A stretch of 64,000 nucleotides of DNA, taken from Sporosarcina sp. P33 (lineage in GTDB: Bacteria > Bacillota > Bacilli > Bacillales_A > Planococcaceae). The stretch covers positions 2,830,501 to 2,894,500 of the forward strand of contig NZ_CP015027.1 in assembly GCF_002077155.1 (NCBI RefSeq), given 5' to 3'. The translations under genes and the position numbers were made by a program. This document shows, piece after piece, positions 1-64,000 of the stretch. Position 1 is the stretch's first letter. Every line of letters begins with the position of its first letter. The notes below the pieces were generated by a model that did no database searches, was not told the origin of the DNA, and was given only the letters and a program-made list of their open reading frames with translations.

Positions 1-24
1 GTCTCAAAAATTTAGGTTAGCCCA
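1..24 (-). mobile_element. Left terminus of a second IS3-family copy (truncated by window edge)
   Basis: These 24 bases are the exact reverse complement of 14084-14107, the left end of the complete insertion sequence described at 14084-15377. The match stops exactly at the base that the 3-bp target duplication independently defines as the element boundary. A second copy in the opposite orientation therefore lies just outside the window, 55 bp downstream of the YtvI-like gene. Only the terminus is visible, so the state of that copy is unknown. Confidence 0.8.
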
Positions 25-79
25 TGGATGAATAAACTCCTTTACGCTTTTTTCATATTATGTCCCAGTCTCTTTCGCT

Positions 80-1135
80 TTAAATTTTGAAATTCAATTT
101 GATGATGCCTGCTTCTCTTGCCGTATTAAACAGGATGACAATCATAGGCCCGATGAAGAAACCGAGAAAACCAACCAGTTTCAATCCGATAAACATAGCG
201 ATTAGCGTTGGCAGCGGAGACAGCCCGATCTGCGAACCCATTACTTTCGGTTCCACTGTCCGTCTGATCACCAGAAGAATAATTGCTAATATCGCTAATT
301 TTGTACCCATCGCGATATCACCTGAAATATACTGATAGATGGACCAGGGCGCCAGAATGATGATGGAACCAAGTATAGGAATAATATCAATAATCCAGAT
401 CACGAGCGCCATGACGACAGCGTATTTAGGAATAATCATCAGCAGTCCGATAAACGATACGACCAGTACAATCAGGCTGACAAGCAATTGTGCTTTGACA
501 AAACCTAAGATAACAAATCGTAATCTTTTCGCCATATAATGAACTTTTTGAGCGGTTGCTTCCGTCAGATGAAAATAAAATGTCTTTTTCAGGCTCGGCA
601 GCTCTAGCATGAACAAGAAGAGTGCAATCATGAACACGATAAAACTGACAAGAAAGTTTGGAATATCGGACATGAGTGCTAAAATACGGTCATAGCTTAA
701 AAGTGTAATAATTGACACGCGAATGGATTCTACAATTTCATTAAATTCATTTTCCAGCATAGTCAGAATATCATCGGGCATGCCGACGGTGTACTGAAAT
801 AATTTACTTTGCGTGTTAATCCACACACTTGAAAGAGAGTTTAAGTAGTTCGGAATCTCTTTTGTGAAATGAATAATTTTACCAATCAGCGTCGTGACAG
901 TGTAGAATAGAAAGAATATACTGACACCGACAAAGACGATGAAATTCACAATAACAGAAACTTTACGTTTCCAATTAAATCGTTTTTCCACCCATTTTAC
1001 TAAAGGATCTATGAATAAAGCTGTCAAAAACGCTAAAATAATAGGTATGGAAACCGGTAAAATAAAAAACACAATAAGCAGTAATACAATGATGCTGAGT
1101 GTAATCATAATGTTTCGTTTTGTGAGAAATTTCAA
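80..1135 (-). CDS. AI-2E family / YtvI-like membrane permease
   Basis: A 351-residue polytopic membrane protein of the UPF0118 (AI-2E exporter-like) family, with about eight hydrophobic segments. Two are at the N-terminus, a loop of roughly 100 residues follows, and the remaining helices occupy residues 150-345. The N-terminus and length resemble the sporulation membrane protein YtvI (about 370 residues), so YtvI is the best guess, but the family holds several functionally distinct members. The start is TTG at 1133-1135 behind a GGAGGA ribosome site. The transported substrate cannot be told from sequence. The gene lies downstream of the YugN-like gene on the same strand, with a terminator between them. 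Confidence 0.8.
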   Translation of the reverse strand: MKFLTKRNIMITLSIIVLLLIVFFILPVSIPIILAFLTALFIDPLVKWVEKRFNWKRKVSVIVNFIVFVGVSIFFLFYTVTTLIGKIIHFTKEIPNYLNSLSSVWINTQSKLFQYTVGMPDDILTMLENEFNEIVESIRVSIITLLSYDRILALMSDIPNFLVSFIVFMIALFLFMLELPSLKKTFYFHLTEATAQKVHYMAKRLRFVILGFVKAQLLVSLIVLVVSFIGLLMIIPKYAVVMALVIWIIDIIPILGSIIILAPWSIYQYISGDIAMGTKLAILAIILLVIRRTVEPKVMGSQIGLSPLPTLIAMFIGLKLVGFLGFFIGPMIVILFNTAREAGIIKLNFKI

Positions 1136-1197
1136 GAGTAATCGTCCTCCACGTAGATACTGTTTTTATTATAACCAAGTTAGTGGAGTAATAGTAG

Positions 1198-1233
1198 AAA
1201 AAGCCGAAGAACAATCGCTCTTCGGCTTTTTCC
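1198..1233 (-). terminator. Rho-independent terminator of the YugN-like gene
   Basis: Inverted repeat AAAGCCGAAGA / TCTTCGGCTTT with an 8-base loop. Read on the minus strand it ends in a run of T. It separates the YugN-like gene from the YtvI-like permease. Confidence 0.85.
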
Positions 1234-1238
1234 TGTCA

Positions 1239-1598
1239 TTACAAACTATATTGCTTTAACTCGTCATATACTGCTTTCAATGTTAGTTCGCAGTCTTTAA
1301 CCAGGCTTGCCGGGAAGTTTTCTTCTTCGCCATACTCAACGCCGAATGGATAGTAATACTTGCCCAGAACAGGCTGCTTCAGACGAACAGTAGCTTTACG
1401 GCCGTCGATGTCGCCTTCTACCAGCTCACCGAACACGCGCAAGTAGTATGTACCTTCTCTAACAACGTACTTTCTGTCGAAAGTTACGCGCTCGTAGTCC
1501 CATTGACCGTCGATTTCAAGATTATGCTTATTCATGATTTCTTCCATAACCCGCAAATCTGCCACAAGGCCTTTAAGACCTATATTTTCAACATACAT
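1239..1598 (-). CDS. YugN-like family protein
   Basis: A 119-residue soluble protein resembling the Bacillus YugN family of unknown function. It begins MYVENIGLKGL, and its charged beta-rich middle includes YYLRVFGELVEGDID. A longer reading frame exists upstream, but the start at 1598 has a strong purine-rich ribosome site (GGAGGGGGAT) 6-8 bases ahead and matches the family's usual length, so it is preferred. No catalytic motif, signal peptide or membrane segment is visible. It is followed by a good terminator. Function is unknown. Confidence 0.75.
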   Translation of the reverse strand: MYVENIGLKGLVADLRVMEEIMNKHNLEIDGQWDYERVTFDRKYVVREGTYYLRVFGELVEGDIDGRKATVRLKQPVLGKYYYPFGVEYGEEENFPASLVKDCELTLKAVYDELKQYSL

Positions 1599-1869
1599 CT
1601 GTAAATCCCCCTCCATGTTCATCCTGACGAATACGTATACTATTATATCATAAAACAAATCAATTTTACTTGCAATGACAACATTGTGTCAACGCTTTCT
1701 TTCACGGTGTATATAGGTGACTAGCGTCTGTGTCTTCTGTACAATAAAAGAAAGTTCCAGTATGTAAATACGTATCATGATATATACATTTGTTTCATCA
1801 TGGTTTGCAGCAATAAAAGATAAGGTGCAATCATACGAACTGTATAAAACGAGCGGAAAGGAAGATTAC

Positions 1870-2949
1870 ATGTGGAGAGTGGGCTGGAAGATTCTCATTT
1901 TGCTATTGATCGTCATGGGGATTTTTTATTTTATAACTGATAAGGTGAGTGTAAATGAACCGCTGGAATCACCCGTACAGCATGGTTCGCCTATTGCAGT
2001 GCCTGAAAAGGGCCCCTCAGTGGGCGGTGAAGGTATGCCAAGACCATCGGAAGGGATGTCCGTGTTTGTCGGTCAGAAGGTCGAAAAACTGGAAGAGCAA
2101 TTCGGCAAACCATCCAGAGTGGAGCCATCCAGCTATCAGTACGAATGGTGGGTATACACAGATAAACCAAGTTTTATGGCAGGTGTGCGAAAAGGAAAGG
2201 TCAACCAATTGTATACTGCCGACAGATCAGCGGATGTGTCCCCGTTTACCATCGGGCAGAATGTGCAGGAAATTCATCGTTTTACACCAATTGAATCAGA
2301 GATTGACGTAACAATCAAAGACAATATTTATTCATTTTCATTAAACAGTGATGATATTAAAAACCGTATGCTAATACCCTACGAGAACTTATTCGTACAA
2401 TTATATATTGATCAAGTAGACGGGGTGCTTGGAGGCGTCCGCTTCATCACTCCGAGTACGCTGGTCAAACATCAGCCGTATGATATGACCTATCTTGGCG
2501 AAATGATAGAAGCGCCAAAGCCTTCTTCAACAGTTCAGACGGAGGTAGACCGTGCTATGGAAAGACAGACATTCGAAGTGACTAATCAGGTGCGTGAAAA
2601 ACGTGACTTGCCGGTTTTATCATATGACGAAAAACTGGCTGCACTTTCAAGAAAGCATAGCCAGGAAATGATTTTTCAGAAATACCGGTCGCATGGTGAA
2701 GAAATTATTGAACCGTTTTCAGAACGGTTAAAAGCGGCCGGCATCCCACCTGCGAAGGCTGGAGAAAATACTGCATTTAATTATATCGATTCCATTGAAA
2801 CGGTTCATGGCTGGCTAAATTCACCGAAGCACCGGGAGGTCCTGCTGAATCCCAATTTTACGCATACCGGTGTCGGCGTTTACAATAAATACTACACACA
2901 GTCATTTGTTGCCCGGACGGAAACCGATCAATCGGAAGATGACGACTAA
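1870..2949 (+). CDS. ylbC: Membrane-anchored CAP-domain protein, YlbC-like
   Basis: A 359-residue protein with an N-terminal membrane anchor (residues about 7-25) and an extracytoplasmic body. The body holds a CAP-associated N domain (about 70-210) and a C-terminal CAP/SCP domain (about 230-350) with the family's alpha-beta-alpha features, including WLNSPKHREVLLNP and GVGV. B. subtilis YlbC has the same architecture, similar length and the same chromosomal position. The frame is open back to 1777, but ATG 1870 has a GGAAG ribosome site at suitable distance and puts the membrane anchor at the terminus. CAP-domain proteins in spore formers are extracytoplasmic and of unclear biochemical role. 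The end overlaps the convergent kinase gene by 4 bp. Confidence 0.85.
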   Translation: MWRVGWKILILLLIVMGIFYFITDKVSVNEPLESPVQHGSPIAVPEKGPSVGGEGMPRPSEGMSVFVGQKVEKLEEQFGKPSRVEPSSYQYEWWVYTDKPSFMAGVRKGKVNQLYTADRSADVSPFTIGQNVQEIHRFTPIESEIDVTIKDNIYSFSLNSDDIKNRMLIPYENLFVQLYIDQVDGVLGGVRFITPSTLVKHQPYDMTYLGEMIEAPKPSSTVQTEVDRAMERQTFEVTNQVREKRDLPVLSYDEKLAALSRKHSQEMIFQKYRSHGEEIIEPFSERLKAAGIPPAKAGENTAFNYIDSIETVHGWLNSPKHREVLLNPNFTHTGVGVYNKYYTQSFVARTETDQSEDDD

Positions 2950-3677
2950 GGAAGAATCCATGTGCCTTCCTCGTTCGATGCGATGCCTCTTATATGAAGA
3001 GGCATCGCTGTTTTTTTTGCATATACAGCTGCTTTTTCTTGAATAACAGGACGTTCACACTGAAGTAATGGAAGAAACTCGTCAAATGTCAGCCGGTCGA
3101 AACGTGTATAGTCTGATGTTTTATGGGGATCGGCTGACATGACTCCCGGTACATCCTTAAAAAACTCCACATGACTGGCCTGTAAAGATGAAGCCAGTGC
3201 AATCGCTGTTAAATCGCTGCCGCCTCTGCCGAGTGTCATAAACTGACCTTGCGTATTCATTCCCTGAAAGCCGGGAACGATAATGCATGAATGCGTCTGC
3301 AATGTATTGACAATATGTGTACTGTTGATTTTTTCGATGGTGGCATTACAAAATGCGCCCTTTGTTCGAATGCCTGTATTTTGTCCATAGATAATTGTGT
3401 TGTCTATGCCTTCAGTAGTTAATTCTGCGGATAATACAGCAGAAGCAATCAGTTCTCCGCATGCAGCTGCCAAATCTCTGGCTTCGCCGGATTTAGAGAA
3501 AGAGTTGGTGAGTGTCAGCAGCTGATCCGTTGAATAGGGATCGCCGCCTCTCCCCATTGCAGAGACGACGACGATTACGGCGCGGTACTTCGACAGTGCA
3601 CGGCGGATATGTTGAATGCACTTTGCCCGCTGCTGTTCATTCTGCATCGCAATCCCGCCGAACTTCTGGATAATCAT
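2946..3677 (-). CDS. DapG-like aspartokinase catalytic domain without ACT domains
   Basis: A 243-residue amino-acid-kinase-fold protein that resembles the catalytic half of B. subtilis aspartokinase I (DapG). KFGG is at residues 5-8, VVVSAMGRGGDPYSTD at about 36-51, CGE at 73-75, GRGGSD at 150-155 and PGVMSADP at about 177-184. Aspartokinase phosphorylates aspartate as the first step to diaminopimelate and lysine. DapG is about 400 residues; this protein stops where the linker to the two regulatory ACT domains would begin, so it should lack allosteric feedback. KFGG is followed by IA instead of the usual TS, so activity is not assured. No strong ribosome site precedes the ATG at 3677. It is divergent from a MurE-type ligase, and the shared promoter region has sporulation-type boxes. 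A role in supplying DAP for spore cortex is inferred. Confidence 0.75.
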   Translation of the reverse strand: MIIQKFGGIAMQNEQQRAKCIQHIRRALSKYRAVIVVVSAMGRGGDPYSTDQLLTLTNSFSKSGEARDLAAACGELIASAVLSAELTTEGIDNTIIYGQNTGIRTKGAFCNATIEKINSTHIVNTLQTHSCIIVPGFQGMNTQGQFMTLGRGGSDLTAIALASSLQASHVEFFKDVPGVMSADPHKTSDYTRFDRLTFDEFLPLLQCERPVIQEKAAVYAKKTAMPLHIRGIASNEEGTWILP

Positions 3678-3698
3678 AGTATCCCAACTTTCTTCGTG

Positions 3699-3726
3699 AC
3701 ATTCTCCTTACGCCTTTCATAGAATA
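3699..3726 (+). promoter_or_regulatory. Candidate sigma-K-type promoter of the MurE-like gene
   Basis: AC at 3699-3700, a 17-base spacer, then CATAGAATA at 3718-3726, which matches the mother-cell sigma-K pattern AC-N16/17-CATAnnnTA. Transcription would start near 3733-3735, ahead of the AAGGAG ribosome site at 3774. No sigma-A promoter is evident in the same gap. Confidence 0.55.
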
Positions 3727-3751
3727 CTTTATGCTTCGTTTCATTATATTC
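3725..3751 (-). promoter_or_regulatory. Candidate mother-cell promoter of the aspartokinase-like gene
   Basis: On the minus strand CATAAAGTA (3733-3725) fits the CATAnnnTA -10 element shared by sigma-E and sigma-K. GAATATA (3751-3745) resembles a sigma-E -35 element, but the 11-base spacer is shorter than usual. The -10 box overlaps the plus-strand -10 box by two bases. Confidence 0.4.
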
Positions 3752-3788
3752 TCTGAAGAATAAAATGTTCGGGAAGGAGCGGGTTGCC

Positions 3789-5210
3789 TTGCTTTTATCT
3801 GAGTTACTAAAGGAATGGCCATGCACTGTGCTGCAGGGCTCGATACGGCAGTCAGTCAGCGGCATTACGGAATCCTCTAAAAAAGTGAAGAAAGACTATG
3901 TATTTGTCATAAGGAAGGGATCTGTGCAAGATGGTATGGCATTTATAGATGAAGCTATAGCTAATGGAGCGAAAACACTTGCAGTAGACCGGACGAATGC
4001 AGATCTCTCACTCGTGCCTGATGATATTACCGTGGTGCTTGTACCGGACTGCTCATTATTTATTTCATATGGAAGTGCGAGGTTTTCAGGAAATCCGGCT
4101 GAAGAGTTGACGGTGATTGGTGTTACAGGTACGAACGGCAAAACGACAGTCAGTCATTTTATCGGTCAATTACTGAATGAACTAGGCTGCAAGACGGCAG
4201 TGATTGGGACGACAGGGCTTTATATCAACGGCCAGCTGACAGAAACTATAGCCAATTCTATGACGACCATGCCGGCCGAACAGCTGCATCCCATTCTGCG
4301 CAGATGTGCCGATCAGCATGTGACACATGTTGTGCTGGAAGCATCATCACTCGGTTTATCTTCAAACCGGCTGGCCCATTGTCCGATGGCTGTCGGTATA
4401 TTTTTGAATATCGGGATGGATCATTACGTTGAACACGGCGGCAAGCAGCGTTATATTGAAGCAAAGAAGAAATTGGTTTTGCTGGCTGACCAGCTGGTGA
4501 TCAACGAAGAAGATGAAACTTGTCATTCAATTGGCATGGAACTGGCTGATCCGCCAATTTATTTCAGCAGTCAGCACATTCACGGGATGCCGCAGCCACC
4601 CGGAACCTATCCGGTCCTCGGCAGGCATAATGAAATGAACGCCCGTGCAGCTGTCGGAGCGTTGTTCGCTCTTGGTTATACTTGGCAGGCCGTACGACCC
4701 CATCTGACAAGTCTTCGTTTGCCGACGGGCCGTTTGGAAAAGTATGAAGAAGCGGGTATCGAAGTGTACGTAGACTATGCGCATACACCGGATGCACTGC
4801 AAGCCGTGCTTGAGGCGCTGTCTGCGAGTTCCAAACGTGTAATTACGGTATTTGGCTGCGGCGGAGAAAGGGACCGTGAAAAACGCCCGCAAATGGGTGC
4901 AGTAGCGGCTCATTACAGTTCCTGTGTCATTCTTACTTCTGATAATCCGAGAACAGAAGAACCATCTCAAATTATCTTGGATATCCTTGCCGGCATGACA
5001 GGATTCGCAACGCCAGTAGATATCCTCGTGCATCGGCAGTATGCGATTCAATACGCGATCAGGCAAGCGCAGCCCGGAGATATTGTCCTTATCGCAGGTA
5101 AAGGGCATGAACAGACACAGCAGTCGGGAAATCAAACGATCCGCTTTTGTGATATGGAAGAAGTGAAGAAAGCATTCGCTGCGGAAAATAAAAGGCGCAA
5201 GAAATCTTAA
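3789..5210 (+). CDS. murE: MurE-type UDP-MurNAc-tripeptide ligase with DAP-type DNPR motif
   Basis: A 473-residue Mur ligase that adds the third amino acid to UDP-MurNAc-L-Ala-D-Glu. The ATP loop TGTNGKTT is at about 113-120, the putative carbamylated lysine in YIEAKKK at about 226, DNPRTEEP from 385, and GKGHE at 437-441. The arginine of DNPR is characteristic of meso-diaminopimelate-adding MurE enzymes. The start is taken as TTG 3789 because AAGGAG lies 9 bases upstream and the resulting LLLSELL resembles a usual MurE N-terminus; the frame is open from 3765. The gene is not in the dcw cluster, where murE is missing, and it is divergent from an aspartokinase-like gene behind a sigma-K-like promoter. 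It could be the only MurE or a second, sporulation-specific one. Confidence 0.85.
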   Translation: MLLSELLKEWPCTVLQGSIRQSVSGITESSKKVKKDYVFVIRKGSVQDGMAFIDEAIANGAKTLAVDRTNADLSLVPDDITVVLVPDCSLFISYGSARFSGNPAEELTVIGVTGTNGKTTVSHFIGQLLNELGCKTAVIGTTGLYINGQLTETIANSMTTMPAEQLHPILRRCADQHVTHVVLEASSLGLSSNRLAHCPMAVGIFLNIGMDHYVEHGGKQRYIEAKKKLVLLADQLVINEEDETCHSIGMELADPPIYFSSQHIHGMPQPPGTYPVLGRHNEMNARAAVGALFALGYTWQAVRPHLTSLRLPTGRLEKYEEAGIEVYVDYAHTPDALQAVLEALSASSKRVITVFGCGGERDREKRPQMGAVAAHYSSCVILTSDNPRTEEPSQIILDILAGMTGFATPVDILVHRQYAIQYAIRQAQPGDIVLIAGKGHEQTQQSGNQTIRFCDMEEVKKAFAAENKRRKKS

Positions 5211-5269
5211 TGAATAGTCGGGGAACCGGTTTTTTGGTATGATGGGGTAGATAGGAGGTGCGGCAAACT

Positions 5270-5713
5270 ATGATGATGACAGACGAGTGGATGAGAGTCA
5301 TCGATGTGGCGGAAGAACTTTCCGATATGCTGCTGCGTTCTGAAGTGGTGAAAGCCTATCGAGACGCACACAACCGTGTATATTCAAACGCTGATCTGCG
5401 TGAAAAGATCATAAAATTTACCAAAATGAAAGAACAATATGAAGATGTACAGCGTTTTGGACGCTATCATCCGGATTATAGAGTAATTATGAAGGAAATA
5501 CGCCTGCAAAAGCGGGAACTGGACTTGCAGGACGAAGTGGCGGAATTGCGTCTGGCGGAAAATGATGTGCAATCATTGCTGGATGAAATCGGCATCATGA
5601 TCGGACAATCGGTTTCAGATGCAGTCAAAGTGCCTGCCGGTGACGGAACTTTCTCGAACAGTTCTTGCGGAGGCGGCTGCGGCTCCGGCGGCAGTTGTTC
5701 TTGTTCGGCATAA
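5270..5713 (+). CDS. ylbF: YlbF family protein (Y-complex subunit)
   Basis: A 147-residue largely helical protein of the YlbF/YmcA family. In B. subtilis, YlbF, YmcA and YaaT form a complex that binds iron-sulfur clusters and assists RNase Y processing, with effects on sporulation, competence and biofilm formation. The helical body covers residues 5-115. The tail (about 130-147) is rich in Gly, Ser and Cys, including CGGGCG and CSCS, which provides candidate cluster ligands. ATG 5270 is chosen because TAGGAGG ends about 11 bases upstream; a GTG at 5258 would lie within the ribosome site. It is the first of the conserved ylbF-ylbG-rsmD-coaD block. Confidence 0.88.
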   Translation: MMMTDEWMRVIDVAEELSDMLLRSEVVKAYRDAHNRVYSNADLREKIIKFTKMKEQYEDVQRFGRYHPDYRVIMKEIRLQKRELDLQDEVAELRLAENDVQSLLDEIGIMIGQSVSDAVKVPAGDGTFSNSSCGGGCGSGGSCSCSA

Positions 5714-5720
5714 TGATTAT

Positions 5721-5760
5721 AACGAAAACTAAACCCTGCGCGCAGGGTTTAGTTTTCGTT
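5721..5760. terminator. Perfect 40-bp palindrome, bidirectional terminator
   Basis: The two 20-base halves are exact reverse complements with no loop, GC-rich at the centre and AT-rich outside. It lies between convergent genes ylbF and the GDPD-like gene. It overlaps the last codons (N, E, N and stop) of the latter, so the palindrome is constrained both as hairpin and as coding sequence. Confidence 0.8.
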
Positions 5761-6618
5761 AAAGAATGTCAGCAAATCTTTTGGCTGGCTTGTAATAAAG
5801 CCGTCAACGTGAAGCTTGGACAATTTCGGAAGATCGCAAGTTTCATCCAATTCATAGAACACCGCAATATTCAGCTCTTGCAAAAAGTGGACAAATCCTT
5901 CAGACGCCAGCGGAAATACACCAAGCTTTTCCGGTAGACAAAAGACATCTGCGGCTGGGCGATAGAGATGGCCAAATTTACTTGTATAAGTCAAGTATGC
6001 TTTTTTAATTTCCTCACTGCCTGCTCCTAGAGCGACGGAATTTTGTGCATACAGATTGAAGCGGTCTATTTGTTCGTCATACGAACTGGTCACGACTACA
6101 CGCTCCGTCGCATCCATTTCATTCAGCAAATGCCACAGCTTGGAAGGGATCAGACTGCCTTCGTAAGAATCTGGTGAATCATTCATGGAAACAACAAACA
6201 GCAGCTGCGGGAATTTTTCCAACAGTTCACGCAAAGCGATAATGGAGCTGGGCGGCGGTACGGGATCTCCTTCATTTGCTGTAATAGTTTCATCTTGCAT
6301 TTCAGCAAAAGTATAGTCGGCGATTTCATCGGAAGGCAAGAGTTCCCGGGCCGGCACTAAAATAATTTCTTCGTCCTTCGTAAGCTGCACATCCACAGTG
6401 AATCCATGTACGCCTAAATCAGCTGCTTTTGTAAAAGCAGTCAGCGGATGGACATCGCTCTCCAGGGGAAATTGCGCATCTGTCAGTACAGCCGTTTCAG
6501 TAAATTGAAGCGCTTTCTTTTCGTCGCGGGGCTGTTGTTTCGTTACTACTTTTGATGCTGCCCATGCAGCCACTCCGGCAGCTCCGACAGTTAGTGCAAC
6601 CTTTGTTTTCCTTCCCAA
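5749..6618 (-). CDS. Degenerate glycerophosphodiester phosphodiesterase-fold protein, probably non-catalytic
   Basis: A 289-residue protein with an N-terminal hydrophobic segment (about 6-23) and a GDPD-like barrel. The alignment is anchored by LTAFTKAADLGVHGF and TKDEEI, which correspond to the family's AFxxAxxxGxdxxExD and TkDg segments. The catalytic residues are gone: the HRG motif reads TDAQ, PENT reads DVHP, the ExD pair reads TVD, and the downstream HD is VPA. True GDPD enzymes hydrolyse glycerophosphodiesters using these residues and a metal ion, so this is read as a pseudoenzyme or a protein with a new role. The start is TTG 6618 with GGAGG seven bases upstream. The frame is intact, which argues against simple decay. 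Confidence 0.65.
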   Translation of the reverse strand: MGRKTKVALTVGAAGVAAWAASKVVTKQQPRDEKKALQFTETAVLTDAQFPLESDVHPLTAFTKAADLGVHGFTVDVQLTKDEEIILVPARELLPSDEIADYTFAEMQDETITANEGDPVPPPSSIIALRELLEKFPQLLFVVSMNDSPDSYEGSLIPSKLWHLLNEMDATERVVVTSSYDEQIDRFNLYAQNSVALGAGSEEIKKAYLTYTSKFGHLYRPAADVFCLPEKLGVFPLASEGFVHFLQELNIAVFYELDETCDLPKLSKLHVDGFITSQPKDLLTFFNEN

Positions 6619-6846
6619 TCTAAAACCTCCTTATAAATAACTCTTTTTCGCTTTTTCAATCCGCGGCTGTTTGAACTTCAGCGGACCGGAAAATACTTGT
6701 ATTCAGCCGCCAGTTCGAAAAGAGCATCCGGCTGAATTCAGATAAATGTCTAACTAATTGTAACCTAATTATGAGAAGGTGTGCAATCAAAGATTCATGT
6801 TCTTACATATAGTGCCCGCATTCAGACAAACATTTACAAAGCAAGG

Positions 6847-6876
6847 TTGCAGGACTTTTCTCACCTATGGTATTGT
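6847..6876 (+). promoter_or_regulatory. Candidate sigma-A promoter of ylbG
   Basis: TTGCAG (6847-6852), an 18-base spacer and TATTGT (6871-6876) preceded by an extended TGG. The element is 27 bp ahead of the ylbG start. Confidence 0.45.
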
Positions 6877-6902
6877 ATGGAGTAAGAAAGAGGGGGAGAA
6901 TC

Positions 6903-7175
6903 ATGATTGATCGGCAAGGAATAATTGTCTATCTCCATCATTTAAAACAAGCAAAATCACTGCGTAAATTCGGGCATGTTCATTATATTTCCAAGAGAAT
7001 GAAATACGTTGTACTCTACTGTAATATGGAGGACGTGGAAACGACAATCAGCAAATTGGAGCGTCTGTCCGCTGTCAGAAAAGTACTGCCTTCCCAGCGT
7101 CCATTTGTCAGTACAGAATATGAAAATGCAAAGCCGGATAAAGCAAAGGAATACGATTATAAAACGGGTTTATGA
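6903..7175 (+). CDS. ylbG: YlbG family protein (DUF2129)
   Basis: A 90-residue protein, the usual length of YlbG, with the family's N-terminus [13 protein letters not shown] and [19 protein letters not shown] 6903 follows GAGGGGGAG; an upstream in-frame start would lengthen the protein beyond the family norm. Function is unknown. It is conserved next to ylbF, rsmD and coaD in Bacillales. Confidence 0.88.
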
Positions 7176-7187
7176 TAGTTCATCCGA

Positions 7188-7583
7188 TTAATTGAGCGGC
7201 GGGAGCAAATGATTCAGCCGCAAGATTCCAATAATATACTGATAAAATAATTCTTTTTCGGCAAACTGCGAAGAGTGCTTTATTTCCACCCGAACAGGTA
7301 TTGTATTCAGCGATTCCGCATGTTCGACAAATAAATCATAGCGCTTGGACGGCTTGTCCGCGGTGTGCCGAATTCCTTCTCTGCAAATATAGATCGGCAT
7401 ATAGTGGCTGTTTTCTGTTGCAGGAGAAAAAGAAACCGCAAGCGATAACTGTTCATGACTGCCGTGTGCTGATGAAAAAATATAAGATTTATAAATTCTG
7501 CGGGAATTTGTGGACATTAATTCGAGCAGCTCGTAAATGTCGCTGTATCCTTCTCCCAGTTCAATAAAACGTTGTTGGATCAT
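7188..7583 (-). CDS. Conserved hypothetical protein, DUF7147-like
   Basis: A 131-residue soluble protein beginning MIQQRFIELGEGYSDIYELL and ending GILRLNHLLPPLN, a pattern I associate with a small Bacillales family (DUF7147), often labelled methylthioribose kinase without support. No kinase motif can be seen. AAGGAAGAG precedes the ATG at 7583. It is convergent with ylbG, with a 12-bp gap. Function is unknown. Confidence 0.65.
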   Translation of the reverse strand: MIQQRFIELGEGYSDIYELLELMSTNSRRIYKSYIFSSAHGSHEQLSLAVSFSPATENSHYMPIYICREGIRHTADKPSKRYDLFVEHAESLNTIPVRVEIKHSSQFAEKELFYQYIIGILRLNHLLPPLN

Positions 7584-7654
7584 AATCAGGCTCTTCCTTT
7601 CAGGCGATTAGTAATGGTTCGTATCCATCATACCATGTGATGAGGTGTTGTACG

Positions 7655-9093
7655 TTGAAAGCTATTGTAAGGATTTTATTTCTTTTGGCGGCGGTAAACG
7701 GAGTCCTCATATATTTGCATTACAGTCAATCGGCAAATGCAGATGGTGAAAGCGCTGACTCGGGGACGTACCGTCAGGAAATCGAAGTGATCAATCGGAC
7801 AGATGGATTATACATCCGGCACCATTTTTATAATCTGTCAGAAGACAGACACGAAATTATATGGCCTCAGGGAAGTGTGGAACGCGGCTGTGAGCAGGAA
7901 GAATCCGCGCCGTGCTCCCGGTTGAATGAGTCGGGCGTTGCGTTTGAAGAAGGGGAGCGTGATCAGCAGTCCGTCATCTATAAATTACCGAAAAAACAGC
8001 CCCTGACAGGACGGAAATTATTTAAAAAGCCGTTTGCATTACTGAAAGATAATAAACCATTAACGACAGTACTTCACATGACCGATGAGCAGGATGTTGG
8101 CGGAATGTGGGTGACAGGACTCGAACGTGTAGGAAAAGCAGACAAAGAGCGCATCACGTATCGTCTCTACCGGGGTGTCGGCTTCGTTAATGAACTGTAC
8201 TGGCAGCCGCAAGATGTGCCGCTGGCTTACTCTTCCAATAAATTGTCTATGTATGGGGTAGGGATCGACAAGAAACAGAATGACCAAATGGTGAAGATGC
8301 TTGAAGGAGTCGGCGGAAATCATATAAGTGTAGTTCTGGCGCCGCGCAATCAGCCGCTGTATGCAGAGCGTATTATTGTGGAAAAGACGGGAAATATGCC
8401 TCAGGTGGTAAAGCAGGCAGCCAAAATGAGTGTCAAGTCGCGCTTCACTTTGAGGCCGGACGAGCCGTCGATGAATAGTATGCTGGCTTCCCTGCTCGGT
8501 GATGAGCCGGTGGGAACAAAAGCTGAGCAGGGTGTATTTATCCGGTTAAAAGAATCACTTTCCGAAGAACAGTATCAATCATTCCGGCAAAATGTGCATG
8601 AACAGATAGGCAAAGAACTGTCCGCTTCAAGGATGGATCAATTGCTGGCGGATGTAATGGCGTTCGATACACAATATTTCCAAAAAACTATGCATGAGCA
8701 GCAGCTTAACTATCCGTTCCTGTTACTTGACCCTCGTACAGTTCTTTTGGATGGGAAAGAAGTTCCGGCAGTAAAGGTTGTCGTACAAGACGGAAAGAGC
8801 TTTTATCCTGCAGCTGAGTTATTGTCAAAAATGGGCTATGCAATCCGTTCTAATGAACAGTCTATCTACATTGAAAGTCCAAATCGCAAGTATCGCTTTT
8901 CTAAATTGGAGCCGTTCTACGTCATGAATGACCGAAAATTCGATTATCTGGAAAAGCCTCATACTTATATTAACAAGGAATTATATTTTGATGAAAATTG
9001 GTTGCGCCGCATCTTTTTGGTGCTGATCGAAAAGTCAGAAAAGACCATTTCTATCGAACAGATTGAAAATTTGATAAAGGAGATGGAAAAAGA

Positions 9094-9097
<4 letters not shown>
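7655..9097 (+). CDS. Membrane-anchored extracytoplasmic protein of unknown function with a stalk-like domain
   Basis: A 480-residue protein with a signal or anchor segment at residues 3-20 (AIVRILFLLAAVNGVLIYLH) followed by a long secreted-type region. Residues about 365-420 (VLLDGKEVPAVKVVV to SIYIES) resemble the copper amine oxidase N-terminal stalk domain found in many Firmicute surface proteins. The rest is not recognised. TTG 7655 is preferred because GAGGTG lies seven bases upstream; the frame extends to GTG 7637. The stop overlaps the rsmD start by 4 bp, so it is probably translated together with rsmD and coaD. B. subtilis has no gene of this kind here. Confidence 0.7.
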
Positions 9098-10135
<1,038 letters not shown>

Positions 10136-10158
10136 AAGTAAGCTGAAACATTATGTGT

Positions 10159-10200
10159 AAAAGTGGTTATGATGAGTGAATCATCATAACCACTTTTTTT
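10159..10200 (+). terminator. Terminator after coaD
   Basis: A 17-bp stem (AAAAGTGGTTATGATGA and its complement) with a 5-base loop, then T residues. It can serve both coaD and the convergent YlbJ-like gene. Confidence 0.9.
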
Positions 10201-10218
10201 ACACACTACGATGCGCAG

Positions 10219-11100
10219 TCAATAAATCCACATGAACAACACAGGGACGAGTAATGTGTTCCATGCCCGTGCAATGATATAAGGGAATATCCGTATGCCG
10301 GCGCTTTTAGCGATGGTCATGACTTGCATGTGGATGCTCAGGCCGTTGATTGAAAGGATGGCGGCAATCAGCATTGGATAAATCGCTTCTCCGTTAAAAT
10401 GCTCAGTGGCCGACTGGACGCCGGAAGTCATTTCAAATAGCGCGAGCAATAGCGTTTTGGTAACCTCCATATCCACGGGGAACAATGCAGAGATGGAATG
10501 AGACAGTACATTACCCAGCGAAGAAAAAAAGATAACGGTCGTTGCTACGAGTAAAATGACGGACGAGCTGTCTTTGATGGAGCGCAGCAGCGGTGACGTT
10601 GTATGCTGCACTGGAACAGCGGCGGGTGCCGGATACTGGTTCCGTTTCCCTGCTATCGACATGGCCAGCAAGAAAAATACAATATTGGCCAGATGTATCG
10701 CAAGGAGCAGCTTCCATCCGCTTGCGGTGCTGCCGAATAATTCGCTGCCAACGAAGCCAATAATGAACATCGGGCCGGGTGCATGGCAGGAGGCGACAAG
10801 CAGACTGCTTTCGGCCGCTGTAATTTCTCCGTTTTTCTTCATCTCACTGACAGTGACGGCACCTACAGGAAATCCGCCGAATGAACCGAGCACATACGCT
10901 TTTATGTAACGACTCCACTGGCTGGAGGCTCTTTTTCCAGGCATTTTTAACAGCCACTGCGTTAAAATAATATACGGCAGTAAATAAGGAAGCAGCGCGT
11001 GGGTAAACAGCTGCGCACCTGTCACAGCTCCTTCATGCGCGACATCGGGCTGCAGAATGAATAAAATAATCAGTGCCCAGATGAAGAGTACATTACTCAT
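10219..11100 (-). CDS. ylbJ: YlbJ-like membrane protein with nucleoside-gate domain
   Basis: A 293-residue polytopic membrane protein with the two signatures of the Gate/nucleoside-recognition fold seen in sporulation protein YlbJ: GSFGGFPVGAV (about 73-83) and CHAPGPMFIIGFVG (about 105-118). B. subtilis YlbJ is about 400 residues and needed for spore formation; this protein is shorter, so orthology rests on the motifs and the position next to coaD and ylbL. The ATG at 11100 has no clear ribosome site of its own. A 12-codon mini-ORF with a strong AAGGAG runs from 11135 and stops on the YlbJ start (overlapping ATGA), which suggests translational coupling. Confidence 0.7.
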   Translation of the reverse strand: MSNVLFIWALIILFILQPDVAHEGAVTGAQLFTHALLPYLLPYIILTQWLLKMPGKRASSQWSRYIKAYVLGSFGGFPVGAVTVSEMKKNGEITAAESSLLVASCHAPGPMFIIGFVGSELFGSTASGWKLLLAIHLANIVFFLLAMSIAGKRNQYPAPAAVPVQHTTSPLLRSIKDSSSVILLVATTVIFFSSLGNVLSHSISALFPVDMEVTKTLLLALFEMTSGVQSATEHFNGEAIYPMLIAAILSINGLSIHMQVMTIAKSAGIRIFPYIIARAWNTLLVPVLFMWIY

Positions 11101-11228
11101 AGTCTTATACGGCAGGATAGAAAATCGATAAGCATCTGTCGCACTCCTTTCTAATTTTTGAACTACAATGAAATCTACCGTAATATATATGTTGGATTCG
11201 TACAGGCTATTAATGGAGGTGAGCTTTT

Positions 11229-12275
11229 ATGAAAATGCGCAAGTGGGGGATAGCGGCTGCACTCCTTATTGCAGTGGCGCTTCTGGCACTTTATCCGTTA
11301 GATATGTATATTTCCAGACCGGGTGGCGCATACGATTTAGCACCGCTCGTAGAAGTGTCAGGAGGAGATACGGATGATCGGGGAACGTTCAGTTTGATGA
11401 CGATCGCGATTGGCAAAGCGACACCGCTCACCTACGCCTGGTCGCATGTCTCCGGGAAAATGAAATTATTGCCGGCTGCAAATGTCAGAAGACACGGGGA
11501 AAGTGATGAAGAATATGGAGTGCGTCAAAAGAAATTAATGACAGATTCCAAAATACATGCTATTTCTGTCGCATTTGAAAAGGCAGGACTGCCGATTGAC
11601 AGAAAGTTCACAGGCGTTTTTGTAGCTGGTGTATTGCCGGAGGGAGCATCTGCCGGAAAGCTCAGGGTAGGAGATGTCATTCAATCGATTAATAATCGGC
11701 AGTTTACTTCTGCAGAAGAATTTATCGACGCATTCAGCAATATGTCGAAGGGGCAGCAAGTGGATTTGAATGTAAAGCGCGGAAAAGAGACCCTGCAGAT
11801 TCCGGTTAAATTAGCAGAGCTTCCCGGTACGCATGGCCGTGCAGGAATTGGCATCGAGTTTGAAGAACAGATTACGCTTGAAACAGAACCCGAAGTGGAT
11901 ATTCGTACCGAAGATATCGGAGGGCCTTCAGCGGGCCTTATGTTTACACTTGAATTGATGAATCGTCTTGTCGATGCTGATTTAACGAAAGGTTATCATA
12001 TCGCAGGAACTGGTGAGATGCATGAAGACGGATCGGTGGGACGAATCGGCGGGATAGACTTCAAGGTCATTGCTGCAGACCGCCAGGACATTGAAATATT
12101 TTTCGCTCCTGACGACGAATTGCCTGAAGAAGTCAAAAAGAAAAATCCGCAGTTACAGTCCAATTACGAAGAAGCGAAAGCAACTGCAGAAAAGATTGGC
12201 ACGAAAATGAAAATAGTGCCGGTTAAAACGATTGACGATGCGCTGCGTTATCTTGAAAAGCTGGAAGAAAAATAA
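11229..12275 (+). CDS. ylbL: PDZ and Lon-type S16 membrane protease YlbL
   Basis: A 348-residue membrane-anchored serine protease. It has an N-terminal transmembrane helix (about 7-24), a PDZ domain (about 120-195) and a Lon-like S16 domain at the C-terminus. The catalytic serine lies in GGPSAGLMFTLEL (about residue 238), and the catalytic lysine in GRIGGIDFKVIAA (about 281). B. subtilis YlbL has this architecture and is implicated in degrading the cell-division inhibitor YneA. ATG 11229 follows GGAGGTGAG. It is divergent from the YlbJ-like gene and convergent with tmcAL. Confidence 0.92.
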   Translation: MKMRKWGIAAALLIAVALLALYPLDMYISRPGGAYDLAPLVEVSGGDTDDRGTFSLMTIAIGKATPLTYAWSHVSGKMKLLPAANVRRHGESDEEYGVRQKKLMTDSKIHAISVAFEKAGLPIDRKFTGVFVAGVLPEGASAGKLRVGDVIQSINNRQFTSAEEFIDAFSNMSKGQQVDLNVKRGKETLQIPVKLAELPGTHGRAGIGIEFEEQITLETEPEVDIRTEDIGGPSAGLMFTLELMNRLVDADLTKGYHIAGTGEMHEDGSVGRIGGIDFKVIAADRQDIEIFFAPDDELPEEVKKKNPQLQSNYEEAKATAEKIGTKMKIVPVKTIDDALRYLEKLEEK

Positions 12276-12278
12276 CAC

Positions 12279-13457
12279 TTACATCAAAATGGGCGGCGTC
12301 TGATAATCAAGCCCCGGTGCTCTGTGCGCGCCGAACATGTAAATATCTGTACTTTTAATATCCATCAAAAGTGAGTGATCGGTATGGGAAGCAGCACGGC
12401 TGATTACAGGCAGCGGCAACTGTTTTTTGACCGTCCGCAGATAGGTTCTTCCTGTTGCCGACATGCCAAGAAGCCGTAAATAAGACGGGCGGGTGATCTG
12501 CGCACGGTCAGACTTCCGATAGCCTGTCAGGATATGAACAAGCATGCGCTGAATTCTTGTCCAAGTATAGCGCTTGGATTTCACAGATTGCATGAACCCT
12601 AAAAACGCAGTATGTTCCCTGGCGGAGCGGCAGAAAGAATATTCGATGCCTTCTGTTACATCCGCTATGTCTGCCAGACGCTCGGGTCCTTCCCGGAGGA
12701 TAGTGTAACGCAGAAGCGGATAGAAGTGATTCCAGCTCATCTGCGGCTGTCCGGTCAGTAATTGATATGAAGCCTCAGGCATGAACGGCTCTACTTGCGC
12801 TGAATTGCCTGTAAAGATTTCTTTTCGTATGCCCGTGGCGCTTGCAATGGAACCCGCAGGCAGCGCAGCGTCATGGTAATGTGTGCCGGTCCTTTCAATC
12901 GTCACCGGTTTCATGCCGGACTGTATTTCGCTGATAGCCCGCATATAATGAAAACCTAAAATATTATTCGGTTCGGATAAATCAGCCAGCGGTCCGTTTG
13001 CGTTATGCGAGATTTCATCATACGCAATCCGCAATGCATTCGGATAACTGATTCCTTCCTGCATGGCATTCTTTATTGTTTGTTCATAGAGTGTCTTGTT
13101 TGTGTCCATCAATTCCAGGCTGTTGGTGAATGGTTCGATCGCGCCTTCTTCACTGCCGAAGCAAACGCTGCTGCAGTGAAGTGCATCGAGAATCTCTGCA
13201 GCACCTTTTGCGAAAAGCGGGGCATGGGCTGCAGAAAAAGCATACGGCAATTCGATGACGAGATCGGCTCCGCCGGCCAGCGCCATACGGGTGCGTGTCC
13301 ATTTATCGACAATTGCCGGTTCGCCGCGCTGCAAGAAATGACCGCTCATGACGGCAATAATGACATCCGCGCCAGTCTGCTTTTTCGCTTCATTCAGATG
13401 AAAGAGATGGCCGTTATGGAAAGGATTATATTCGACGACAATACCAGTAGCTATCAA
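12279..13457 (-). CDS. tmcAL: tRNA(Met) cytidine acetate ligase TmcAL (YlbM)
   Basis: A 392-residue nucleotidyltransferase-fold enzyme that uses acetate and ATP to make N4-acetylcytidine at the wobble position of elongator tRNA-Met. The N-terminus IATGIVVEYNPFHNGH holds the HxGH-type signature, SGHFLQRGEPA and DKWTRTRMAL follow, and FGSEEG is at about 115. TTG 13457 is chosen because GGAGG lies six bases upstream and the protein then starts at the conserved segment; the frame runs further upstream without similarity. Normal neighbour of yceD-rpmF, transcribed divergently. Confidence 0.92.
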   Translation of the reverse strand: MIATGIVVEYNPFHNGHLFHLNEAKKQTGADVIIAVMSGHFLQRGEPAIVDKWTRTRMALAGGADLVIELPYAFSAAHAPLFAKGAAEILDALHCSSVCFGSEEGAIEPFTNSLELMDTNKTLYEQTIKNAMQEGISYPNALRIAYDEISHNANGPLADLSEPNNILGFHYMRAISEIQSGMKPVTIERTGTHYHDAALPAGSIASATGIRKEIFTGNSAQVEPFMPEASYQLLTGQPQMSWNHFYPLLRYTILREGPERLADIADVTEGIEYSFCRSAREHTAFLGFMQSVKSKRYTWTRIQRMLVHILTGYRKSDRAQITRPSYLRLLGMSATGRTYLRTVKKQLPLPVISRAASHTDHSLLMDIKSTDIYMFGAHRAPGLDYQTPPILM

Positions 13458-13527
13458 TGAAATCCTCCTCTGTACTTGCGTATAATGAATTATAACGTTA
13501 AACTTATTAGGGTGACAAGAAAATATC

Positions 13528-13556
13528 TTGACATCCTTTATTTTAAATACTATAAT
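13528..13556 (+). promoter_or_regulatory. Consensus sigma-A promoter of yceD-rpmF
   Basis: TTGACA (13528-13533), a 17-base spacer and TATAAT (13551-13556) form a perfect consensus promoter 27 bp ahead of yceD. It would normally also drive rpmF, now about 1.9 kb downstream because of the IS. Confidence 0.9.
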
Positions 13557-13583
13557 CAACATTGTTGTCTTGAGGTGATAGAC

Positions 13584-14096
13584 ATGAAATGGTCCATTCA
13601 TCAATTACGGAAACATAGGCAAGGCCCGCTACTGTTTGACGAAGCAGTAAATTTAGATTCCGTGAAAAATCGGAATGAAGAAATTAGGGCAATTCAGCCT
13701 GTTCGAGTAAGCGGAACATGTATAATTGGTGAGAAAAAATTAACATGCCAGCTTCGGCTAGAAGGTTCAATGATTTTGCCTTGTGCACGTACGTGGGAAG
13801 ACGTCAATTATCCATTCTCTATTGAATCAGTTGAGCAATTCAGCTGGGACGAAGAGACGCTTCTGACGGATGATGAAATTCATCCGGTAGAAGGGGAAAC
13901 AATTGATTTTACGCCTGTATTAGAAGAACTGATTTTGCTGGAGATCCCGCTGCAAGTATTCTGCGAAAATGCAGATGAAATGCAACAGGTCGAAGGTAAA
14001 GGCTGGTCCTATACAACCGATGAAGAATTGGAAGCGCAGCGTCAAGATGCAGAAGAAAAAGTGGATCCTCGATTAGCGGGATTTGGGCTAACCTAA
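13584..14096 (+). CDS. yceD: YceD family (DUF177) protein with IS-altered C-terminus
   Basis: A 170-residue member of the YceD/DUF177 family (B. subtilis YlbN), found beside rpmF in many bacteria and linked to rRNA or ribosome assembly, biochemistry unclear. The N-terminus MKWSIHQLRKHR and the conserved cysteine segment (LPCARTW) are present. The IS3-family element enters the codon after AGF. The native tail LANFFETDKE, still readable at 15381-15411, is replaced by four residues ending GLT and a stop supplied by the IS end. The native protein would be 176 residues. ATG 13584 follows GAGGTGATAG. The loss is confined to the last ten residues, so the protein may still work. Confidence 0.88.
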   Translation: MKWSIHQLRKHRQGPLLFDEAVNLDSVKNRNEEIRAIQPVRVSGTCIIGEKKLTCQLRLEGSMILPCARTWEDVNYPFSIESVEQFSWDEETLLTDDEIHPVEGETIDFTPVLEELILLEIPLQVFCENADEMQQVEGKGWSYTTDEELEAQRQDAEEKVDPRLAGFGLT

Positions 14097-14169
14097 ATTT
14101 TTGAGACAATATAAAACACCTTCGAAGTGGTACACTTGTAAAAAGTACTTACAACGGAGGTGTTTTTGC

Positions 14170-14487
14170 GTGGGCAAAAACGTATATTCAAGCGAAGTAA
14201 AATGGGCAGTTGTCAAAGATAAATTGAGTGGGGAATTAACAACTAAAGAAATTATGGAGAAGCACGGAGTCAAAAATAAATCCCAGATTGAAACCTGGAT
14301 GAGATGGTATCGTGCAAATGAAATATATCGTTTTGATCAACCGATAGGTAAACAATATACCTTCGGTCATGGGCCAGAACTTTCGAGTGAAGCGGACAAG
14401 AAAGAACGACAGATGTCTCATTTAAAAATGGAGAATGAGATTCTAAAAAAGTACATGGAGATCGAAAGGAGATTGAGAAAGAAATAG
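14170..14487 (+). CDS. IS3-family transposase OrfA (helix-turn-helix)
   Basis: A 105-residue basic protein with a helix-turn-helix near residues 20-50 (LTTKEIMEKHGVKNKSQIETW), followed by a C-terminal heptad-rich region (about 75-105) of the leucine-zipper type. GTG 14170 follows GGAGGT. Near its 3' end lies an A-AAA-AAG slippery heptamer through which ribosomes can shift -1 into OrfB. Confidence 0.88.
   Translation: MGKNVYSSEVKWAVVKDKLSGELTTKEIMEKHGVKNKSQIETWMRWYRANEIYRFDQPIGKQYTFGHGPELSSEADKKERQMSHLKMENEILKKYMEIERRLRKK
14445..14451 (+). other. Programmed -1 frameshift site A-AAA-AAG
   Basis: The heptamer is in the zero frame of OrfA as A AAA AAG. A -1 slip leads directly into the OrfB frame, open from here to 15335. 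IS3-family elements make the OrfAB transposase this way. Confidence 0.75.
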
Positions 14488-14498
14488 TTCTGCAGATT

Positions 14499-15335
14499 GT
14501 GGAAAAACTAAAAAAGAAGTATACAATAACAGCCATTTTATCCGCATTAGGAGTACCACGAGCTACCTACTATAGGTGGCGTCTGGAGGAAACGGATAAG
14601 TCTCTTTCAGTGGAAGAGGAGGCTATTATAGAATTGTGTAAACGCACTAAATATCGGAATGGACATAGAAAAATCAAAGCATTTCTAAAGCAGGAATACA
14701 ACATAGAATTGAATCGCAATACGGTTCAACGCCTCATGCAAAAGCATAACTTACAGTGTCGTATCAAGCCTAAACGAAAGTGGAAATCTCAAGGGGAAAG
14801 TATCATAATTGCCCCAGATCTTCTTAAACGTAATTTCACAGCTAGTGAACCGAATCAGAAGTGGGTAACCGACATCACCTATATCCAGTATGGTAGTACG
14901 ACAAAATATCTTTCAACCATTATGGATTTATACAATAATGAAATTGTTGCTTACAAATTATACGACCATCAACAGACACCACTCGTAATTGACACATTAA
15001 AGGCGGCACTAGCTGCGAGAAACCACCCCACAGGAGTGATTATACATTCGGATCAAGGGAGTGTGTATACGTCATACGCGTATCAAGCCTATATCAAGGA
15101 TAACGACCTGATCGGCAGCATGTCACGTCGAGGAAACTGTTGGGACAATGCGGTGATTGAATCATTTCATTCGAGTCTGAAATCTGAAGAATTTCAATAC
15201 GTTAAATTTAATTCATTACGCAATAATATTGTAGTTGAACGAGTAATTGCCTATTTAAATTATTATAATGAAGAACGTATCCAAGAAAAATTAGGCTACC
15301 TGACACCGATAAAATATGGTGTCAAAGCAGCCTAA
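14499..15335 (+). CDS. IS3-family transposase OrfB (DDE integrase core)
   Basis: The catalytic part of the transposase, 278 residues from the GTG at 14499, though it is probably made mainly as an OrfAB fusion by frameshifting at 14445. An HTH_21-like segment precedes an rve integrase core. The DDE triad is visible as WVTDITYI, HSDQGSVYTS and WDNAVIESFHSSLKSE. The frame is intact, ends 42 bp inside the right terminus, and looks functional. Confidence 0.92.
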   Translation: MEKLKKKYTITAILSALGVPRATYYRWRLEETDKSLSVEEEAIIELCKRTKYRNGHRKIKAFLKQEYNIELNRNTVQRLMQKHNLQCRIKPKRKWKSQGESIIIAPDLLKRNFTASEPNQKWVTDITYIQYGSTTKYLSTIMDLYNNEIVAYKLYDHQQTPLVIDTLKAALAARNHPTGVIIHSDQGSVYTSYAYQAYIKDNDLIGSMSRRGNCWDNAVIESFHSSLKSEEFQYVKFNSLRNNIVVERVIAYLNYYNEERIQEKLGYLTPIKYGVKAA

Positions 15336-15380
15336 TCATGGTGTTTTATATGTGTCTCATATCGCTAGGTCAGTCTAATT

Positions 15381-15411
15381 GGCTAATTTTTTTGAAACCG
15401 ATAAAGAGTAA
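15381..15411 (+). pseudogene. Displaced 3' end of yceD
   Basis: Directly after the right-hand target duplication the bases read in the original yceD frame as LANFFETDKE and stop (the first codon is completed by the two T bases of the duplication). These are the residues removed from YceD by the insertion. The stop is 24 bp before the rpmF start. Confidence 0.85.
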
Positions 15412-15435
15412 ACCCTTATAAGGAGGTGCCCCCCA

Positions 15436-15609
15436 ATGGCAGTACCAAAGAGAAGAACTTCTAAAACGAAGAAAAATATGCGTCGAACTCATTTCAAAAT
15501 TGAAGCGCCAGGTATGACTACTTGCGACAACTGTGGCGAAATGAAATTGGCACACCACGTTTGCAAATCATGCGGACACTACAAAGGAAAAGACGTTGTA
15601 GGCGAATAA
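15436..15609 (+). CDS. rpmF: 50S ribosomal protein L32
   Basis: A 57-residue zinc-ribbon ribosomal protein starting [19 protein letters not shown] with four cysteines in two CxxC pairs (CDNC and CKSC), the zinc-binding form. AGGAGGTG precedes ATG 15436. It normally shares a transcript with yceD. The IS now separates it from the strong promoter at 13528, so its transcription must read through the IS or start from within it. No separate sigma-A promoter is evident between the IS end and the gene. Confidence 0.96.
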
Positions 15610-15632
15610 TTTAGATTTAGCGCAACGAACGG

Positions 15633-15671
15633 AAGACTGTCTTGAGACCATGGCTCAAGGCAGTCTTTTTT
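15633..15671 (+). terminator. Terminator after rpmF
   Basis: AAGACTGTCTTGAG pairs with CTCAAGGCAGTCTT around a 7-base loop, with one mismatch, and is followed by a T run. Confidence 0.85.
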
Positions 15672-15716
15672 GTTTTGTGTAAAAATGGTATGCTAGATAA
15701 AAAAGGGGGAAGTCAT

Positions 15717-16478
15717 ATGTCTTACACGATAGAAATCAGTCAGTCAATTGCGTATTTTACAATTAACCGTCCGGACATGCGTAATGCAGTGAATTATGAT
15801 GTGATGGAAGGACTTGAATTATTTTTAGATCAAATAGAGGATGATCCTGAAGTTTCGTTTGCTGTCATCACAGGGGAAGGTGAACTGGCATTTTGTTCAG
15901 GAGGAGATCTTGGGGATTTTCATGGTTTTCAGACAGCGGATGATGCGTGGCCTATGTTAAGCAGAGGAGCGAATATTTTATACCGTATCGCGACATTGCC
16001 GATGCCGACGATTGCGCTGGTCAACGGGGCGGCTGTCGGCGGCGGCTGTGAACTGGCAACAGCCTGTGATTACCGTCTTGTCGCTTCACATGCCAAAGCA
16101 GGATTTATTCAGGGAACATTAGCTATAACGTCTGGCTGGGGAGGCGCATCGCTGCTGTTCGAAAAGAATGGCCCTCATGACCGCATGCTGCAGTTTACGA
16201 GCAGAGCGAGCGTTCATTCGGCAGAACAGCTGGAGCAGCTTGGATGGGCTACTGAAGTGTTTGAAGGGGATGTGCAGACAGCACTCGATCAATTTTTAGC
16301 GCCGAAGCTGAAAGTGCACAGAAATGTACACCGTGCCTATAAAAACATTGCCGTAAGAAAGTGGAAGTCCGGTGATCTGAAGCTGGCAATGCAGGAAGAA
16401 GCCCGCGTCTGTTCAGTGCTGTGGGAAAGCGATGCCCACCACGAAGCGGTTCAGCGATTCTTAACAAAAAGCAAGTAA
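15717..16478 (+). CDS. Crotonase-fold protein (enoyl-CoA hydratase/isomerase family), possible acyl-CoA decarboxylase
   Basis: A 253-residue crotonase-superfamily member. The oxyanion-hole segments are FCSGGDLGDF (about 61-70) and GAAVGGGCELATACDYRL (about 104-121). True hydratases need a second glutamate in a following PE segment; here it reads GFIQGTLAITSGWGG, with no glutamate. This stretch and ATACDYRL resemble ECHDC1-type ethylmalonyl/methylmalonyl-CoA decarboxylases more than crotonase. ATG 15717 follows AAGGGGGA. A carrier and a carboxyltransferase follow on the same strand, which would suit a repair enzyme for malonyl-CoA analogues. That assignment is inferred; hydratase/isomerase activity is the conservative label. 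Confidence 0.75.
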   Translation: MSYTIEISQSIAYFTINRPDMRNAVNYDVMEGLELFLDQIEDDPEVSFAVITGEGELAFCSGGDLGDFHGFQTADDAWPMLSRGANILYRIATLPMPTIALVNGAAVGGGCELATACDYRLVASHAKAGFIQGTLAITSGWGGASLLFEKNGPHDRMLQFTSRASVHSAEQLEQLGWATEVFEGDVQTALDQFLAPKLKVHRNVHRAYKNIAVRKWKSGDLKLAMQEEARVCSVLWESDAHHEAVQRFLTKSK

Positions 16479-16487
16479 AGTTCCTCC

Positions 16488-16510
16488 CCCGGCAGACATA
16501 TACTGTCGGG
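16488..16510 (+). terminator. Weak hairpin after the crotonase gene
   Basis: CCCGGCAG pairs with CTGTCGGG around a 7-base loop, but only a poor T tract follows, so termination may be partial. Confidence 0.3.
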
Positions 16511-16527
16511 ATTGCTTAGTTTCTGCT

Positions 16528-16541
16528 TGTAAACGGTTTCA
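16528..16541 (+). promoter_or_regulatory. Candidate CcpA (cre) site
   Basis: TGTAAACGGTTTCA matches the catabolite-responsive pattern TGWAARCGYTWNCW at 13 of 14 positions. It lies 73-86 bp ahead of the biotin-carrier gene and suggests carbon catabolite control of the carrier-carboxyltransferase pair. Confidence 0.45.
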
Positions 16542-16613
16542 TAGATGCGATACACTTATTGTAAGAAGTTCTTTGCATCAACTGTACGCAAATAGACTAC
16601 GGGGAGTGATTGT

Positions 16614-16829
16614 ATGCAAGAAGTAAAAGCATCCATGGCAGGTACAATTTTTTCGATTGAAGTAAAAGAAGGAGACGCTGTGACAAAGGGACAAGTCGTC
16701 ATTATTTTGGAATCTATGAAAATGGAAATTCCGTTGGAAGCGGAAATGGACGGGACAGTCAGTAAAATCCACGGTGCTGAAGGTGATTTTGTAGACGAAG
16801 AAGACGTGTTGGTCACAATTCAATCGTAA
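16614..16829 (+). CDS. Biotin carboxyl carrier (biotin/lipoyl attachment) protein
   Basis: A 71-residue single-domain carrier, far shorter than the AccB of acetyl-CoA carboxylase. The biotinylation motif ESMKME places the acceptor lysine at about residue 35. The domain runs end to end as a lipoyl-type beta sandwich with the glycines in EGDAV and EGDFV. ATG 16614 follows GGGGAGTG. It is 18 bp ahead of the carboxyltransferase gene and presumably carries carboxybiotin to it. No biotin carboxylase gene is nearby, so that activity must come from elsewhere. Confidence 0.92.
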   Translation: MQEVKASMAGTIFSIEVKEGDAVTKGQVVIILESMKMEIPLEAEMDGTVSKIHGAEGDFVDEEDVLVTIQS

Positions 16830-16847
16830 GGGAAGGCGGGAAGTTCC

Positions 16848-18398
16848 TTGGCAAATGAATCAGCAAAGACAGCTTATAATGAAAAACTGCAAAAAATCAG
16901 TACCCGCATATCTGGAGGCGGCGCTGAAAAATATCATGAGAAGTTGGAGGAACAAGGCAAACTGTTCGTCAGAGAACGATTGCGGCTGCTGTTTGATGAA
17001 GGAAAGTATGCGGAAGACGGAAAGTTCGCAAACTGTGAAGCGAATGATCTGCCTGCTGACGGAGTTGTGACCGCTACGGGGAAAATTGACGGTCAGACAG
17101 TCTGTGTCATGGCTAATGACTCTACGGTAAAGGCGGGGTCCTGGGGCGCCAGAACAGTAGAAAAAATTATACGTATTCAAGAAACGGCGGAGAAACTGAA
17201 TGTGCCGTTACTGTATTTAGTGGATTCAGCTGGTGCCCGTATAACGGATCAGCTGGATATGTTTCCGAACCGCCGCGGAGCAGGACGGATTTTTCACAAT
17301 CAGGTACGATTGTCCGGAGTGATTCCGCAAGTTTGTCTGCTGTTTGGGCCTTCCGCGGCAGGCGGTGCGTATATTCCCGCTTTCTGTGACATCGTGATCA
17401 TGGTGGAAGGTAATGCGTCGATGTATTTAGGTTCGCCGCGTATGGCGGAGAAAGTCATTGGAGAGAAAGTGACACTCGAAGAAATGGGCGGTGCCCGTAT
17501 GCATTGTTCAGTGAGCGGATGCGGTGATGTCCTGGCTGAAAACGAAGAGCAGGCTATCATCGAAGCACGCAGATATCTTTCGTACTTCCCTGCCAATTTT
17601 GAAGCGCCTGTCAGACGGGCGGAAGCCGGCGAGGTCAAAGCGGGGCGTTCATTGGAAGAAATTATTCCCGAAAATCAAAATGCGCCTTTTGATATGTATG
17701 AAGCAATTGATCAGCTCGTGGATGAAAACAGCCTGTTTGAAATCAAAAAACTGTTCGCGGCTGAGGTCATCACAACGCTTGCGCGAATTGACGGAAGGCC
17801 TGTCGGAATCATTGCTAATCAGCCGAAAGTAAAGGGCGGCGTGCTGTTTGTGGATTCAGCCGATAAGGTAACAAAATTTATCACATTATGTGATGCTTTT
17901 TCCATCCCGCTGCTGTTCCTGGCGGATGTTCCGGGCTTTATGATCGGAACAAAAGTTGAGCGTCAGGGCATTATCCGTCACGGGGCAAAATTGATTATGG
18001 CAATGAGTTCCGCGACGGTGCCGAAGATTTCTGTTATTGTCCGTAAAGCGTACGGTGCGGGGCTGTATGCTATGGCCGGTCCTGCATTTGAGCCGGATGT
18101 ATGCATCGCGCTGCCGACAGCGCAAATTGCGGTGATGGGGCCTGAAGCAGCTGTAAATGCCGTATACTCCAATAAAATTGAAGCAATTACAGACCCGAAA
18201 GAGAAAATTGCATTTATTAAAGAAAAACAGCAGGAGTATAAAGAGGAAATTGACATCTACAAAATGGCATCAGAACTCATTATAGACGAAGTGGTGGCAC
18301 CTCATGATTTACGTTCTGTTCTCGTTGAACGCTTAGCCTATTATGAAACAAAAAAAGTTGCGAATTCTTCGAGAAAACATCCGGTCTATCCTGTATAA
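16848..18398 (+). CDS. Acyl-CoA carboxyltransferase beta subunit (propionyl/methylmalonyl-CoA type)
   Basis: A 516-residue carboxyltransferase with both crotonase-like halves, the usual length of PccB/MmdA/12S-type subunits. Seen are GGGAEKYHEKLEEQGKL and RERLRLLFDEG in the N-terminal half, GPSAAGGAYIPAFCD with the oxyanion glycines at about 166-180, and LADVPGFMIGTKVE and ARKAYGAGLYAMAG-like segments in the C-terminal half. It transfers carboxyl from carboxybiotin to an acyl-CoA, or runs in reverse. It starts with TTG 16848. The exact substrate cannot be read from sequence. It ends with a strong terminator. Confidence 0.88.
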   Translation: MANESAKTAYNEKLQKISTRISGGGAEKYHEKLEEQGKLFVRERLRLLFDEGKYAEDGKFANCEANDLPADGVVTATGKIDGQTVCVMANDSTVKAGSWGARTVEKIIRIQETAEKLNVPLLYLVDSAGARITDQLDMFPNRRGAGRIFHNQVRLSGVIPQVCLLFGPSAAGGAYIPAFCDIVIMVEGNASMYLGSPRMAEKVIGEKVTLEEMGGARMHCSVSGCGDVLAENEEQAIIEARRYLSYFPANFEAPVRRAEAGEVKAGRSLEEIIPENQNAPFDMYEAIDQLVDENSLFEIKKLFAAEVITTLARIDGRPVGIIANQPKVKGGVLFVDSADKVTKFITLCDAFSIPLLFLADVPGFMIGTKVERQGIIRHGAKLIMAMSSATVPKISVIVRKAYGAGLYAMAGPAFEPDVCIALPTAQIAVMGPEAAVNAVYSNKIEAITDPKEKIAFIKEKQQEYKEEIDIYKMASELIIDEVVAPHDLRSVLVERLAYYETKKVANSSRKHPVYPV

Positions 18399-18409
18399 TA
18401 GAAATAACC

Positions 18410-18439
18410 AAAGAGACGCCTTTACGGGTCTCTTTTTTT
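18410..18439 (+). terminator. Terminator between the carboxyltransferase gene and panE
   Basis: AAGAGACGCC and GGGTCTCTT form a stem with a short loop and a T run. The panE ribosome site AAGGAGG starts immediately after it. Confidence 0.88.
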
Positions 18440-18452
18440 AAGGAGGAAAGCT

Positions 18453-19346
18453 ATGCAGTTTGTAGTGGCGGGTGCGGGGTCGATCGGTTTGTTAATCGGC
18501 TCCTATTTAGCCCAGCATAAAGCAAATGTAACATTCTGGGTCCGGCGTGAGGAACAGGCGGAATGCTTACGGAAAGGCTTGGTTAGAGACACGGAAGAAC
18601 ATACATATGATGTGCAAGCTACCATACATATTGAAGAGCTGCCGACAGATGCGCTGTGGATCATTGCAGTAAAATATGATGCATTGCAGAAAATGCTGTC
18701 TGAAATCAGCGAATTGCCTGTACAGCCGGATTTACTGTTTATACAAAACGGTATTGGGCATCTGTCTATGGTTGAGGAGTATCCGCTTGGTTATGTATCT
18801 TTTGCGACGGTGGAACATGGGGCGGGAAGATTGGATGACAGAACAGTCCGGCATAACGGTGTAGGTCCGATAACGATTGCGGAAAACGAAAACATTGCGC
18901 CAGTGATTCGCTGGATGCGCGACATGGATCCGGTAAATTTTCCGGTACGCACGCAGGAAAATCCGGAACTTCTGCTTCTTCGCAAAGTGCTGATTAATTG
19001 TGCGATTAATCCGCTGACAGCGATTTTGCAGGTGAAAAATGGGCAATTGCTGGATAACCCACATTTTCATCAGTTATTTAATCAACTATGCGAGGAGTTG
19101 CTCAGTAACTTCCCTGAAGCTGAAGGTTTGCTGAGTTACGAAGATATTGCGGGTGTGTGCCGCAAAACTGCAGACAATCAATCTTCCATGCTGACGGATA
19201 GATTGAAAGGATGCACTATGGAAATTGATACAATTTTGACGGCAGTATTGCAAAGGATTGAACAAAAAGGCGGCAGCGCCCCTTTTTTGCATGTGCTTGA
19301 AAGCATGCTGCTGGGAATAAACAGGAGTGAATGTGGCGGATGTTAA
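18453..19346 (+). CDS. panE: 2-dehydropantoate 2-reductase (ketopantoate reductase)
   Basis: A 297-residue NADPH-dependent enzyme that reduces ketopantoate to pantoate in the pantothenate-CoA pathway. The Rossmann motif GAGSIGLLIGS is at residues 7-17, IQNGIGH is near 95, and the catalytic lysine region KVLINCAINPLTA at about 175-187 is typical. B. subtilis has the homologue (ylbQ) at the same position. AAGGAGG precedes ATG 18453. The next gene overlaps its end by 16 bp. Confidence 0.9.
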   Translation: MQFVVAGAGSIGLLIGSYLAQHKANVTFWVRREEQAECLRKGLVRDTEEHTYDVQATIHIEELPTDALWIIAVKYDALQKMLSEISELPVQPDLLFIQNGIGHLSMVEEYPLGYVSFATVEHGAGRLDDRTVRHNGVGPITIAENENIAPVIRWMRDMDPVNFPVRTQENPELLLLRKVLINCAINPLTAILQVKNGQLLDNPHFHQLFNQLCEELLSNFPEAEGLLSYEDIAGVCRKTADNQSSMLTDRLKGCTMEIDTILTAVLQRIEQKGGSAPFLHVLESMLLGINRSECGGC

Positions 19347-19720
19347 CGAATATATTGGGTACATTATTATTGTTTCCTTTTATTATTTTAGTTGTATTAC
19401 TCATTATTGCGAAAAAAATTGGATTACCGAAGAAAAAAAGAATTGGCTGGGCTGTCGACTGGACGACGCCGTTCATGGCAATAACTGTATTAATATTGAT
19501 TCGCGCGATTTGGGATGTTTGGCTGCCTGTCCTCATCATCGGAGTGTTATGTCTGATTGCTATCGGCTTTGCAGTCAAAGAGCGCTCATCAGAAAAAGAA
19601 TTCCGGACGTTTTGGGTATTACGCAGAACGTGGAGAGCATTTTTTCTGCTGCTGACCGCGGCTTATATTCTGCTGTTCATTTTGGGAATCGTTATACAGA
19701 TCGTCCAGTACGTCAAATAA
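19331..19720 (+). CDS. DUF3397 family membrane protein
   Basis: A 129-residue protein with four predicted membrane segments (about 8-28, 46-62, 66-83 and 102-124), separated by short basic loops such as KKIGLPKKKRIGW. It resembles the DUF3397 family found between panE and bshC in Bacillales. AGGAG lies very close ahead of ATG 19331; a second ATG at 19340 is possible. It overlaps panE and is probably co-transcribed. Function is unknown. Confidence 0.75.
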   Translation: MWRMLTNILGTLLLFPFIILVVLLIIAKKIGLPKKKRIGWAVDWTTPFMAITVLILIRAIWDVWLPVLIIGVLCLIAIGFAVKERSSEKEFRTFWVLRRTWRAFFLLLTAAYILLFILGIVIQIVQYVK

Positions 19721-19805
19721 CGGCCTCCCTGTAAGCACATCAATTCAACCTGTATGCATGGGGTGCTATACTTGCGGTAGTATTTGACATAAAGGAGTTT
19801 GTGAC

Positions 19806-21422
19806 ATGGACTTGGAGACATTGGAGTTGCCGAAAAAGAATAAATTGATGGAATCGTACCGTCATGATCCGCAGTTTTTCCATAGATTTTTTGACAATGA
19901 AGTAACGGAAAAAGGATATAAAGAACGAGTACAGGAGTTAGATGAACGTTCTTTCCAAAGAACTCGGCTGGCTTCTGTCGTTAAGGAATACATGAAACCG
20001 TTTGGAATTTCTGAACTCGCGGCAAAACATATACAGGAGCTCGCGGAAGATGCGCTGGTCGTCATTGGAGGTCAGCAGGCTGGTGTGCTGACGGGTCCTC
20101 TCTACTCTGTTCATAAAGCAGTTTCCGTAATTTTATTGGCAAAGCAACAGCGGGCGGTGCTTGAAAGACCGGTAGTTCCTGTTTTTTGGATTGCCGGAGA
20201 AGATCATGATATTAACGAAATTAATCATACATATACTCCGCAGTCGGGCAAAGCTGTGAAGAGGCAGTTCAAGCAGCCGGCCATTTTAAAGACGATGGCT
20301 TCGGATACCGTTTATGATCAAAAAGAAATGACAGCCTATATCAAAAAGATCTTCAAAAGCTACGGTGAAACAGCGTATACGCAAAGCTTACTGCAAGACG
20401 TTCTCCAGACTGTGCAGCAGCAGCGAACGTACACGGGCTTCTTTACATCTTTGATGAATAGATTATTTTCCGCCCACGGCCTGCTGTTCATAGATGCCGC
20501 ATGTAAACCGCTGCGTGAATTAGAATCTCCATATTTCTCTCAAATGATAGAAAATGCGGAGGCGATGGCGGAGAGTGTTTATTCCACAGAGCAGCAGCTG
20601 CAAACCATGGGGTACGCAAAACCAATTGAATCGGAAGAGCAGGATGCCAATCTTTTCTATGTTCATGATACAGGAAGAGTGCTGCTGCGAAGAAAAGATC
20701 ATAAATTTGTTAATGAACAGGCCGGGATATCTTTCAGCGAGGGAGAAATGCATGAGCTGGCAAAGAACAAACCGTGGCTGCTCAGCAATAACGTGGCAAC
20801 GAGGCCCATCATGCAGGATCTGGTCTTTCCGGTATTAGCTTTTGTTGGCGGCCCCGGAGAAATCGCCTATTGGTCATTATTAAAAGGCGCATTCCATATA
20901 CTAGGCATCCGCATGCCGGTCATCGTACCGAGATTATCCATCACACTGGTCAACAGACAGGTCCAGGAAGCGCTGAAACTGACGGGCATCACGATAGATC
21001 GAGTGCTGGATCACCAGCTGCCGTCACACCAGGAGTTGTGGCTCGAGCAGCTGCGCGATGAGCGATTTGATCAGCTGTTGGATGAAACAAAGAATCAGCT
21101 GGAAGCGCAGTATGAACAGTTGCATAGCCATCTGGAAACAACAGATCCGGCTCTGCTGCAGCTGTTGGATAAAAACTTGCAGTTCCATAAAGGTCAGTTT
21201 GATTATTTGAAAAAGAAAAAAGAACAGTCGACATTGCTGAAACATCATGTTCAATTTGGCCGCTTTCACCTTATTTCAGAACAACTGTTTCCGGAAGGGT
21301 CTCTGCAGGAACGGCTCTATTCGCCGTATTTCTATATGAACCAGTTCGGCCAAGGCTTGATAGACGAATTACTGAAACAGCCTTATACATTTGATGGATC
21401 ACATCAGCTGGTTTATTTATAA
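19806..21422 (+). CDS. bshC: Bacillithiol biosynthesis cysteine-adding enzyme BshC
   Basis: A 538-residue protein of the BshC/YllA family, which attaches cysteine to glucosaminyl-malate in the last step of bacillithiol synthesis. VIGGQQAGVLTGPLYSVHKA at about 82-101 and PVFWIAGEDHDINEINH at about 123-139 are the family's nucleotide-binding-like signatures, and a coiled-coil region lies at about 410-470. Length and position upstream of mraZ match B. subtilis yllA. AAAGGAG precedes ATG 19806. A terminator follows. Confidence 0.94.
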   Translation: MDLETLELPKKNKLMESYRHDPQFFHRFFDNEVTEKGYKERVQELDERSFQRTRLASVVKEYMKPFGISELAAKHIQELAEDALVVIGGQQAGVLTGPLYSVHKAVSVILLAKQQRAVLERPVVPVFWIAGEDHDINEINHTYTPQSGKAVKRQFKQPAILKTMASDTVYDQKEMTAYIKKIFKSYGETAYTQSLLQDVLQTVQQQRTYTGFFTSLMNRLFSAHGLLFIDAACKPLRELESPYFSQMIENAEAMAESVYSTEQQLQTMGYAKPIESEEQDANLFYVHDTGRVLLRRKDHKFVNEQAGISFSEGEMHELAKNKPWLLSNNVATRPIMQDLVFPVLAFVGGPGEIAYWSLLKGAFHILGIRMPVIVPRLSITLVNRQVQEALKLTGITIDRVLDHQLPSHQELWLEQLRDERFDQLLDETKNQLEAQYEQLHSHLETTDPALLQLLDKNLQFHKGQFDYLKKKKEQSTLLKHHVQFGRFHLISEQLFPEGSLQERLYSPYFYMNQFGQGLIDELLKQPYTFDGSHQLVYL

Positions 21423-21430
21423 ACGTAATG

Positions 21431-21463
21431 CCCGTCATTCGTTCTGTGAATGACGGGTTTTTT
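21431..21463 (+). terminator. Terminator after bshC
   Basis: CCCGTCATTC pairs perfectly with GAATGACGGG around a 7-base loop and is followed by six T. Confidence 0.92.
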
Positions 21464-21713
21464 CTGTCTCAAAATGCATATGGGCTGATGTAAAAGTGAA
21501 GGCGAGGATATGTTCGCTTTTCAGCATTTTCTTTGGCTAAATTAGCCGGGCCCATTTAGTAATACTTTCCTTCCATCAGAATTTTCTTTGTTGATGAAAA
21601 ACCAAGAAAATGGCGAAAATAGTGGGTTTTTCGGGAGACGGGGAGGAAAACAAATCAGAAAGAAGTACTATTGACACATTTTAAAAATTATGCGAAGAAA
21701 AACAGCCTAGTGG

Positions 21714-21757
21714 GTGGAGGAAAGTGGGGGGATGTGGTACATTATTTCATACAGTGG
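21714..21757 (+). promoter_or_regulatory. MraZ operator: 10-bp-phased GTGG boxes upstream of mraZ
   Basis: GTGG occurs at 21714, 21724, 21734 and 21754, exactly in 10-bp phase (the 21744 position is empty). The last box is part of the mraZ ribosome site GGGGTGA. MraZ proteins bind phased G-rich direct repeats in front of their own operon, so this is read as autoregulation of the dcw cluster. The rest of 21464-21713 holds TTGACA at 21671 without a convincing -10 and no other recognisable feature. Confidence 0.7.
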
Positions 21758-21767
21758 GGTGAATTCT

Positions 21768-22199
21768 ATGTTCATGGGTGAGTATCAGCATTCAATCGAT
21801 ATAAAAGGTCGTCTGATCGTTCCATCGAAGTTTCGGGAACTATTAGCTGACGGCTTTATTTTAACCCGTGGACTGGACAATTGCTTATTCGGTTACCCGC
21901 TGGACGAATGGCAAAAACTTGAAGAAAAGTTGAAAGCGTTGCCGGTCACTAAAAAAGATGCCCGTGCATTCACCCGTTTCTTCTTTTCGGGCGCGAGCGA
22001 AGCAAGTCTCGATAAGCAGGGAAGAGTCAATATCCCGGCAAATTTACGAGAATTTGCGAAGATCGAAAAAGACTGTATGATCATCGGTGTGTCAAGCCGG
22101 ATCGAGATCTGGTCAGCAGAACTTTGGGAAGCATACTACGAAGAATCTGAAGAGTCCTTTAATGACATTGCAGAAAACCTTATTGATTTTGACTTTTGA
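21768..22199 (+). CDS. mraZ: Transcriptional regulator MraZ
   Basis: A 143-residue protein, the B. subtilis length, made of two AbrB-like SpoVT domains (about 5-50 and 75-125). [20 protein letters not shown] and [18 protein letters not shown] carry the paired DxKGR motifs. It represses or tunes the division and cell-wall operon that it heads. An in-frame GTG lies 54 bp upstream, but ATG 21768 follows GGGGTGA and matches the family start. Phased GTGG boxes lie immediately upstream. Confidence 0.95.
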
Positions 22200-22216
22200 A
22201 AGCGGGCGGGATAATC

Positions 22217-23149
22217 ATGTTTAATCACACAACCGTATTACTGCAAGAAGCAGTTGATGGCTTGCATGTAAAACAAAATGGTATTTATGTTGACTGCACG
22301 CTTGGCGGAGCAGGACACAGTGAAGAAATCGTTAAACTTCTCTCACCGGAAGGACAACTTATCTGCTTCGATCAAGACATAACAGCTATTGAAGCAGCTC
22401 AAAAAAAATTAGAGAACTATACAGCACAAGTAAAATTTGTTCATGCGAACTTTAAAGACGTAAAAAATGAATTGGCAAAATTGGGGATTTCTGAAGTGGA
22501 CGGAATTTTATATGACTTGGGGGTTTCTTCTCCGCAGCTTGATACGCCCGAACGAGGGTTCAGTTACCATCACGATGCGCCGCTGGACATGCGTATGGAT
22601 ACTTCTGCGCCGCTGACAGCCTATGAAGTAGTTAATGAATGGTCTTATGCCGATCTGGTCAGAATTTTCTTCCGTTACGGCGAGGAGAAATTTTCAAAAC
22701 AAATTGCCCGTAAAATTGAAGAAGCACGGGGGATTGAGCCAATCCACACAACTGGAGAGCTTGTGGAACTCATTAAAACGGGTATACCTGCAGCAGCCAG
22801 AAGAACGGGCGGCCACCCGGCTAAACGGGTTTTCCAGGCAATACGTATCGCGGTGAATGATGAACTCGGAGCAGCTGAGAAATCTTTGACAGATGCGCTC
22901 ACATTATTGCGCAAAGAAGGCCGAATCAGCGTCATTACATTCCATTCACTTGAAGACCGCTTATGTAAGACTATATTCAAAGAAGCAGCATCTATGCCGG
23001 AGCTGCCGCCAAATTTGCCTGTCATACCTGAAGGAATGGAGCCGGAATTCCAGCTTATTACACGAAAGCCGATCATACCTTCAGATGAAGAAATAGAACT
23101 GAACAAACGCGCAAGATCAGCGAAATTACGAATTATAGAGAAAAAATAG
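22217..23149 (+). CDS. rsmH: 16S rRNA (cytosine-1402 N4) methyltransferase
   Basis: A 310-residue SAM-dependent enzyme (MraW/RsmH) that N4-methylates C1402 of 16S rRNA. The N-terminus [16 protein letters not shown], the SAM motif [14 protein letters not shown] (about 26-39), [15 protein letters not shown] (about 102-116) and the C-terminal [11 protein letters not shown] are all typical. ATG 22217 follows a GCGGGCGGGA purine run. Second gene of the dcw cluster. Confidence 0.96.
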
Positions 23150-23165
23150 AAAAGGGGAATAGAGC

Positions 23166-23537
23166 ATGGGACTAGAACAACGGAACCTGAATATGCCACA
23201 GACACCGGAGACAGAACAACAAACTGAAATTAATCAGCCCCAGGTTGTCCGCCGAGTAAAAAAACGTTTTTCTAAAGGTGAAAAAATATTGTTCACTTTA
23301 TTTGCAGCATTTACAATTGGATCTACTTCTATGCTTTTACAGACGCATTCAGATATAAACGCTGTGAATAAAGAAGTGCAATTGATGAATTTGGAAATAG
23401 AAGATGCGGTAAAACAAAATACTGAATTGTCCATCCAAGTGAGTGATAAATCCACATATGAACGCATTTGGAAAAAAGCACAAGAGAGTGGTCTGAACCT
23501 TAACGAAAGTAACGTAAAGGTCGTACCGGGACGATGA
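23166..23537 (+). CDS. ftsL: Cell division protein FtsL
   Basis: A 123-residue bitopic membrane protein. It has a cytoplasmic basic N-terminus, a transmembrane segment at about 40-58 (KILFTLFAAFTIGSTSMLL) and an extracytoplasmic coiled coil at about 65-95. FtsL, DivIC and DivIB act together to activate septal peptidoglycan synthesis. Assignment rests on topology and on position between rsmH and pbpB, because the family diverges quickly. The stop overlaps the pbpB start by 4 bp. Confidence 0.9.
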   Translation: MGLEQRNLNMPQTPETEQQTEINQPQVVRRVKKRFSKGEKILFTLFAAFTIGSTSMLLQTHSDINAVNKEVQLMNLEIEDAVKQNTELSIQVSDKSTYERIWKKAQESGLNLNESNVKVVPGR

Positions 23538-25759
23538 AGCAGTTTCGCTTTCAATGGGGAGCCTTTCTAATGTTTGTAGTATTCGGAGGGCTCTTTTTCA
23601 TATTATTCGGCAGAATCTTGTTTATTCAGATGACCGGTCAGGTGGATGGCAGAGAACTTGCGAAAATAGCCGCTAACCAGTATGAAAAACATGCAGTTCT
23701 TCAGGCGAACCGCGGTGCTATAGTGGATCGAAATGATGAACCCATTGCATCGGATACGTTGAGCTATCATGTAGTTGCGGTGCTAAATGAAGCAGCAAGC
23801 AAAAACAGCAAAAAAAAGTATCACGTAATTGACTATAAGGAAACGGCCAAAGTACTGGCCAAATATTTGCCGCTAACCGAACGTGAAATATATGACAAAA
23901 TGAAAAATGCCAGGGAAGGCACATGGCAAATTGAATTTGGTCGTGCAGGCAAGGACCTTAACCGGGAAACGGTGCTGAAGATGAAGGAAGAACTCGATAG
24001 AAAAGGCTTATCGGGTATTTTGTTTGTAGAGGGGAAAAAGCGCTTCTATCCTAACGGCCGCTTTGCCTCCTACTTAGTAGGCTTTGCACAAAAAGAGGAA
24101 ACGGCAGACAGAAACACCGTTACTACAGGAAAAATGGGACTGGAGAAGACGTATAACAAGCAATTGACCGGAGTGGACGGCAAAGTGAACTATCAGGCTG
24201 ACGGCTGGGGATATTTACTGCCGACTGCCAGTAAACAAATAGAAGAACCAAAGGATGGTCAGACGATCAAGCTGACACTGGATAAGACGATCAGTAATTT
24301 CGTTGAGGAAGCAATGGATAAGGTGGAGAAAGAGTACTCGCCGAAAAAAATGCTGGTACTCGTAACGAATCCGAAAACCGGTGAAATCCTGGCAATGAGT
24401 CAGCGGCCTACATTCAATCCAATGACGAGAGAAGGTTTGACGGAAAACTGGTTGAACGATGCGGTGGAACAGACAATTGAGCCAGGTTCGCCGATGAAGA
24501 TGTTCACGTTGGCCACGGCGGTCGAAGAGGGCAAGTGGGCACCGGATGACTATTTCAAATCGGGCTCTTATCAAATTTATGATCGGATCATCCGGGATGT
24601 CAACGTGGACGGCTGGGGAACAATTACTTTCCTTGAAGGGCTGCAGCGTTCATCTAACGTCGGCATGGCCTACCTGCTGGAGAGAATCGGAGATCAGAAA
24701 TTTATCGAATACATTCATAAATTTGGCTTTGGCAAACGCACCGGTATTGATTTGCCGAACGAAGCTTCCGGTGTCGTGCTTGATAACTATCCGGCTGAAC
24801 GATTGACGACTTCCTATGGACAAGGGTCTACGGTCACTCCTTTGCAAATGATTCAGGCAGCTTCCGCTATCGCGAATGACGGTGTCATGATGAAACCGTA
24901 TGTGATTGATCAAATCATTGATCCGAATACCGAAGAAGTTCTCGAGAATCATGAGCCGGAAGAAAGCGGCAAACCAATTTCAGCAGAAACTGCTAAACAG
25001 GTGCGCGAAATTCTTGCATCTACCGTTACTTCAGAAAACGGAACGGCGCAAAAATATCATTTGGAGAATTATGCAGTAGGCGGTAAAACAGGAACAGCCG
25101 AAATTCCGAAAAAAGAAGGAAAAGGCTATATGTCCGGATACGGAAACTATCTGTATTCCTTCCTTGGCATGGCGCCCATCGACGATCCGCAGCTTTTGAT
25201 TTATGTCACCGTGCAGCAACCCAAACTAAAGGGCGGGGAGCTTGGTTCAGATCCGGTTTCAAAAGTATTCAACCCTATTATGGAAAACAGTCTAAAATAC
25301 TTGAATATCGCCCCGGATGACGAGCAAGTAATTCCTGTGAAAAAAGTAGGGGATTATGAAGGCGAAGAAGCAGAGAAGGCTGCGGAACTGGCAGCTGAAG
25401 ACGGTTTCCAAACGGTATTGATAGGGGAGGGCGGCAAAGTATCGAAACAAATACCTAAAGCCAAGACCAAATTGACGGAGGATTCCATCATCCTTCTGAA
25501 GACAGAAGGGGACACGACATTCCCGGATATGACGGGATGGTCCAAAAAAATGGTGCTGTCATTTACGAATCTGTCTAAGCTGGACATTCGGATAAATGGT
25601 GAAGGGTATGTTGTCGGTCAGAGCGTTACAGAGGGTACTTCTGTGAATAAGGAAGACCCTGTCGTAGTCGAGCTGCGGACCCCGGAACAACAGTTTAATA
25701 AAAAGAAGAATAAAGAGAATAAAGAAGAGGGCGAAGAGGAACAAATCATGGGCGGCTAA
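23534..25759 (+). CDS. pbpB: Penicillin-binding protein 2B (septal transpeptidase)
   Basis: A 741-residue class B PBP. It has an N-terminal anchor (about 10-32), a dimerisation domain, and a transpeptidase domain with SPMK at 319-322 (catalytic serine 319), SSN at about 373-375 and KTGTAE from 518. Two C-terminal PASTA domains occupy about 595-725. It ends in a Lys/Glu-rich tail. This is the essential septal crosslinking enzyme paired with the FtsW-type polymerase. ATGA overlap with ftsL. Confidence 0.95.
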   Translation: MKQFRFQWGAFLMFVVFGGLFFILFGRILFIQMTGQVDGRELAKIAANQYEKHAVLQANRGAIVDRNDEPIASDTLSYHVVAVLNEAASKNSKKKYHVIDYKETAKVLAKYLPLTEREIYDKMKNAREGTWQIEFGRAGKDLNRETVLKMKEELDRKGLSGILFVEGKKRFYPNGRFASYLVGFAQKEETADRNTVTTGKMGLEKTYNKQLTGVDGKVNYQADGWGYLLPTASKQIEEPKDGQTIKLTLDKTISNFVEEAMDKVEKEYSPKKMLVLVTNPKTGEILAMSQRPTFNPMTREGLTENWLNDAVEQTIEPGSPMKMFTLATAVEEGKWAPDDYFKSGSYQIYDRIIRDVNVDGWGTITFLEGLQRSSNVGMAYLLERIGDQKFIEYIHKFGFGKRTGIDLPNEASGVVLDNYPAERLTTSYGQGSTVTPLQMIQAASAIANDGVMMKPYVIDQIIDPNTEEVLENHEPEESGKPISAETAKQVREILASTVTSENGTAQKYHLENYAVGGKTGTAEIPKKEGKGYMSGYGNYLYSFLGMAPIDDPQLLIYVTVQQPKLKGGELGSDPVSKVFNPIMENSLKYLNIAPDDEQVIPVKKVGDYEGEEAEKAAELAAEDGFQTVLIGEGGKVSKQIPKAKTKLTEDSIILLKTEGDTTFPDMTGWSKKMVLSFTNLSKLDIRINGEGYVVGQSVTEGTSVNKEDPVVVELRTPEQQFNKKKNKENKEEGEEEQIMGG

Positions 25760-25765
25760 TGTATA

Positions 25766-27727
25766 GTGCGCAAATTCACGGCATACCTTAATAGAAAAAA
25801 AGGTAGTGAATCATTGCGGTCATTTATCGATATGCAGTCAAAAAAGCGTTTACGTGCAGCGTTTGTCTTGTTCCTCATCTGTTTACTTCTCGTGATCGGC
25901 AAACTATTTCATGTGCAGATAATTAAACACGAGTGGCTGAAAGAAAAAGCCGAAGAAAACTGGGACCGTGAAATCCCTTTCGGCGCCATGCGCGGGAATA
26001 TTACAGATCGTAATGGGCAGCTGATTGTCGGCAATGAGCTGGCTCCTACGCTATATTTTATGCCCGCCCAAAATCCTGATATTTCAGATGACATCCCTGC
26101 GATTGCAAAAATCCTGCGGACAGAACCTGCTGTATTGGAAGAAAAACTGAAGAAAAAAGATTATATGGTGAAACTGGCTCCTGAAGGAAAAAACATCACG
26201 AAAGAGCAGGCGGATGAAATTACCAAACTGCAAATTGCCGGATTGTATGTAGGAGTAGATTTTGTCCGCCATTACCCATATAATGACCTGTTGGCTCGTT
26301 TAATTGGATTTACCGGCTATGACGGCAAGGGTCTTGCTGGCATTGAATATGCTTATGACGAGATTCTGAATGGGACAGGGGACAAAGTGCGTCTGTTCAC
26401 TGATGCGAAGGGCATTGCCTTGCCGCATGTTGAAGACAGTTTTGAACACGGAAAAGAAGGATCACCTCTCGAGCTGACGATTGATTTGAAAATGCAGCAA
26501 ATTGTAGAACGTGAGCTCATTCAGGCAATGGAGAAGTATGATGCGACACAGGCGCTGGCAATTATTATGAATCCGAAGACAGGGGAGTTACTGTCGCTGG
26601 CATCTGTACCCGGCTTTGACCCGAAAGACTACCAATCGGCTGATTCCACTATCTATAACCGGAACTTACCGGTTTGGATGACATACGAGCCGGGCTCGAC
26701 ATTTAAAATTGTCACATTGGCGGCAAGTCTCGAAGAAAATGTCATTGACCTGGAAAATGAAGGCTTCTATGATCCCGGTTATACGATGGTAGCGAATGCC
26801 CGATTGAGATGCTGGAAACGGGAAGGGCATAAAGATCAGACGTTTCTTGAAGTCGTAGAGAATTCTTGTAACCCTGGCTTCATTACGATGGGTCAGCGTC
26901 TTGGCAGCGAAAGGTTGGACCGCTACATTCGGTCATTTGGCTTTGGTGTTTCAACAGAATCCGGCATTGCCGGCGAAGCAAAAGGCATTCTGTTCTCAAA
27001 AGAAGCTTTCGGTCCGGTTGAGCAGGCAACGACTGCATTCGGCCAGGGGATATCAGTGACACCAATCCAGCAAGTGCAGGCGGTAGCTGCCGCGATTAAT
27101 GGCGGGAAACTCTTTAAACCGTATATCGTCAAATCAATCAGGGATTCAGAAGGCAAGACGATTCAAGAATTTGAACCGGAATTGAAAAGACAAGTAATCA
27201 GTGAAGAGACATCAGCAAAAGTTCGTCATGCGCTTGAATCGGTAGTTGCAAATGGTTCAGGCCGCAATGCATTTGCAGATGGACTTCGTATCGGAGGGAA
27301 AACTGGAACAGCGCAAAAAGTAGTGGATGGCCGTTACAGTGATGGCGACTACATTGTTTCGTTCATTGGTTTTGCTCCCGCAGATGATCCTGAATTACTG
27401 GTATATGTAGCCGTAGACAGCCCGAAGAACTCGATTCAATTCGGGGGTGTCATAGCTGCCCCGATTGTGGGACGGATAATTGAGGAAGTAGCACCAGTGG
27501 CCCATATCGAGAGAAGGAAAGAACAGCTGGAGAAAGAGTATCGGTGGGGAGATGCCATCACATTCCGCTCGCCAGACTTACTCGGAATGACAGAAAAGGA
27601 ACTGCTGTCCCAAAATTACACGTTCAAAATCAAATGGCACGGCAAAGGCAAGAAGGTAGTGCGTCAGTTGCCGGCGCCCCATACATTGATGACCGTGGAA
27701 GATACCATTCATCTGTATACAGAATAA
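25766..27727 (+). CDS. spoVD: SpoVD-like penicillin-binding protein with one PASTA domain
   Basis: A 653-residue class B PBP with a membrane anchor at about 30-50, STFK at 312-315 with catalytic serine 312 in EPGSTFK, SCN in place of SxN at about 370, and KTGTAQ from 512. One PASTA domain closes the protein (about 595-650), as in B. subtilis SpoVD (646 residues), which is needed for spore cortex. It starts with GTG 25766, six bases after pbpB. In B. subtilis murE follows, but here the next gene is mraY. Confidence 0.93.
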   Translation: MRKFTAYLNRKKGSESLRSFIDMQSKKRLRAAFVLFLICLLLVIGKLFHVQIIKHEWLKEKAEENWDREIPFGAMRGNITDRNGQLIVGNELAPTLYFMPAQNPDISDDIPAIAKILRTEPAVLEEKLKKKDYMVKLAPEGKNITKEQADEITKLQIAGLYVGVDFVRHYPYNDLLARLIGFTGYDGKGLAGIEYAYDEILNGTGDKVRLFTDAKGIALPHVEDSFEHGKEGSPLELTIDLKMQQIVERELIQAMEKYDATQALAIIMNPKTGELLSLASVPGFDPKDYQSADSTIYNRNLPVWMTYEPGSTFKIVTLAASLEENVIDLENEGFYDPGYTMVANARLRCWKREGHKDQTFLEVVENSCNPGFITMGQRLGSERLDRYIRSFGFGVSTESGIAGEAKGILFSKEAFGPVEQATTAFGQGISVTPIQQVQAVAAAINGGKLFKPYIVKSIRDSEGKTIQEFEPELKRQVISEETSAKVRHALESVVANGSGRNAFADGLRIGGKTGTAQKVVDGRYSDGDYIVSFIGFAPADDPELLVYVAVDSPKNSIQFGGVIAAPIVGRIIEEVAPVAHIERRKEQLEKEYRWGDAITFRSPDLLGMTEKELLSQNYTFKIKWHGKGKKVVRQLPAPHTLMTVEDTIHLYTE

Positions 27728-27773
27728 GCAGTGCCTTATTGACACGCAATAGATAGTAGAAGGAGAACTTAAT

Positions 27774-28745
27774 ATGACACTCGGCACCACAGTCACGATA
27801 ATCGCTGCAGCATTTTTTGTCTCAGCGATTGTCGGGGTGATCATCATCCCATTACTTAGAAGGTTGAAATTTGGTCAAAGCATACGGGAAGAGGGTCCGC
27901 AAGCGCATATGAAAAAAGCGGGCACGCCTACTATGGGCGGGCTCATCTTCCTTATTTCCATATTGATTTCAACACTTACCTTATCTTACATAAACGACAC
28001 ATTGACTACTCATACGATCGTGTTATTGATTGTGCTGATTGGTTTCGGATGTATCGGCTTCCTGGATGACTTTATCATCATCGTAGCGAAACGCAACTTA
28101 GGATTAACATCACTTCAGAAATTAATCGGACAGATTATCATAGCGATCATCGCCTTTTTCTTACTGAAACTGGGACCATTCGAAACAACTGTAACGATCC
28201 CTTTCACGGATCTCGGGATAGACCTTGGCGTATTTTATGTGGCTTTTTTAGTCTTTTGGCTTGTAGGATTTTCCAACGCAGTCAACTTGACAGATGGCCT
28301 GGATGGTCTGGTTGGAGGAACTTCAACCATCGCATTCTCGGCATTCGGCGTCTTTGCATTAGCGTATGAGCAAAATGATATTGCACTATTCGCTTTTGTA
28401 GTGGCGGGTGCCATGCTCGGGTTTTTATTATTCAATATTAAGCCTGCAAAAGTATTCATGGGCGACACCGGCTCGCTTGCGCTTGGTGGTGCGCTCGCCA
28501 TGCTGTCCGTGCTGATCAAGCAGGAGTTGCTGCTGCTGATTATCGGGATTGTCTTTGTGGTAGAGACGCTTTCTGTAATTATTCAAGTCATTAGTTTCAA
28601 AATGACTGGAAAACGTGTCTTTAAAATGAGTCCCATTCATCACCATTTTGAACTATCGGGCTGGTCTGAATGGAAAGTAGTGATTGTGTTCTGGGGAGTA
28701 GCACTGCTTGCTGCCCTTGTACCGGTCTTTTTGGAGGTCATGTAA
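27774..28745 (+). CDS. mraY: Phospho-MurNAc-pentapeptide transferase MraY
   Basis: A 323-residue polytopic membrane enzyme that makes lipid I on undecaprenyl phosphate. It has about ten membrane segments and the signatures KKAGTPTMGGLIF (about 44-56), FLDDFIII near 100, NAVNLTDGLDGLVGG (about 167-181) with the catalytic aspartates, and MSPIHHHFELSGW near the C-terminus. AAGGAGA precedes ATG 27774. The 46-bp gap after spoVD is where murE stands in B. subtilis. Confidence 0.96.
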   Translation: MTLGTTVTIIAAAFFVSAIVGVIIIPLLRRLKFGQSIREEGPQAHMKKAGTPTMGGLIFLISILISTLTLSYINDTLTTHTIVLLIVLIGFGCIGFLDDFIIIVAKRNLGLTSLQKLIGQIIIAIIAFFLLKLGPFETTVTIPFTDLGIDLGVFYVAFLVFWLVGFSNAVNLTDGLDGLVGGTSTIAFSAFGVFALAYEQNDIALFAFVVAGAMLGFLLFNIKPAKVFMGDTGSLALGGALAMLSVLIKQELLLLIIGIVFVVETLSVIIQVISFKMTGKRVFKMSPIHHHFELSGWSEWKVVIVFWGVALLAALVPVFLEVM

Positions 28746-30095
28746 ATGAAGAATGCAGAACAATTCGCAGGGAAACGAGTACTTGTGGTCGGCCTGGCAA
28801 AGAGCGGGGTGGCGGCAGCAGGTTTGCTTCATCGGCTCGGAGCAGAAGTTGTCGTCAATGATTCTAAACCGGCAGAAGGCAACGAAGAAGCTATGGAGCT
28901 CCAGGCGCAGGGAATAGAAGTGATCGGAGGCGGCCATCCGGCAGATTTACTGGAGCGAAATTTTGACTTGATCGTAAAAAATCCGGGGATCCCGTATACT
29001 AATCCGCTGATCGCGAAAGCGTTGGAACAGCGTCTTGCCATTTGGACAGAAGTGGAGTTGGCAGGTCTGCTGAGTGAAGCGCCGATTATTGCCATAACGG
29101 GCTCTAATGGAAAAACGACTACAACCACATTGCTTTATCATATGCTCAATATGGCGAAGAAAAAGCCGCTGATTGCCGGTAATATCGGAACAGTTTCATG
29201 CACCGTGGCGGAAAAAGCCAAACCCGATGAAGTGATGGTTCTGGAAGCCTCCTCGTTTCAATTAGCAGGGACGGAACGGTTTACTCCCAGAATTGCAGTG
29301 TTTTTGAATTTATACGAAGCACACTTGGATTATCATGGTTCACTGGAAGAATATTTACATGCAAAATTGCAGGTGGCGCGCAATCAAACGTCACAAGAGT
29401 ACTTGATTTATAATGCAGATCAAAAGCTTATCAGTGAGGCAGTCGGGTTATTCGAATCCCGTAAAGTTCCGTTCTCTGTTCAAGGGAAAAATGCGGAAGG
29501 GATTTCAGCCGATGATGAATGGATTTACTGGTTAGGCGAACCGTTCATTGAAATCAGGAAAATCAAATTGCCAGGACGCCATAATTTGGAAAACATTGTA
29601 GCGGCAACTGCCGCGGCCATCTTATCTGGCTGTGAAAAAACGGCAATTGAAAATGTTTTAAATTCATTTACAGGCGTACGCCACCGTATGCAATTCGTGC
29701 GCGAAGTAAAAGGCCGCACCATATATAATGATTCCAAAGCGACTAATACTCTGGCAACGAAAAGTGCATTGTCATCATTTAAGACTCCGATCGTATTGAT
29801 AGCTGGAGGACTTGACCGGAATCATTCATTTGAAGAGCTGCGGCCGTTCATGCAAAATGTCCGCGCTGTTGTGGCGATAGGGGAGACCGCTGATCGTTTT
29901 GCGGAGTTTGCGGTGTCATGCGGTGTGACTGATACCGCGCGTGCTTCGACTATGCAGGAAGCAGTTGAAAAGGCATATAGATTCAGCAGTGAGGACGATG
30001 TCATTTTATTATCGCCAAGCTGCGCCAGCTGGGATCAGTATCCAAGTTTTGAAATCCGCGGAGATCAATTTATTGATGCAGTAATGAAATTATAA
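28746..30095 (+). CDS. murD: UDP-MurNAc-L-alanine:D-glutamate ligase
   Basis: A 449-residue cytosolic Mur ligase that adds D-Glu to UDP-MurNAc-L-Ala. VLVVGLAKSGVAAAGLL is at about 12-28, the ATP loop AITGSNGKTTTTTLLYHML at about 115-133, NLYEAHLDYHGSLEEY at about 193-208, and the C-terminal LSPSCASWDQYPSFEIRGD is diagnostic. It follows mraY with no gap; GGAGGT lies in the mraY 3' end. Confidence 0.96.
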   Translation: MKNAEQFAGKRVLVVGLAKSGVAAAGLLHRLGAEVVVNDSKPAEGNEEAMELQAQGIEVIGGGHPADLLERNFDLIVKNPGIPYTNPLIAKALEQRLAIWTEVELAGLLSEAPIIAITGSNGKTTTTTLLYHMLNMAKKKPLIAGNIGTVSCTVAEKAKPDEVMVLEASSFQLAGTERFTPRIAVFLNLYEAHLDYHGSLEEYLHAKLQVARNQTSQEYLIYNADQKLISEAVGLFESRKVPFSVQGKNAEGISADDEWIYWLGEPFIEIRKIKLPGRHNLENIVAATAAAILSGCEKTAIENVLNSFTGVRHRMQFVREVKGRTIYNDSKATNTLATKSALSSFKTPIVLIAGGLDRNHSFEELRPFMQNVRAVVAIGETADRFAEFAVSCGVTDTARASTMQEAVEKAYRFSSEDDVILLSPSCASWDQYPSFEIRGDQFIDAVMKL

Positions 30096-30152
30096 CTTCG
30101 CTGCAACAGCGGGAAAGTAAAATGAACAGACAGCTGATTAATTTGAGAAAGG

Positions 30153-31241
30153 ATGCGAACGCTGGAAAGAACCTACCGTATAGTCTTTTTGACAGCCGCT
30201 TTACTTTTGTCGCTGATCGGGTTGGTATTTGTGCAATCGGCAGGATCGTATTGGGGGGAAGTGCATTACCAGGATTCCTCCCCCTTCATCGTCAAGCAAG
30301 GCATTTACATGATTATTTCATTAAGTGTCGCTTACGTGCTGGTGAAGAGTCCATTAACTTCACATCCGAAGTTTTGGACGTATTGCTACATCGCTTCCAT
30401 TGTGATGCTCGTGGCAGTTTTGATTCCTGGCATCGGGGCGGTGCGTAACGGTTCCCAAAGCTGGATCACACTCGGTCCGGTCAGTTTGCAGCCCGCCGAG
30501 TTTGTAAAAGTCGCGTTACTTGGGAAATTGGCAAGCAGTATGAAGAAACACAAAGGAAAGTCATGGCAATGGCAGCATTTTGCACTCATCTTGCTGCCGG
30601 CAGCGTTGATTATGATGCAGCCTGACCTGGGATCAGCCGTCATCATGATTGTATCTGCTTTTGTCATCCTGTTTCTGGCAGGTTATCCGCTGTCATTCTT
30701 TATATTTCTTATCGTATCCGGAGTTGCTGCTTTTATCGGGCTCATCTTGGCTGCACCGTATCGCCTGGATCGGATCAAGTCCTATATTGACCCGTGGAAT
30801 GACCCGCTCGGTACGGGTTTTCAAAGTATCCAGTCGTTGTTTGCCATTGCCCCCGGAGGATTATTCGGACATGGCTTCGGCAACAGCCGGCAAAAGTTCC
30901 TGTACTTGCCCGAACCGCAAAACGATTTTATATTTTCCATCATTGCAGAAGAAATCGGATTTATAGGTGCGGCATCCATCGTCGTGCTGTTCATTCTGTT
31001 ATTTGCTTCGGCATTTGGTATCGCGATTCGTCTCGGTAACTGGAACTCATTTTTAATAGTCACCGGTATGGTGTCCATGATTACTTTTCAAACATTTTTA
31101 AATATGGGAGTCGTATCAGGTTTGCTGCCTGTAACAGGAGTGACGCTGCCTTTTATCAGTTACGGGGGATCTTCGCTGTTAACCACGTGGCTGGCTGTCG
31201 GAACAATCCTGCACTACTCTGCGAATAAAAGGGCAGGATGA
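30153..31241 (+). CDS. spoVE: SEDS-family peptidoglycan polymerase (SpoVE/FtsW type)
   Basis: A 362-residue SEDS glycosyltransferase with about ten membrane helices. Conserved elements include SLQPAEFVKVALLGKLAS (about 111-128), QPDLGSAVIMI (about 151-161), the extracellular segment with DPLGTGFQSIQSLFAIAPGG and PEPQNDFIFSIIAEEIGF, and the C-terminal LPFISYGGSSLL. The position between murD and divIB fits B. subtilis SpoVE, but whether it acts in vegetative division (FtsW role), sporulation or both cannot be told. In B. subtilis murG and murB follow; both are missing here. Confidence 0.9.
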   Translation: MRTLERTYRIVFLTAALLLSLIGLVFVQSAGSYWGEVHYQDSSPFIVKQGIYMIISLSVAYVLVKSPLTSHPKFWTYCYIASIVMLVAVLIPGIGAVRNGSQSWITLGPVSLQPAEFVKVALLGKLASSMKKHKGKSWQWQHFALILLPAALIMMQPDLGSAVIMIVSAFVILFLAGYPLSFFIFLIVSGVAAFIGLILAAPYRLDRIKSYIDPWNDPLGTGFQSIQSLFAIAPGGLFGHGFGNSRQKFLYLPEPQNDFIFSIIAEEIGFIGAASIVVLFILLFASAFGIAIRLGNWNSFLIVTGMVSMITFQTFLNMGVVSGLLPVTGVTLPFISYGGSSLLTTWLAVGTILHYSANKRAG

Positions 31242-31255
31242 AGGGAGAACAGGAT

Positions 31256-32140
31256 ATGGATAAAATAATTGATATTGAAGACCGAATTCCCTCGATGCGT
31301 AAAAAGCGAAGAAGAAGAGCTAATATCAGCTTCCTGATTCTAGTCGTGATATTCGTTCTTGTTCTTCTGGCCTTGCTGTATTTCCAATCCTCATTAAGCG
31401 ATGTGTCGGATATATCAATTAATGAGACTATTTTACATGACAGTGAGGAATATATAGATCAGAGCGGATTATATAAAGGACAGTCGCTATGGGGATTCCG
31501 CACAAAAGACATTGAAAATAACATAATGAAAATCCCTGGCGTGAAGGAAGTGAGCGTCAAAAGGGATTTTTATCATGATGTGTCGATAACCGTAACGGAA
31601 TGGGAGCCGGTTGCTTATATAGAAAATAAGACGCGATATGACCTGCTCCTGGAGAATGGGGAGCGCATCGAAACTGGTGATCCAGAAATCCTTTCACATG
31701 CCCCAATTCTGTCTGGGTTTACCGATGCGGATGTAACAGAACGGATGATTGACCAGCTTCAGAAGATGGACAGTTCCGTTTTCGAGCTGCTGTCAGAACT
31801 TCATTTTGCAGGACAGGAAAAAATAGATGTTTTTATGAACGATGGATATGAAGTGCACGCTGTTATTTCAGGCTTTGCGGAAAAAATGTCTTATTATCCG
31901 GATATTATCGCACAATTGCCGAAAGATGAAAAAGGTGTGCTGGATATCGAGATTGGCGTGTATTTTAAAAAATACTCGGATTATTATAAAGAGCCCGAGC
32001 CTGTAAAAGTCGAAATTCCTCAGATTGACGAAAAGACCGATGAAAAGACAGACGAAAAAACTGATGAAGAACAGGCGCCGCCTGTCGAAATGGAACGGAA
32101 AGAGGAGGGAGAAAGTGGGCAAGGGACTGAAGAAAACTAG
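31256..32140 (+). CDS. divIB: Cell division protein DivIB (FtsQ)
   Basis: A 294-residue bitopic division protein with cytoplasmic IDIEDRIPSMRKKRRR, a transmembrane helix at about 25-43, a POTRA domain (about 50-118, including GVKEVSVKRDF) and a FtsQ/DivIB beta domain. The tail carries four tandem DEKT-like units at residues 258-273, encoded by 12-bp repeats at 32027-32074. ATG 31256 is preferred because GGGAGA lies about 10 bases upstream and the family starts this way; an earlier in-frame ATG overlaps the spoVE stop. Confidence 0.9.
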   Translation: MDKIIDIEDRIPSMRKKRRRRANISFLILVVIFVLVLLALLYFQSSLSDVSDISINETILHDSEEYIDQSGLYKGQSLWGFRTKDIENNIMKIPGVKEVSVKRDFYHDVSITVTEWEPVAYIENKTRYDLLLENGERIETGDPEILSHAPILSGFTDADVTERMIDQLQKMDSSVFELLSELHFAGQEKIDVFMNDGYEVHAVISGFAEKMSYYPDIIAQLPKDEKGVLDIEIGVYFKKYSDYYKEPEPVKVEIPQIDEKTDEKTDEKTDEEQAPPVEMERKEEGESGQGTEEN

Positions 32141-32840
32141 GGAAAAACGAGGCAAGCAGTTAGTGTTCTCTGTCGTCTTTCTAGTACTGGGCTTCATGCT
32201 TGCATTTTCTTACCGGACAATCGGCAGTAAGCAACAAGTGCTGGATCCTGAACAATCCAGTATATTTCTTCAGGAAGAACGATATCGTGAAGATTTAATT
32301 GAGCAGCAGGAACGCAATAAAGAATTGACCGGCGAATTACTTGAAAAACAAAAACGGGTACATGATTTCGAACAGGAGTTTTCCGACAAAGAAAAAAAAC
32401 ATGCGGTTCTTGTAGAAAAAGCACGTGATTTACGATTATTGCTGGGCTTTGTTCCTTCAGAGGGAGAAGGCGTCAAAGTGACACTTGAAGATGCGGATTA
32501 TGACCCATCGGTTCAAAATCCAAATGATTATATCGTTCATGAGAGTCATGTCTTGCGCGTCATTAATGAATTGAAAATCGCAGGTGCACAAGGAATGACC
32601 ATCAACGGGCAGCGGATTAATTCGAATTCGTACATAAAATGTACAGGCCCTGTTATTATGATTGATGGCAGAACCTTTCCGGCACCTTTTATTATAGAAG
32701 CAGTTGGGGATCCGAAAGTGCTGTCACCGGCACTGCATCTGAAAGGCAGTGTCATTGACGGATTGCAAAGGGATAACATTGTCGTCACAGTAGAGGAAAT
32801 GAAGGAAATTCAACTGCCTGCGATTCGTGACGAAGTATGA
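32115..32840 (+). CDS. ylxW: DUF881 family protein YlxW
   Basis: A 241-residue membrane-anchored protein: transmembrane segment at about 14-33, coiled coil at about 50-105 (rich in E, K and Q), then a DUF881 domain with LLGFVPSEGEGVKVTLEDAD and GAQGMTINGQRI. It overlaps the divIB end by 26 bp; GTG 32115 follows GGAGGGAG. B. subtilis ylxW is at this position and similar in length. Function is unknown, presumed envelope-related from context. Confidence 0.85.
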   Translation: MGKGLKKTREKRGKQLVFSVVFLVLGFMLAFSYRTIGSKQQVLDPEQSSIFLQEERYREDLIEQQERNKELTGELLEKQKRVHDFEQEFSDKEKKHAVLVEKARDLRLLLGFVPSEGEGVKVTLEDADYDPSVQNPNDYIVHESHVLRVINELKIAGAQGMTINGQRINSNSYIKCTGPVIMIDGRTFPAPFIIEAVGDPKVLSPALHLKGSVIDGLQRDNIVVTVEEMKEIQLPAIRDEV

Positions 32841-32859
32841 TGGATTGTGGGGGGGTAGA

Positions 32860-33576
32860 GTGAAACGGAACACACACTGGAAGTTCACTTTGATTCTCGG
32901 TATAGTAGGGTTTGTATTAGCGTTACAATATAATTCTATGAATACCACATCAACACGTGATACACGAGATTTGTGGGCGATCCGTAAAGAATTGTCCAAT
33001 GAAAAGAAAATTCACTCTGAACTGTTGGAAGAAATCAGGGAAATAGATCAAACACTTGCATCCTATACTGCATCGCCTGAGGCAAACGCAGCTGAAGTGC
33101 TGCAAAACACACTGGACAAGCTGTATAAACAAGCTGGATTCATGCCAATTACCGGACCGGGATTTGTAATCGAAGTAGCCCCGTCCCCAGAGTCTATTGC
33201 GTTCGGTTATGACATAGAACCTGTTTCATCTGAATTGCTGGCCTGGTTTATTAATGTGATCAATCAGCACCAAGGGAACGAGCTGGAAATTGACGGCAAA
33301 CGTTTCACTACACTGAGTTGGATCCGGGACGTCAACGGCAATCTGACTGTCAGCGGAGAAATCGTTTCCACACCGCCGTTTAACATAAAAGTCGTTTCTC
33401 CAACGATGGAAGACAGTGAAAAGCTGTATAATTTATTATTGACAACTACAATCCAGGATGAATTCTATCTAGATGACTTAGTTTTGTCAATTAGTGAACC
33501 AACGGACCGTATTACGTTAGAGGGCTGGACCGGCGGTTTTGAAAACCAATTTTTAAAAGAACAAACAAAGGAGTAA
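32860..33576 (+). CDS. ylxX: DUF881 family protein YlxX
   Basis: A 238-residue paralogue of the preceding gene, with a membrane anchor at about 8-24, coiled coil at about 38-65, and a DUF881 domain with FMPITGPGFVIEVAPS and NELEIDGKRFTTLSWIRD. GTG 32860 is preferred because a G-rich ribosome site precedes it by about five bases; the frame is open from 32827. Tandem DUF881 genes between divIB and sbp are usual in Bacillus. Confidence 0.83.
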   Translation: MKRNTHWKFTLILGIVGFVLALQYNSMNTTSTRDTRDLWAIRKELSNEKKIHSELLEEIREIDQTLASYTASPEANAAEVLQNTLDKLYKQAGFMPITGPGFVIEVAPSPESIAFGYDIEPVSSELLAWFINVINQHQGNELEIDGKRFTTLSWIRDVNGNLTVSGEIVSTPPFNIKVVSPTMEDSEKLYNLLLTTTIQDEFYLDDLVLSISEPTDRITLEGWTGGFENQFLKEQTKE

Positions 33577-33583
33577 TGACAAT

Positions 33584-33949
33584 ATGTGGCTACCCTTACT
33601 TGGGCTCCTCCTTGGCATTTCACTAGGTTTGCTCTCGGATATACAGATCCCGCAGGTGTATAATAATTATTTAACTATTGCGATTCTCGCTGCATTTGAT
33701 ACACTATTTGGTGGAATCAGAGCCTATCTGCAGCAAGTATACGACGACCAGATTTTCGTCACAGGATTTTTCTTTAACTTGCTTTTGGCAGCGGGACTTG
33801 CTTTCCTTGGTGTACATTTAGGCGTAGATTTATATTTGGCGGCTGTCTTTACGTTTGGTGTACGATTATTCCAAAACATTGCTGTCATCCGCAGAATCTT
33901 GCTGACAAAATGGACGTCCAGAAACAAAAATCCTAATACAAATGCCTGA
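33584..33949 (+). CDS. sbp: Small basic protein Sbp (DUF1290)
   Basis: A 121-residue hydrophobic protein with about four membrane segments and a basic C-terminus (RRILLTKWTSRNKN). The N-terminus MWLPLLGLLLGISLGL and FDTLFGGIRAYLQ are typical of the Sbp/DUF1290 family found upstream of ftsA. Function is unknown. Seven bases after ylxX and probably co-transcribed. Confidence 0.9.
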   Translation: MWLPLLGLLLGISLGLLSDIQIPQVYNNYLTIAILAAFDTLFGGIRAYLQQVYDDQIFVTGFFFNLLLAAGLAFLGVHLGVDLYLAAVFTFGVRLFQNIAVIRRILLTKWTSRNKNPNTNA

Positions 33950-34049
33950 AAGTAAATTTTTTTAGAAGAGGGTGTTGAAAATATTTAGACAAAGCAGTCA
34001 TAATACAATAGAATGGAAGTTACTAGTTACATTAAGGAGGTGTCAATAA

Positions 34050-35336
34050 TTGAGTAAATCAAATCATTACGTATCACTAGATATAGGATCGTCCACAATT
34101 AAAGTCTTAATTGGTGAGATGGATCAAAATGCCCTGCACGTAATTGGCGTGGGGAATGTACAATCAGCCGGAATCCGCAAAGGCACAATTATTGATATTG
34201 ATGCCACTGTACAATCGATCCGTAAAGCGATTGAACAGGCTGAACGAATGACAGGCCTGAAAATTGAAGAAGTAGTTCTTGGCATCCCGGCGAACGGCGT
34301 CCAGTTCCAAAACGTCAAAGGCGTGGTGGCTGTGAACTCCGAAAATCGTGAAATTACTGATGACGATTTAGAAAGAGTAATGAAATCATCGCAAGTGATG
34401 AATGTTCCGCCGGAAAGAGAATTCGTCAATTTAGTGCCTAAGCAGTTCATTGTAGATGATTATGATGAAATTACTGATCCCCGTGGTATGATGGGTGTCA
34501 GATTGGAAATGGATGCAACGTTAATCACGACATCCAAAACACAACTACATAACATTTTACGATGTGTAGAAAAAGCCGGTTTACAAATTCGCGAAATTTA
34601 TTTGCAGCCGCTGGCGGCAGGTACATTCGCATTATCTGAAGATGAAATGTATCATGGAACTGCTTTCATCGATATTGGCGGAGGGTCCACTACGGTATCT
34701 GTATTTGCCGAAAACCGTTTGATCAGTACGTCTGTATTGCCTGTAGGCGGCGACCATATTACAAAAGATTTATCGATTGTACTAAAAACACCGACAGAAC
34801 AGGCAAGAATGATTAAACATCAGTATGGACATGCCTATTATGAAGATGCTTCAGACGAAGAGCTGTTTGAAGTGCCGGTAGTGGGATCAGACGCGAAAGA
34901 TCAGTATAGCCAGCGCTATATTTCTGATGTAATCGGTTCACGTCTGGAAGAATTATTTGAATTAATTTTAGAAGACTTGTATGCAACGGGTATCCGTGAC
35001 CTGCCGGGCGGAATCGTCATTACAGGAGGAACGGCTAAACTTGACGGAATTCTGCAGTTAGCCCGAGATGTCTTCAAAACCAGAGCCAGACTGTACACGC
35101 CTGAATATATAGGTGTTCGTGAGCCGATGTATTCTACTGCGGTTGGCTTGATTCGCTATGCGTATATGGAAGATGTATTCTTTGGATATGAAGAAGATCA
35201 AGTCGGTTCACCTCAAGCAAATGACTCCATTTATGAAGTTGCTGAACCTGCGGCTAAACCGGTTAAACCGAAAAAAGAAAAAAGTCAAGGTTTCATGAAA
35301 CGCGCTAAAAAAGTATTCGACAATTTCTTTGAGTAA
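34050..35336 (+). CDS. ftsA: Cell division protein FtsA
   Basis: A 428-residue actin-like ATPase that tethers FtsZ to the membrane and recruits the divisome. The phosphate-1 motif YVSLDIGSSTIKVLIGE (about 7-23), phosphate-2 TAFIDIGGGSTTVSVF (about 205-220), the adenosine motif GGIVITGGTAKLDGI (about 319-333) and the C-terminal amphipathic helix KSQGFMKRAKKVFDNFFE are all visible. TTG 34050 follows AAGGAGGTG. The 100-bp gap upstream has TTGAAA and CATAAT-like boxes at 33974-34003, a possible separate promoter. Confidence 0.95.
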   Translation: MSKSNHYVSLDIGSSTIKVLIGEMDQNALHVIGVGNVQSAGIRKGTIIDIDATVQSIRKAIEQAERMTGLKIEEVVLGIPANGVQFQNVKGVVAVNSENREITDDDLERVMKSSQVMNVPPEREFVNLVPKQFIVDDYDEITDPRGMMGVRLEMDATLITTSKTQLHNILRCVEKAGLQIREIYLQPLAAGTFALSEDEMYHGTAFIDIGGGSTTVSVFAENRLISTSVLPVGGDHITKDLSIVLKTPTEQARMIKHQYGHAYYEDASDEELFEVPVVGSDAKDQYSQRYISDVIGSRLEELFELILEDLYATGIRDLPGGIVITGGTAKLDGILQLARDVFKTRARLYTPEYIGVREPMYSTAVGLIRYAYMEDVFFGYEEDQVGSPQANDSIYEVAEPAAKPVKPKKEKSQGFMKRAKKVFDNFFE

Positions 35337-35382
35337 AGTCTTGACAGATGGAAATTGCAGATAATTAAGAGGAGGAAAATCA

Positions 35383-36552
35383 ATGCTTGAATTTGAGACG
35401 AATATAGATTCTTTAGCAGTAATTAAAGTTATTGGAGTGGGCGGCGGCGGAAATAATGCGGTCAACCGTATGATCGAACATGGAGTGCAGGGTGTGGAGT
35501 TTATTGCGGTAAACACTGACGCTCAGGCATTGCAGTTATCATCGGCTGAAGTAAAGCTGCAAATCGGTGAAAAGCTTACAAGAGGACTCGGTGCGGGGGC
35601 AAATCCTGAAGTAGGCAAAAAAGCAGCAGAAGAAAGTAAAGAACAAATTGAAGAAGCACTGCGCGGAGCGGACATGGTATTCGTTACAGCGGGGATGGGC
35701 GGCGGAACGGGTACGGGTGCAGCACCGGTAATCGCTCAAATCGCCAAAGATATCGGCGCATTGACAGTAGGGGTTGTTACGCGCCCATTCACGTTTGAAG
35801 GAAGAAAGAGATCTACTTCAGCGGCAGGCGGCATTGCCAGCATGAAAGAAGCAATCGACACGCTGATTGTCATTCCAAACGACAAATTGCTGGAGATTGT
35901 TGACAAGAACACACCAATGCTGGAAGCGTTCAGAGAGGCAGACAACGTATTACGTCAGGGTGTTCAAGGTATCTCCGATTTGATCGCGGTACCTGGATTG
36001 ATCAACCTCGACTTTGCCGATGTGAAAACAATTATGTACAACAAAGGTTCTGCATTGATGGGTATCGGTATGTCCACTGGAGAAAACCGTGCGGCAGAAG
36101 CTGCGAAAAAAGCTATTTCCAGTCCATTGCTTGAAACATCGATCGATGGAGCAAAAGGCGTTCTGATGAATATTACAGGCGGCTCTAACCTGAGCTTGTT
36201 TGAAGTGCAGGAAGCAGCAGATATCGTTGCCACTGCGTCAGATGAAAACGTCAATATGATTTTCGGTTCTGTGATCAATGATGATCTCAAAGACGAGATC
36301 ATTGTCACAGTTATCGCAACAGGCTTTAACGAAGAGCTGCTTTCATCATCAAGACAAAGAGGCCCGGGCGTTACCGGCGGTGTGCGTCAGCAGCGTCCTG
36401 CCCAGCAGCAGCCGCCTGCTCAAAGCAGATATGAAGAGCAGCCGCGCTACGAGCAGCAGCCGGAGCCAAGACAGTCACAAACGAATCAGCACCAGCACGA
36501 AGAACAATTGGATATTCCAACGTTCTTGCGCAACCGTACACGCCGTAAATAA
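35383..36552 (+). CDS. ftsZ: Cell division GTPase FtsZ
   Basis: A 389-residue tubulin-like GTPase that forms the Z ring. The tubulin signature [10 protein letters not shown] is at about 107-116, the T7 catalytic loop [11 protein letters not shown] at about 207-217, and a Gln-rich linker spans about 325-373. The C-terminal peptide [14 protein letters not shown], which binds FtsA, SepF and other partners, closes the protein. AGGAGG precedes ATG 35383. A strong terminator ends the cluster. Confidence 0.98.
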
Positions 36553-36562
36553 TAGAAAAACC

Positions 36563-36607
36563 AAGCTTTCCGCTGAAGATTTTATTCTTCAGCGGAAAGC
36601 TTTTTTG
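36563..36607 (+). terminator. Terminator after ftsZ
   Basis: A perfect 16-bp stem (AAGCTTTCCGCTGAAG and complement) with an 8-base loop and a T run. Confidence 0.95.
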
Positions 36608-36649
36608 TTTTCTCAATAATTGTGTTCTATTTTTGGATGCTCAAAAAAA

Positions 36650-36714
36650 TGTCGAAGTTTTCATAGGAAACCATCCAAAGCCTGACAGGTTTTTCAGGAC
36701 AGCCGTGCTAATCT
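36650..36714 (+). promoter_or_regulatory. Candidate Spo0A-controlled spoIIG promoter
   Basis: A consensus Spo0A box TGTCGAA lies at 36650-36656. CTGACA (36682-36687) and TAATCT (36709-36714) resemble -35 and -10 elements separated by 21 bp. B. subtilis spoIIG has the same design: over-long spacer and upstream 0A boxes. A second 0A box is not clear. Confidence 0.6.
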
Positions 36715-36734
36715 GTTCGTAAGGAGGCCGGCAT

Positions 36735-37583
36735 ATGTATGGAGAACTGATGATAGGAATCAACATGCTCTTTAACTACGCCATCCTGTCATTCACAAAT
36801 AAGGTTGGAAATCATCAGACAAGCAGAAGGAGGTTATGGGTCGCAGCATTTATTGGTGCCTTCTTTATTACATTGTTCCCGTATTCTCTGCCGGCGATGA
36901 TTCTCACTTTTTTAGGGATGACGTATATCGCTTTCGGACAAACGTTCAGCAGCTGGAAGAGTTCAGTCCTTGCTGTACTAATTGCAGCGTTCTTTGCAGG
37001 GGGATTGCTGACTCTCGTCTACACACAAATCTCTATCAGCACGAATCCAAATTTCTTATTTGTTGCAATCGGTCTGACGTATCTCTCGTTATATATCGTC
37101 AAGCACAAATGGATTGATACCCGAATGGTGAGCAAGTTAATGAGTTTTACACATGAGTCGGAATTAACACTGTGGGGCAGGGTTATTCCGCTGAAAGTGT
37201 TTATTGACACAGGCAATCATTGCATAGAACCGTTGTCGGGAGATCCAGTCCATTTTATTGGGTATCAGGCAGTAAAAGAACATTTACCTAAAGATTTTGC
37301 CTCTGCTTTGGAAGCATGGCGCCCTGATCAAACCCCTGACTTAGCCGGTTTTCCTGCACCCCATCAAAAAAGTCTTCGGCTAATACGACTGCAAACCGTT
37401 CAAGGAGCTTCGTGGGCAGTCGGAATCAAGTATGACAGCTGGCTGGTGAATGGAGAAGCATTGCCTGCAGGCTATGCTGTCCTGACAAAAGAACGGCGCC
37501 AGTATCCGCAAGGCGCATCAGCCATTTTGCAAATGAGTGCGATGGAAATGCTAAAAGAAGAAGGGAGAACGGCTGCATGTTAA
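36735..37583 (+). CDS. spoIIGA: Sporulation sigma-E factor processing peptidase SpoIIGA
   Basis: A 282-residue aspartic protease with about five N-terminal membrane helices (residues 5-122) and a C-terminal protease domain. The catalytic motif FIDTGN has its aspartate at 158. It cleaves pro-sigma-E in the mother cell after a signal (SpoIIR) from the forespore. AAGGAGG precedes ATG 36735. It overlaps sigE by 7 bp, giving the usual spoIIG operon. Confidence 0.95.
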
Positions 37584-38287
37584 CAGAAGTGAAAAAATGG
37601 ATTTCTTACATTATTGGCTTTTTCAGGAAAAGAGGCGGCGTATTTTATATCGGAGGACATGAATCGCTCCCGAAGCCGCTTGATAAAGAGACAGAAGCAA
37701 AAACCATACAGGCACTAATGAATGGAGATCCTGCTGCACGTGATACATTGATCGAAAAGAATTTGCGTCTTGTGGTCTATATTGCGAGACGTTTTGATAA
37801 TACGAATACCAATATTGAAGATCTCATCAGCATCGGTACAATTGGACTGATCAAAGCCATTGAAACATTTAAAGCAGATAAGAATATTAAGCTGGCAACA
37901 TACGCATCCCGCTGTATCGAAAATGAAATCTTGATGCATTTGCGCAAAACGAGCCGGATCCGTTCAGAAATTTCATTCGACGAGCCGTTAAACTCCGATG
38001 CAGACGGCAATGAACTGCTTCTGTCAGACATTCTGGGTACAGATGAAGATATTATTACAGACGATGTAGAGAAAAAAATGGAGCGCCAATATATGATTGA
38101 GGCCATCCGGAACTTGGATGAGAGAGAACGTTATATTATGGAGCAGCGATTCGGTCTCATGGGTACAAATGAAATGACGCAAAAAGAAGTAGCTGATTTG
38201 CTCGGTATTTCACAATCTTACATCTCAAGATTAGAAAAGAAAATTATATCAGAACTTCGTGACCGTCTGAATCAGCCGATTTCGTAA
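37577..38287 (+). CDS. sigE: RNA polymerase sigma-E factor precursor
   Basis: A 236-residue mother-cell sigma factor. The first about 27 residues ([20 protein letters not shown]) are the inhibitory membrane-associated pro-sequence removed by SpoIIGA, followed by [11 protein letters not shown], close to the B. subtilis cleavage region. Region 2 includes [17 protein letters not shown] and [17 protein letters not shown] segments; region 4 is [20 protein letters not shown] near residue 210. Second gene of spoIIG. Confidence 0.97.
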
Positions 38288-38324
38288 CTGGACATATCGG
38301 CAGAAATTGGCGATTCGTGAAACC

Positions 38325-38353
38325 GCATATTCTAAAGAGTTGAGGACAAACTA
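38325..38353 (+). promoter_or_regulatory. Candidate forespore (sigma-G/F) promoter of sigG
   Basis: GCATA (38325-38329), a 17-base spacer and CAAACTA (38347-38353) fit the forespore pattern with a GxATR -35 and CAnnnTA -10, which agrees with autoregulation of sigG. It starts 39 bp ahead of the gene. Confidence 0.6.
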
Positions 38354-38391
38354 CTCATTACACTCACCTATAGAATGCGGAGGAAAAGCCA

Positions 38392-39180
38392 ATGGTACGT
38401 ACAAGGGTTGAAATTTGTGGAATCAATACGTCCGAGCTGCCATTATTGACCAGTGATGTGATGAAGGAAACTTTCATCCGGCTGCAAAGCGGCGACGAAT
38501 TTGCCAGAGATGAATTGGTGTTTGCGAATTTGCGTCTCGTACTGAGTCTTGTTCAGCGCTTTAACTATCGCGGGGAACAGGCTGACGATTTATTCCAGGT
38601 TGGTTGTATTGGTTTGTTGAAAGCCATAGACAATTTTGATCTAAAACATAATGTCCGGTTTTCAACATATGCCGTGCCGATGATTATCGGTGAAATCAAA
38701 CGGCATCTTCGTGATCATCATGCTGTCCGTGTTTCCAGATCTTTACGTGATATCGCCTATAAAGCCATCAGGGCAAAAGAACAATATGTTAACGAACATC
38801 AGCACGAACCCAGAATTTCTGATTTGGAGAAAATCACAGGCATTCCGGAAGAAGATATTCTCTTTGCGCTTGATGCGATACAAGATCCGATGTCTCTGCA
38901 CGAGCCGATGAACAGTGACGGCGGAGATCCGATCTATATGATGGATCAGCTGCATGACCAGAGAGTATCAGAAGACCGCTGGATGAACTATGTTTCCATT
39001 AAGGATAAGATGGGCGAGCTGGATGAACGCCAGCAGCTTATCGTCTCTAAACGATTTTACCTCGGTCAGACGCAGACTGAAATCGCCAAGGAGCTAGGGA
39101 TATCACAGGCACAAATCTCAAGAATAGAGAAGCATGCGATGGAACAGATTCGGCTTGGGATTGAGCAGAAAAATAGTTAA
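38392..39180 (+). CDS. sigG: RNA polymerase sigma-G factor (forespore)
   Basis: A 262-residue late forespore sigma factor. The N-terminus MVRTRVEICGINTSELP is typical of SigG. Region 2 contains NLRLVLSLVQRFNYRGEQ and DLFQVGCIGLLKAIDNFD, and region 4 TEIAKELGISQAQISRIEKHA. GCGGAGG precedes ATG 38392. It follows sigE by about 100 bp with its own forespore-type promoter, as in B. subtilis. Confidence 0.97.
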   Translation: MVRTRVEICGINTSELPLLTSDVMKETFIRLQSGDEFARDELVFANLRLVLSLVQRFNYRGEQADDLFQVGCIGLLKAIDNFDLKHNVRFSTYAVPMIIGEIKRHLRDHHAVRVSRSLRDIAYKAIRAKEQYVNEHQHEPRISDLEKITGIPEEDILFALDAIQDPMSLHEPMNSDGGDPIYMMDQLHDQRVSEDRWMNYVSIKDKMGELDERQQLIVSKRFYLGQTQTEIAKELGISQAQISRIEKHAMEQIRLGIEQKNS

Positions 39181-39198
39181 TAGCGATTGACTTTACTA

Positions 39199-39238
39199 AG
39201 ACTGTCCTCCATGTAAAAGTGGTAGGGCAGTTTTTGTT
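39199..39238 (+). terminator. Probable terminator after sigG
   Basis: GACTGTCCT and AGGGCAGTT pair around a larger loop and are followed by TTTTT. One mismatch in the stem. Confidence 0.6.
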
Positions 39239-39270
39239 TTGTTTATGGAGAGTGTTAGGGACACTTGAAA

Positions 39271-39290
39271 GCACCGCTGCACTGCGTTCC
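39271..39290 (-). repeat. Truncated end of the interspersed repeat
   Basis: These 20 bases are identical to 39516-39535, the outer end of the full interspersed element described there. The remaining part of that element is absent here, so this looks like a remnant or solo end. Confidence 0.6.
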
Positions 39291-39309
39291 TCTTGTTGCA
39301 GTTTTTTAC

Positions 39310-39462
39310 GTGGTGTTTGGCTGTTCTTTGATTTGTAAATTCCCCCGGCCGCTCATAAATCCTCCGTAAGCGATCATAGCATCCCCGCAAGCGCTCTATG
39401 CGTGCCGGCGACCGCTCATAACTTCCGTCACGCGCTCAATGGGGCTGTGCAAGCGCTCATAC
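39310..39462 (+). repeat. 153-bp direct repeat, copy A, containing a 21-bp tandem array
   Basis: A near-identical second copy is at 39668-39820, 358 bp downstream. Inside, a unit beginning GCTCATA recurs at 39351, 39372, 39393, 39414, 39434, 39455 and 39476, with spacing 21 bp except for one 20-bp step. The unit consensus is roughly GCTCATAA, then CTCCGT, then AAGC. The array runs slightly past the repeat to about 39482. No credible reading frame or cas gene is nearby. Confidence 0.85.
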
Positions 39463-39515
39463 CGGTCCGTTATCCGCTCATTGACTACTAAGAGGATGGA
39501 AATGAAAATGGTAAG

Positions 39516-39645
39516 GCACCGCTGCACTGCGTTCCAGACGGACGCGTTCGGCAGGGCCCGCGCCGTGCCAACCAGGTCGCCTGGGCTCCCTTTGGCTGTC
39601 TCGCCTGTCGGGCTGATCCACCCCGAGTCGCCGTCTTCCATTCCG
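39516..39645 (-). repeat. Interspersed GC-rich repeat element, inverted copy
   Basis: Its reverse complement shares an ordered set of blocks with 61606-61740: GGCGACTC, GGAT-AGC, GAGAC, CGGGCC, GCC, GCGTCCG-CTG and CGG-GC, with diverged sequence between. It is clearly more GC-rich than its neighbours. No coding potential is supported. It splits copy B of the local duplication compared with copy A. Confidence 0.65.
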
Positions 39646-39667
39646 TTTCACTTGTAACGCTTTTAGA

Positions 39668-39820
39668 GTGGTGTTTGGCTGTGCATTGATTTGTAAATTC
39701 TCCCGGCCGCTCATAAATCCTCCGTAAGCGATCATAACATCCCCGCAAGCGCTCTATGCATGCCGGCGACCGCTCATAACTTCCGTCAAGCGCTCAATGA
39801 CCCTGTGCAAGCGCTCATAC
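39668..39820 (+). repeat. 153-bp direct repeat, copy B, containing a 21-bp tandem array
   Basis: The second copy of 39310-39462, with few differences. GCTCATA-type units fall at 39709, 39730, 39751, 39772, 39792, 39813 and 39834, reproducing the phase of copy A exactly, including the single 20-bp step. From 39841 to 40018 the sequence is AT-rich and shows no feature I can name except the ylmC ribosome site. Confidence 0.85.
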
Positions 39821-40018
39821 TTGCTCCATAAGCGCTCATAAAGCTATTCACTTCTATTCCCATCTTGAACTTTACAAAAAAACTCGATTTATCAATAATG
39901 ATTAGTTCCAACAAAGTCTCTGACTGCTCCAGCCCGTCATTTTCATTGGTTATGAAGACAGTTTTCTGCGTTCTCATTAAAACCGCCTATGCATAGTATG
40001 AAAGAAGGAGGGGAAACT

Positions 40019-40264
40019 ATGCGTTTTTCCAGCTTGCAGAAAAAAGAAGTTATTGAACTTAAAAAGGGATCGTTTCTCGGGTTTGTTCAGGATGCGACGA
40101 TTGATATCAAAAACGGCAGGATTGCACAGCTTCATATAGGGGAACTTGAGCGCTCGTTCTTCTCTGAAGGCAAATCTAAAGGCGTTCAGAAAGTCAGTTA
40201 TGAAGACGTCATGACGATTGGAAAAGATATTATCCTGATCCAGAATAAACCGCTGAATAAATGA
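40019..40264 (+). CDS. ylmC: YlmC/YmxH family PRC-barrel protein
   Basis: An 81-residue single-domain PRC-barrel protein beginning MRFSSLQKKEVIEL, with DIKNGRIAQLHIGE and YEDVMTIGKDIILI. The YlmC/YmxH family is widespread in spore formers and of uncertain role. AAGGAGGGG precedes ATG 40019; an upstream in-frame start is ignored. It opens the ylm cluster; the B. subtilis neighbour ylmD is missing between it and ylmE. Confidence 0.88.
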   Translation: MRFSSLQKKEVIELKKGSFLGFVQDATIDIKNGRIAQLHIGELERSFFSEGKSKGVQKVSYEDVMTIGKDIILIQNKPLNK

Positions 40265-40312
40265 CTTATCGTTGATATATGATTCCCCGCTTGATACAAT
40301 GAAGCAAAGACA

Positions 40313-41023
40313 ATGAAAAGTAGTGATATTGTGGAACAAGTAAAACAACGATTAGCAACTATACAAAAACAAATAAATACAGCATGTGAAATGTCTCAGC
40401 GCAATCCGGAAGACATTACGATTATTGCAGTTACCAAACAGGTGTCACCTTCCAGAGCGCAGTCTCTGCTCGATATCGGCATAAAAGACTTAGGTGAAAA
40501 CCGTCTGGAAGGGCTCCTTGAAAAGCAGGAAGCGATTACAGATTCAGCAAATTGGCATTTCATTGGAAACTTGCAGACGCGTAAAGTGAAAGACCTGATT
40601 GATACGATTGACTGTCTTCATTCGCTCGATCGCCTGAGCCTTGCGAAAGAAGTGAACAAGCGGGCTAGCCGGCCGCTGGATTGTTTTGTACAAGTCAATG
40701 TCTCAGGAGAGGAATCTAAATCGGGAATTACGCCGGAAGAAGCGGATGTATTCTTTGAGCAGCTGGCAGTTTATGAGAATGTTCATGTGATTGGATTAAT
40801 GACGATGGCGCCGAACACAGAGGACGAGTCCGTGCTTCGCGGTGTATTCCAGTCGCTGCGTGAACTGCGTGACCGGATCGCAGCGAAGAAGCTGCCGTAT
40901 GCGCCATGTACGAAATTATCCATGGGCATGTCCAATGATTTTGCAATTGCGATAGAAGAAGGAGCAACCCATATACGTATCGGCACAGCATTGGCCGGAT
41001 CAGAAAGAGAGGAAATTGAATGA
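40313..41023 (+). CDS. ylmE: YggS-family pyridoxal phosphate homeostasis protein
   Basis: A 236-residue PLP-binding protein of the YggS/PLPBP family (TIM-barrel fold like alanine racemase domain I). The PLP lysine is in IIAVTKQV (about residue 39), with [19 protein letters not shown] and [22 protein letters not shown] further on. It maintains vitamin B6 and amino-acid balance and has no known catalysis. The ribosome site ahead of ATG 40313 is weak. It overlaps sepF by 4 bp. Confidence 0.93.
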
Positions 41024-41505
41024 GCCTCAAAAAACGATTAGAAAAGATGTTTTGGGTATCGGAAGAAGAAGTTGTTCATCAGCCTCAACCACAGAGTAAA
41101 CCAAAAAAAGCGGAGCACGCTCTTGCCCGTAAAGAGATGAAGAAGCTAGGCGGAAAGAAACGGGCATTCAATTCACGTGTGCAGCCTGGCCAGCAGCAAA
41201 CTTCAGCGCAAGCTCCGGTCATCAGTTTACAAAGTCTCCAAAAGTCATCGAAAGTCATCTTACTCGAGCCGCGGTCTTATGCGGAAGTGGAAGACATTGC
41301 AGAACACCTGAAAAACCGGCGTTCCGTTGTGGTTAATCTGCAGCAGGTGGAACGGGATCAGGGATTTCGCATCATCGATTTCTTGAGTGGGACAGTTTAC
41401 GCGCTTGGCGGAGATATTCAGCGAATCGGAGCAGATATATTCCTATGTGCACCAGACAACGTAGAAGTAGCCGGCAAGATAACAGAATTCTTATCCGAGC
41501 AGTAA
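41020..41505 (+). CDS. sepF: Cell division protein SepF
   Basis: A 161-residue FtsZ-associated septum protein. The N-terminal amphipathic membrane-binding helix [13 protein letters not shown], a polar linker rich in Q, K and P (about 18-70), and the C-terminal SepF domain (about 75-158) with [22 protein letters not shown] and [18 protein letters not shown] are typical. In Bacillus it bundles FtsZ and can replace FtsA as membrane tether. ATGA overlap with ylmE. Confidence 0.95.
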
Positions 41506-41581
41506 AGAAGGAAGGCTACACAGCTTAAAACTTCCAGTTAAACGGAAGATGAACAATTTTGAATGAGGTGTACAAGTAATT

Positions 41582-41872
41582 ATGATCGCATTATTAAATA
41601 ACGCTTATTTATTGATTTCAGGCGCGCTGCAAATTTTTTCAATTCTGTTAGTCATTTATATTTTGATGTCGTGGGTCCCGTCAACGAGAGAAACGAAATT
41701 TGGTCAGATGTTAGCCAAAATAGCGGAACCATATTTAGGGTTTTTCCGTAAGTTCATTCCGCCATTCGGCATGATTGATTTTTCACCTATCGTAGCTTTG
41801 CTTGCTCTGCAATTAATTAGCAGGGGAATCGGCCAAATTTATTTAATGCTGTTTCAGGCATTGGTTTACTGA
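41582..41872 (+). CDS. ylmG: YggT family membrane protein YlmG
   Basis: A 96-residue membrane protein with two hydrophobic hairpins and the YggT signature EPYLGFFRKFIPPFGMIDFSP (about 46-66). It is conserved beside sepF in Gram-positives and cyanobacteria; function is unclear, linked to division or envelope. GAGGTG lies about 14 bases ahead of ATG 41582. A terminator follows. Confidence 0.92.
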   Translation: MIALLNNAYLLISGALQIFSILLVIYILMSWVPSTRETKFGQMLAKIAEPYLGFFRKFIPPFGMIDFSPIVALLALQLISRGIGQIYLMLFQALVY

Positions 41873-41894
41873 GCATACTCTTAACAGAAAACGG

Positions 41895-41922
41895 AAATCC
41901 TCACAGGGTGAGGATTTTTTTG
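41895..41922 (+). terminator. Terminator after ylmG
   Basis: AAATCCTCAC and GTGAGGATT form a stem over a short loop, then seven T. The ylmH ribosome site AAGGAGA lies just beyond. Confidence 0.85.
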
Positions 41923-41941
41923 TATAAGGAGAATAAAAATA

Positions 41942-42718
41942 ATGGATTCGATGTTTCAGCATTTCCGTAAAGAGGAACAGCCTTTTATAGAAAAAGTGAA
42001 TAGCTGGGTGAAAGAAGTTGAGGATACGTATGCGCCAAAATTAACGGAATTTTTGGATCCGCGCCAGCGCTTCATTACAGAATCGATTGTCAGAAATTCC
42101 GACTTGACATTGACGGCGGAAGGAGGATTTCACGGTGCAGAGCGTCAGCGTGTGTTAATTTATCCCGATTATTACACACCGGCAGCAGATGATTTTCAGA
42201 TCAGTATCTATCAGGTGAATTATCCGCAAAAATTTGTCACGCTGAAACATTCTCAATTGCTGGGGTCACTTCTGTCAATCGGCATTGAACGGTCGAGGTT
42301 CGGGGATATCGAATTGACGGAAGAAGCAGTGCAATTTGCAGTTGCGTCAGAAGTGTCTGAATATATTCACGTGAACTTTACTCAAGTTGGTAAAGTGAAG
42401 GTTTCCGTGGAGCCTGTATTGAACTCTGAAGATTTCATTGATGCAAAAGAAGAGTGGGCAGAAGAGCTGCATATTATCAGTTCACTGCGTCTGGATACTG
42501 TGGTTGCAGCACTGACGAACAGTTCAAGAGCGAAAGCGTCATCCCTTATCAAAGGTGAAAAAGTGAAAGTGAATTGGGCGATGATCGATCAGCAGGCATT
42601 CGAAGTAGAAGAGTACGATGTGCTGTCGGTCAGGGGATTTGGCCGTTTCAGAATCATGAGCATCGAAGGGCGTACGAGAAAAGATAAAATCCGTGTAATG
42701 ATCGGGGCGTTAGTCTAA
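41942..42718 (+). CDS. ylmH: S4-domain RNA-binding protein YlmH
   Basis: A 258-residue protein with an N-terminal YlmH-specific domain (FLDPRQRFITE at about 38-48) and a C-terminal S4 domain (about 180-250), including LRLDTVVAALTNSSRAKASSLI and DVLSVRGFGRF. YlmH homologues bind stalled 50S-peptidyl-tRNA complexes and take part in ribosome quality control, so the pairing with rqcH elsewhere in the window is functionally consistent. ATG 41942 follows AGGAGA. Confidence 0.93.
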   Translation: MDSMFQHFRKEEQPFIEKVNSWVKEVEDTYAPKLTEFLDPRQRFITESIVRNSDLTLTAEGGFHGAERQRVLIYPDYYTPAADDFQISIYQVNYPQKFVTLKHSQLLGSLLSIGIERSRFGDIELTEEAVQFAVASEVSEYIHVNFTQVGKVKVSVEPVLNSEDFIDAKEEWAEELHIISSLRLDTVVAALTNSSRAKASSLIKGEKVKVNWAMIDQQAFEVEEYDVLSVRGFGRFRIMSIEGRTRKDKIRVMIGALV

Positions 42719-42817
42719 ATAGAATCCTTGATAATTTCAGAAAAGTAGTGTTTAATCAAGTAGTATAGATGATTACAATGCAAGTTGATACAGCATACTG
42801 AAAGGAGAAAGCGTATT

Positions 42818-43384
42818 ATGGCTTTAACCCCTACGGATATACATAATAAAACGTTTAACACAAAGTTTCGCGGCTACGATGAAGATGAAGTCAATGAGTT
42901 CCTTGAGCAGCTCATGAAAGATTATGAAAACGTCCTGAAAAAAAATGAAGAACTAGAAAAAAAGGTTGCAGATCACGAAGTAAAGATCAGTCATTTCAAT
43001 ATGATTGAAGAAACGATGCAAAAGTCCATTTTGATTGCACAGGAAGCTGCGGAAGATGTTCGTAAAAATTCTGTTCAGGAATCTAAGTTAATTATTTCGG
43101 AAGCAGAAAAAAATGCGGATCGTCTGATTAATGACGCACTGTCCCAGGCGAGAAAAATTGCACTGGAAGTAGAAGTGCTGAAAAAGCAGTCCAAAGTTTT
43201 CAAGAGCCGTTTTAAGATGATGGTCGAAGCGCAGCTGGATATGATCAACACAGAAGACTGGGACGAGCTGTTGAAGTATGAGCTTGATACGTCCAGTGTA
43301 GAAAATGTGGCAGAGCAAGAATTAGACATACCCGATGTGGACAGTCTGGATGAAGTGAAACCTGAGAAAGTGGAAGAGGCTTGA
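42818..43384 (+). CDS. divIVA: Polar and septal scaffold protein DivIVA
   Basis: A 188-residue coiled-coil protein. The N-terminal lipid-binding domain MALTPTDIHNKTFNTKFRGYDEDEVNEF is typical, followed by coiled coil over about 30-150 and an acidic tail. It senses membrane curvature and positions division, sporulation and competence factors at poles and septa. AAAGGAG precedes ATG 42818; the frame starts earlier at 42785 without similarity. Its stop codon overlaps the -35 box of the ileS leader promoter. Confidence 0.95.
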   Translation: MALTPTDIHNKTFNTKFRGYDEDEVNEFLEQLMKDYENVLKKNEELEKKVADHEVKISHFNMIEETMQKSILIAQEAAEDVRKNSVQESKLIISEAEKNADRLINDALSQARKIALEVEVLKKQSKVFKSRFKMMVEAQLDMINTEDWDELLKYELDTSSVENVAEQELDIPDVDSLDEVKPEKVEEA

Positions 43385-43410
43385 CAACTTCCGAACACAT
43401 TTTTTATAAT
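43381..43410 (+). promoter_or_regulatory. Sigma-A promoter of the ileS leader
   Basis: TTGACA (43381-43386), an 18-base spacer and TATAAT (43405-43410). The -35 overlaps the divIVA stop codon. Confidence 0.8.
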
Positions 43411-43424
43411 GACAACTAAATCGT

Positions 43425-43660
43425 TATAATGAAGCGTTGAAGGAAAGAGTACTTACTGACTTTACCCAAAGCGAGCCGGGGATGGTGAAAGCCCGGCGGA
43501 GAAGCAGCAAGGAAAATCACTCCTGAGCTGGACTTTGTTTTATGCGGAGCCCCGGTTACACTGCCGTTACCAGTGTCTAAGCGGCAATTGTGTATGCAAT
43601 TGCAAGTAGGGTGGTACCGCGAGAATAAGCCTCGTCCCTTTTTGGGATGGGGTTTTTTGT
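43425..43660 (+). ncRNA. T-box riboswitch (isoleucine) upstream of ileS
   Basis: A leader RNA that reads the charging state of tRNA-Ile. Stem I carries AGTA (near 43446) and the CCGGGGATGGTGAAAGCCCGG hairpin elements; the likely specifier is ATC (43516-43518) in GGAAAATCAC. The T-box AGGGTGGTACCGCG is at 43608-43621, and the terminator CCTCGTCCC / GGGATGGGG with a T run is at about 43630-43659. Uncharged tRNA-Ile would favour antitermination and ileS expression. Confidence 0.93.
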
Positions 43661-43785
43661 TTATTAAAAAAGCAGCAGACAGCGTTCGTGTTCAACGGGC
43701 CATGGAGTTTAGAAACGGCCCAAGCCTGACGTTGCTCTTCAAACACAGCACGATTGAAACTCACATAATTTAAGGAGGAATTACA

Positions 43786-46545
43786 ATGGAATATAAAGAT
43801 ACATTACTAATGCCGAAAACAGACTTCCCAATGCGCGGAAACTTGCCGAATAACGAACCGAAGATGCAGGAAGAATGGAACGAGAAAAATATTTATCAGA
43901 AAGTACAGGAGCGCACAGCAGGCCGTCCGTTTTTCGTGCTGCATGACGGCCCGCCATACGCAAATGGTGATTTGCATATGGGCCACGCACTCAACAAAAT
44001 ATTAAAAGACTTTATTATCCGTTATAAATCCATGTCAGGATTCCATGCGCCATATGTTCCGGGATGGGATACGCACGGTCTGCCGATCGAGCAGGCTTTG
44101 GTCAATAAAGGGGTCGACCGCAAGAAAATGAGCACTGCGGAATTCCGTAAAATGTGTGAAGAGTATGCGCTTAATCAAATCGATAACCAGCGTACGCAGT
44201 TCAAACGTCTCGGTGTCCGCGGAGACTGGGATAATCCGTATATCACATTGAAGCCTGAATTTGAATCCCGTCAGATTCAAGTATTTGGCGAGATGGCAAA
44301 AAAGGGATATATCTACAAAGGTCTGAAGCCGGTGTACTGGTCACCGTCAAGTGAATCTGCATTGGCTGAAGCAGAAATTGAATATCAAGATAAAAAGTCT
44401 CCGTCGATTTATGTCAGCTTCCTGATCCGGGACGGAAAAGGTGTGCTGGATGAAGATGTAAAATTCCTGATCTGGACAACAACTCCTTGGACAATTCCGG
44501 CAAACTTGGGAATTTCCGTACATCCTGCATTCACTTATGCAGTTGTGAAAGTGAATGGCGAGAAATTTGTGGCAGCAAAGGACTTAGTGGAATATTTAGC
44601 AAAAGAATTAGAATGGGAAGACTATTCTATTGAGAAAGAAGTACAGGGTGCTGATCTTGACCGAATTGCAGCAAGACACCCATTCTATGACCGGGATTCA
44701 CTGGTTATGCTTGGCGAACATGTCACGGCTGATGCAGGTACTGGCTGTGTCCACACGGCGCCTGGGCATGGTGAAGATGACTTCTACGTATCAAAGGCGT
44801 ATGGAATCGATGCATTGTCTCCAATCAATGATCGCGGTGTTATGACGGAAGAAGCACCATACTTCGAAGGATTGTTCTATGAAGATGCGAATAAAGCGGT
44901 AACCGAGAAGCTGAAAGAAGTCGGGGCACTTCAAAAGCTGTCGTTCTTCACTCACTCTTATCCGCATGACTGGCGCACAAAGAAACCTGTGATCTTCCGC
45001 GCCACAGCACAGTGGTTCGCTTCGATTGAATTATTCAGAAGTGATCTGCTGGAAGCGATCCGCAATACAAAATTCACGCCATCTTGGGGTGAAACACGTC
45101 TGTACAATATGGTCCGTGACCGGGGCGACTGGTGTATTTCCCGTCAGCGGGTATGGGGAGTTCCGATTCCGGTCTTCTATGCGGAAAACGGCGAAGCAAT
45201 TCTGACAGATGAAACGATCAGCCATGTGGCGGACCTGTTCCGTGAGAACGGATCGAATATCTGGTTTGAGCGTTCTGCCAAAGAGCTATTGCCTGAAGGC
45301 TTCACGCATGAAGGAAGTCCAAACGGCGAGTTTACGAAAGAGACGGACATCATGGACGTCTGGTTTGACTCCGGTACGACGCATCAGGGTGTACTTGAGG
45401 AGCGGGATGATCTGCGGTACCCGGCCGATTTATACCTTGAAGGATCTGACCAATACCGCGGATGGTTCAACTCTTCATTGACGACAAGCGTAGCGATCAA
45501 CGGTATTGCACCGTATAAAGGTGTTTTGAGCCACGGCTTTACATTAGATAAAGACGGCCGCAAGATGAGTAAATCTTTAGGTAATGTAATCGTTCCGGCA
45601 AAAGTCATCAATCAGCTGGGCGCCGATATTGTGCGTCTATGGGTATCGTCTGTTGACTATACAGCAGACGTACGTGTATCCGATTCAAACTTCAAACAGG
45701 TTTCAGAAGTATACCGGAAGATTCGGAACACAGTACGCTTCCTGCACGGTAACGTGGCGGACTTTAACCCGTCGGCAAACCGTGTGGCTTTCGATGATAT
45801 GCGTCCAGTCGATCAATACGTCTATGTGAAGCTTCAAGATTTGATTGAAGAAGTGCTTACTGCGTATGAGCAGTATGAATTCCCGGTTGTTTACCATGCG
45901 ATCAATAATTTCTGTACGGGTGTACTCAGCTCATTCTACTTGGATATCGCAAAAGACGTAGTGTACATTGAAGCTGCGGATCACCCGCATCGGCGCGCGA
46001 TGCAATCAGTGATGTACGATACACTGATCACAATGGTGAAGCTGATCACACCAATTTTGCCGCATACTGCAGATGAGATGTGGAAGAACCTTGCTTTTGA
46101 AGAAGCGGAAAGTGTCCAGTTGACGGATATGCCGGAAGCTGATCACAAAGGCGAAGCGGCAGACAAACTTCGTGAACGTTTCGATAACTTGATGGATATC
46201 CGTGATGATGTCTTAAAAGCGCTGGAAGAAGCACGAAATGCAAAAGTAATCGGTAAGTCACTGGAAGCCAAAGTGACAGTCGTATTACCTGAAGCTGAGC
46301 GCGGTATTCTGGAAGCTGAAGACATTGATTTTGCACAATTCTTTATCGTTTCTGCGTTTGAAGAAAGCGCGGATGAAGGATTGCCTAATGCTTTGAAACT
46401 GGATCGGGCAACGGTTCTGGTTGAACCTGCTGAAGGCGAAAAATGTGAACGCTGCTGGACGATCTCCAAGACAGTTGGAGAAGATACAGCTCATCCGACA
46501 TTGTGCACACGATGCGCAACTGTTGTGAAAGAGAACTATGCGTAA
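43786..46545 (+). CDS. ileS: Isoleucyl-tRNA synthetase
   Basis: A 919-residue class I synthetase. The HIGH-type motif HMGH is in [17 protein letters not shown] (about 55-71), the editing domain is at about 190-390 with [13 protein letters not shown] and [11 protein letters not shown], and KMSKS sits in [12 protein letters not shown] (about 588-599). A C-terminal zinc ribbon has two CxxC pairs (CERC and CTRC, about 886-906). The C-terminal organisation is of the bacterial type, usually more mupirocin-sensitive. AAGGAGG precedes ATG 43786. Controlled by the T-box upstream. Confidence 0.98.
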
Positions 46546-46556
46546 GCAATCCTGAT

Positions 46557-46599
46557 GCGCAGCCATCATTATCCCTGGATGATGATGGCTGCTTTTTTT
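46557..46599 (+). terminator. Terminator after ileS
   Basis: GCAGCCATCAT and ATGATGGCTGC form a long stem with internal pairing, followed by a run of T. Confidence 0.9.
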
Positions 46600-46681
46600 A
46601 CATGACAGGACCGGTAAATGCAATGAAGGGTACATTTTGTGGTAAACTAAAGAAGAAATTTGCCGGACGGAGGGTAATGAA

Positions 46682-47158
46682 GTGATCGTTTATTATGCAG
46701 TGGCTGTACTGGTCATCGGCCTGGATCAGCTGACAAAATGGCTGGTTGTAAAAAATATGGAGTTGGGGGAACATATCTCTGTTCTGGATCCTTATATTGC
46801 GCTGCTGTCTCACCGTAACCGCGGTGCGGCCTGGGGCATGCTTGAAGGAAAGATGTGGCTGTTCTTCATCGTAACGATTGTCGTAGTAGGAGCTATTATT
46901 TATTTTTTCCATACAGAAGGAAAGAAAGATCGGCTGTTAGGCATCAGTCTGATGCTGCTGCTCGGCGGTGCGATCGGGAACTTTATCGACCGGCTGCTAA
47001 GAGGAGAAGTAGTAGATTTCATCAGTGTCTTAATTCCTGTTATTAATTATGATTTTCCGATATTTAATGTGGCAGATGCCGCACTGACTATAGCTGTCGC
47101 ACTCATTCTGCTGCATGTGCTGCTTGATGAGAAAAAGAAAAAGAAAAAGGTGTCGTAA
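46682..47158 (+). CDS. lspA: Lipoprotein signal peptidase
   Basis: A 158-residue aspartic membrane protease that removes signal peptides from prolipoproteins. It has four membrane helices. The catalytic aspartates lie in GGAIGNFIDRLLRGEVVDF (about 97-115) and FNVADAALT (about 129-137); HRNRGAAWGML is the conserved Asn-Gly-Ala segment. GTG 46682 follows GGAGGG. It overlaps rluD by one base. The DksA-like gene ylyA of B. subtilis is absent before it. Confidence 0.96.
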   Translation: MIVYYAVAVLVIGLDQLTKWLVVKNMELGEHISVLDPYIALLSHRNRGAAWGMLEGKMWLFFIVTIVVVGAIIYFFHTEGKKDRLLGISLMLLLGGAIGNFIDRLLRGEVVDFISVLIPVINYDFPIFNVADAALTIAVALILLHVLLDEKKKKKKVS

Positions 47159-48063
47159 TGGAAAGATTTGAATATGAAATTACAGAAGAACAAACCGGTA
47201 ATCGGATCGACAAGGCGATAGCTGTCCTGCAGCCTGACTGGTCGCGCACCCAAATCCAATTATGGGTGAAAGAAGAGCGTGTAAAAGTAAACGGCAGTTC
47301 AGTCAAATCGAATTATAAAGTGAAGACAGGAGATATCGTGGCTGTCGAGCAGCCTGAAGCAGAAGCGTATGACGTGGAGCCTGAAAATCTGAATGTAGAG
47401 ATTGTCTACGAAGATCAGGATGTGTTAATTGTCAATAAGCCGGTCGGAATGGTAGTTCATCCGTCGCCCGGTCATCTCAGCGGCACGCTTGTCAATGGGT
47501 TAATGTATCAGATTACAGATTTGTCAGGTATTAATGGTGTAATGCGTCCCGGCATTGTTCATCGAATTGATAAAGACACATCAGGTTTATTGATGGTAGC
47601 GAAAAATGATAAAGCCCATGTCTCGCTCGTTAATCAGCTCGTTGCCAAATCAGTCACCCGTGTCTATACGGCCCTGGTTCACGGACATATTCCGCATGAT
47701 AACGGAACAATTGATGCGCCAATCGGACGGGATAAACGTGATCGTCAGAGAATGGCGGTTGTCGATGACGGCAAACATGCTGTGACGCACTTTAAAGTAT
47801 TGGAACGTTTCGGAACCTATACATTGGTGGAGTGCCGGCTGGAAACAGGCAGAACCCATCAGATCCGCGTGCATATGAAATATATCGGCCATCCGCTTGT
47901 AGGTGATCCGAAATATGGTCCAAGGAAAACCATTGATTTCGGTGGACAAGTATTGCATGCGGGAACAATTGGATTTCAGCATCCTGTAACGGATGAGTAT
48001 CTGGAGTTTACCGCACCCCTGCCGGAAAGTTATCAAAAATTATTAAATGAATTACGTGCCTAA
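47158..48063 (+). CDS. rluD: RluD-type 23S rRNA pseudouridine synthase
   Basis: A 301-residue RluA-family enzyme with an N-terminal S4 domain (about 13-65) and a catalytic domain. The catalytic aspartate is in HRIDKDTSGLLMVAKND (about 138-154), and RLETGRTHQIRVHMKYIGHPLVGD is the C-terminal signature. It corresponds to B. subtilis YlyB, which modifies 23S rRNA uridines. It directly precedes the pyr leader. Confidence 0.94.
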   Translation: MERFEYEITEEQTGNRIDKAIAVLQPDWSRTQIQLWVKEERVKVNGSSVKSNYKVKTGDIVAVEQPEAEAYDVEPENLNVEIVYEDQDVLIVNKPVGMVVHPSPGHLSGTLVNGLMYQITDLSGINGVMRPGIVHRIDKDTSGLLMVAKNDKAHVSLVNQLVAKSVTRVYTALVHGHIPHDNGTIDAPIGRDKRDRQRMAVVDDGKHAVTHFKVLERFGTYTLVECRLETGRTHQIRVHMKYIGHPLVGDPKYGPRKTIDFGGQVLHAGTIGFQHPVTDEYLEFTAPLPESYQKLLNELRA

Positions 48064-48069
48064 TATGCA

Positions 48070-48099
48070 TTGACAAACTCTTAGGGTAAGATGTATACT
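48070..48099 (+). promoter_or_regulatory. Sigma-A promoter of the pyr operon
   Basis: TTGACA (48070-48075), an 18-base spacer and TATACT (48094-48099), just after rluD. Confidence 0.85.
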
Positions 48100-48124
48100 C
48101 TATAAAGCAATTGAATAGCGATAC

Positions 48125-48253
48125 CTTTAAAGTCAGTCCAGAGAGGCTGGGAAGGTTGCACGGAATTACATGATGGCCTGCTGCGGCAGGAATCGATGTA
48201 TGCTTTTTTCTGCACGTCTGCCCTCCGGTCTCTTCTGACCGGAGGGTTTTTTT
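48125..48253 (+). ncRNA. PyrR-dependent attenuator leader
   Basis: The leader contains the PyrR recognition segment CCAGAGAGGCTGG (48138-48150) in a potential anti-antiterminator hairpin. A strong terminator CCCTCCGGTC / GACCGGAGGG with a T run is at 48221-48253. UMP or UTP-bound PyrR would stabilise the first hairpin and allow termination before pyrR. No comparable element is seen between pyrR and pyrP or pyrP and pyrB. Confidence 0.92.
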
Positions 48254-48257
48254 ATGA

Positions 48258-48839
<582 letters not shown>

Positions 48840-48860
48840 GCAGCTGGGGGAAACAGACAG

Positions 48861-50147
48861 ATGAACGGTAAAGTATTAGATGTACATGAAAAACCTCAGC
48901 CGGGGCGCTGGGTGATATTAAGTTTACAGCATATGTTCGCTATGTTCGGCGCAACAATATTAGTTCCGCAGCTGGTAGGCCTAAGCCCCGCAATCGCGCT
49001 TTTAACAAGCGGAATAGCAACAATCATATTCATTCTCGTTACGAAGTTCCAAGTTCCTGCGTATCTCGGCTCTTCATTCGCCTTTATCGTCCCGATCCAG
49101 ATGGCGACGCAGACGGGCGGCATCGGCAGTGCGATGATCGGAAGCATGTTCGTAGCCCTTGTGTATGCACTTGTCTCGCTGCTGATTTATAAGACCGGAT
49201 ATAAATGGATTATGAAATTACTGCCGCCGATTGTAGTCGGACCGGTCATCATGGTCATCGGATTGGCACTTGCACCGACTGCGGTCAATATGGCAAGCAT
49301 GATTACGGTCGGTGAAGAAGAAATATACAGCGGATTGCATTTTTCCGCTGCTCTTGTCACACTCGGGTCAGCAGTGTTCTGCCTGATGTTCTTTAAAGGG
49401 ATTATCAGCCTGATGCCGGTTCTGATAGGCATTATCGTTGGCTACATCTACTCCGCCTTCGTAGGAATCCTCGATTTCACAAAGGTGGCAGAAGCGGAAT
49501 GGTTTGCTGTACCGGAGATGCTGATTCCGGGAATTGATTACGAGTTTGCCGTCACACCGACATTGCTCATTATTATGGTGCCAATAGCGATCGTCACCAT
49601 TTCTGAACATATAGGGCATCAGTTAGTACTGGGGAAAGTGGTGGAACGAAATTATATTGAAAACCCAGGATTGCACAGATCACTGCTTGGTGATGGTTTG
49701 GGCACACTGATCAGCGGAATGGTCGGAGGACCGCCAAAAACTACCTATGGAGAAAACATCGGTGTCCTCGCGATTACAAAAGTATACAGTGTGTACGTCA
49801 TTTTAGGAGCAGCAGTATTCGCCATTATGTTTTCTTTCGTAGGGAAAGTCATGGCGCTCATTGCAACGATTCCTGCAGCAGTACTGGGCGGAATCTCCAT
49901 CCTGTTATTCGGAATCATCGCATCATCGGGAATTCGTATGCTGATTGACCATAAAATTGATTTTGATAACCAGCGGAATCTGGTGATCGCATCCATCATT
50001 TTAGTCATCGGCATTGGCGGCGCAACAATTAACATCAGCCCTACGTTCCAAGTTGGCGGGATGGCGCTTGCGGCAATCGTCGGCGTCTTGCTGAATCTGG
50101 TGCTGCCGGGTAAAACAAACGACACATTAATGGATGAGGAAGAATAA
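48861..50147 (+). CDS. pyrP: Uracil permease
   Basis: A 428-residue uracil:proton symporter of the NCS2/nucleobase-ascorbate family with 12-14 membrane segments. LQHMFAMFGATILVPQLVGLSPAIAL-type start (about 14-39), AFIVPIQ (about 74-80), VTISEHIGHQ (about 236-245) and GGPPKTTYGENIGVLAITK (about 290-308) match the family's substrate-binding signatures. It lies 21 bp after pyrR with no attenuator in between. Confidence 0.96.
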   Translation: MNGKVLDVHEKPQPGRWVILSLQHMFAMFGATILVPQLVGLSPAIALLTSGIATIIFILVTKFQVPAYLGSSFAFIVPIQMATQTGGIGSAMIGSMFVALVYALVSLLIYKTGYKWIMKLLPPIVVGPVIMVIGLALAPTAVNMASMITVGEEEIYSGLHFSAALVTLGSAVFCLMFFKGIISLMPVLIGIIVGYIYSAFVGILDFTKVAEAEWFAVPEMLIPGIDYEFAVTPTLLIIMVPIAIVTISEHIGHQLVLGKVVERNYIENPGLHRSLLGDGLGTLISGMVGGPPKTTYGENIGVLAITKVYSVYVILGAAVFAIMFSFVGKVMALIATIPAAVLGGISILLFGIIASSGIRMLIDHKIDFDNQRNLVIASIILVIGIGGATINISPTFQVGGMALAAIVGVLLNLVLPGKTNDTLMDEEE

Positions 50148-50210
50148 AAAACAGATGGAATACAGCAGTACCAATAGCAGTGCCTGCACTTCGTGAAGGG
50201 GGAACATCCG

Positions 50211-51089
50211 ATGGAACATTTAGTTTCTATGAAAGACCTGACAGTTGAAGAAATTATGCTCATACTTGACCGGGCAGCAATTTTCAAGCGGCTGGGCTTC
50301 CGTGAATTACCGGGTACTTACACCGTAAGTAACTTGTTTTTTGAACCGAGCACCAGAACGAAAACTAGCTTTGAAATGGCGGAACGAAAAGTAGGCGCGC
50401 AAATCATCCCGTTTGAAACGAGTTTTTCCAGCACTCTAAAAGGGGAAACTTTATATGATACGATTAGAACATTGGAAGCAATTGGGTTGGATGCACTTGT
50501 GATCCGTCATCCTTCCGATGGCTTCTATGAAGAATTAATCGAACGGACAAACGTGGCCATCATCAATGCAGGCGACGGATCAGGTCAGCACCCTACGCAG
50601 TCTCTGCTGGACCTGTTCACCATACAGGAAGAATTTGGCGGATTTGAAGGGTTGAAGGTTCTGATTGCGGGAGATATTGCCCACAGCCGGGTAGCCCGTT
50701 CAAATGCAGAAGCTTTGCGAAAACTTGGTGCAGAAGTCACCTTCCTTTGCCCGCCTGAATGGGCAGGAGAATTTGACAGTGTGGATAATTGGGACGAGGT
50801 TATTGAAACGAGCGATGTAGTCATGCTTCTGCGCGTACAGCACGAGCGTCACAATACAGAAATGGCGTATACGAAAGCTGCCTATCACGAGCAATACGGT
50901 CTGACCGTAGAGCGTGCAGCCAAGATGAAAAAAGGCGCAATCATTATGCACCCTGCTCCGGTAAACCGGGACGTGGAAATAGCAGATTGTTTAATAGAAA
51001 GTCCGCAATCACGTATTTTTAAACAGGTAGAAAACGGCGTCTATATTCGGGCGGCTGTTCTAGAACTTATTTTGAAGGGACGGAAGTAA
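50211..51089 (+). CDS. pyrB: Aspartate carbamoyltransferase catalytic chain
   Basis: A 292-residue transcarbamoylase that condenses carbamoyl phosphate with aspartate. [13 protein letters not shown] (about 44-56) holds the carbamoyl-phosphate site, with [22 protein letters not shown] (about 125-136), [12 protein letters not shown] and [10 protein letters not shown] following. It lacks about a dozen residues near the N-terminus compared with B. subtilis. ATG 50211 with AAGGGGG eight bases upstream is preferred over GTG 50193. No regulatory pyrI is present, as expected in Firmicutes. Confidence 0.96.
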
Positions 51090-51090
51090 T

Positions 51091-52368
51091 ATGAACACGT
51101 TAATTCAACAAGTGCAAATGGTCAATGAAGAAGGCGGAATGGTCGAAACGGATATCCGGATCCAAGACGGAAAAATTGCAGAAATCGGCAGCGGGCTGGC
51201 AACAGACGGCTGTGAAGTGATTGAAGGTAAAGGGCTTCTCGTATCACCTGGCTTCATCGATGTGCACGTACACTTACGCGAGCCGGGCGGCGAACATAAA
51301 GAAACAATCGAAACAGGTACATATGCAGCAGCAAAAGGCGGTTATACGACAATCTGTGCAATGCCCAACACACGCCCTGTACCCGATACAAAAGAAAATC
51401 TTGAAAAGATAAATACATTAATTGAAAACAATGCAAAAATCCGCGTGCTTCCTTATGCCTCTATTACGATTAGAGAAGCGGGAAAAGAACGCACAAATCT
51501 TTCTGAATTAAAAGAACATGGCGCCTTTGCTTTTACAGATGACGGAGTAGGGGTACAGGAGGCCGGCATGATGTATGAAGCAATGCAGGATGCTGCCGCA
51601 ATCGATATGCCGATTGTTGCGCACTGTGAGGATAATACATTAATCTACGGCGGCGCCATGCACGAAGGAAAGCGCAATAAAGAGCTGGGCTTGCCGGGAA
51701 TTCCTTCTATTGCGGAATCCGTACATATCGCACGGGATATTCTGCTTGCGGAAGCAGCTGGCGCACATTACCACGTATGCCACGTCAGTACAAAGGAGTC
51801 TGTGCGCACAATCCGGGATGCAAAAAAAGCAGGTATTCGTGTGACAGGGGAAGTCAGCCCGCACCACTTATTGCTGACAGAAGATGATGTGCCCGGTGAC
51901 GACGCAGATTGGAAGATGAATCCGCCGCTTCGTTCCGTCGAAGACCGTGACGCACTGCGTGAAGGATTAATGGATGGCACACTGGATTGTATCGCGACAG
52001 ATCATGCACCGCATACAGCGGATGAAAAGGCAGTCGGGATCGCAAAAGCACCATTCGGTATTACAGGGTTTGAAACAGCATTCCCGCTGCTATATACAAA
52101 CTTCGTCAAGCCTGGACATTGGACGCTGAAGCAATTGCTGGACTGGATGACAGTCAAGCCGGCAGAAGTTTTCAACTTGCCATACGGAAGACTTGAAGTG
52201 GGTGCTGAAGCGGATCTGGTATTGATTGATTTGGAAAAACAGCAGAAAATCGACCGTACGACATTTGTTTCAAAAGGGAAGAACACACCATTTGACGGCG
52301 TGGAGTGCGCGGGATGGCCTGCAATGACAATTTTCGGTGGAAACATCGTGTGGAAGGATGGTCAATGA
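51091..52368 (+). CDS. pyrC: Dihydroorotase
   Basis: A 425-residue amidohydrolase that cyclises carbamoyl aspartate. The metal motif [10 protein letters not shown] is at about 57-66, AHCEDN at about 175-180, and DHAPHT at about 305-310. It is a class I dihydroorotase by length. It starts one base after pyrB; the stop overlaps carA. Confidence 0.97.
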
Positions 52369-53468
52369 TGAAAAAAAGATACTTAGTATTAGAAGACGGC
52401 TCTATTTTTGAAGGTAAGGCATTTGGGGCAGACAATGCTTCAGTGGGAGAGGCAGTATTTGCCACTGGAATGACAGGCTATCAAGAAACAATCTCCAACC
52501 CATCAGGATGCGGACAAATACTTGTCATGACATATCCGTTAATCGGTAACTACGGTATTAACCGGGATGACTATGAATCCATCGATCTTGCTATCAACGG
52601 TCTGGTTGTCAGAGAACTGGCGGATGAGCCTTCCAACTTCCGCAGCGGCATGACACTCGGAGACTTGCTTACGTTAAAAGGTATTCCGGGTATTCAGGAA
52701 ATTGATACGCGCAAACTGACACGTCTGCTGCGTGAGAAAGGCGCACTGCGGGGGAAACTGACTGCCGCAGGAGAAGACATCGATACAGATGCAACAGTTG
52801 CAGAGCTTCAGCAATACGAACTGCCAAAAGATTTGGTGGCAAAAGTATCCACGAAGCGTCCGTACCCGAGCCCGGGCTTGGGCAAACGCGTTGTAGCTAT
52901 TGACTACGGCATCAAACACGGTATTTTACGCGAGTTAAATAAAAAGGACTGCGACGTAATTGTCGTGCCTTACGATACATCAGCAAAACAAATTCAGGCA
53001 TTATTCCCGGATGGAATTCTTCTGTCGAATGGCCCCGGCAACCCTGAAGATGTTGAAGGCGCAGTAGAAACTATTAAAGAATTGCTTGGCAAAAAACCGA
53101 TCTTCGGCATCGGACTTGGCCACCAATTGCTCGCGCTTGCCTGCGGTGCCAAAACTGCAAAAATGACAAACAGCCATATCGGCGGCAATTACCCGGTAAA
53201 AGACCTGAACACAAACCGTACAGACCTGACATCTCAGAGCCATGGTTATGAAGTGCTGGAAGACTCTTTAGAAGGCACTGGCCTTGAAGTAACACATAGA
53301 GCCCTGAATGATAATTGCGTAGAAGGTCTTCGCAGCGAACAGCTGGAAGCATTCTCTGTACAATTCCATCCTGAAGCATCACCGGGACCTCAGGATTCCA
53401 GCTATCTGTTTGAACGTTTCATTCAATTAATGACTGCAAGCAACCGAAAGGAGAATACTAATGCCTAA
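52365..53468 (+). CDS. carA: Carbamoyl-phosphate synthase small subunit with the catalytic cysteine replaced by glycine
   Basis: A 367-residue subunit that should hydrolyse glutamine and pass ammonia to CarB. The N-terminal domain and class I amidotransferase domain are full length. The nucleophile motif, normally FGICLGHQ, reads FGIGLGHQ: codon GGA at 53112-53114 gives Gly250 where E. coli CarA has Cys269. The histidine and glutamate of the triad are kept in FHPEASPGP. The glutamine-binding asparagine of QNHG (E. coli Asn311) is Ser292. The frame is otherwise intact and sits in a normal operon. The likely consequence is loss of glutaminase activity, leaving ammonia-dependent synthesis by CarB. 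A sequencing error would need two substitutions in the codon (GGA for TGC). ATG 52365 overlaps pyrC by 4 bp. Confidence 0.95.
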
Positions 53469-56400
53469 ACGTACTGATATTAAATCCATTCTTGTTATTG
53501 GTTCCGGCCCGATTGTTATTGGCCAAGCAGCAGAATTTGACTATGCAGGCACACAAGCATGTCTGTCACTGAAAGAAGAGGGGTACCGTGTCATTCTGAT
53601 CAACTCTAACCCTGCCACTATCATGACAGATACGGAAATTGCCGACAAAGTTTATATTGAACCCATCACACTGGAATTCGTCAGCCGCATCATCCGTAAA
53701 GAGCGTCCCGATGCATTGCTCGCTACACTTGGCGGACAAACTGGACTGAACATGGCAATTGAACTGCATGAATCAGGCATTCTTGATGAACTGGGAATTG
53801 AGATCCTTGGCACGAAGCTGGATGCCATTCATAAAGCAGAAGACCGCGACTTATTCCGTACATTGATGAATGAAATGGGAGAACCTGTTCCAGAAAGTGA
53901 AATCATCCATAATCTGGATGAGGCGTATGCGTTCGTCAATGAAATTGGCTATCCTGTCATCGTACGTCCTGCCTTCACATTAGGCGGAACCGGCGGAGGA
54001 ATCTGCTACAACGATGAAGACTTGGAAGAAATCGTTGCGAGCGGGTTAAAATACAGCCCGGTTACACAATGTCTATTGGAAAAATCCATCGCGGGCTTCA
54101 AGGAAATTGAATATGAAGTAATGCGTGACTCAGCAGATAATGCAATTGTCGTATGTAATATGGAGAACGTCGATGCTGTGGGGATCCACACTGGTGATTC
54201 TATCGTAACGGCACCATGCCAGACGTTAACAGACCGTGAAAATCAGATGCTGCGCAATGTTTCATTGAATATTATTCGCAAACTGAAAATTGAAGGCGGC
54301 TGTAACGTACAGCTGGCGCTTGACCCGGACAGTTTTGATTATTACATCATTGAAGTGAATCCGCGTGTCAGCCGTTCGTCTGCTCTGGCATCCAAAGCGA
54401 CGGGTTATCCAATCGCAAAACTTGCGGCAAAAATTGCTGTCGGTTTGACGCTTGATGAAATGATGAATCCTGTAACAGGCAATACATATGCCTGCTTTGA
54501 GCCGACACTTGACTATGTAGTAACGAAAATCCCGCGCTGGCCTTTCGATAAATTTGAATCGGCTAAGCGTAACCTTGGCACACAAATGAAGGCAACAGGC
54601 GAAGTCATGGCAATGGGCCGTACATTTGAAGAATCCATTATGAAAGCAGTCCGTTCATTGGAAACAGGTCAGTTTGATCTGTCACTTCCAGGGGGCGGTG
54701 AGATGTCAGATGAATGGATTGAAAAGCGTATCCGTAAAGCGGGGGACGAGCGTCTGTTCTTTATCGGCGAAGCATTGCGACGCGGTGTAACTATCGAAAC
54801 ATTGCACGAATGGAGCGCAATTGATTTATTCTTCCTGCGTAAATTCGACAATATCATTCGTTATGAAGAAACGCTGAAAGATCACCCATATGATTCGGCT
54901 GTTGCATACAAAGCAAAACGCCTCGGATTTGCAGATGTGACGATTGCGAAACTATGGAACACAACAGAACGTGAAGTATACAGCTGGAGAAAAGAACAGG
55001 AAATGACTCCTGTCTATAAAAAAGTCGATACATGTGCAGGGGAGTATGAGTCAGACACACCTTACTTCTACGGCACTTATGAAGAAGAAAATGAATCTAT
55101 AAAAACAGATAAGAAGAGTGTGGTTGTATTAGGCTCAGGCCCGATCCGCATCGGTCAGGGCGTAGAGTTCGACTATGCCACAGTGCACTGTGTATGGGCA
55201 ATCCAGGAAGCGGGATATGAAGCGATTATTGTAAACAACAATCCGGAAACCGTTTCAACGGACTTCTCCATCTCTGACAAGCTTTATTTTGAGCCGCTGA
55301 CAATTGAAGATGTTATGCACATCATTGATCTCGAGCAGCCTGAAGGTGTTATTGTACAATTCGGCGGCCAGACTGCCATCAACTTGGCGGATGAACTGGA
55401 AGCACGCGGCGTAACGATTCTTGGAACTTCATTGGATGATATTGACCGTGCAGAAAACCGCGACAAGTTTGAGCGTGCGCTGCATGAAATCGGCGTACCC
55501 CAGCCGCTTGGAAAGACAGCACTGTCTGTCCCTGAAGCAGTTGTCATTGCAACTGAAATCGGGTATCCGGTTCTCGTGCGACCTTCATATGTACTTGGCG
55601 GACGCGCGATGGAAATCGTCTACCATGAAGAAGAATTGCTTCACTATATGGAGAACGCGGTAAAAGCGAGCCCTGAACATCCTGTACTGATTGACCGTTA
55701 CTTGACGGGAACTGAAATCGAAGTGGATGCGATCTGTGACGGTGAAACGGTATTGATCCCGGGCATCATGGAACATATTGAACGCGCGGGTGTTCACTCC
55801 GGAGACTCGATTGCTGTGTATCCGCCGCAAAACCTGTCACAGTCGATGATTGAGACAATTACGGATTACACAACACGTTTAGCACTTGGATTAAATATCC
55901 GCGGGCTGTTGAATATCCAGTTCGTCATTTCAGAAGGCCAAGTATATGTCATTGAAGTCAATCCGCGTTCGAGCCGTACGGTGCCGTTCTTGAGTAAAAT
56001 CACGAATATTCCGATGGCAAATGTGGCGACTCAATCTATTCTGGGCAAGTCGATTGCAGAACAAGGCTTTGCAGGAGGTCTGGCAGAAGCGCCGGCCGGA
56101 GTCTATGTAAAAGTGCCGGTATTCTCATTCGCCAAGCTTCGCCGTGTAGATATTACACTCGGACCCGAGATGAAATCAACAGGGGAAGTTATGGGGAAAG
56201 ACAGCACTTTGGAAAAAGCCTTATACAAAGGCCTGGTGGCTGCGGGTATGGAAGTAAAAGAATATGGTACAGTCTTAATGACAGTATCTGACAAAGATAA
56301 AGAAGAAATCGTTGAAATAGCAAAGCGCTTCATTGACATCGGCTACCGCATTATGGCAACAGAAGGCACGGCTAAAGCACTTGAAGCCGAAAACATCGAA

Positions 56401-56654
56401 GTGAAAACCGTCGGTAAAATCGGCACAGAAGGTTTGACGCTGATCGATGTCATTCAAAAAGGACAGGCGCAGTTGGTCATCAATACACTGACTAAAGGGA
56501 AACAGCCTGCACGTGATGGTTTCAGAATCCGCCGGGAAACAGTGGAAAATGGCGTTCCTTGCTTAACGTCTATTGATACAGCAGCAGCCATGCTGTCTGT
56601 GATTGAATCGATGACGTTCCAGACGGAAGCAATGCCGCAGCCGCAGGTGGTTCA

Positions 56655-56658
<4 letters not shown>
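53461..56658 (+). CDS. carB: Carbamoyl-phosphate synthase large subunit
   Basis: A 1065-residue enzyme with two homologous ATP-grasp halves. The first (about 1-400) makes carboxyphosphate then carbamate; the second (about 550-930) phosphorylates carbamate; an MGS-like allosteric domain (about 935-1055) closes the protein. [20 protein letters not shown] and [19 protein letters not shown] mark each half, and [18 protein letters not shown] and [15 protein letters not shown] are the metal and ATP signatures. No catalytic loss is seen. It overlaps carA by 8 bp with AAGGAG inside carA. It may use free ammonia if CarA cannot supply it. Confidence 0.98.
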
Positions 56659-59051
<2,393 letters not shown>

Positions 59052-59055
<4 letters not shown>

Positions 59056-59681
59056 ACAGAGAAAAAGAGACAGCACAAATCCTGCTCAATGTAGGTGCAG
59101 TAGCGCTGAACCCTGAGGAGCCGTTCACGTGGGCTTCAGGAATCCAATCACCTATCTATTGTGATAACCGCCTGACAATGGCAGATCCTGTAGGACGCAA
59201 AGAAATTGCAGAAGGTCTTGCGGCATTGATTCGTGTACACTACCCTGAAGCTACAGTGATCGCAGGTACTGCAACTGCAGGTATTCCGCACGCAGCATGG
59301 GTGGCTGATATTTTAAAATTGCCGATGGTTTACATTCGCTCCACTGCAAAAGCGCATGGTAAAAGCCGTCAAATCGAAGGTAAAATCGAGCCGGACGCAA
59401 AAGCAGTTATTATTGAAGATTTGATTTCAACCGGCGGCAGCAGCTTGAACGCAGCGAATGCACTTCTTTCAGAAGGCGTAGAAGTGAGCGGCATTGTTTC
59501 GATTTTTACATACGAATTGCAAAAAGCGGATGAAAAATTCGCAGAAGCCAACCTTTCGTATCACAGCTTAACGAATTTCGCTGCGCTGGCAGAAGTGGCG
59601 AAAGAAGAAGGCGCGATTAAGGAAGAGTCTATGAAAGAATTGATGGACTGGCATACGAAACTTAAAGCAGGCACACTGTAA
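59052..59681 (+). CDS. pyrE: Orotate phosphoribosyltransferase
   Basis: A 209-residue type I PRTase that joins orotate and PRPP to OMP. FTWASGIQSPIYCDNRL (about 25-41), the flexible catalytic loop KAHGKSRQIEG (about 103-113) and the PRPP motif VIIEDLISTGGSSLNA (about 118-133) are typical. ATG 59052 follows GGAGGGAA. It is the last gene of the pyr operon, followed by a terminator. Confidence 0.97.
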
Positions 59682-59686
59682 AAAAA

Positions 59687-59716
59687 AACGGTTCCCATGA
59701 CGGGGACCGTTTTTTA
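59687..59716 (+). terminator. Terminator of the pyr operon
   Basis: ACGGTTCCC and GGGGACCGT pair around a 4-6-base loop between A and T runs, so it can also act for convergent rqcH. Confidence 0.9.
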
Positions 59717-59761
59717 TTGGATAGAAAGATTAGAAGACCGATTAACTGTTCTCTCTCATTT

Positions 59762-61444
59762 TTATTTCCGCAGTTTCCGCACTAAATCTTCATCCGGCGT
59801 AACAAATACTGTTTTCTGTTCAAAGTAAATGACGAAGCCAGGTTTGGCGCCTGAAGGTTTCTTTACGTGACGGACTGCTGTGTAATCGACAGGTACAGAG
59901 GAGGACTCCCTTGCTTTACTGAAGTAAGCGGAAAGTCCCGCAGCTTCTTCAATCGTCTGTGCATCCGGTTCGGCGTCATGTATGACAACGTGGGAGCCGG
60001 GGATATCTTTCGTGTGTAGCCATATATGATCCCGGGCTGACAGTTTGAAAGTCAAATAATCATTTTGTTTATTATTTTTTCCGACGGAGATCGGGATGCC
60101 GGCAGACGATACGAATGATTCCGGCTTCGGCTTCTTCGCTTTGACTTTCTTTTTGCTTTTTCTTGCACGCATAAATCCGAGCTCCACCAGTTCTTCACGT
60201 ATTTCTTCTATATCAATGGGGGAAGCTTGGTACACTTGCTGTCTGACCATTTCGAAGTATTCAATATCGTCTTTAGTTTTTTCCAGCTGCTCTGCTATCC
60301 GGACGAGAGCTGTTTTAGCTTTTGAATAGCGTGAGAAATAGCGCTGCGCATTATCGATTGGCGATTTTCTCGGATCAAGCGGGATAGTGACAACGGTGCC
60401 TTGTTCATAGTAATTGTCCACCGTCACTTCTTTATCACCTTTTTGCAGCATATAACTGTTTGCTGTCAATAGTTCACCGTACAGCTTTAATGTATCAAGA
60501 TCCTGTGCTGTTTCCTGTTCTTTTTGCAGTTTCTTCATTTTGTTTTCTAGTTTAGCAATTTCATTTGATAACCAGCGTTCCAGGTCGATTGCCTGCGATT
60601 TTACCCGTTCCCGTTCCGCGCGGGCAAAGTATACCTTATCAAGCAGGTCGCCCAGTGTGGAAAATGACTGTGCAGTACCTTCTGCGTGTGTAAGTTCCAC
60701 CGCGGAAAATACGGTCTTTCTGTCATTTTCCACGACAGTCGGTTTCATTGATTCGGCAGAGAAGCTTTGCAGAAACGACTGCCAAATGCTGAATGAGGCT
60801 TGATTATCCAAACGGTACAGCAGTTCCGCCGCGGTCAGTGGAGAAAAACCGGCAAATCGGCGCACGATATCTTTTGGCTCTTGCAGTGTGCCTGCAATTT
60901 CGCTGAATTCAGTTTCTGTTACTTCAAAAGGATTCAATTTATCTTGCGGCGGTGCCGGAATATAAGGCTGTCCGGGTAATACGGTCCGATAACTGTTTAC
61001 GGAAGGCGGCAAGTGTTTCATACTGTCGATAATCATATCACGCGATGCATCCAGTAAAATTAAATTACTGTGCCGGCCCATAATCTCGATGACGAGCTTC
61101 CGTTCAATCTGATCACCCAGTTCATTTCGTGCCTGGACACTAATAGTTACAATGCGGTCTGTTTCATGCTGTTTGATTGACGTAATCATTCCGCCTTCGA
61201 GCTGTTTTCGCAGCACCATGCAAAATAAAGGGGGCTCCTGCGGATTAGTTAATACCTCATCGGTCAGCTGCAGACGCGAAAAAGAAGGGTGCAGCGATAC
61301 TAATAATTTATGATTTTTATTGTTGGCCCGGATCTGGAATATAATTTCCTGTGAGTTCGGCTGATGAATCTTCGAAATCCGGCCAGTCTTCAGTTGCTGC
61401 AGTTCGCTTACTATAGCTTTCGTAAATAAACCATCAAATGCCAT
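59762..61444 (-). CDS. rqcH: Ribosome quality control protein RqcH (NFACT family)
   Basis: A 560-residue NEMF/Rqc2 homologue (B. subtilis YloA) that adds C-terminal alanine tails to peptides stuck on 50S subunits. The NFACT-N domain (about 1-180) contains the DR pair in HETDRIV (about 96), coiled coils lie at about 270-320 and 370-410, a basic KKKVKAKKPK stretch near 440, and an NFACT-R domain at the end with DHIWLHTKDIPGSHVVI. It is transcribed against the pyr operon. Older annotation calls this family fibronectin-binding; the ribosomal role is better supported. Confidence 0.93.
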   Translation of the reverse strand: MAFDGLFTKAIVSELQQLKTGRISKIHQPNSQEIIFQIRANNKNHKLLVSLHPSFSRLQLTDEVLTNPQEPPLFCMVLRKQLEGGMITSIKQHETDRIVTISVQARNELGDQIERKLVIEIMGRHSNLILLDASRDMIIDSMKHLPPSVNSYRTVLPGQPYIPAPPQDKLNPFEVTETEFSEIAGTLQEPKDIVRRFAGFSPLTAAELLYRLDNQASFSIWQSFLQSFSAESMKPTVVENDRKTVFSAVELTHAEGTAQSFSTLGDLLDKVYFARAERERVKSQAIDLERWLSNEIAKLENKMKKLQKEQETAQDLDTLKLYGELLTANSYMLQKGDKEVTVDNYYEQGTVVTIPLDPRKSPIDNAQRYFSRYSKAKTALVRIAEQLEKTKDDIEYFEMVRQQVYQASPIDIEEIREELVELGFMRARKSKKKVKAKKPKPESFVSSAGIPISVGKNNKQNDYLTFKLSARDHIWLHTKDIPGSHVVIHDAEPDAQTIEEAAGLSAYFSKARESSSVPVDYTAVRHVKKPSGAKPGFVIYFEQKTVFVTPDEDLVRKLRK

Positions 61445-61498
61445 ACGGATTCCTCTTTCATTTCGTTTTGTTCCATTTTAGCACTCATCGTATGATTA

Positions 61499-61507
61499 TG
61501 GTATAAT
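61499..61507 (+). promoter_or_regulatory. Extended -10 element upstream of gmk
   Basis: TGGTATAAT gives a consensus extended -10 at 61499-61507, with only a weak -35 (TTTTAGC region). A transcript from here would cross the interspersed repeat before reaching gmk, about 280 bp downstream. Confidence 0.5.
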
Positions 61508-61605
61508 ATGAACAGATTGCACACATGGGCCTTTTCAGTTTAACGATAAAATTCAAGTAGTAAATTGACTTTCTTGTTAAAGTTCTATGTTTAGAAGCGT
61601 CTCCA

Positions 61606-62403
<798 letters not shown>

Positions 62404-62406
62404 ACT

Positions 62407-62631
62407 ATGTTATATCCATCAGTTGATTCACTAAAAGGAAAAGTTGATTCTAAATATACACTCGTTACACTGGCAGCAAAACGCGCACGTGAAATGCAGG
62501 AAAAGAAAAACGAATTACTTGGCACGTACCGTTCGGTAAAAAGTGTCGGCAGATCCCTCGAAGAAGTAGCGGCAGGGATTCTGATCAATGAAAAAGCAGA
62601 CGAATCCATTGTTTATGAAGATGAAGTATGA
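62407..62631 (+). CDS. rpoZ: RNA polymerase omega subunit
   Basis: A 74-residue subunit that aids RNA polymerase assembly. [31 protein letters not shown] and the later [19 protein letters not shown] motif are typical. It lies three bases after gmk, the usual gmk-rpoZ pairing, with GGAGGG ahead of ATG 62407. Confidence 0.96.
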
Positions 62632-62647
62632 TTTGAAATAAAAAACA

Positions 62648-62681
62648 ACTCCCTAAGAATCCAACCGTTCTCAGGGAGTTT
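62648..62681 (+). terminator. Terminator after rpoZ
   Basis: AACTCCCTAAGAA and TTCTCAGGGAGTT pair with one mismatch around an 8-base loop, followed by an AT-rich tail. Confidence 0.8.
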
Positions 62682-62709
62682 ATTATTTTCGGAAAGGAAG
62701 AGAGTTTCC

Positions 62710-63930
62710 ATGAAGATTGACAATAAAAACATTTTACTGTGCGTCACAGGCGGTATTGCGGTATACAAAGCAGTTGCACTTGTCAGCAAATTATCCCAGG
62801 CAGGCGCTAATGTAAAAGTGGTGATGACAGACTCAGCAAAAGAATTTGTACAGCCTTTATCTTTTCAAGTGATGTCCCGCAACGACGTATATTTCGATAC
62901 GTTTGATGAAAAAGATTCCCGTGTTATTGCGCATATCGATCTGGCGGACTGGGCAGATCTGGTTGTGGTGGCACCTGCCACTGCTAATGTCATCGGCAAA
63001 CTGGCTAATGGAATTGCTGACGATATGGTAACAACTATTTTACTCGCAACGGAAGCAGATGTATGGATAGCGCCGGCTATGAATGTGCATATGTATGACC
63101 ATCCGGCTGTCGTCCGTAATATCGGACAGCTGCATAAAGACGGCTATCAGTTTATCGAACCGTCAGAAGGGTTTCTTGCGTGCGGTTACGTAGGCAAAGG
63201 GCGCCTGGAAGAGCCCGAACGAATCACTGAGCTGATCAGCAGCTATTTTACGGATGCTTCCAATCAGCCGCTGAAAGGCAAGAAAGTGGTTATTACAGCA
63301 GGGCCTACCCGTGAACGAATTGACCCTGTGCGTTATGTGTCTAATTTCTCCAGCGGGAAGATGGGCTACGCGATGGCGGCTGCGGCACAAAAACTTGGGG
63401 CCGAAACGGTACTGATTTCAGGGCCTGTAGAATTGGCGGTGCCTGCGGGCGTTCACGTGATTTATGTCGAAAGTGCAGCAGAAATGTTGGATGCCGTACT
63501 TGGCCAGTATGACGATGCATCTATAGTGGTGAAGTCAGCGGCAGTTGCAGATTACCGGCCTAAAAATATACATGGCCAGAAAATGAAGAAAAAAGCCGGC
63601 GATGATGTGCTCGAACTTGAGCGTACAACGGATATATTGAAAACACTCGGTGAGCGTAAAGAGCAACAGTTACTCGTTGGCTTTGCGGCTGAAACGACAG
63701 ACGTGATTGCCTATGGACAAAAGAAATTAGAATCTAAAAACCTTGACTATATTATTGTAAACGATGTGACCGATCCGGGTGGCGGGTTCGGAAGTGATAC
63801 AAATGTTGTAACACTCCTTTCTAGAGAAGGAGATGTGACTCCTTTCTCCTCTATGCCGAAAGGTCAGCTGGCTGTGCGTTTATTTGAAACGATTATTCAG
63901 CAAGAAAGCAGTAAACTGCATGTTCGCTGA
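62710..63930 (+). CDS. coaBC: Bifunctional phosphopantothenoylcysteine decarboxylase / phosphopantothenate-cysteine ligase
   Basis: A 406-residue two-domain enzyme for CoA synthesis. The N-terminal FMN-dependent CoaC domain (about 1-185) has LLCVTGGIAVYKA, the PxMNxxM-like APAMNVHMYDHP and the ACGYVGKGRLEEP substrate clamp. The C-terminal CoaB domain (about 190-400) has VVITAGPTRERIDPVRYVSN, AAVADYRPK and VNDVTDPGGGFGSDTN. GGAAAGGAAG precedes ATG 62710. With coaD and panE it gives three CoA-pathway genes in the window. It overlaps priA by 11 bp. Confidence 0.97.
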   Translation: MKIDNKNILLCVTGGIAVYKAVALVSKLSQAGANVKVVMTDSAKEFVQPLSFQVMSRNDVYFDTFDEKDSRVIAHIDLADWADLVVVAPATANVIGKLANGIADDMVTTILLATEADVWIAPAMNVHMYDHPAVVRNIGQLHKDGYQFIEPSEGFLACGYVGKGRLEEPERITELISSYFTDASNQPLKGKKVVITAGPTRERIDPVRYVSNFSSGKMGYAMAAAAQKLGAETVLISGPVELAVPAGVHVIYVESAAEMLDAVLGQYDDASIVVKSAAVADYRPKNIHGQKMKKKAGDDVLELERTTDILKTLGERKEQQLLVGFAAETTDVIAYGQKKLESKNLDYIIVNDVTDPGGGFGSDTNVVTLLSREGDVTPFSSMPKGQLAVRLFETIIQQESSKLHVR

Positions 63931-64000
63931 AGTCATTGTCGATGTAGCGGCTTATCCGATCGACCGACCGTTTGATTACGCCGTGCCTGCGGATTGGGAA
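63920..64000 (+). CDS. priA: Primosomal protein N' (PriA), 5' part
   Basis: Only the first 27 codons are in the window. MFAEVIVDVAAYPIDRPFDY followed by AVPADWE matches the N-terminal 3'-DNA-binding domain of PriA, the replication-restart helicase. Position directly after coaBC is the usual one. The gene runs off the window edge, so nothing further can be checked. Confidence 0.9.
   Translation, partial: MFAEVIVDVAAYPIDRPFDYAVPADWE

Follow-up and report, generated by a model that had tools for sequence, protein, structure and literature searches.

Can a spore former with lysine (Lys) in its vegetative wall call on a separate gene to place diaminopimelate (DAP) in its spore cortex, and does it raise the supply of DAP at the same time? 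A pair of divergent genes in Sporosarcina sp. P33 raises this question. The pair lies in the 64,000-nucleotide stretch of DNA that was analyzed here (the window), and a sequence-only reading had described it as a DapG-like aspartokinase without ACT domains next to a DAP-type MurE outside the dcw cluster, which together would form a cortex-precursor switch. The pair is real: an open reading frame (ORF) for a 243-residue aspartokinase-domain protein occupies positions 2946 to 3677 on the minus strand, and the ORF of a second MurE occupies positions 3765 to 5210 on the plus strand. The slot is bordered on the left by a gene for a YlbC-like CAP-domain protein (1777 to 2949, plus strand; PF14504/PF00188) and on the right by a gene for a YlbF-like protein (5258 to 5713, plus strand; PF06133); all 25 genome loci examined shared one gene order around the locus-type MurE. 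We consider it fairly likely that the two genes encode, respectively, a feedback-free kinase derived from DapG and a sporulation-specific, DAP-adding MurE that serves the cortex of a Lys-walled spore former.

The second MurE has the Mur ligase middle and C-terminal domains (Pfam) and passes the cutoffs of both TIGR01085 (395.6 bits; cutoff, 257.3) and the DAP-ligase model NF001126 (403.2 bits; cutoff, 373). Its start is more likely to be the TTG at 3789, which stands behind GGGAAGGAG, than the ATG at 3765. As claimed from the sequence, it carries a DNPR motif (4941 to 4952, plus strand), the Asn and Arg of which bind the carboxylate of DAP in MurE according to the accessible part of PMC3829189. 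When this motif column was compared over 138 MurE ORFs (that of locus L063, cut by a contig end, is only partly present), MurEs at this locus had DNPR, except that four genera showed DSPR, DNAR, DNCR, or DNSR in part or all of the members fetched; the Arg was retained throughout. In a tree, the DAP-type second MurE stood apart from 25 other Bacilli MurEs (mean identity, ~33%) and beside long-branched paralogues with DHPG (support, 0.55) or DDLN at the motif, a placement that would suit an origin by transfer as well as rapid evolution. The window also contains a dcw cluster (21714 to 36552, plus strand) comprising mraZ, mraW, two penicillin-binding protein (PBP) genes, mraY, murD, ftsW, divIB, and others through ftsZ, gene names that we assigned by recognition. 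The ORF list shows no murE between the second PBP gene and mraY of this cluster, so the placement of MurE outside dcw was right; among the six Mur-ligase-domain loci of the 3.24-Mb genome, just one, MurD, falls in the cluster.

The distribution of this ligase follows the sporulation gene spoIVA closely. Across 151 genomes of the family (Planococcaceae), a DNPR-type MurE was present, among the matches listed, in 112 of 113 SpoIVA-positive genomes and in 1 of 38 SpoIVA-negative genomes; the 113th SpoIVA-positive genome has a divergent MurE at the same locus. DNPR-type matches scored at least 573 bits and the next matches at most 414 bits. The short ACT-less kinase was found in at least 57 family genomes, with one further divergent copy, and in all 57 its match lay 87 to 182 bp from the DNPR-type MurE match. 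No short kinase appeared among the matches listed in 55 of the 113 SpoIVA-positive genomes, and in six SpoIVA-bearing genera the ligase occupies its usual locus with no kinase beside it; the kinase is therefore not required for such a cortex, with the reservation that kinase and MurE counts rest on the matches listed and that a short kinase that had diverged much further would escape. Conservation of the pair within the family thus holds for the ligase and only in part for the kinase. In 12 of the 25 loci examined the ligase stands in its slot with no kinase next to it, as might be expected if the two genes were chance neighbors with no functional link, but we find that explanation scarcely credible when every one of 57 kinases lies within 182 bp of the ligase and the intergenic region that they share is conserved over six genera.

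That intergenic region contains a candidate promoter for murE. SigK promoters have the consensus AC-N16/17-CATANNNTA, and a match was found at 3699 to 3726 of the window, in a box composed of TGAC (3697 to 3700), 17 nt, and CATAGAATA (3718 to 3726) on the plus strand. The SigK-like −10 element CATANNNTA was present upstream of 58 of 66 DNPR-type MurEs (49 loci with and 17 without the kinase, after removal of L120, a duplicate of L150) but of only 1 of 26 DDPR MurEs, the type described below. Three of the 58 matches, all in genus g3, are a box other than the conserved TGWC-N17 one, which ends in TG there; those counted as misses are six Sporosarcina loci and L154, in which the conserved box ends in TG, and L046, which has no box. 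TG[AT]C-N17-CATA occurred in 47 of 49 kinase-bearing loci, compared to 0.43 expected from shuffles. All promoter shuffles used here retain nothing beyond base composition, and genomes that are related do not count as independent; counts by genus (13 genera) are the fairer measure. The −35 boxes of SigE promoters resemble GTGACATT; for the murE box GTGACATT, SigK appears to be a better fit than SigE, given that the C of TG[AT]C is conserved and that the CATANNNTA element has three free bases and TA fixed. On the kinase strand, CATAAAGTA (3725 to 3733, minus strand), which overlaps the murE −10 element, is a weak candidate for the −10 element of a kinase promoter, and no AC box was present at the right distance from it in the window. 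Of the 49 kinase loci, 27 have CATANNNTA on this strand (3.0 expected), as do 8 of the 17 kinase-less loci (1.4 expected), and the element is thus not specific to the kinase. The lengths and spacing of SigK elements were taken from the accessible part of PMC517825, where SigE-controlled cortex genes of B. subtilis are also described as repressed by SpoIIID. There is a mismatch in timing between the SigE-controlled cortex genes of B. subtilis and the SigK-like murE promoter seen here, which counts against the reading that we favor.

The sequence-only reading had proposed a search for a second, lysine-type MurE without DNPR, and a MurE without DNPR is present elsewhere in the genome, likewise outside the dcw cluster. 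Its motif is DDPR, as in all 26 MurEs of this first type that were fetched (17 of 19 genera). This enzyme (L001) falls short of the Lys-ligase model NF010628 (387.5 bits; cutoff, 536) and, like the second MurE, passes NF001126. We infer its Lys role from DDPR together with the wall of S. highlanderae, which is reported as L-Lys in the accessible part of PMC10628120; the S. highlanderae locus (L064) carries the kinase-ligase pair. The Arg of the motif is also retained in DDPR; this, like the two model outcomes, counts against the reading that we favor. Both MurEs might instead add DAP, the second being a redundant copy without a role in sporulation: both exceed the NF001126 cutoff, and a DDPR enzyme, that of Thermotoga maritima, can add DAP in vitro (PMC9434261, accessible part). 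We regard this as highly improbable in view of the near-perfect co-occurrence of the second MurE with SpoIVA, the restriction of the SigK-like box to one MurE type, and the Lys wall of a species that has the pair. Since automatic models label both enzymes DAP ligases, they would mislead genome-based prediction of wall type.

The kinase differs from known aspartokinases in ways that may bear on what it does. PF00696 is the sole Pfam family above the cutoff in this protein, which aligns to residues 1 to 245 of the 405-residue DapG model NF006068 with 234.6 bits, below the cutoff of 474, and neither Pfam nor comparison with NF006068 gave a match to an ACT domain. The missing ACT region does not reflect a local frameshift, since 57 homologues (at least 41% identity) have open frames of just 237 to 318 residues. 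The kinase of genome G039 has a changed frame over its last ~20 residues; a 288-residue frame in G028, considered as another short kinase, was rejected as a frameshifted, full-length LysC-like gene. In a tree built with 21 of 49 short kinases and 17 of 30 LysC-like loci (L083, with a masked stretch, and L203, with an incomplete N terminus, were left out), the short kinases and DapG formed one clade (support, 0.87). Moreover, all 21 short kinases and 29 of 30 DapG enzymes carried a GRxGDPYxTD-type insert, which 0 of 17 LysC-like enzymes of the family had. Both the DapG affinity and the ACT deficiency claimed for the kinase are thus borne out.

Residues at the nucleotide site have changed, however. 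In counts that excluded L092 (not a family member), Lys stood in place of the TDV threonine in every one of the 49 short kinases, the residue after KFGG had changed from Ser to Ala in 48 of 49, and the GAK position, Lys or Arg in 15 of 16 full-length enzymes, was so in 0 of 49 (41 Pro, 5 Glu, and 1 each Ser, Ala, and Gly). These changes may alter or abolish the use of ATP. It could therefore be that our account fits the ligase but that the kinase has ceased to be an aspartokinase, its domain, altered or inactive, now binding a different substrate or acting as a regulator of the ligase or of some other aspartokinase; such a reading would also suit the six SpoIVA-bearing genera without the kinase. 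We think this rather unlikely. The KFGG Lys (48 kinases, one gap), Ser39, Thr50, and Glu75 (49 each), and Arg151 and Asp155 (48 each, one masked), which are among the catalytic and nucleotide-site residues of aspartokinases, are retained; the AlphaFold model is a confident aspartokinase fold (mean pLDDT, 91; top PDB match, aspartokinase 5yei); and dN/dS values of about 0.04 to 0.05 in four comparisons indicate that the short kinase is under strong purifying selection.

What became of dapG itself suggests where the kinase came from. In other Bacilli the gene order is dpaA-dpaB-asd-dapG-dapA, with dapG between asd and dapA in 30 of 30 DapG loci. No dapG or other kinase gene was found between asd and dapA in any of the 15 dpa loci of the family that were checked, and the class search listed eight genomes of the family, all without a DapG match. 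We also considered a full-length DapG at some other locus in the family and rejected it, as 0 of 61 genomes of the order search, all from this family, had one over the NF006068 cutoff. The short kinase would then descend directly from dapG. The pathways to dipicolinic acid (DPA) and DAP share aspartyl phosphate, and the gene is gone from exactly the dpa operon; the kinase might accordingly replace the operon dapG and serve DPA rather than cortex DAP, its adjacency to murE reflecting shared late mother-cell timing only. We see this as a real possibility, although short of an even chance. Against it, the kinase adjoins the ligase in 57 of 57 genomes; the two uses are compatible.

Returning to the reading that we favor, we infer the substrate, activity, freedom from feedback, and timing as follows. 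The vegetative wall would be made by the DDPR, Lys-type MurE. Late in sporulation, murE2 would be transcribed in the mother cell from the SigK-like promoter, and its product (3789 to 5210), acting as a sporulation-specific UDP-MurNAc-L-Ala-D-Glu:meso-DAP ligase, would supply the DAP-containing precursor for the cortex; as the genome has one MurF, the wall would be switched at the MurE step alone. The kinase would be a remnant of the dapG lost from the dipicolinate operon, of which the catalytic domain survives. Since the ACT domains are missing, the kinase should form aspartyl phosphate free of feedback by DAP or lysine and so raise the supply of DAP (and dipicolinate) when the ligase is made. 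About half of the Lys-walled spore formers would couple the cortex MurE to the relocated kinase in this way. The proposed cortex-precursor switch thus draws support from tracking with spoIVA, a promoter of mother-cell type, the DDPR MurE, and the L-Lys wall of S. highlanderae (PMC10628120, accessible part), whereas the pair is not universal and the nucleotide-site residues of the kinase differ.

The evidence seems to us evenly balanced on a fuller history, in which the family deleted dapG from the dipicolinate operon and rebuilt an ACT-less kinase on a divergent late mother-cell promoter region shared with a dedicated cortex MurE. The two genes would then act as a switch that frees DAP supply from feedback and alters the third residue of the peptidoglycan stem in a single compartment of one cell, the kinase having been lost later from the lines leading to six genera of spore formers. 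The second ligase probably lets Lys-walled bacteria build the inner wall of the spore with a different amino acid, which would explain how one cell makes two peptidoglycan chemistries. Within the ylbC-ylbF slot, a MurE with DNPR, DNAR, DNCR, or DNSR could serve as a sequence marker for the spore formers of the family, and the ACT-less DapG derivative, if active, makes a natural candidate where a feedback-free aspartokinase is sought.

Known systems resemble each half of the locus. DapG is an aspartokinase inhibited by DAP; the short kinase has in common with it (NF006068) the catalytic domain, the GRxGDPYxTD-type insert, and its position in the tree but lacks ACT domains, lies at another locus, has altered nucleotide-site residues, and scores below the family cutoff. 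TIGR02078 (AspKin_pair) is a family without ACT domains, and the short kinase shares its aspartokinase-like catalytic domain but scores just 75.5 bits against it (cutoff, 242.4). Like the DAP-type MurEs of E. coli and B. subtilis, MurE2 has the Mur ligase domains, DNPR, and scores over the cutoffs; it differs in being a second copy outside dcw, in the ylbC-ylbF slot, with a SigK-like promoter. We found no paper on the MurE2 gene or its coupling to a kinase, older subscription papers being outside the scope of the search, and we know of no description of an adjacent kinase for the sporulation DAP ligase of Bacillus (Lysinibacillus) sphaericus. Classical biochemistry established that ligase as an activity induced at sporulation in a Lys-walled organism. 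The likeness lies in the addition of DAP at sporulation by a bacterium with a Lys wall; the difference is that an activity was described there and a gene is proposed here, which would give this developmental wall switch its gene.

In the genome containing the window (3,235,441 bases in one contig), the short kinase, an ACT-less DapG-like aspartokinase domain protein of 243 aa, is read from window positions 3677-2946 on the minus strand and the DAP-type MurE from 3765-5210 on the plus strand; an ORF check bore out the coordinates and strands that a sequence-only reading had given for both. For MurE, the TTG at 3789, which lies behind GGGAAGGAG, appears to be a better start than the ATG at 3765, and the kinase-MurE intergenic region is 111 bp. 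Ranked by kinase identity (82 to 90%), the closest named relatives are S. ureae DSM 2281 and Sporosarcina strains P2, P34, P32b, and P13. PF00696 was the sole Pfam cutoff passed by the kinase; its top NCBIfam model, DapG NF006068, aligned over residues 1 to 245 of 405, and the cutoff was missed (234.6 versus 474 bits). The window MurE passed both TIGR01085 and NF001126. NF001126 labels both MurEs of the genome "2,6-diaminopimelate ligase" (532 bits at positions 1138-2667 of L001, the other MurE locus, and 403 bits at window positions 3765-5210), and automatic annotation thus masks a Lys/DAP split. The YlbF-like protein at 5258-5713 has a C-terminal tail rich in Cys and Gly (GGGCGSGGSCSCSA), and an IS3-type transposase-like ORF, assigned by recognition, lies downstream of the ylb genes at 14499-15335.

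A search of the Sporosarcina sp. P33 genome for the Mur ligase middle domain returned six loci, assigned by recognition as the window MurE, the other MurE (L001, 509 aa), MurF (L002), MurD (L003, within the dcw cluster), MurC (L005), and FolC (L006); murE was absent from the ORF list of the dcw cluster (21714-36552). The feedback-free cortex-precursor switch proposed in the sequence-only reading implied a second MurE without DNPR, and L001, with DDPR, is such an enzyme. Since MurF is present in a single copy among the six loci, a Lys-to-DAP switch would have to occur at the MurE step, and MurF would, if the switch exists, have to take both tripeptides. DDPR was found in all 26 MurEs of this first, presumed Lys type that we fetched (17 genera, some without SpoIVA). 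Among MurEs of the window locus type, DNPR is the motif in most genera; one g10 genome has DSPR, g13 and g18 have DNAR, and g19 has DNCR and DNSR (g1 to g19 being the genera of the family), with the Arg kept in every variant. According to PMC3829189, E. coli and M. tuberculosis MurE use the Asn and Arg of DNPR to bind the free carboxylate of DAP. T. maritima MurE, as described in PMC9434261, has DDPR, uses Lys in vivo, and can add DAP in vitro, so DDPR alone is no proof of Lys specificity. Genera g2 and g4 had no first-type MurE at the threshold of the family search and carry a different MurE instead; those at L186-L189 and L192-L195 are divergent, and the sole one read, L192, has ATNGK and DDHFANSG and is, as a guess, possibly of an ornithine-adding type. 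Several genera have more MurE paralogues, in which DNPR is replaced by DDLN, DDRN, or DKLE (L166, L168-L178, L185, L190, and L191) or by DHPG (L167 and L179-L184).

The DAP-type MurE closely follows spoIVA, a sporulation gene. SpoIVA (TIGR02836, E ≤ 1e-60) was present in 113 of 151 family genomes. A profile built from 21 locus-type MurEs matched at 573 bits or more in 113 of the 151, the next matches listed being at 414 bits or less, and comparison of the two lists placed the enzyme in 112 of the 113 SpoIVA-positive genomes. The exception, G020, had no profile match at 1e-100; the same slot there holds a divergent DNPR MurE next to a divergent short kinase. Only 1 of the 38 SpoIVA-negative genomes had the DAP-type MurE, namely, G099 (g10), a draft of ~160 contigs, in which the missing SpoIVA match reflects either a gap in the assembly or sporulation that was lost recently.

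The pattern TG[AT]C-N17-CATA was found upstream of MurE at 47 of 49 kinase-bearing loci, compared to 0.43 expected from base-composition shuffles. The CATANNNTA box was found upstream of the DAP-type MurE at 58 of 66 loci, with matches in each of 13 genera (in g3, the box counted differs from the conserved box, which ends in TG there): 41 of 49 loci with the kinase (shuffle mean, 3.1) and 17 of 17 without it (shuffle mean, 1.4), versus 1 of 26 DDPR MurEs (shuffle mean, 1.6). In genera lacking the kinase, the box is immediately 5′ of the murE ribosome-binding site, which indicates that the box belongs to murE. On the kinase strand, the promoter evidence is weak, the box being found at 27 of 49 kinase loci yet also at 8 of 17 loci without the kinase. 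The SigK consensus is AC-N16/17-CATANNNTA, and the predicted murE promoter is SigK-like. For SigK promoters, PMC517825 gives a −35 element of five bases and a −10 element of ten, 14 to 16 nt apart. It also describes B. subtilis SigE-controlled genes known to be needed for cortex as repressed by SpoIIID, and a SigK-like promoter would therefore make the window ligase late. Use of the promoter by SigE is a less likely alternative.

Gene order was the same at all 25 genome loci examined, with the DAP-type MurE flanked by YugN/YlbC-like and YlbF-like genes; a YlbC-like gene was not detected beside MurE at L156, and L149 and L155 have an extra 1 to 3.5 kb between MurE and YlbF. At 13 of these loci, the kinase gene sits between YlbC and MurE in divergent orientation; at the other 12 (six genera), it was not detected in the MurE slot. 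The kinase is present at all 35 named family loci (L042-L075 and L083), together with all or part of MurE. One of them, L049, titled Arthrobacter beigongshangensis, shows the Sporosarcina gene order, and the strain is probably mislabelled. S. highlanderae F6_3S_P_2 (L064) also has the pair, and its wall is reported in PMC10628120 as type A4alpha, L-Lys-L-Ala-D-Asp. Counted at 41% identity or more, the short kinase was present in 57 of the 151 genomes, all SpoIVA positive, namely, every sampled member of g1 (17), g3 (8), g4 (16), g5 (3), g11 (9), and g17 (4), and in all 57 its match lay 87 to 182 bp from that of the DAP-type MurE. G020 adds one divergent copy, and none was found in the other 55 SpoIVA-positive genomes among the matches listed. 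One of the 57 copies (G039, L019) has a frameshift near the C terminus, and a frame change splits the LysC-like gene of G028 (L330); either could be a sequencing error.

The kinase is under purifying selection (dN/dS of ~0.04 to 0.05 against L042, L044, L045, and L075; dS was saturated for L047). Its AlphaFold model (mean pLDDT, 91) best matched aspartokinases (5yei; TM score of 0.86 by query length). The Lys of KFGG, Ser39, Thr50, Glu75, Arg151, and Asp155 are conserved in 48 or 49 of 49 short kinases. Other positions are altered: KDV replaces TDV in all 49 (15 of 16 full-length enzymes have the Thr), 48 have Ala in place of Ser10, and the Lys/Arg of the GAK position (15 of 16 full-length enzymes) is kept in none, being replaced by Pro (41), Glu (5), Ser, Ala, or Gly (1 each), while the His that follows it in 16 of 16 full-length enzymes is Gln in 48. 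Several of these altered positions are, we presume, at the nucleotide site. Judged from these residues, the ability to bind substrate looks unimpaired, and the use of nucleotide may have changed; we consider it fairly probable that proteins of this family are active aspartokinases.

In other Bacilli, dapG lay between asd and dapA at all 30 DapG loci examined (the best 30 of 73 matching genomes), with dpaB also visible at 24. All 15 family genomes checked (13 genera) have dpaB, asd, and dapA in succession, with an asd-dapA gap of only ~10 to 40 nt, and searches with the short kinase and with a full DapG gave no match in any of these stretches. The DapG cutoff was exceeded in 72 of 101 class-sample genomes and in none of 61 order-sample genomes, all of this family. 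In a FastTree of catalytic domains (21 short kinases, 30 DapG, 17 LysC-like enzymes, and 1 AKIII), the short kinases formed one clade (1.0) that grouped with DapG (0.87), and a GRxGDPYxTD-type insert was found in 21 of 21 short kinases, 29 of 30 DapG, and none of the 17 family LysC-like enzymes. From the operon gap, the clade, and the common insert, we read the short kinase as a putative direct descendant of a dapG gene that had moved out of the dipicolinate operon and shed its ACT domains. An AKIII-type enzyme was the only other aspartokinase found in the Sporosarcina sp. P33 genome. The best dpaA match per genome (L206-L225) scored 40 to 88 bits against a curated cutoff of 319.65, so the curated model misses the dpaA of this family.

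Most likely, the mother cell would make the DNPR MurE late in sporulation, joined in roughly half of the spore formers by the ACT-less kinase, from the common intergenic region. Unchecked by DAP, the kinase would raise aspartyl phosphate, and the ligase would place DAP instead of Lys in the cortex precursor. DAP and dipicolinate come from a common pathway, so the kinase may supply both. The existence of kinase-less genera suggests an essential role for the ligase and an accessory one for the kinase. In the literature searched, which included few subscription papers, we found no paper assigning a gene to the sporulation DAP ligase or describing either the kinase/MurE pair or an ACT-less DapG derivative. 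The appearance of DAP ligase activity at sporulation in Lys-walled B. sphaericus is classical, and the kinds of enzymes are already known; the developmental role offered here for the pair can be tested.
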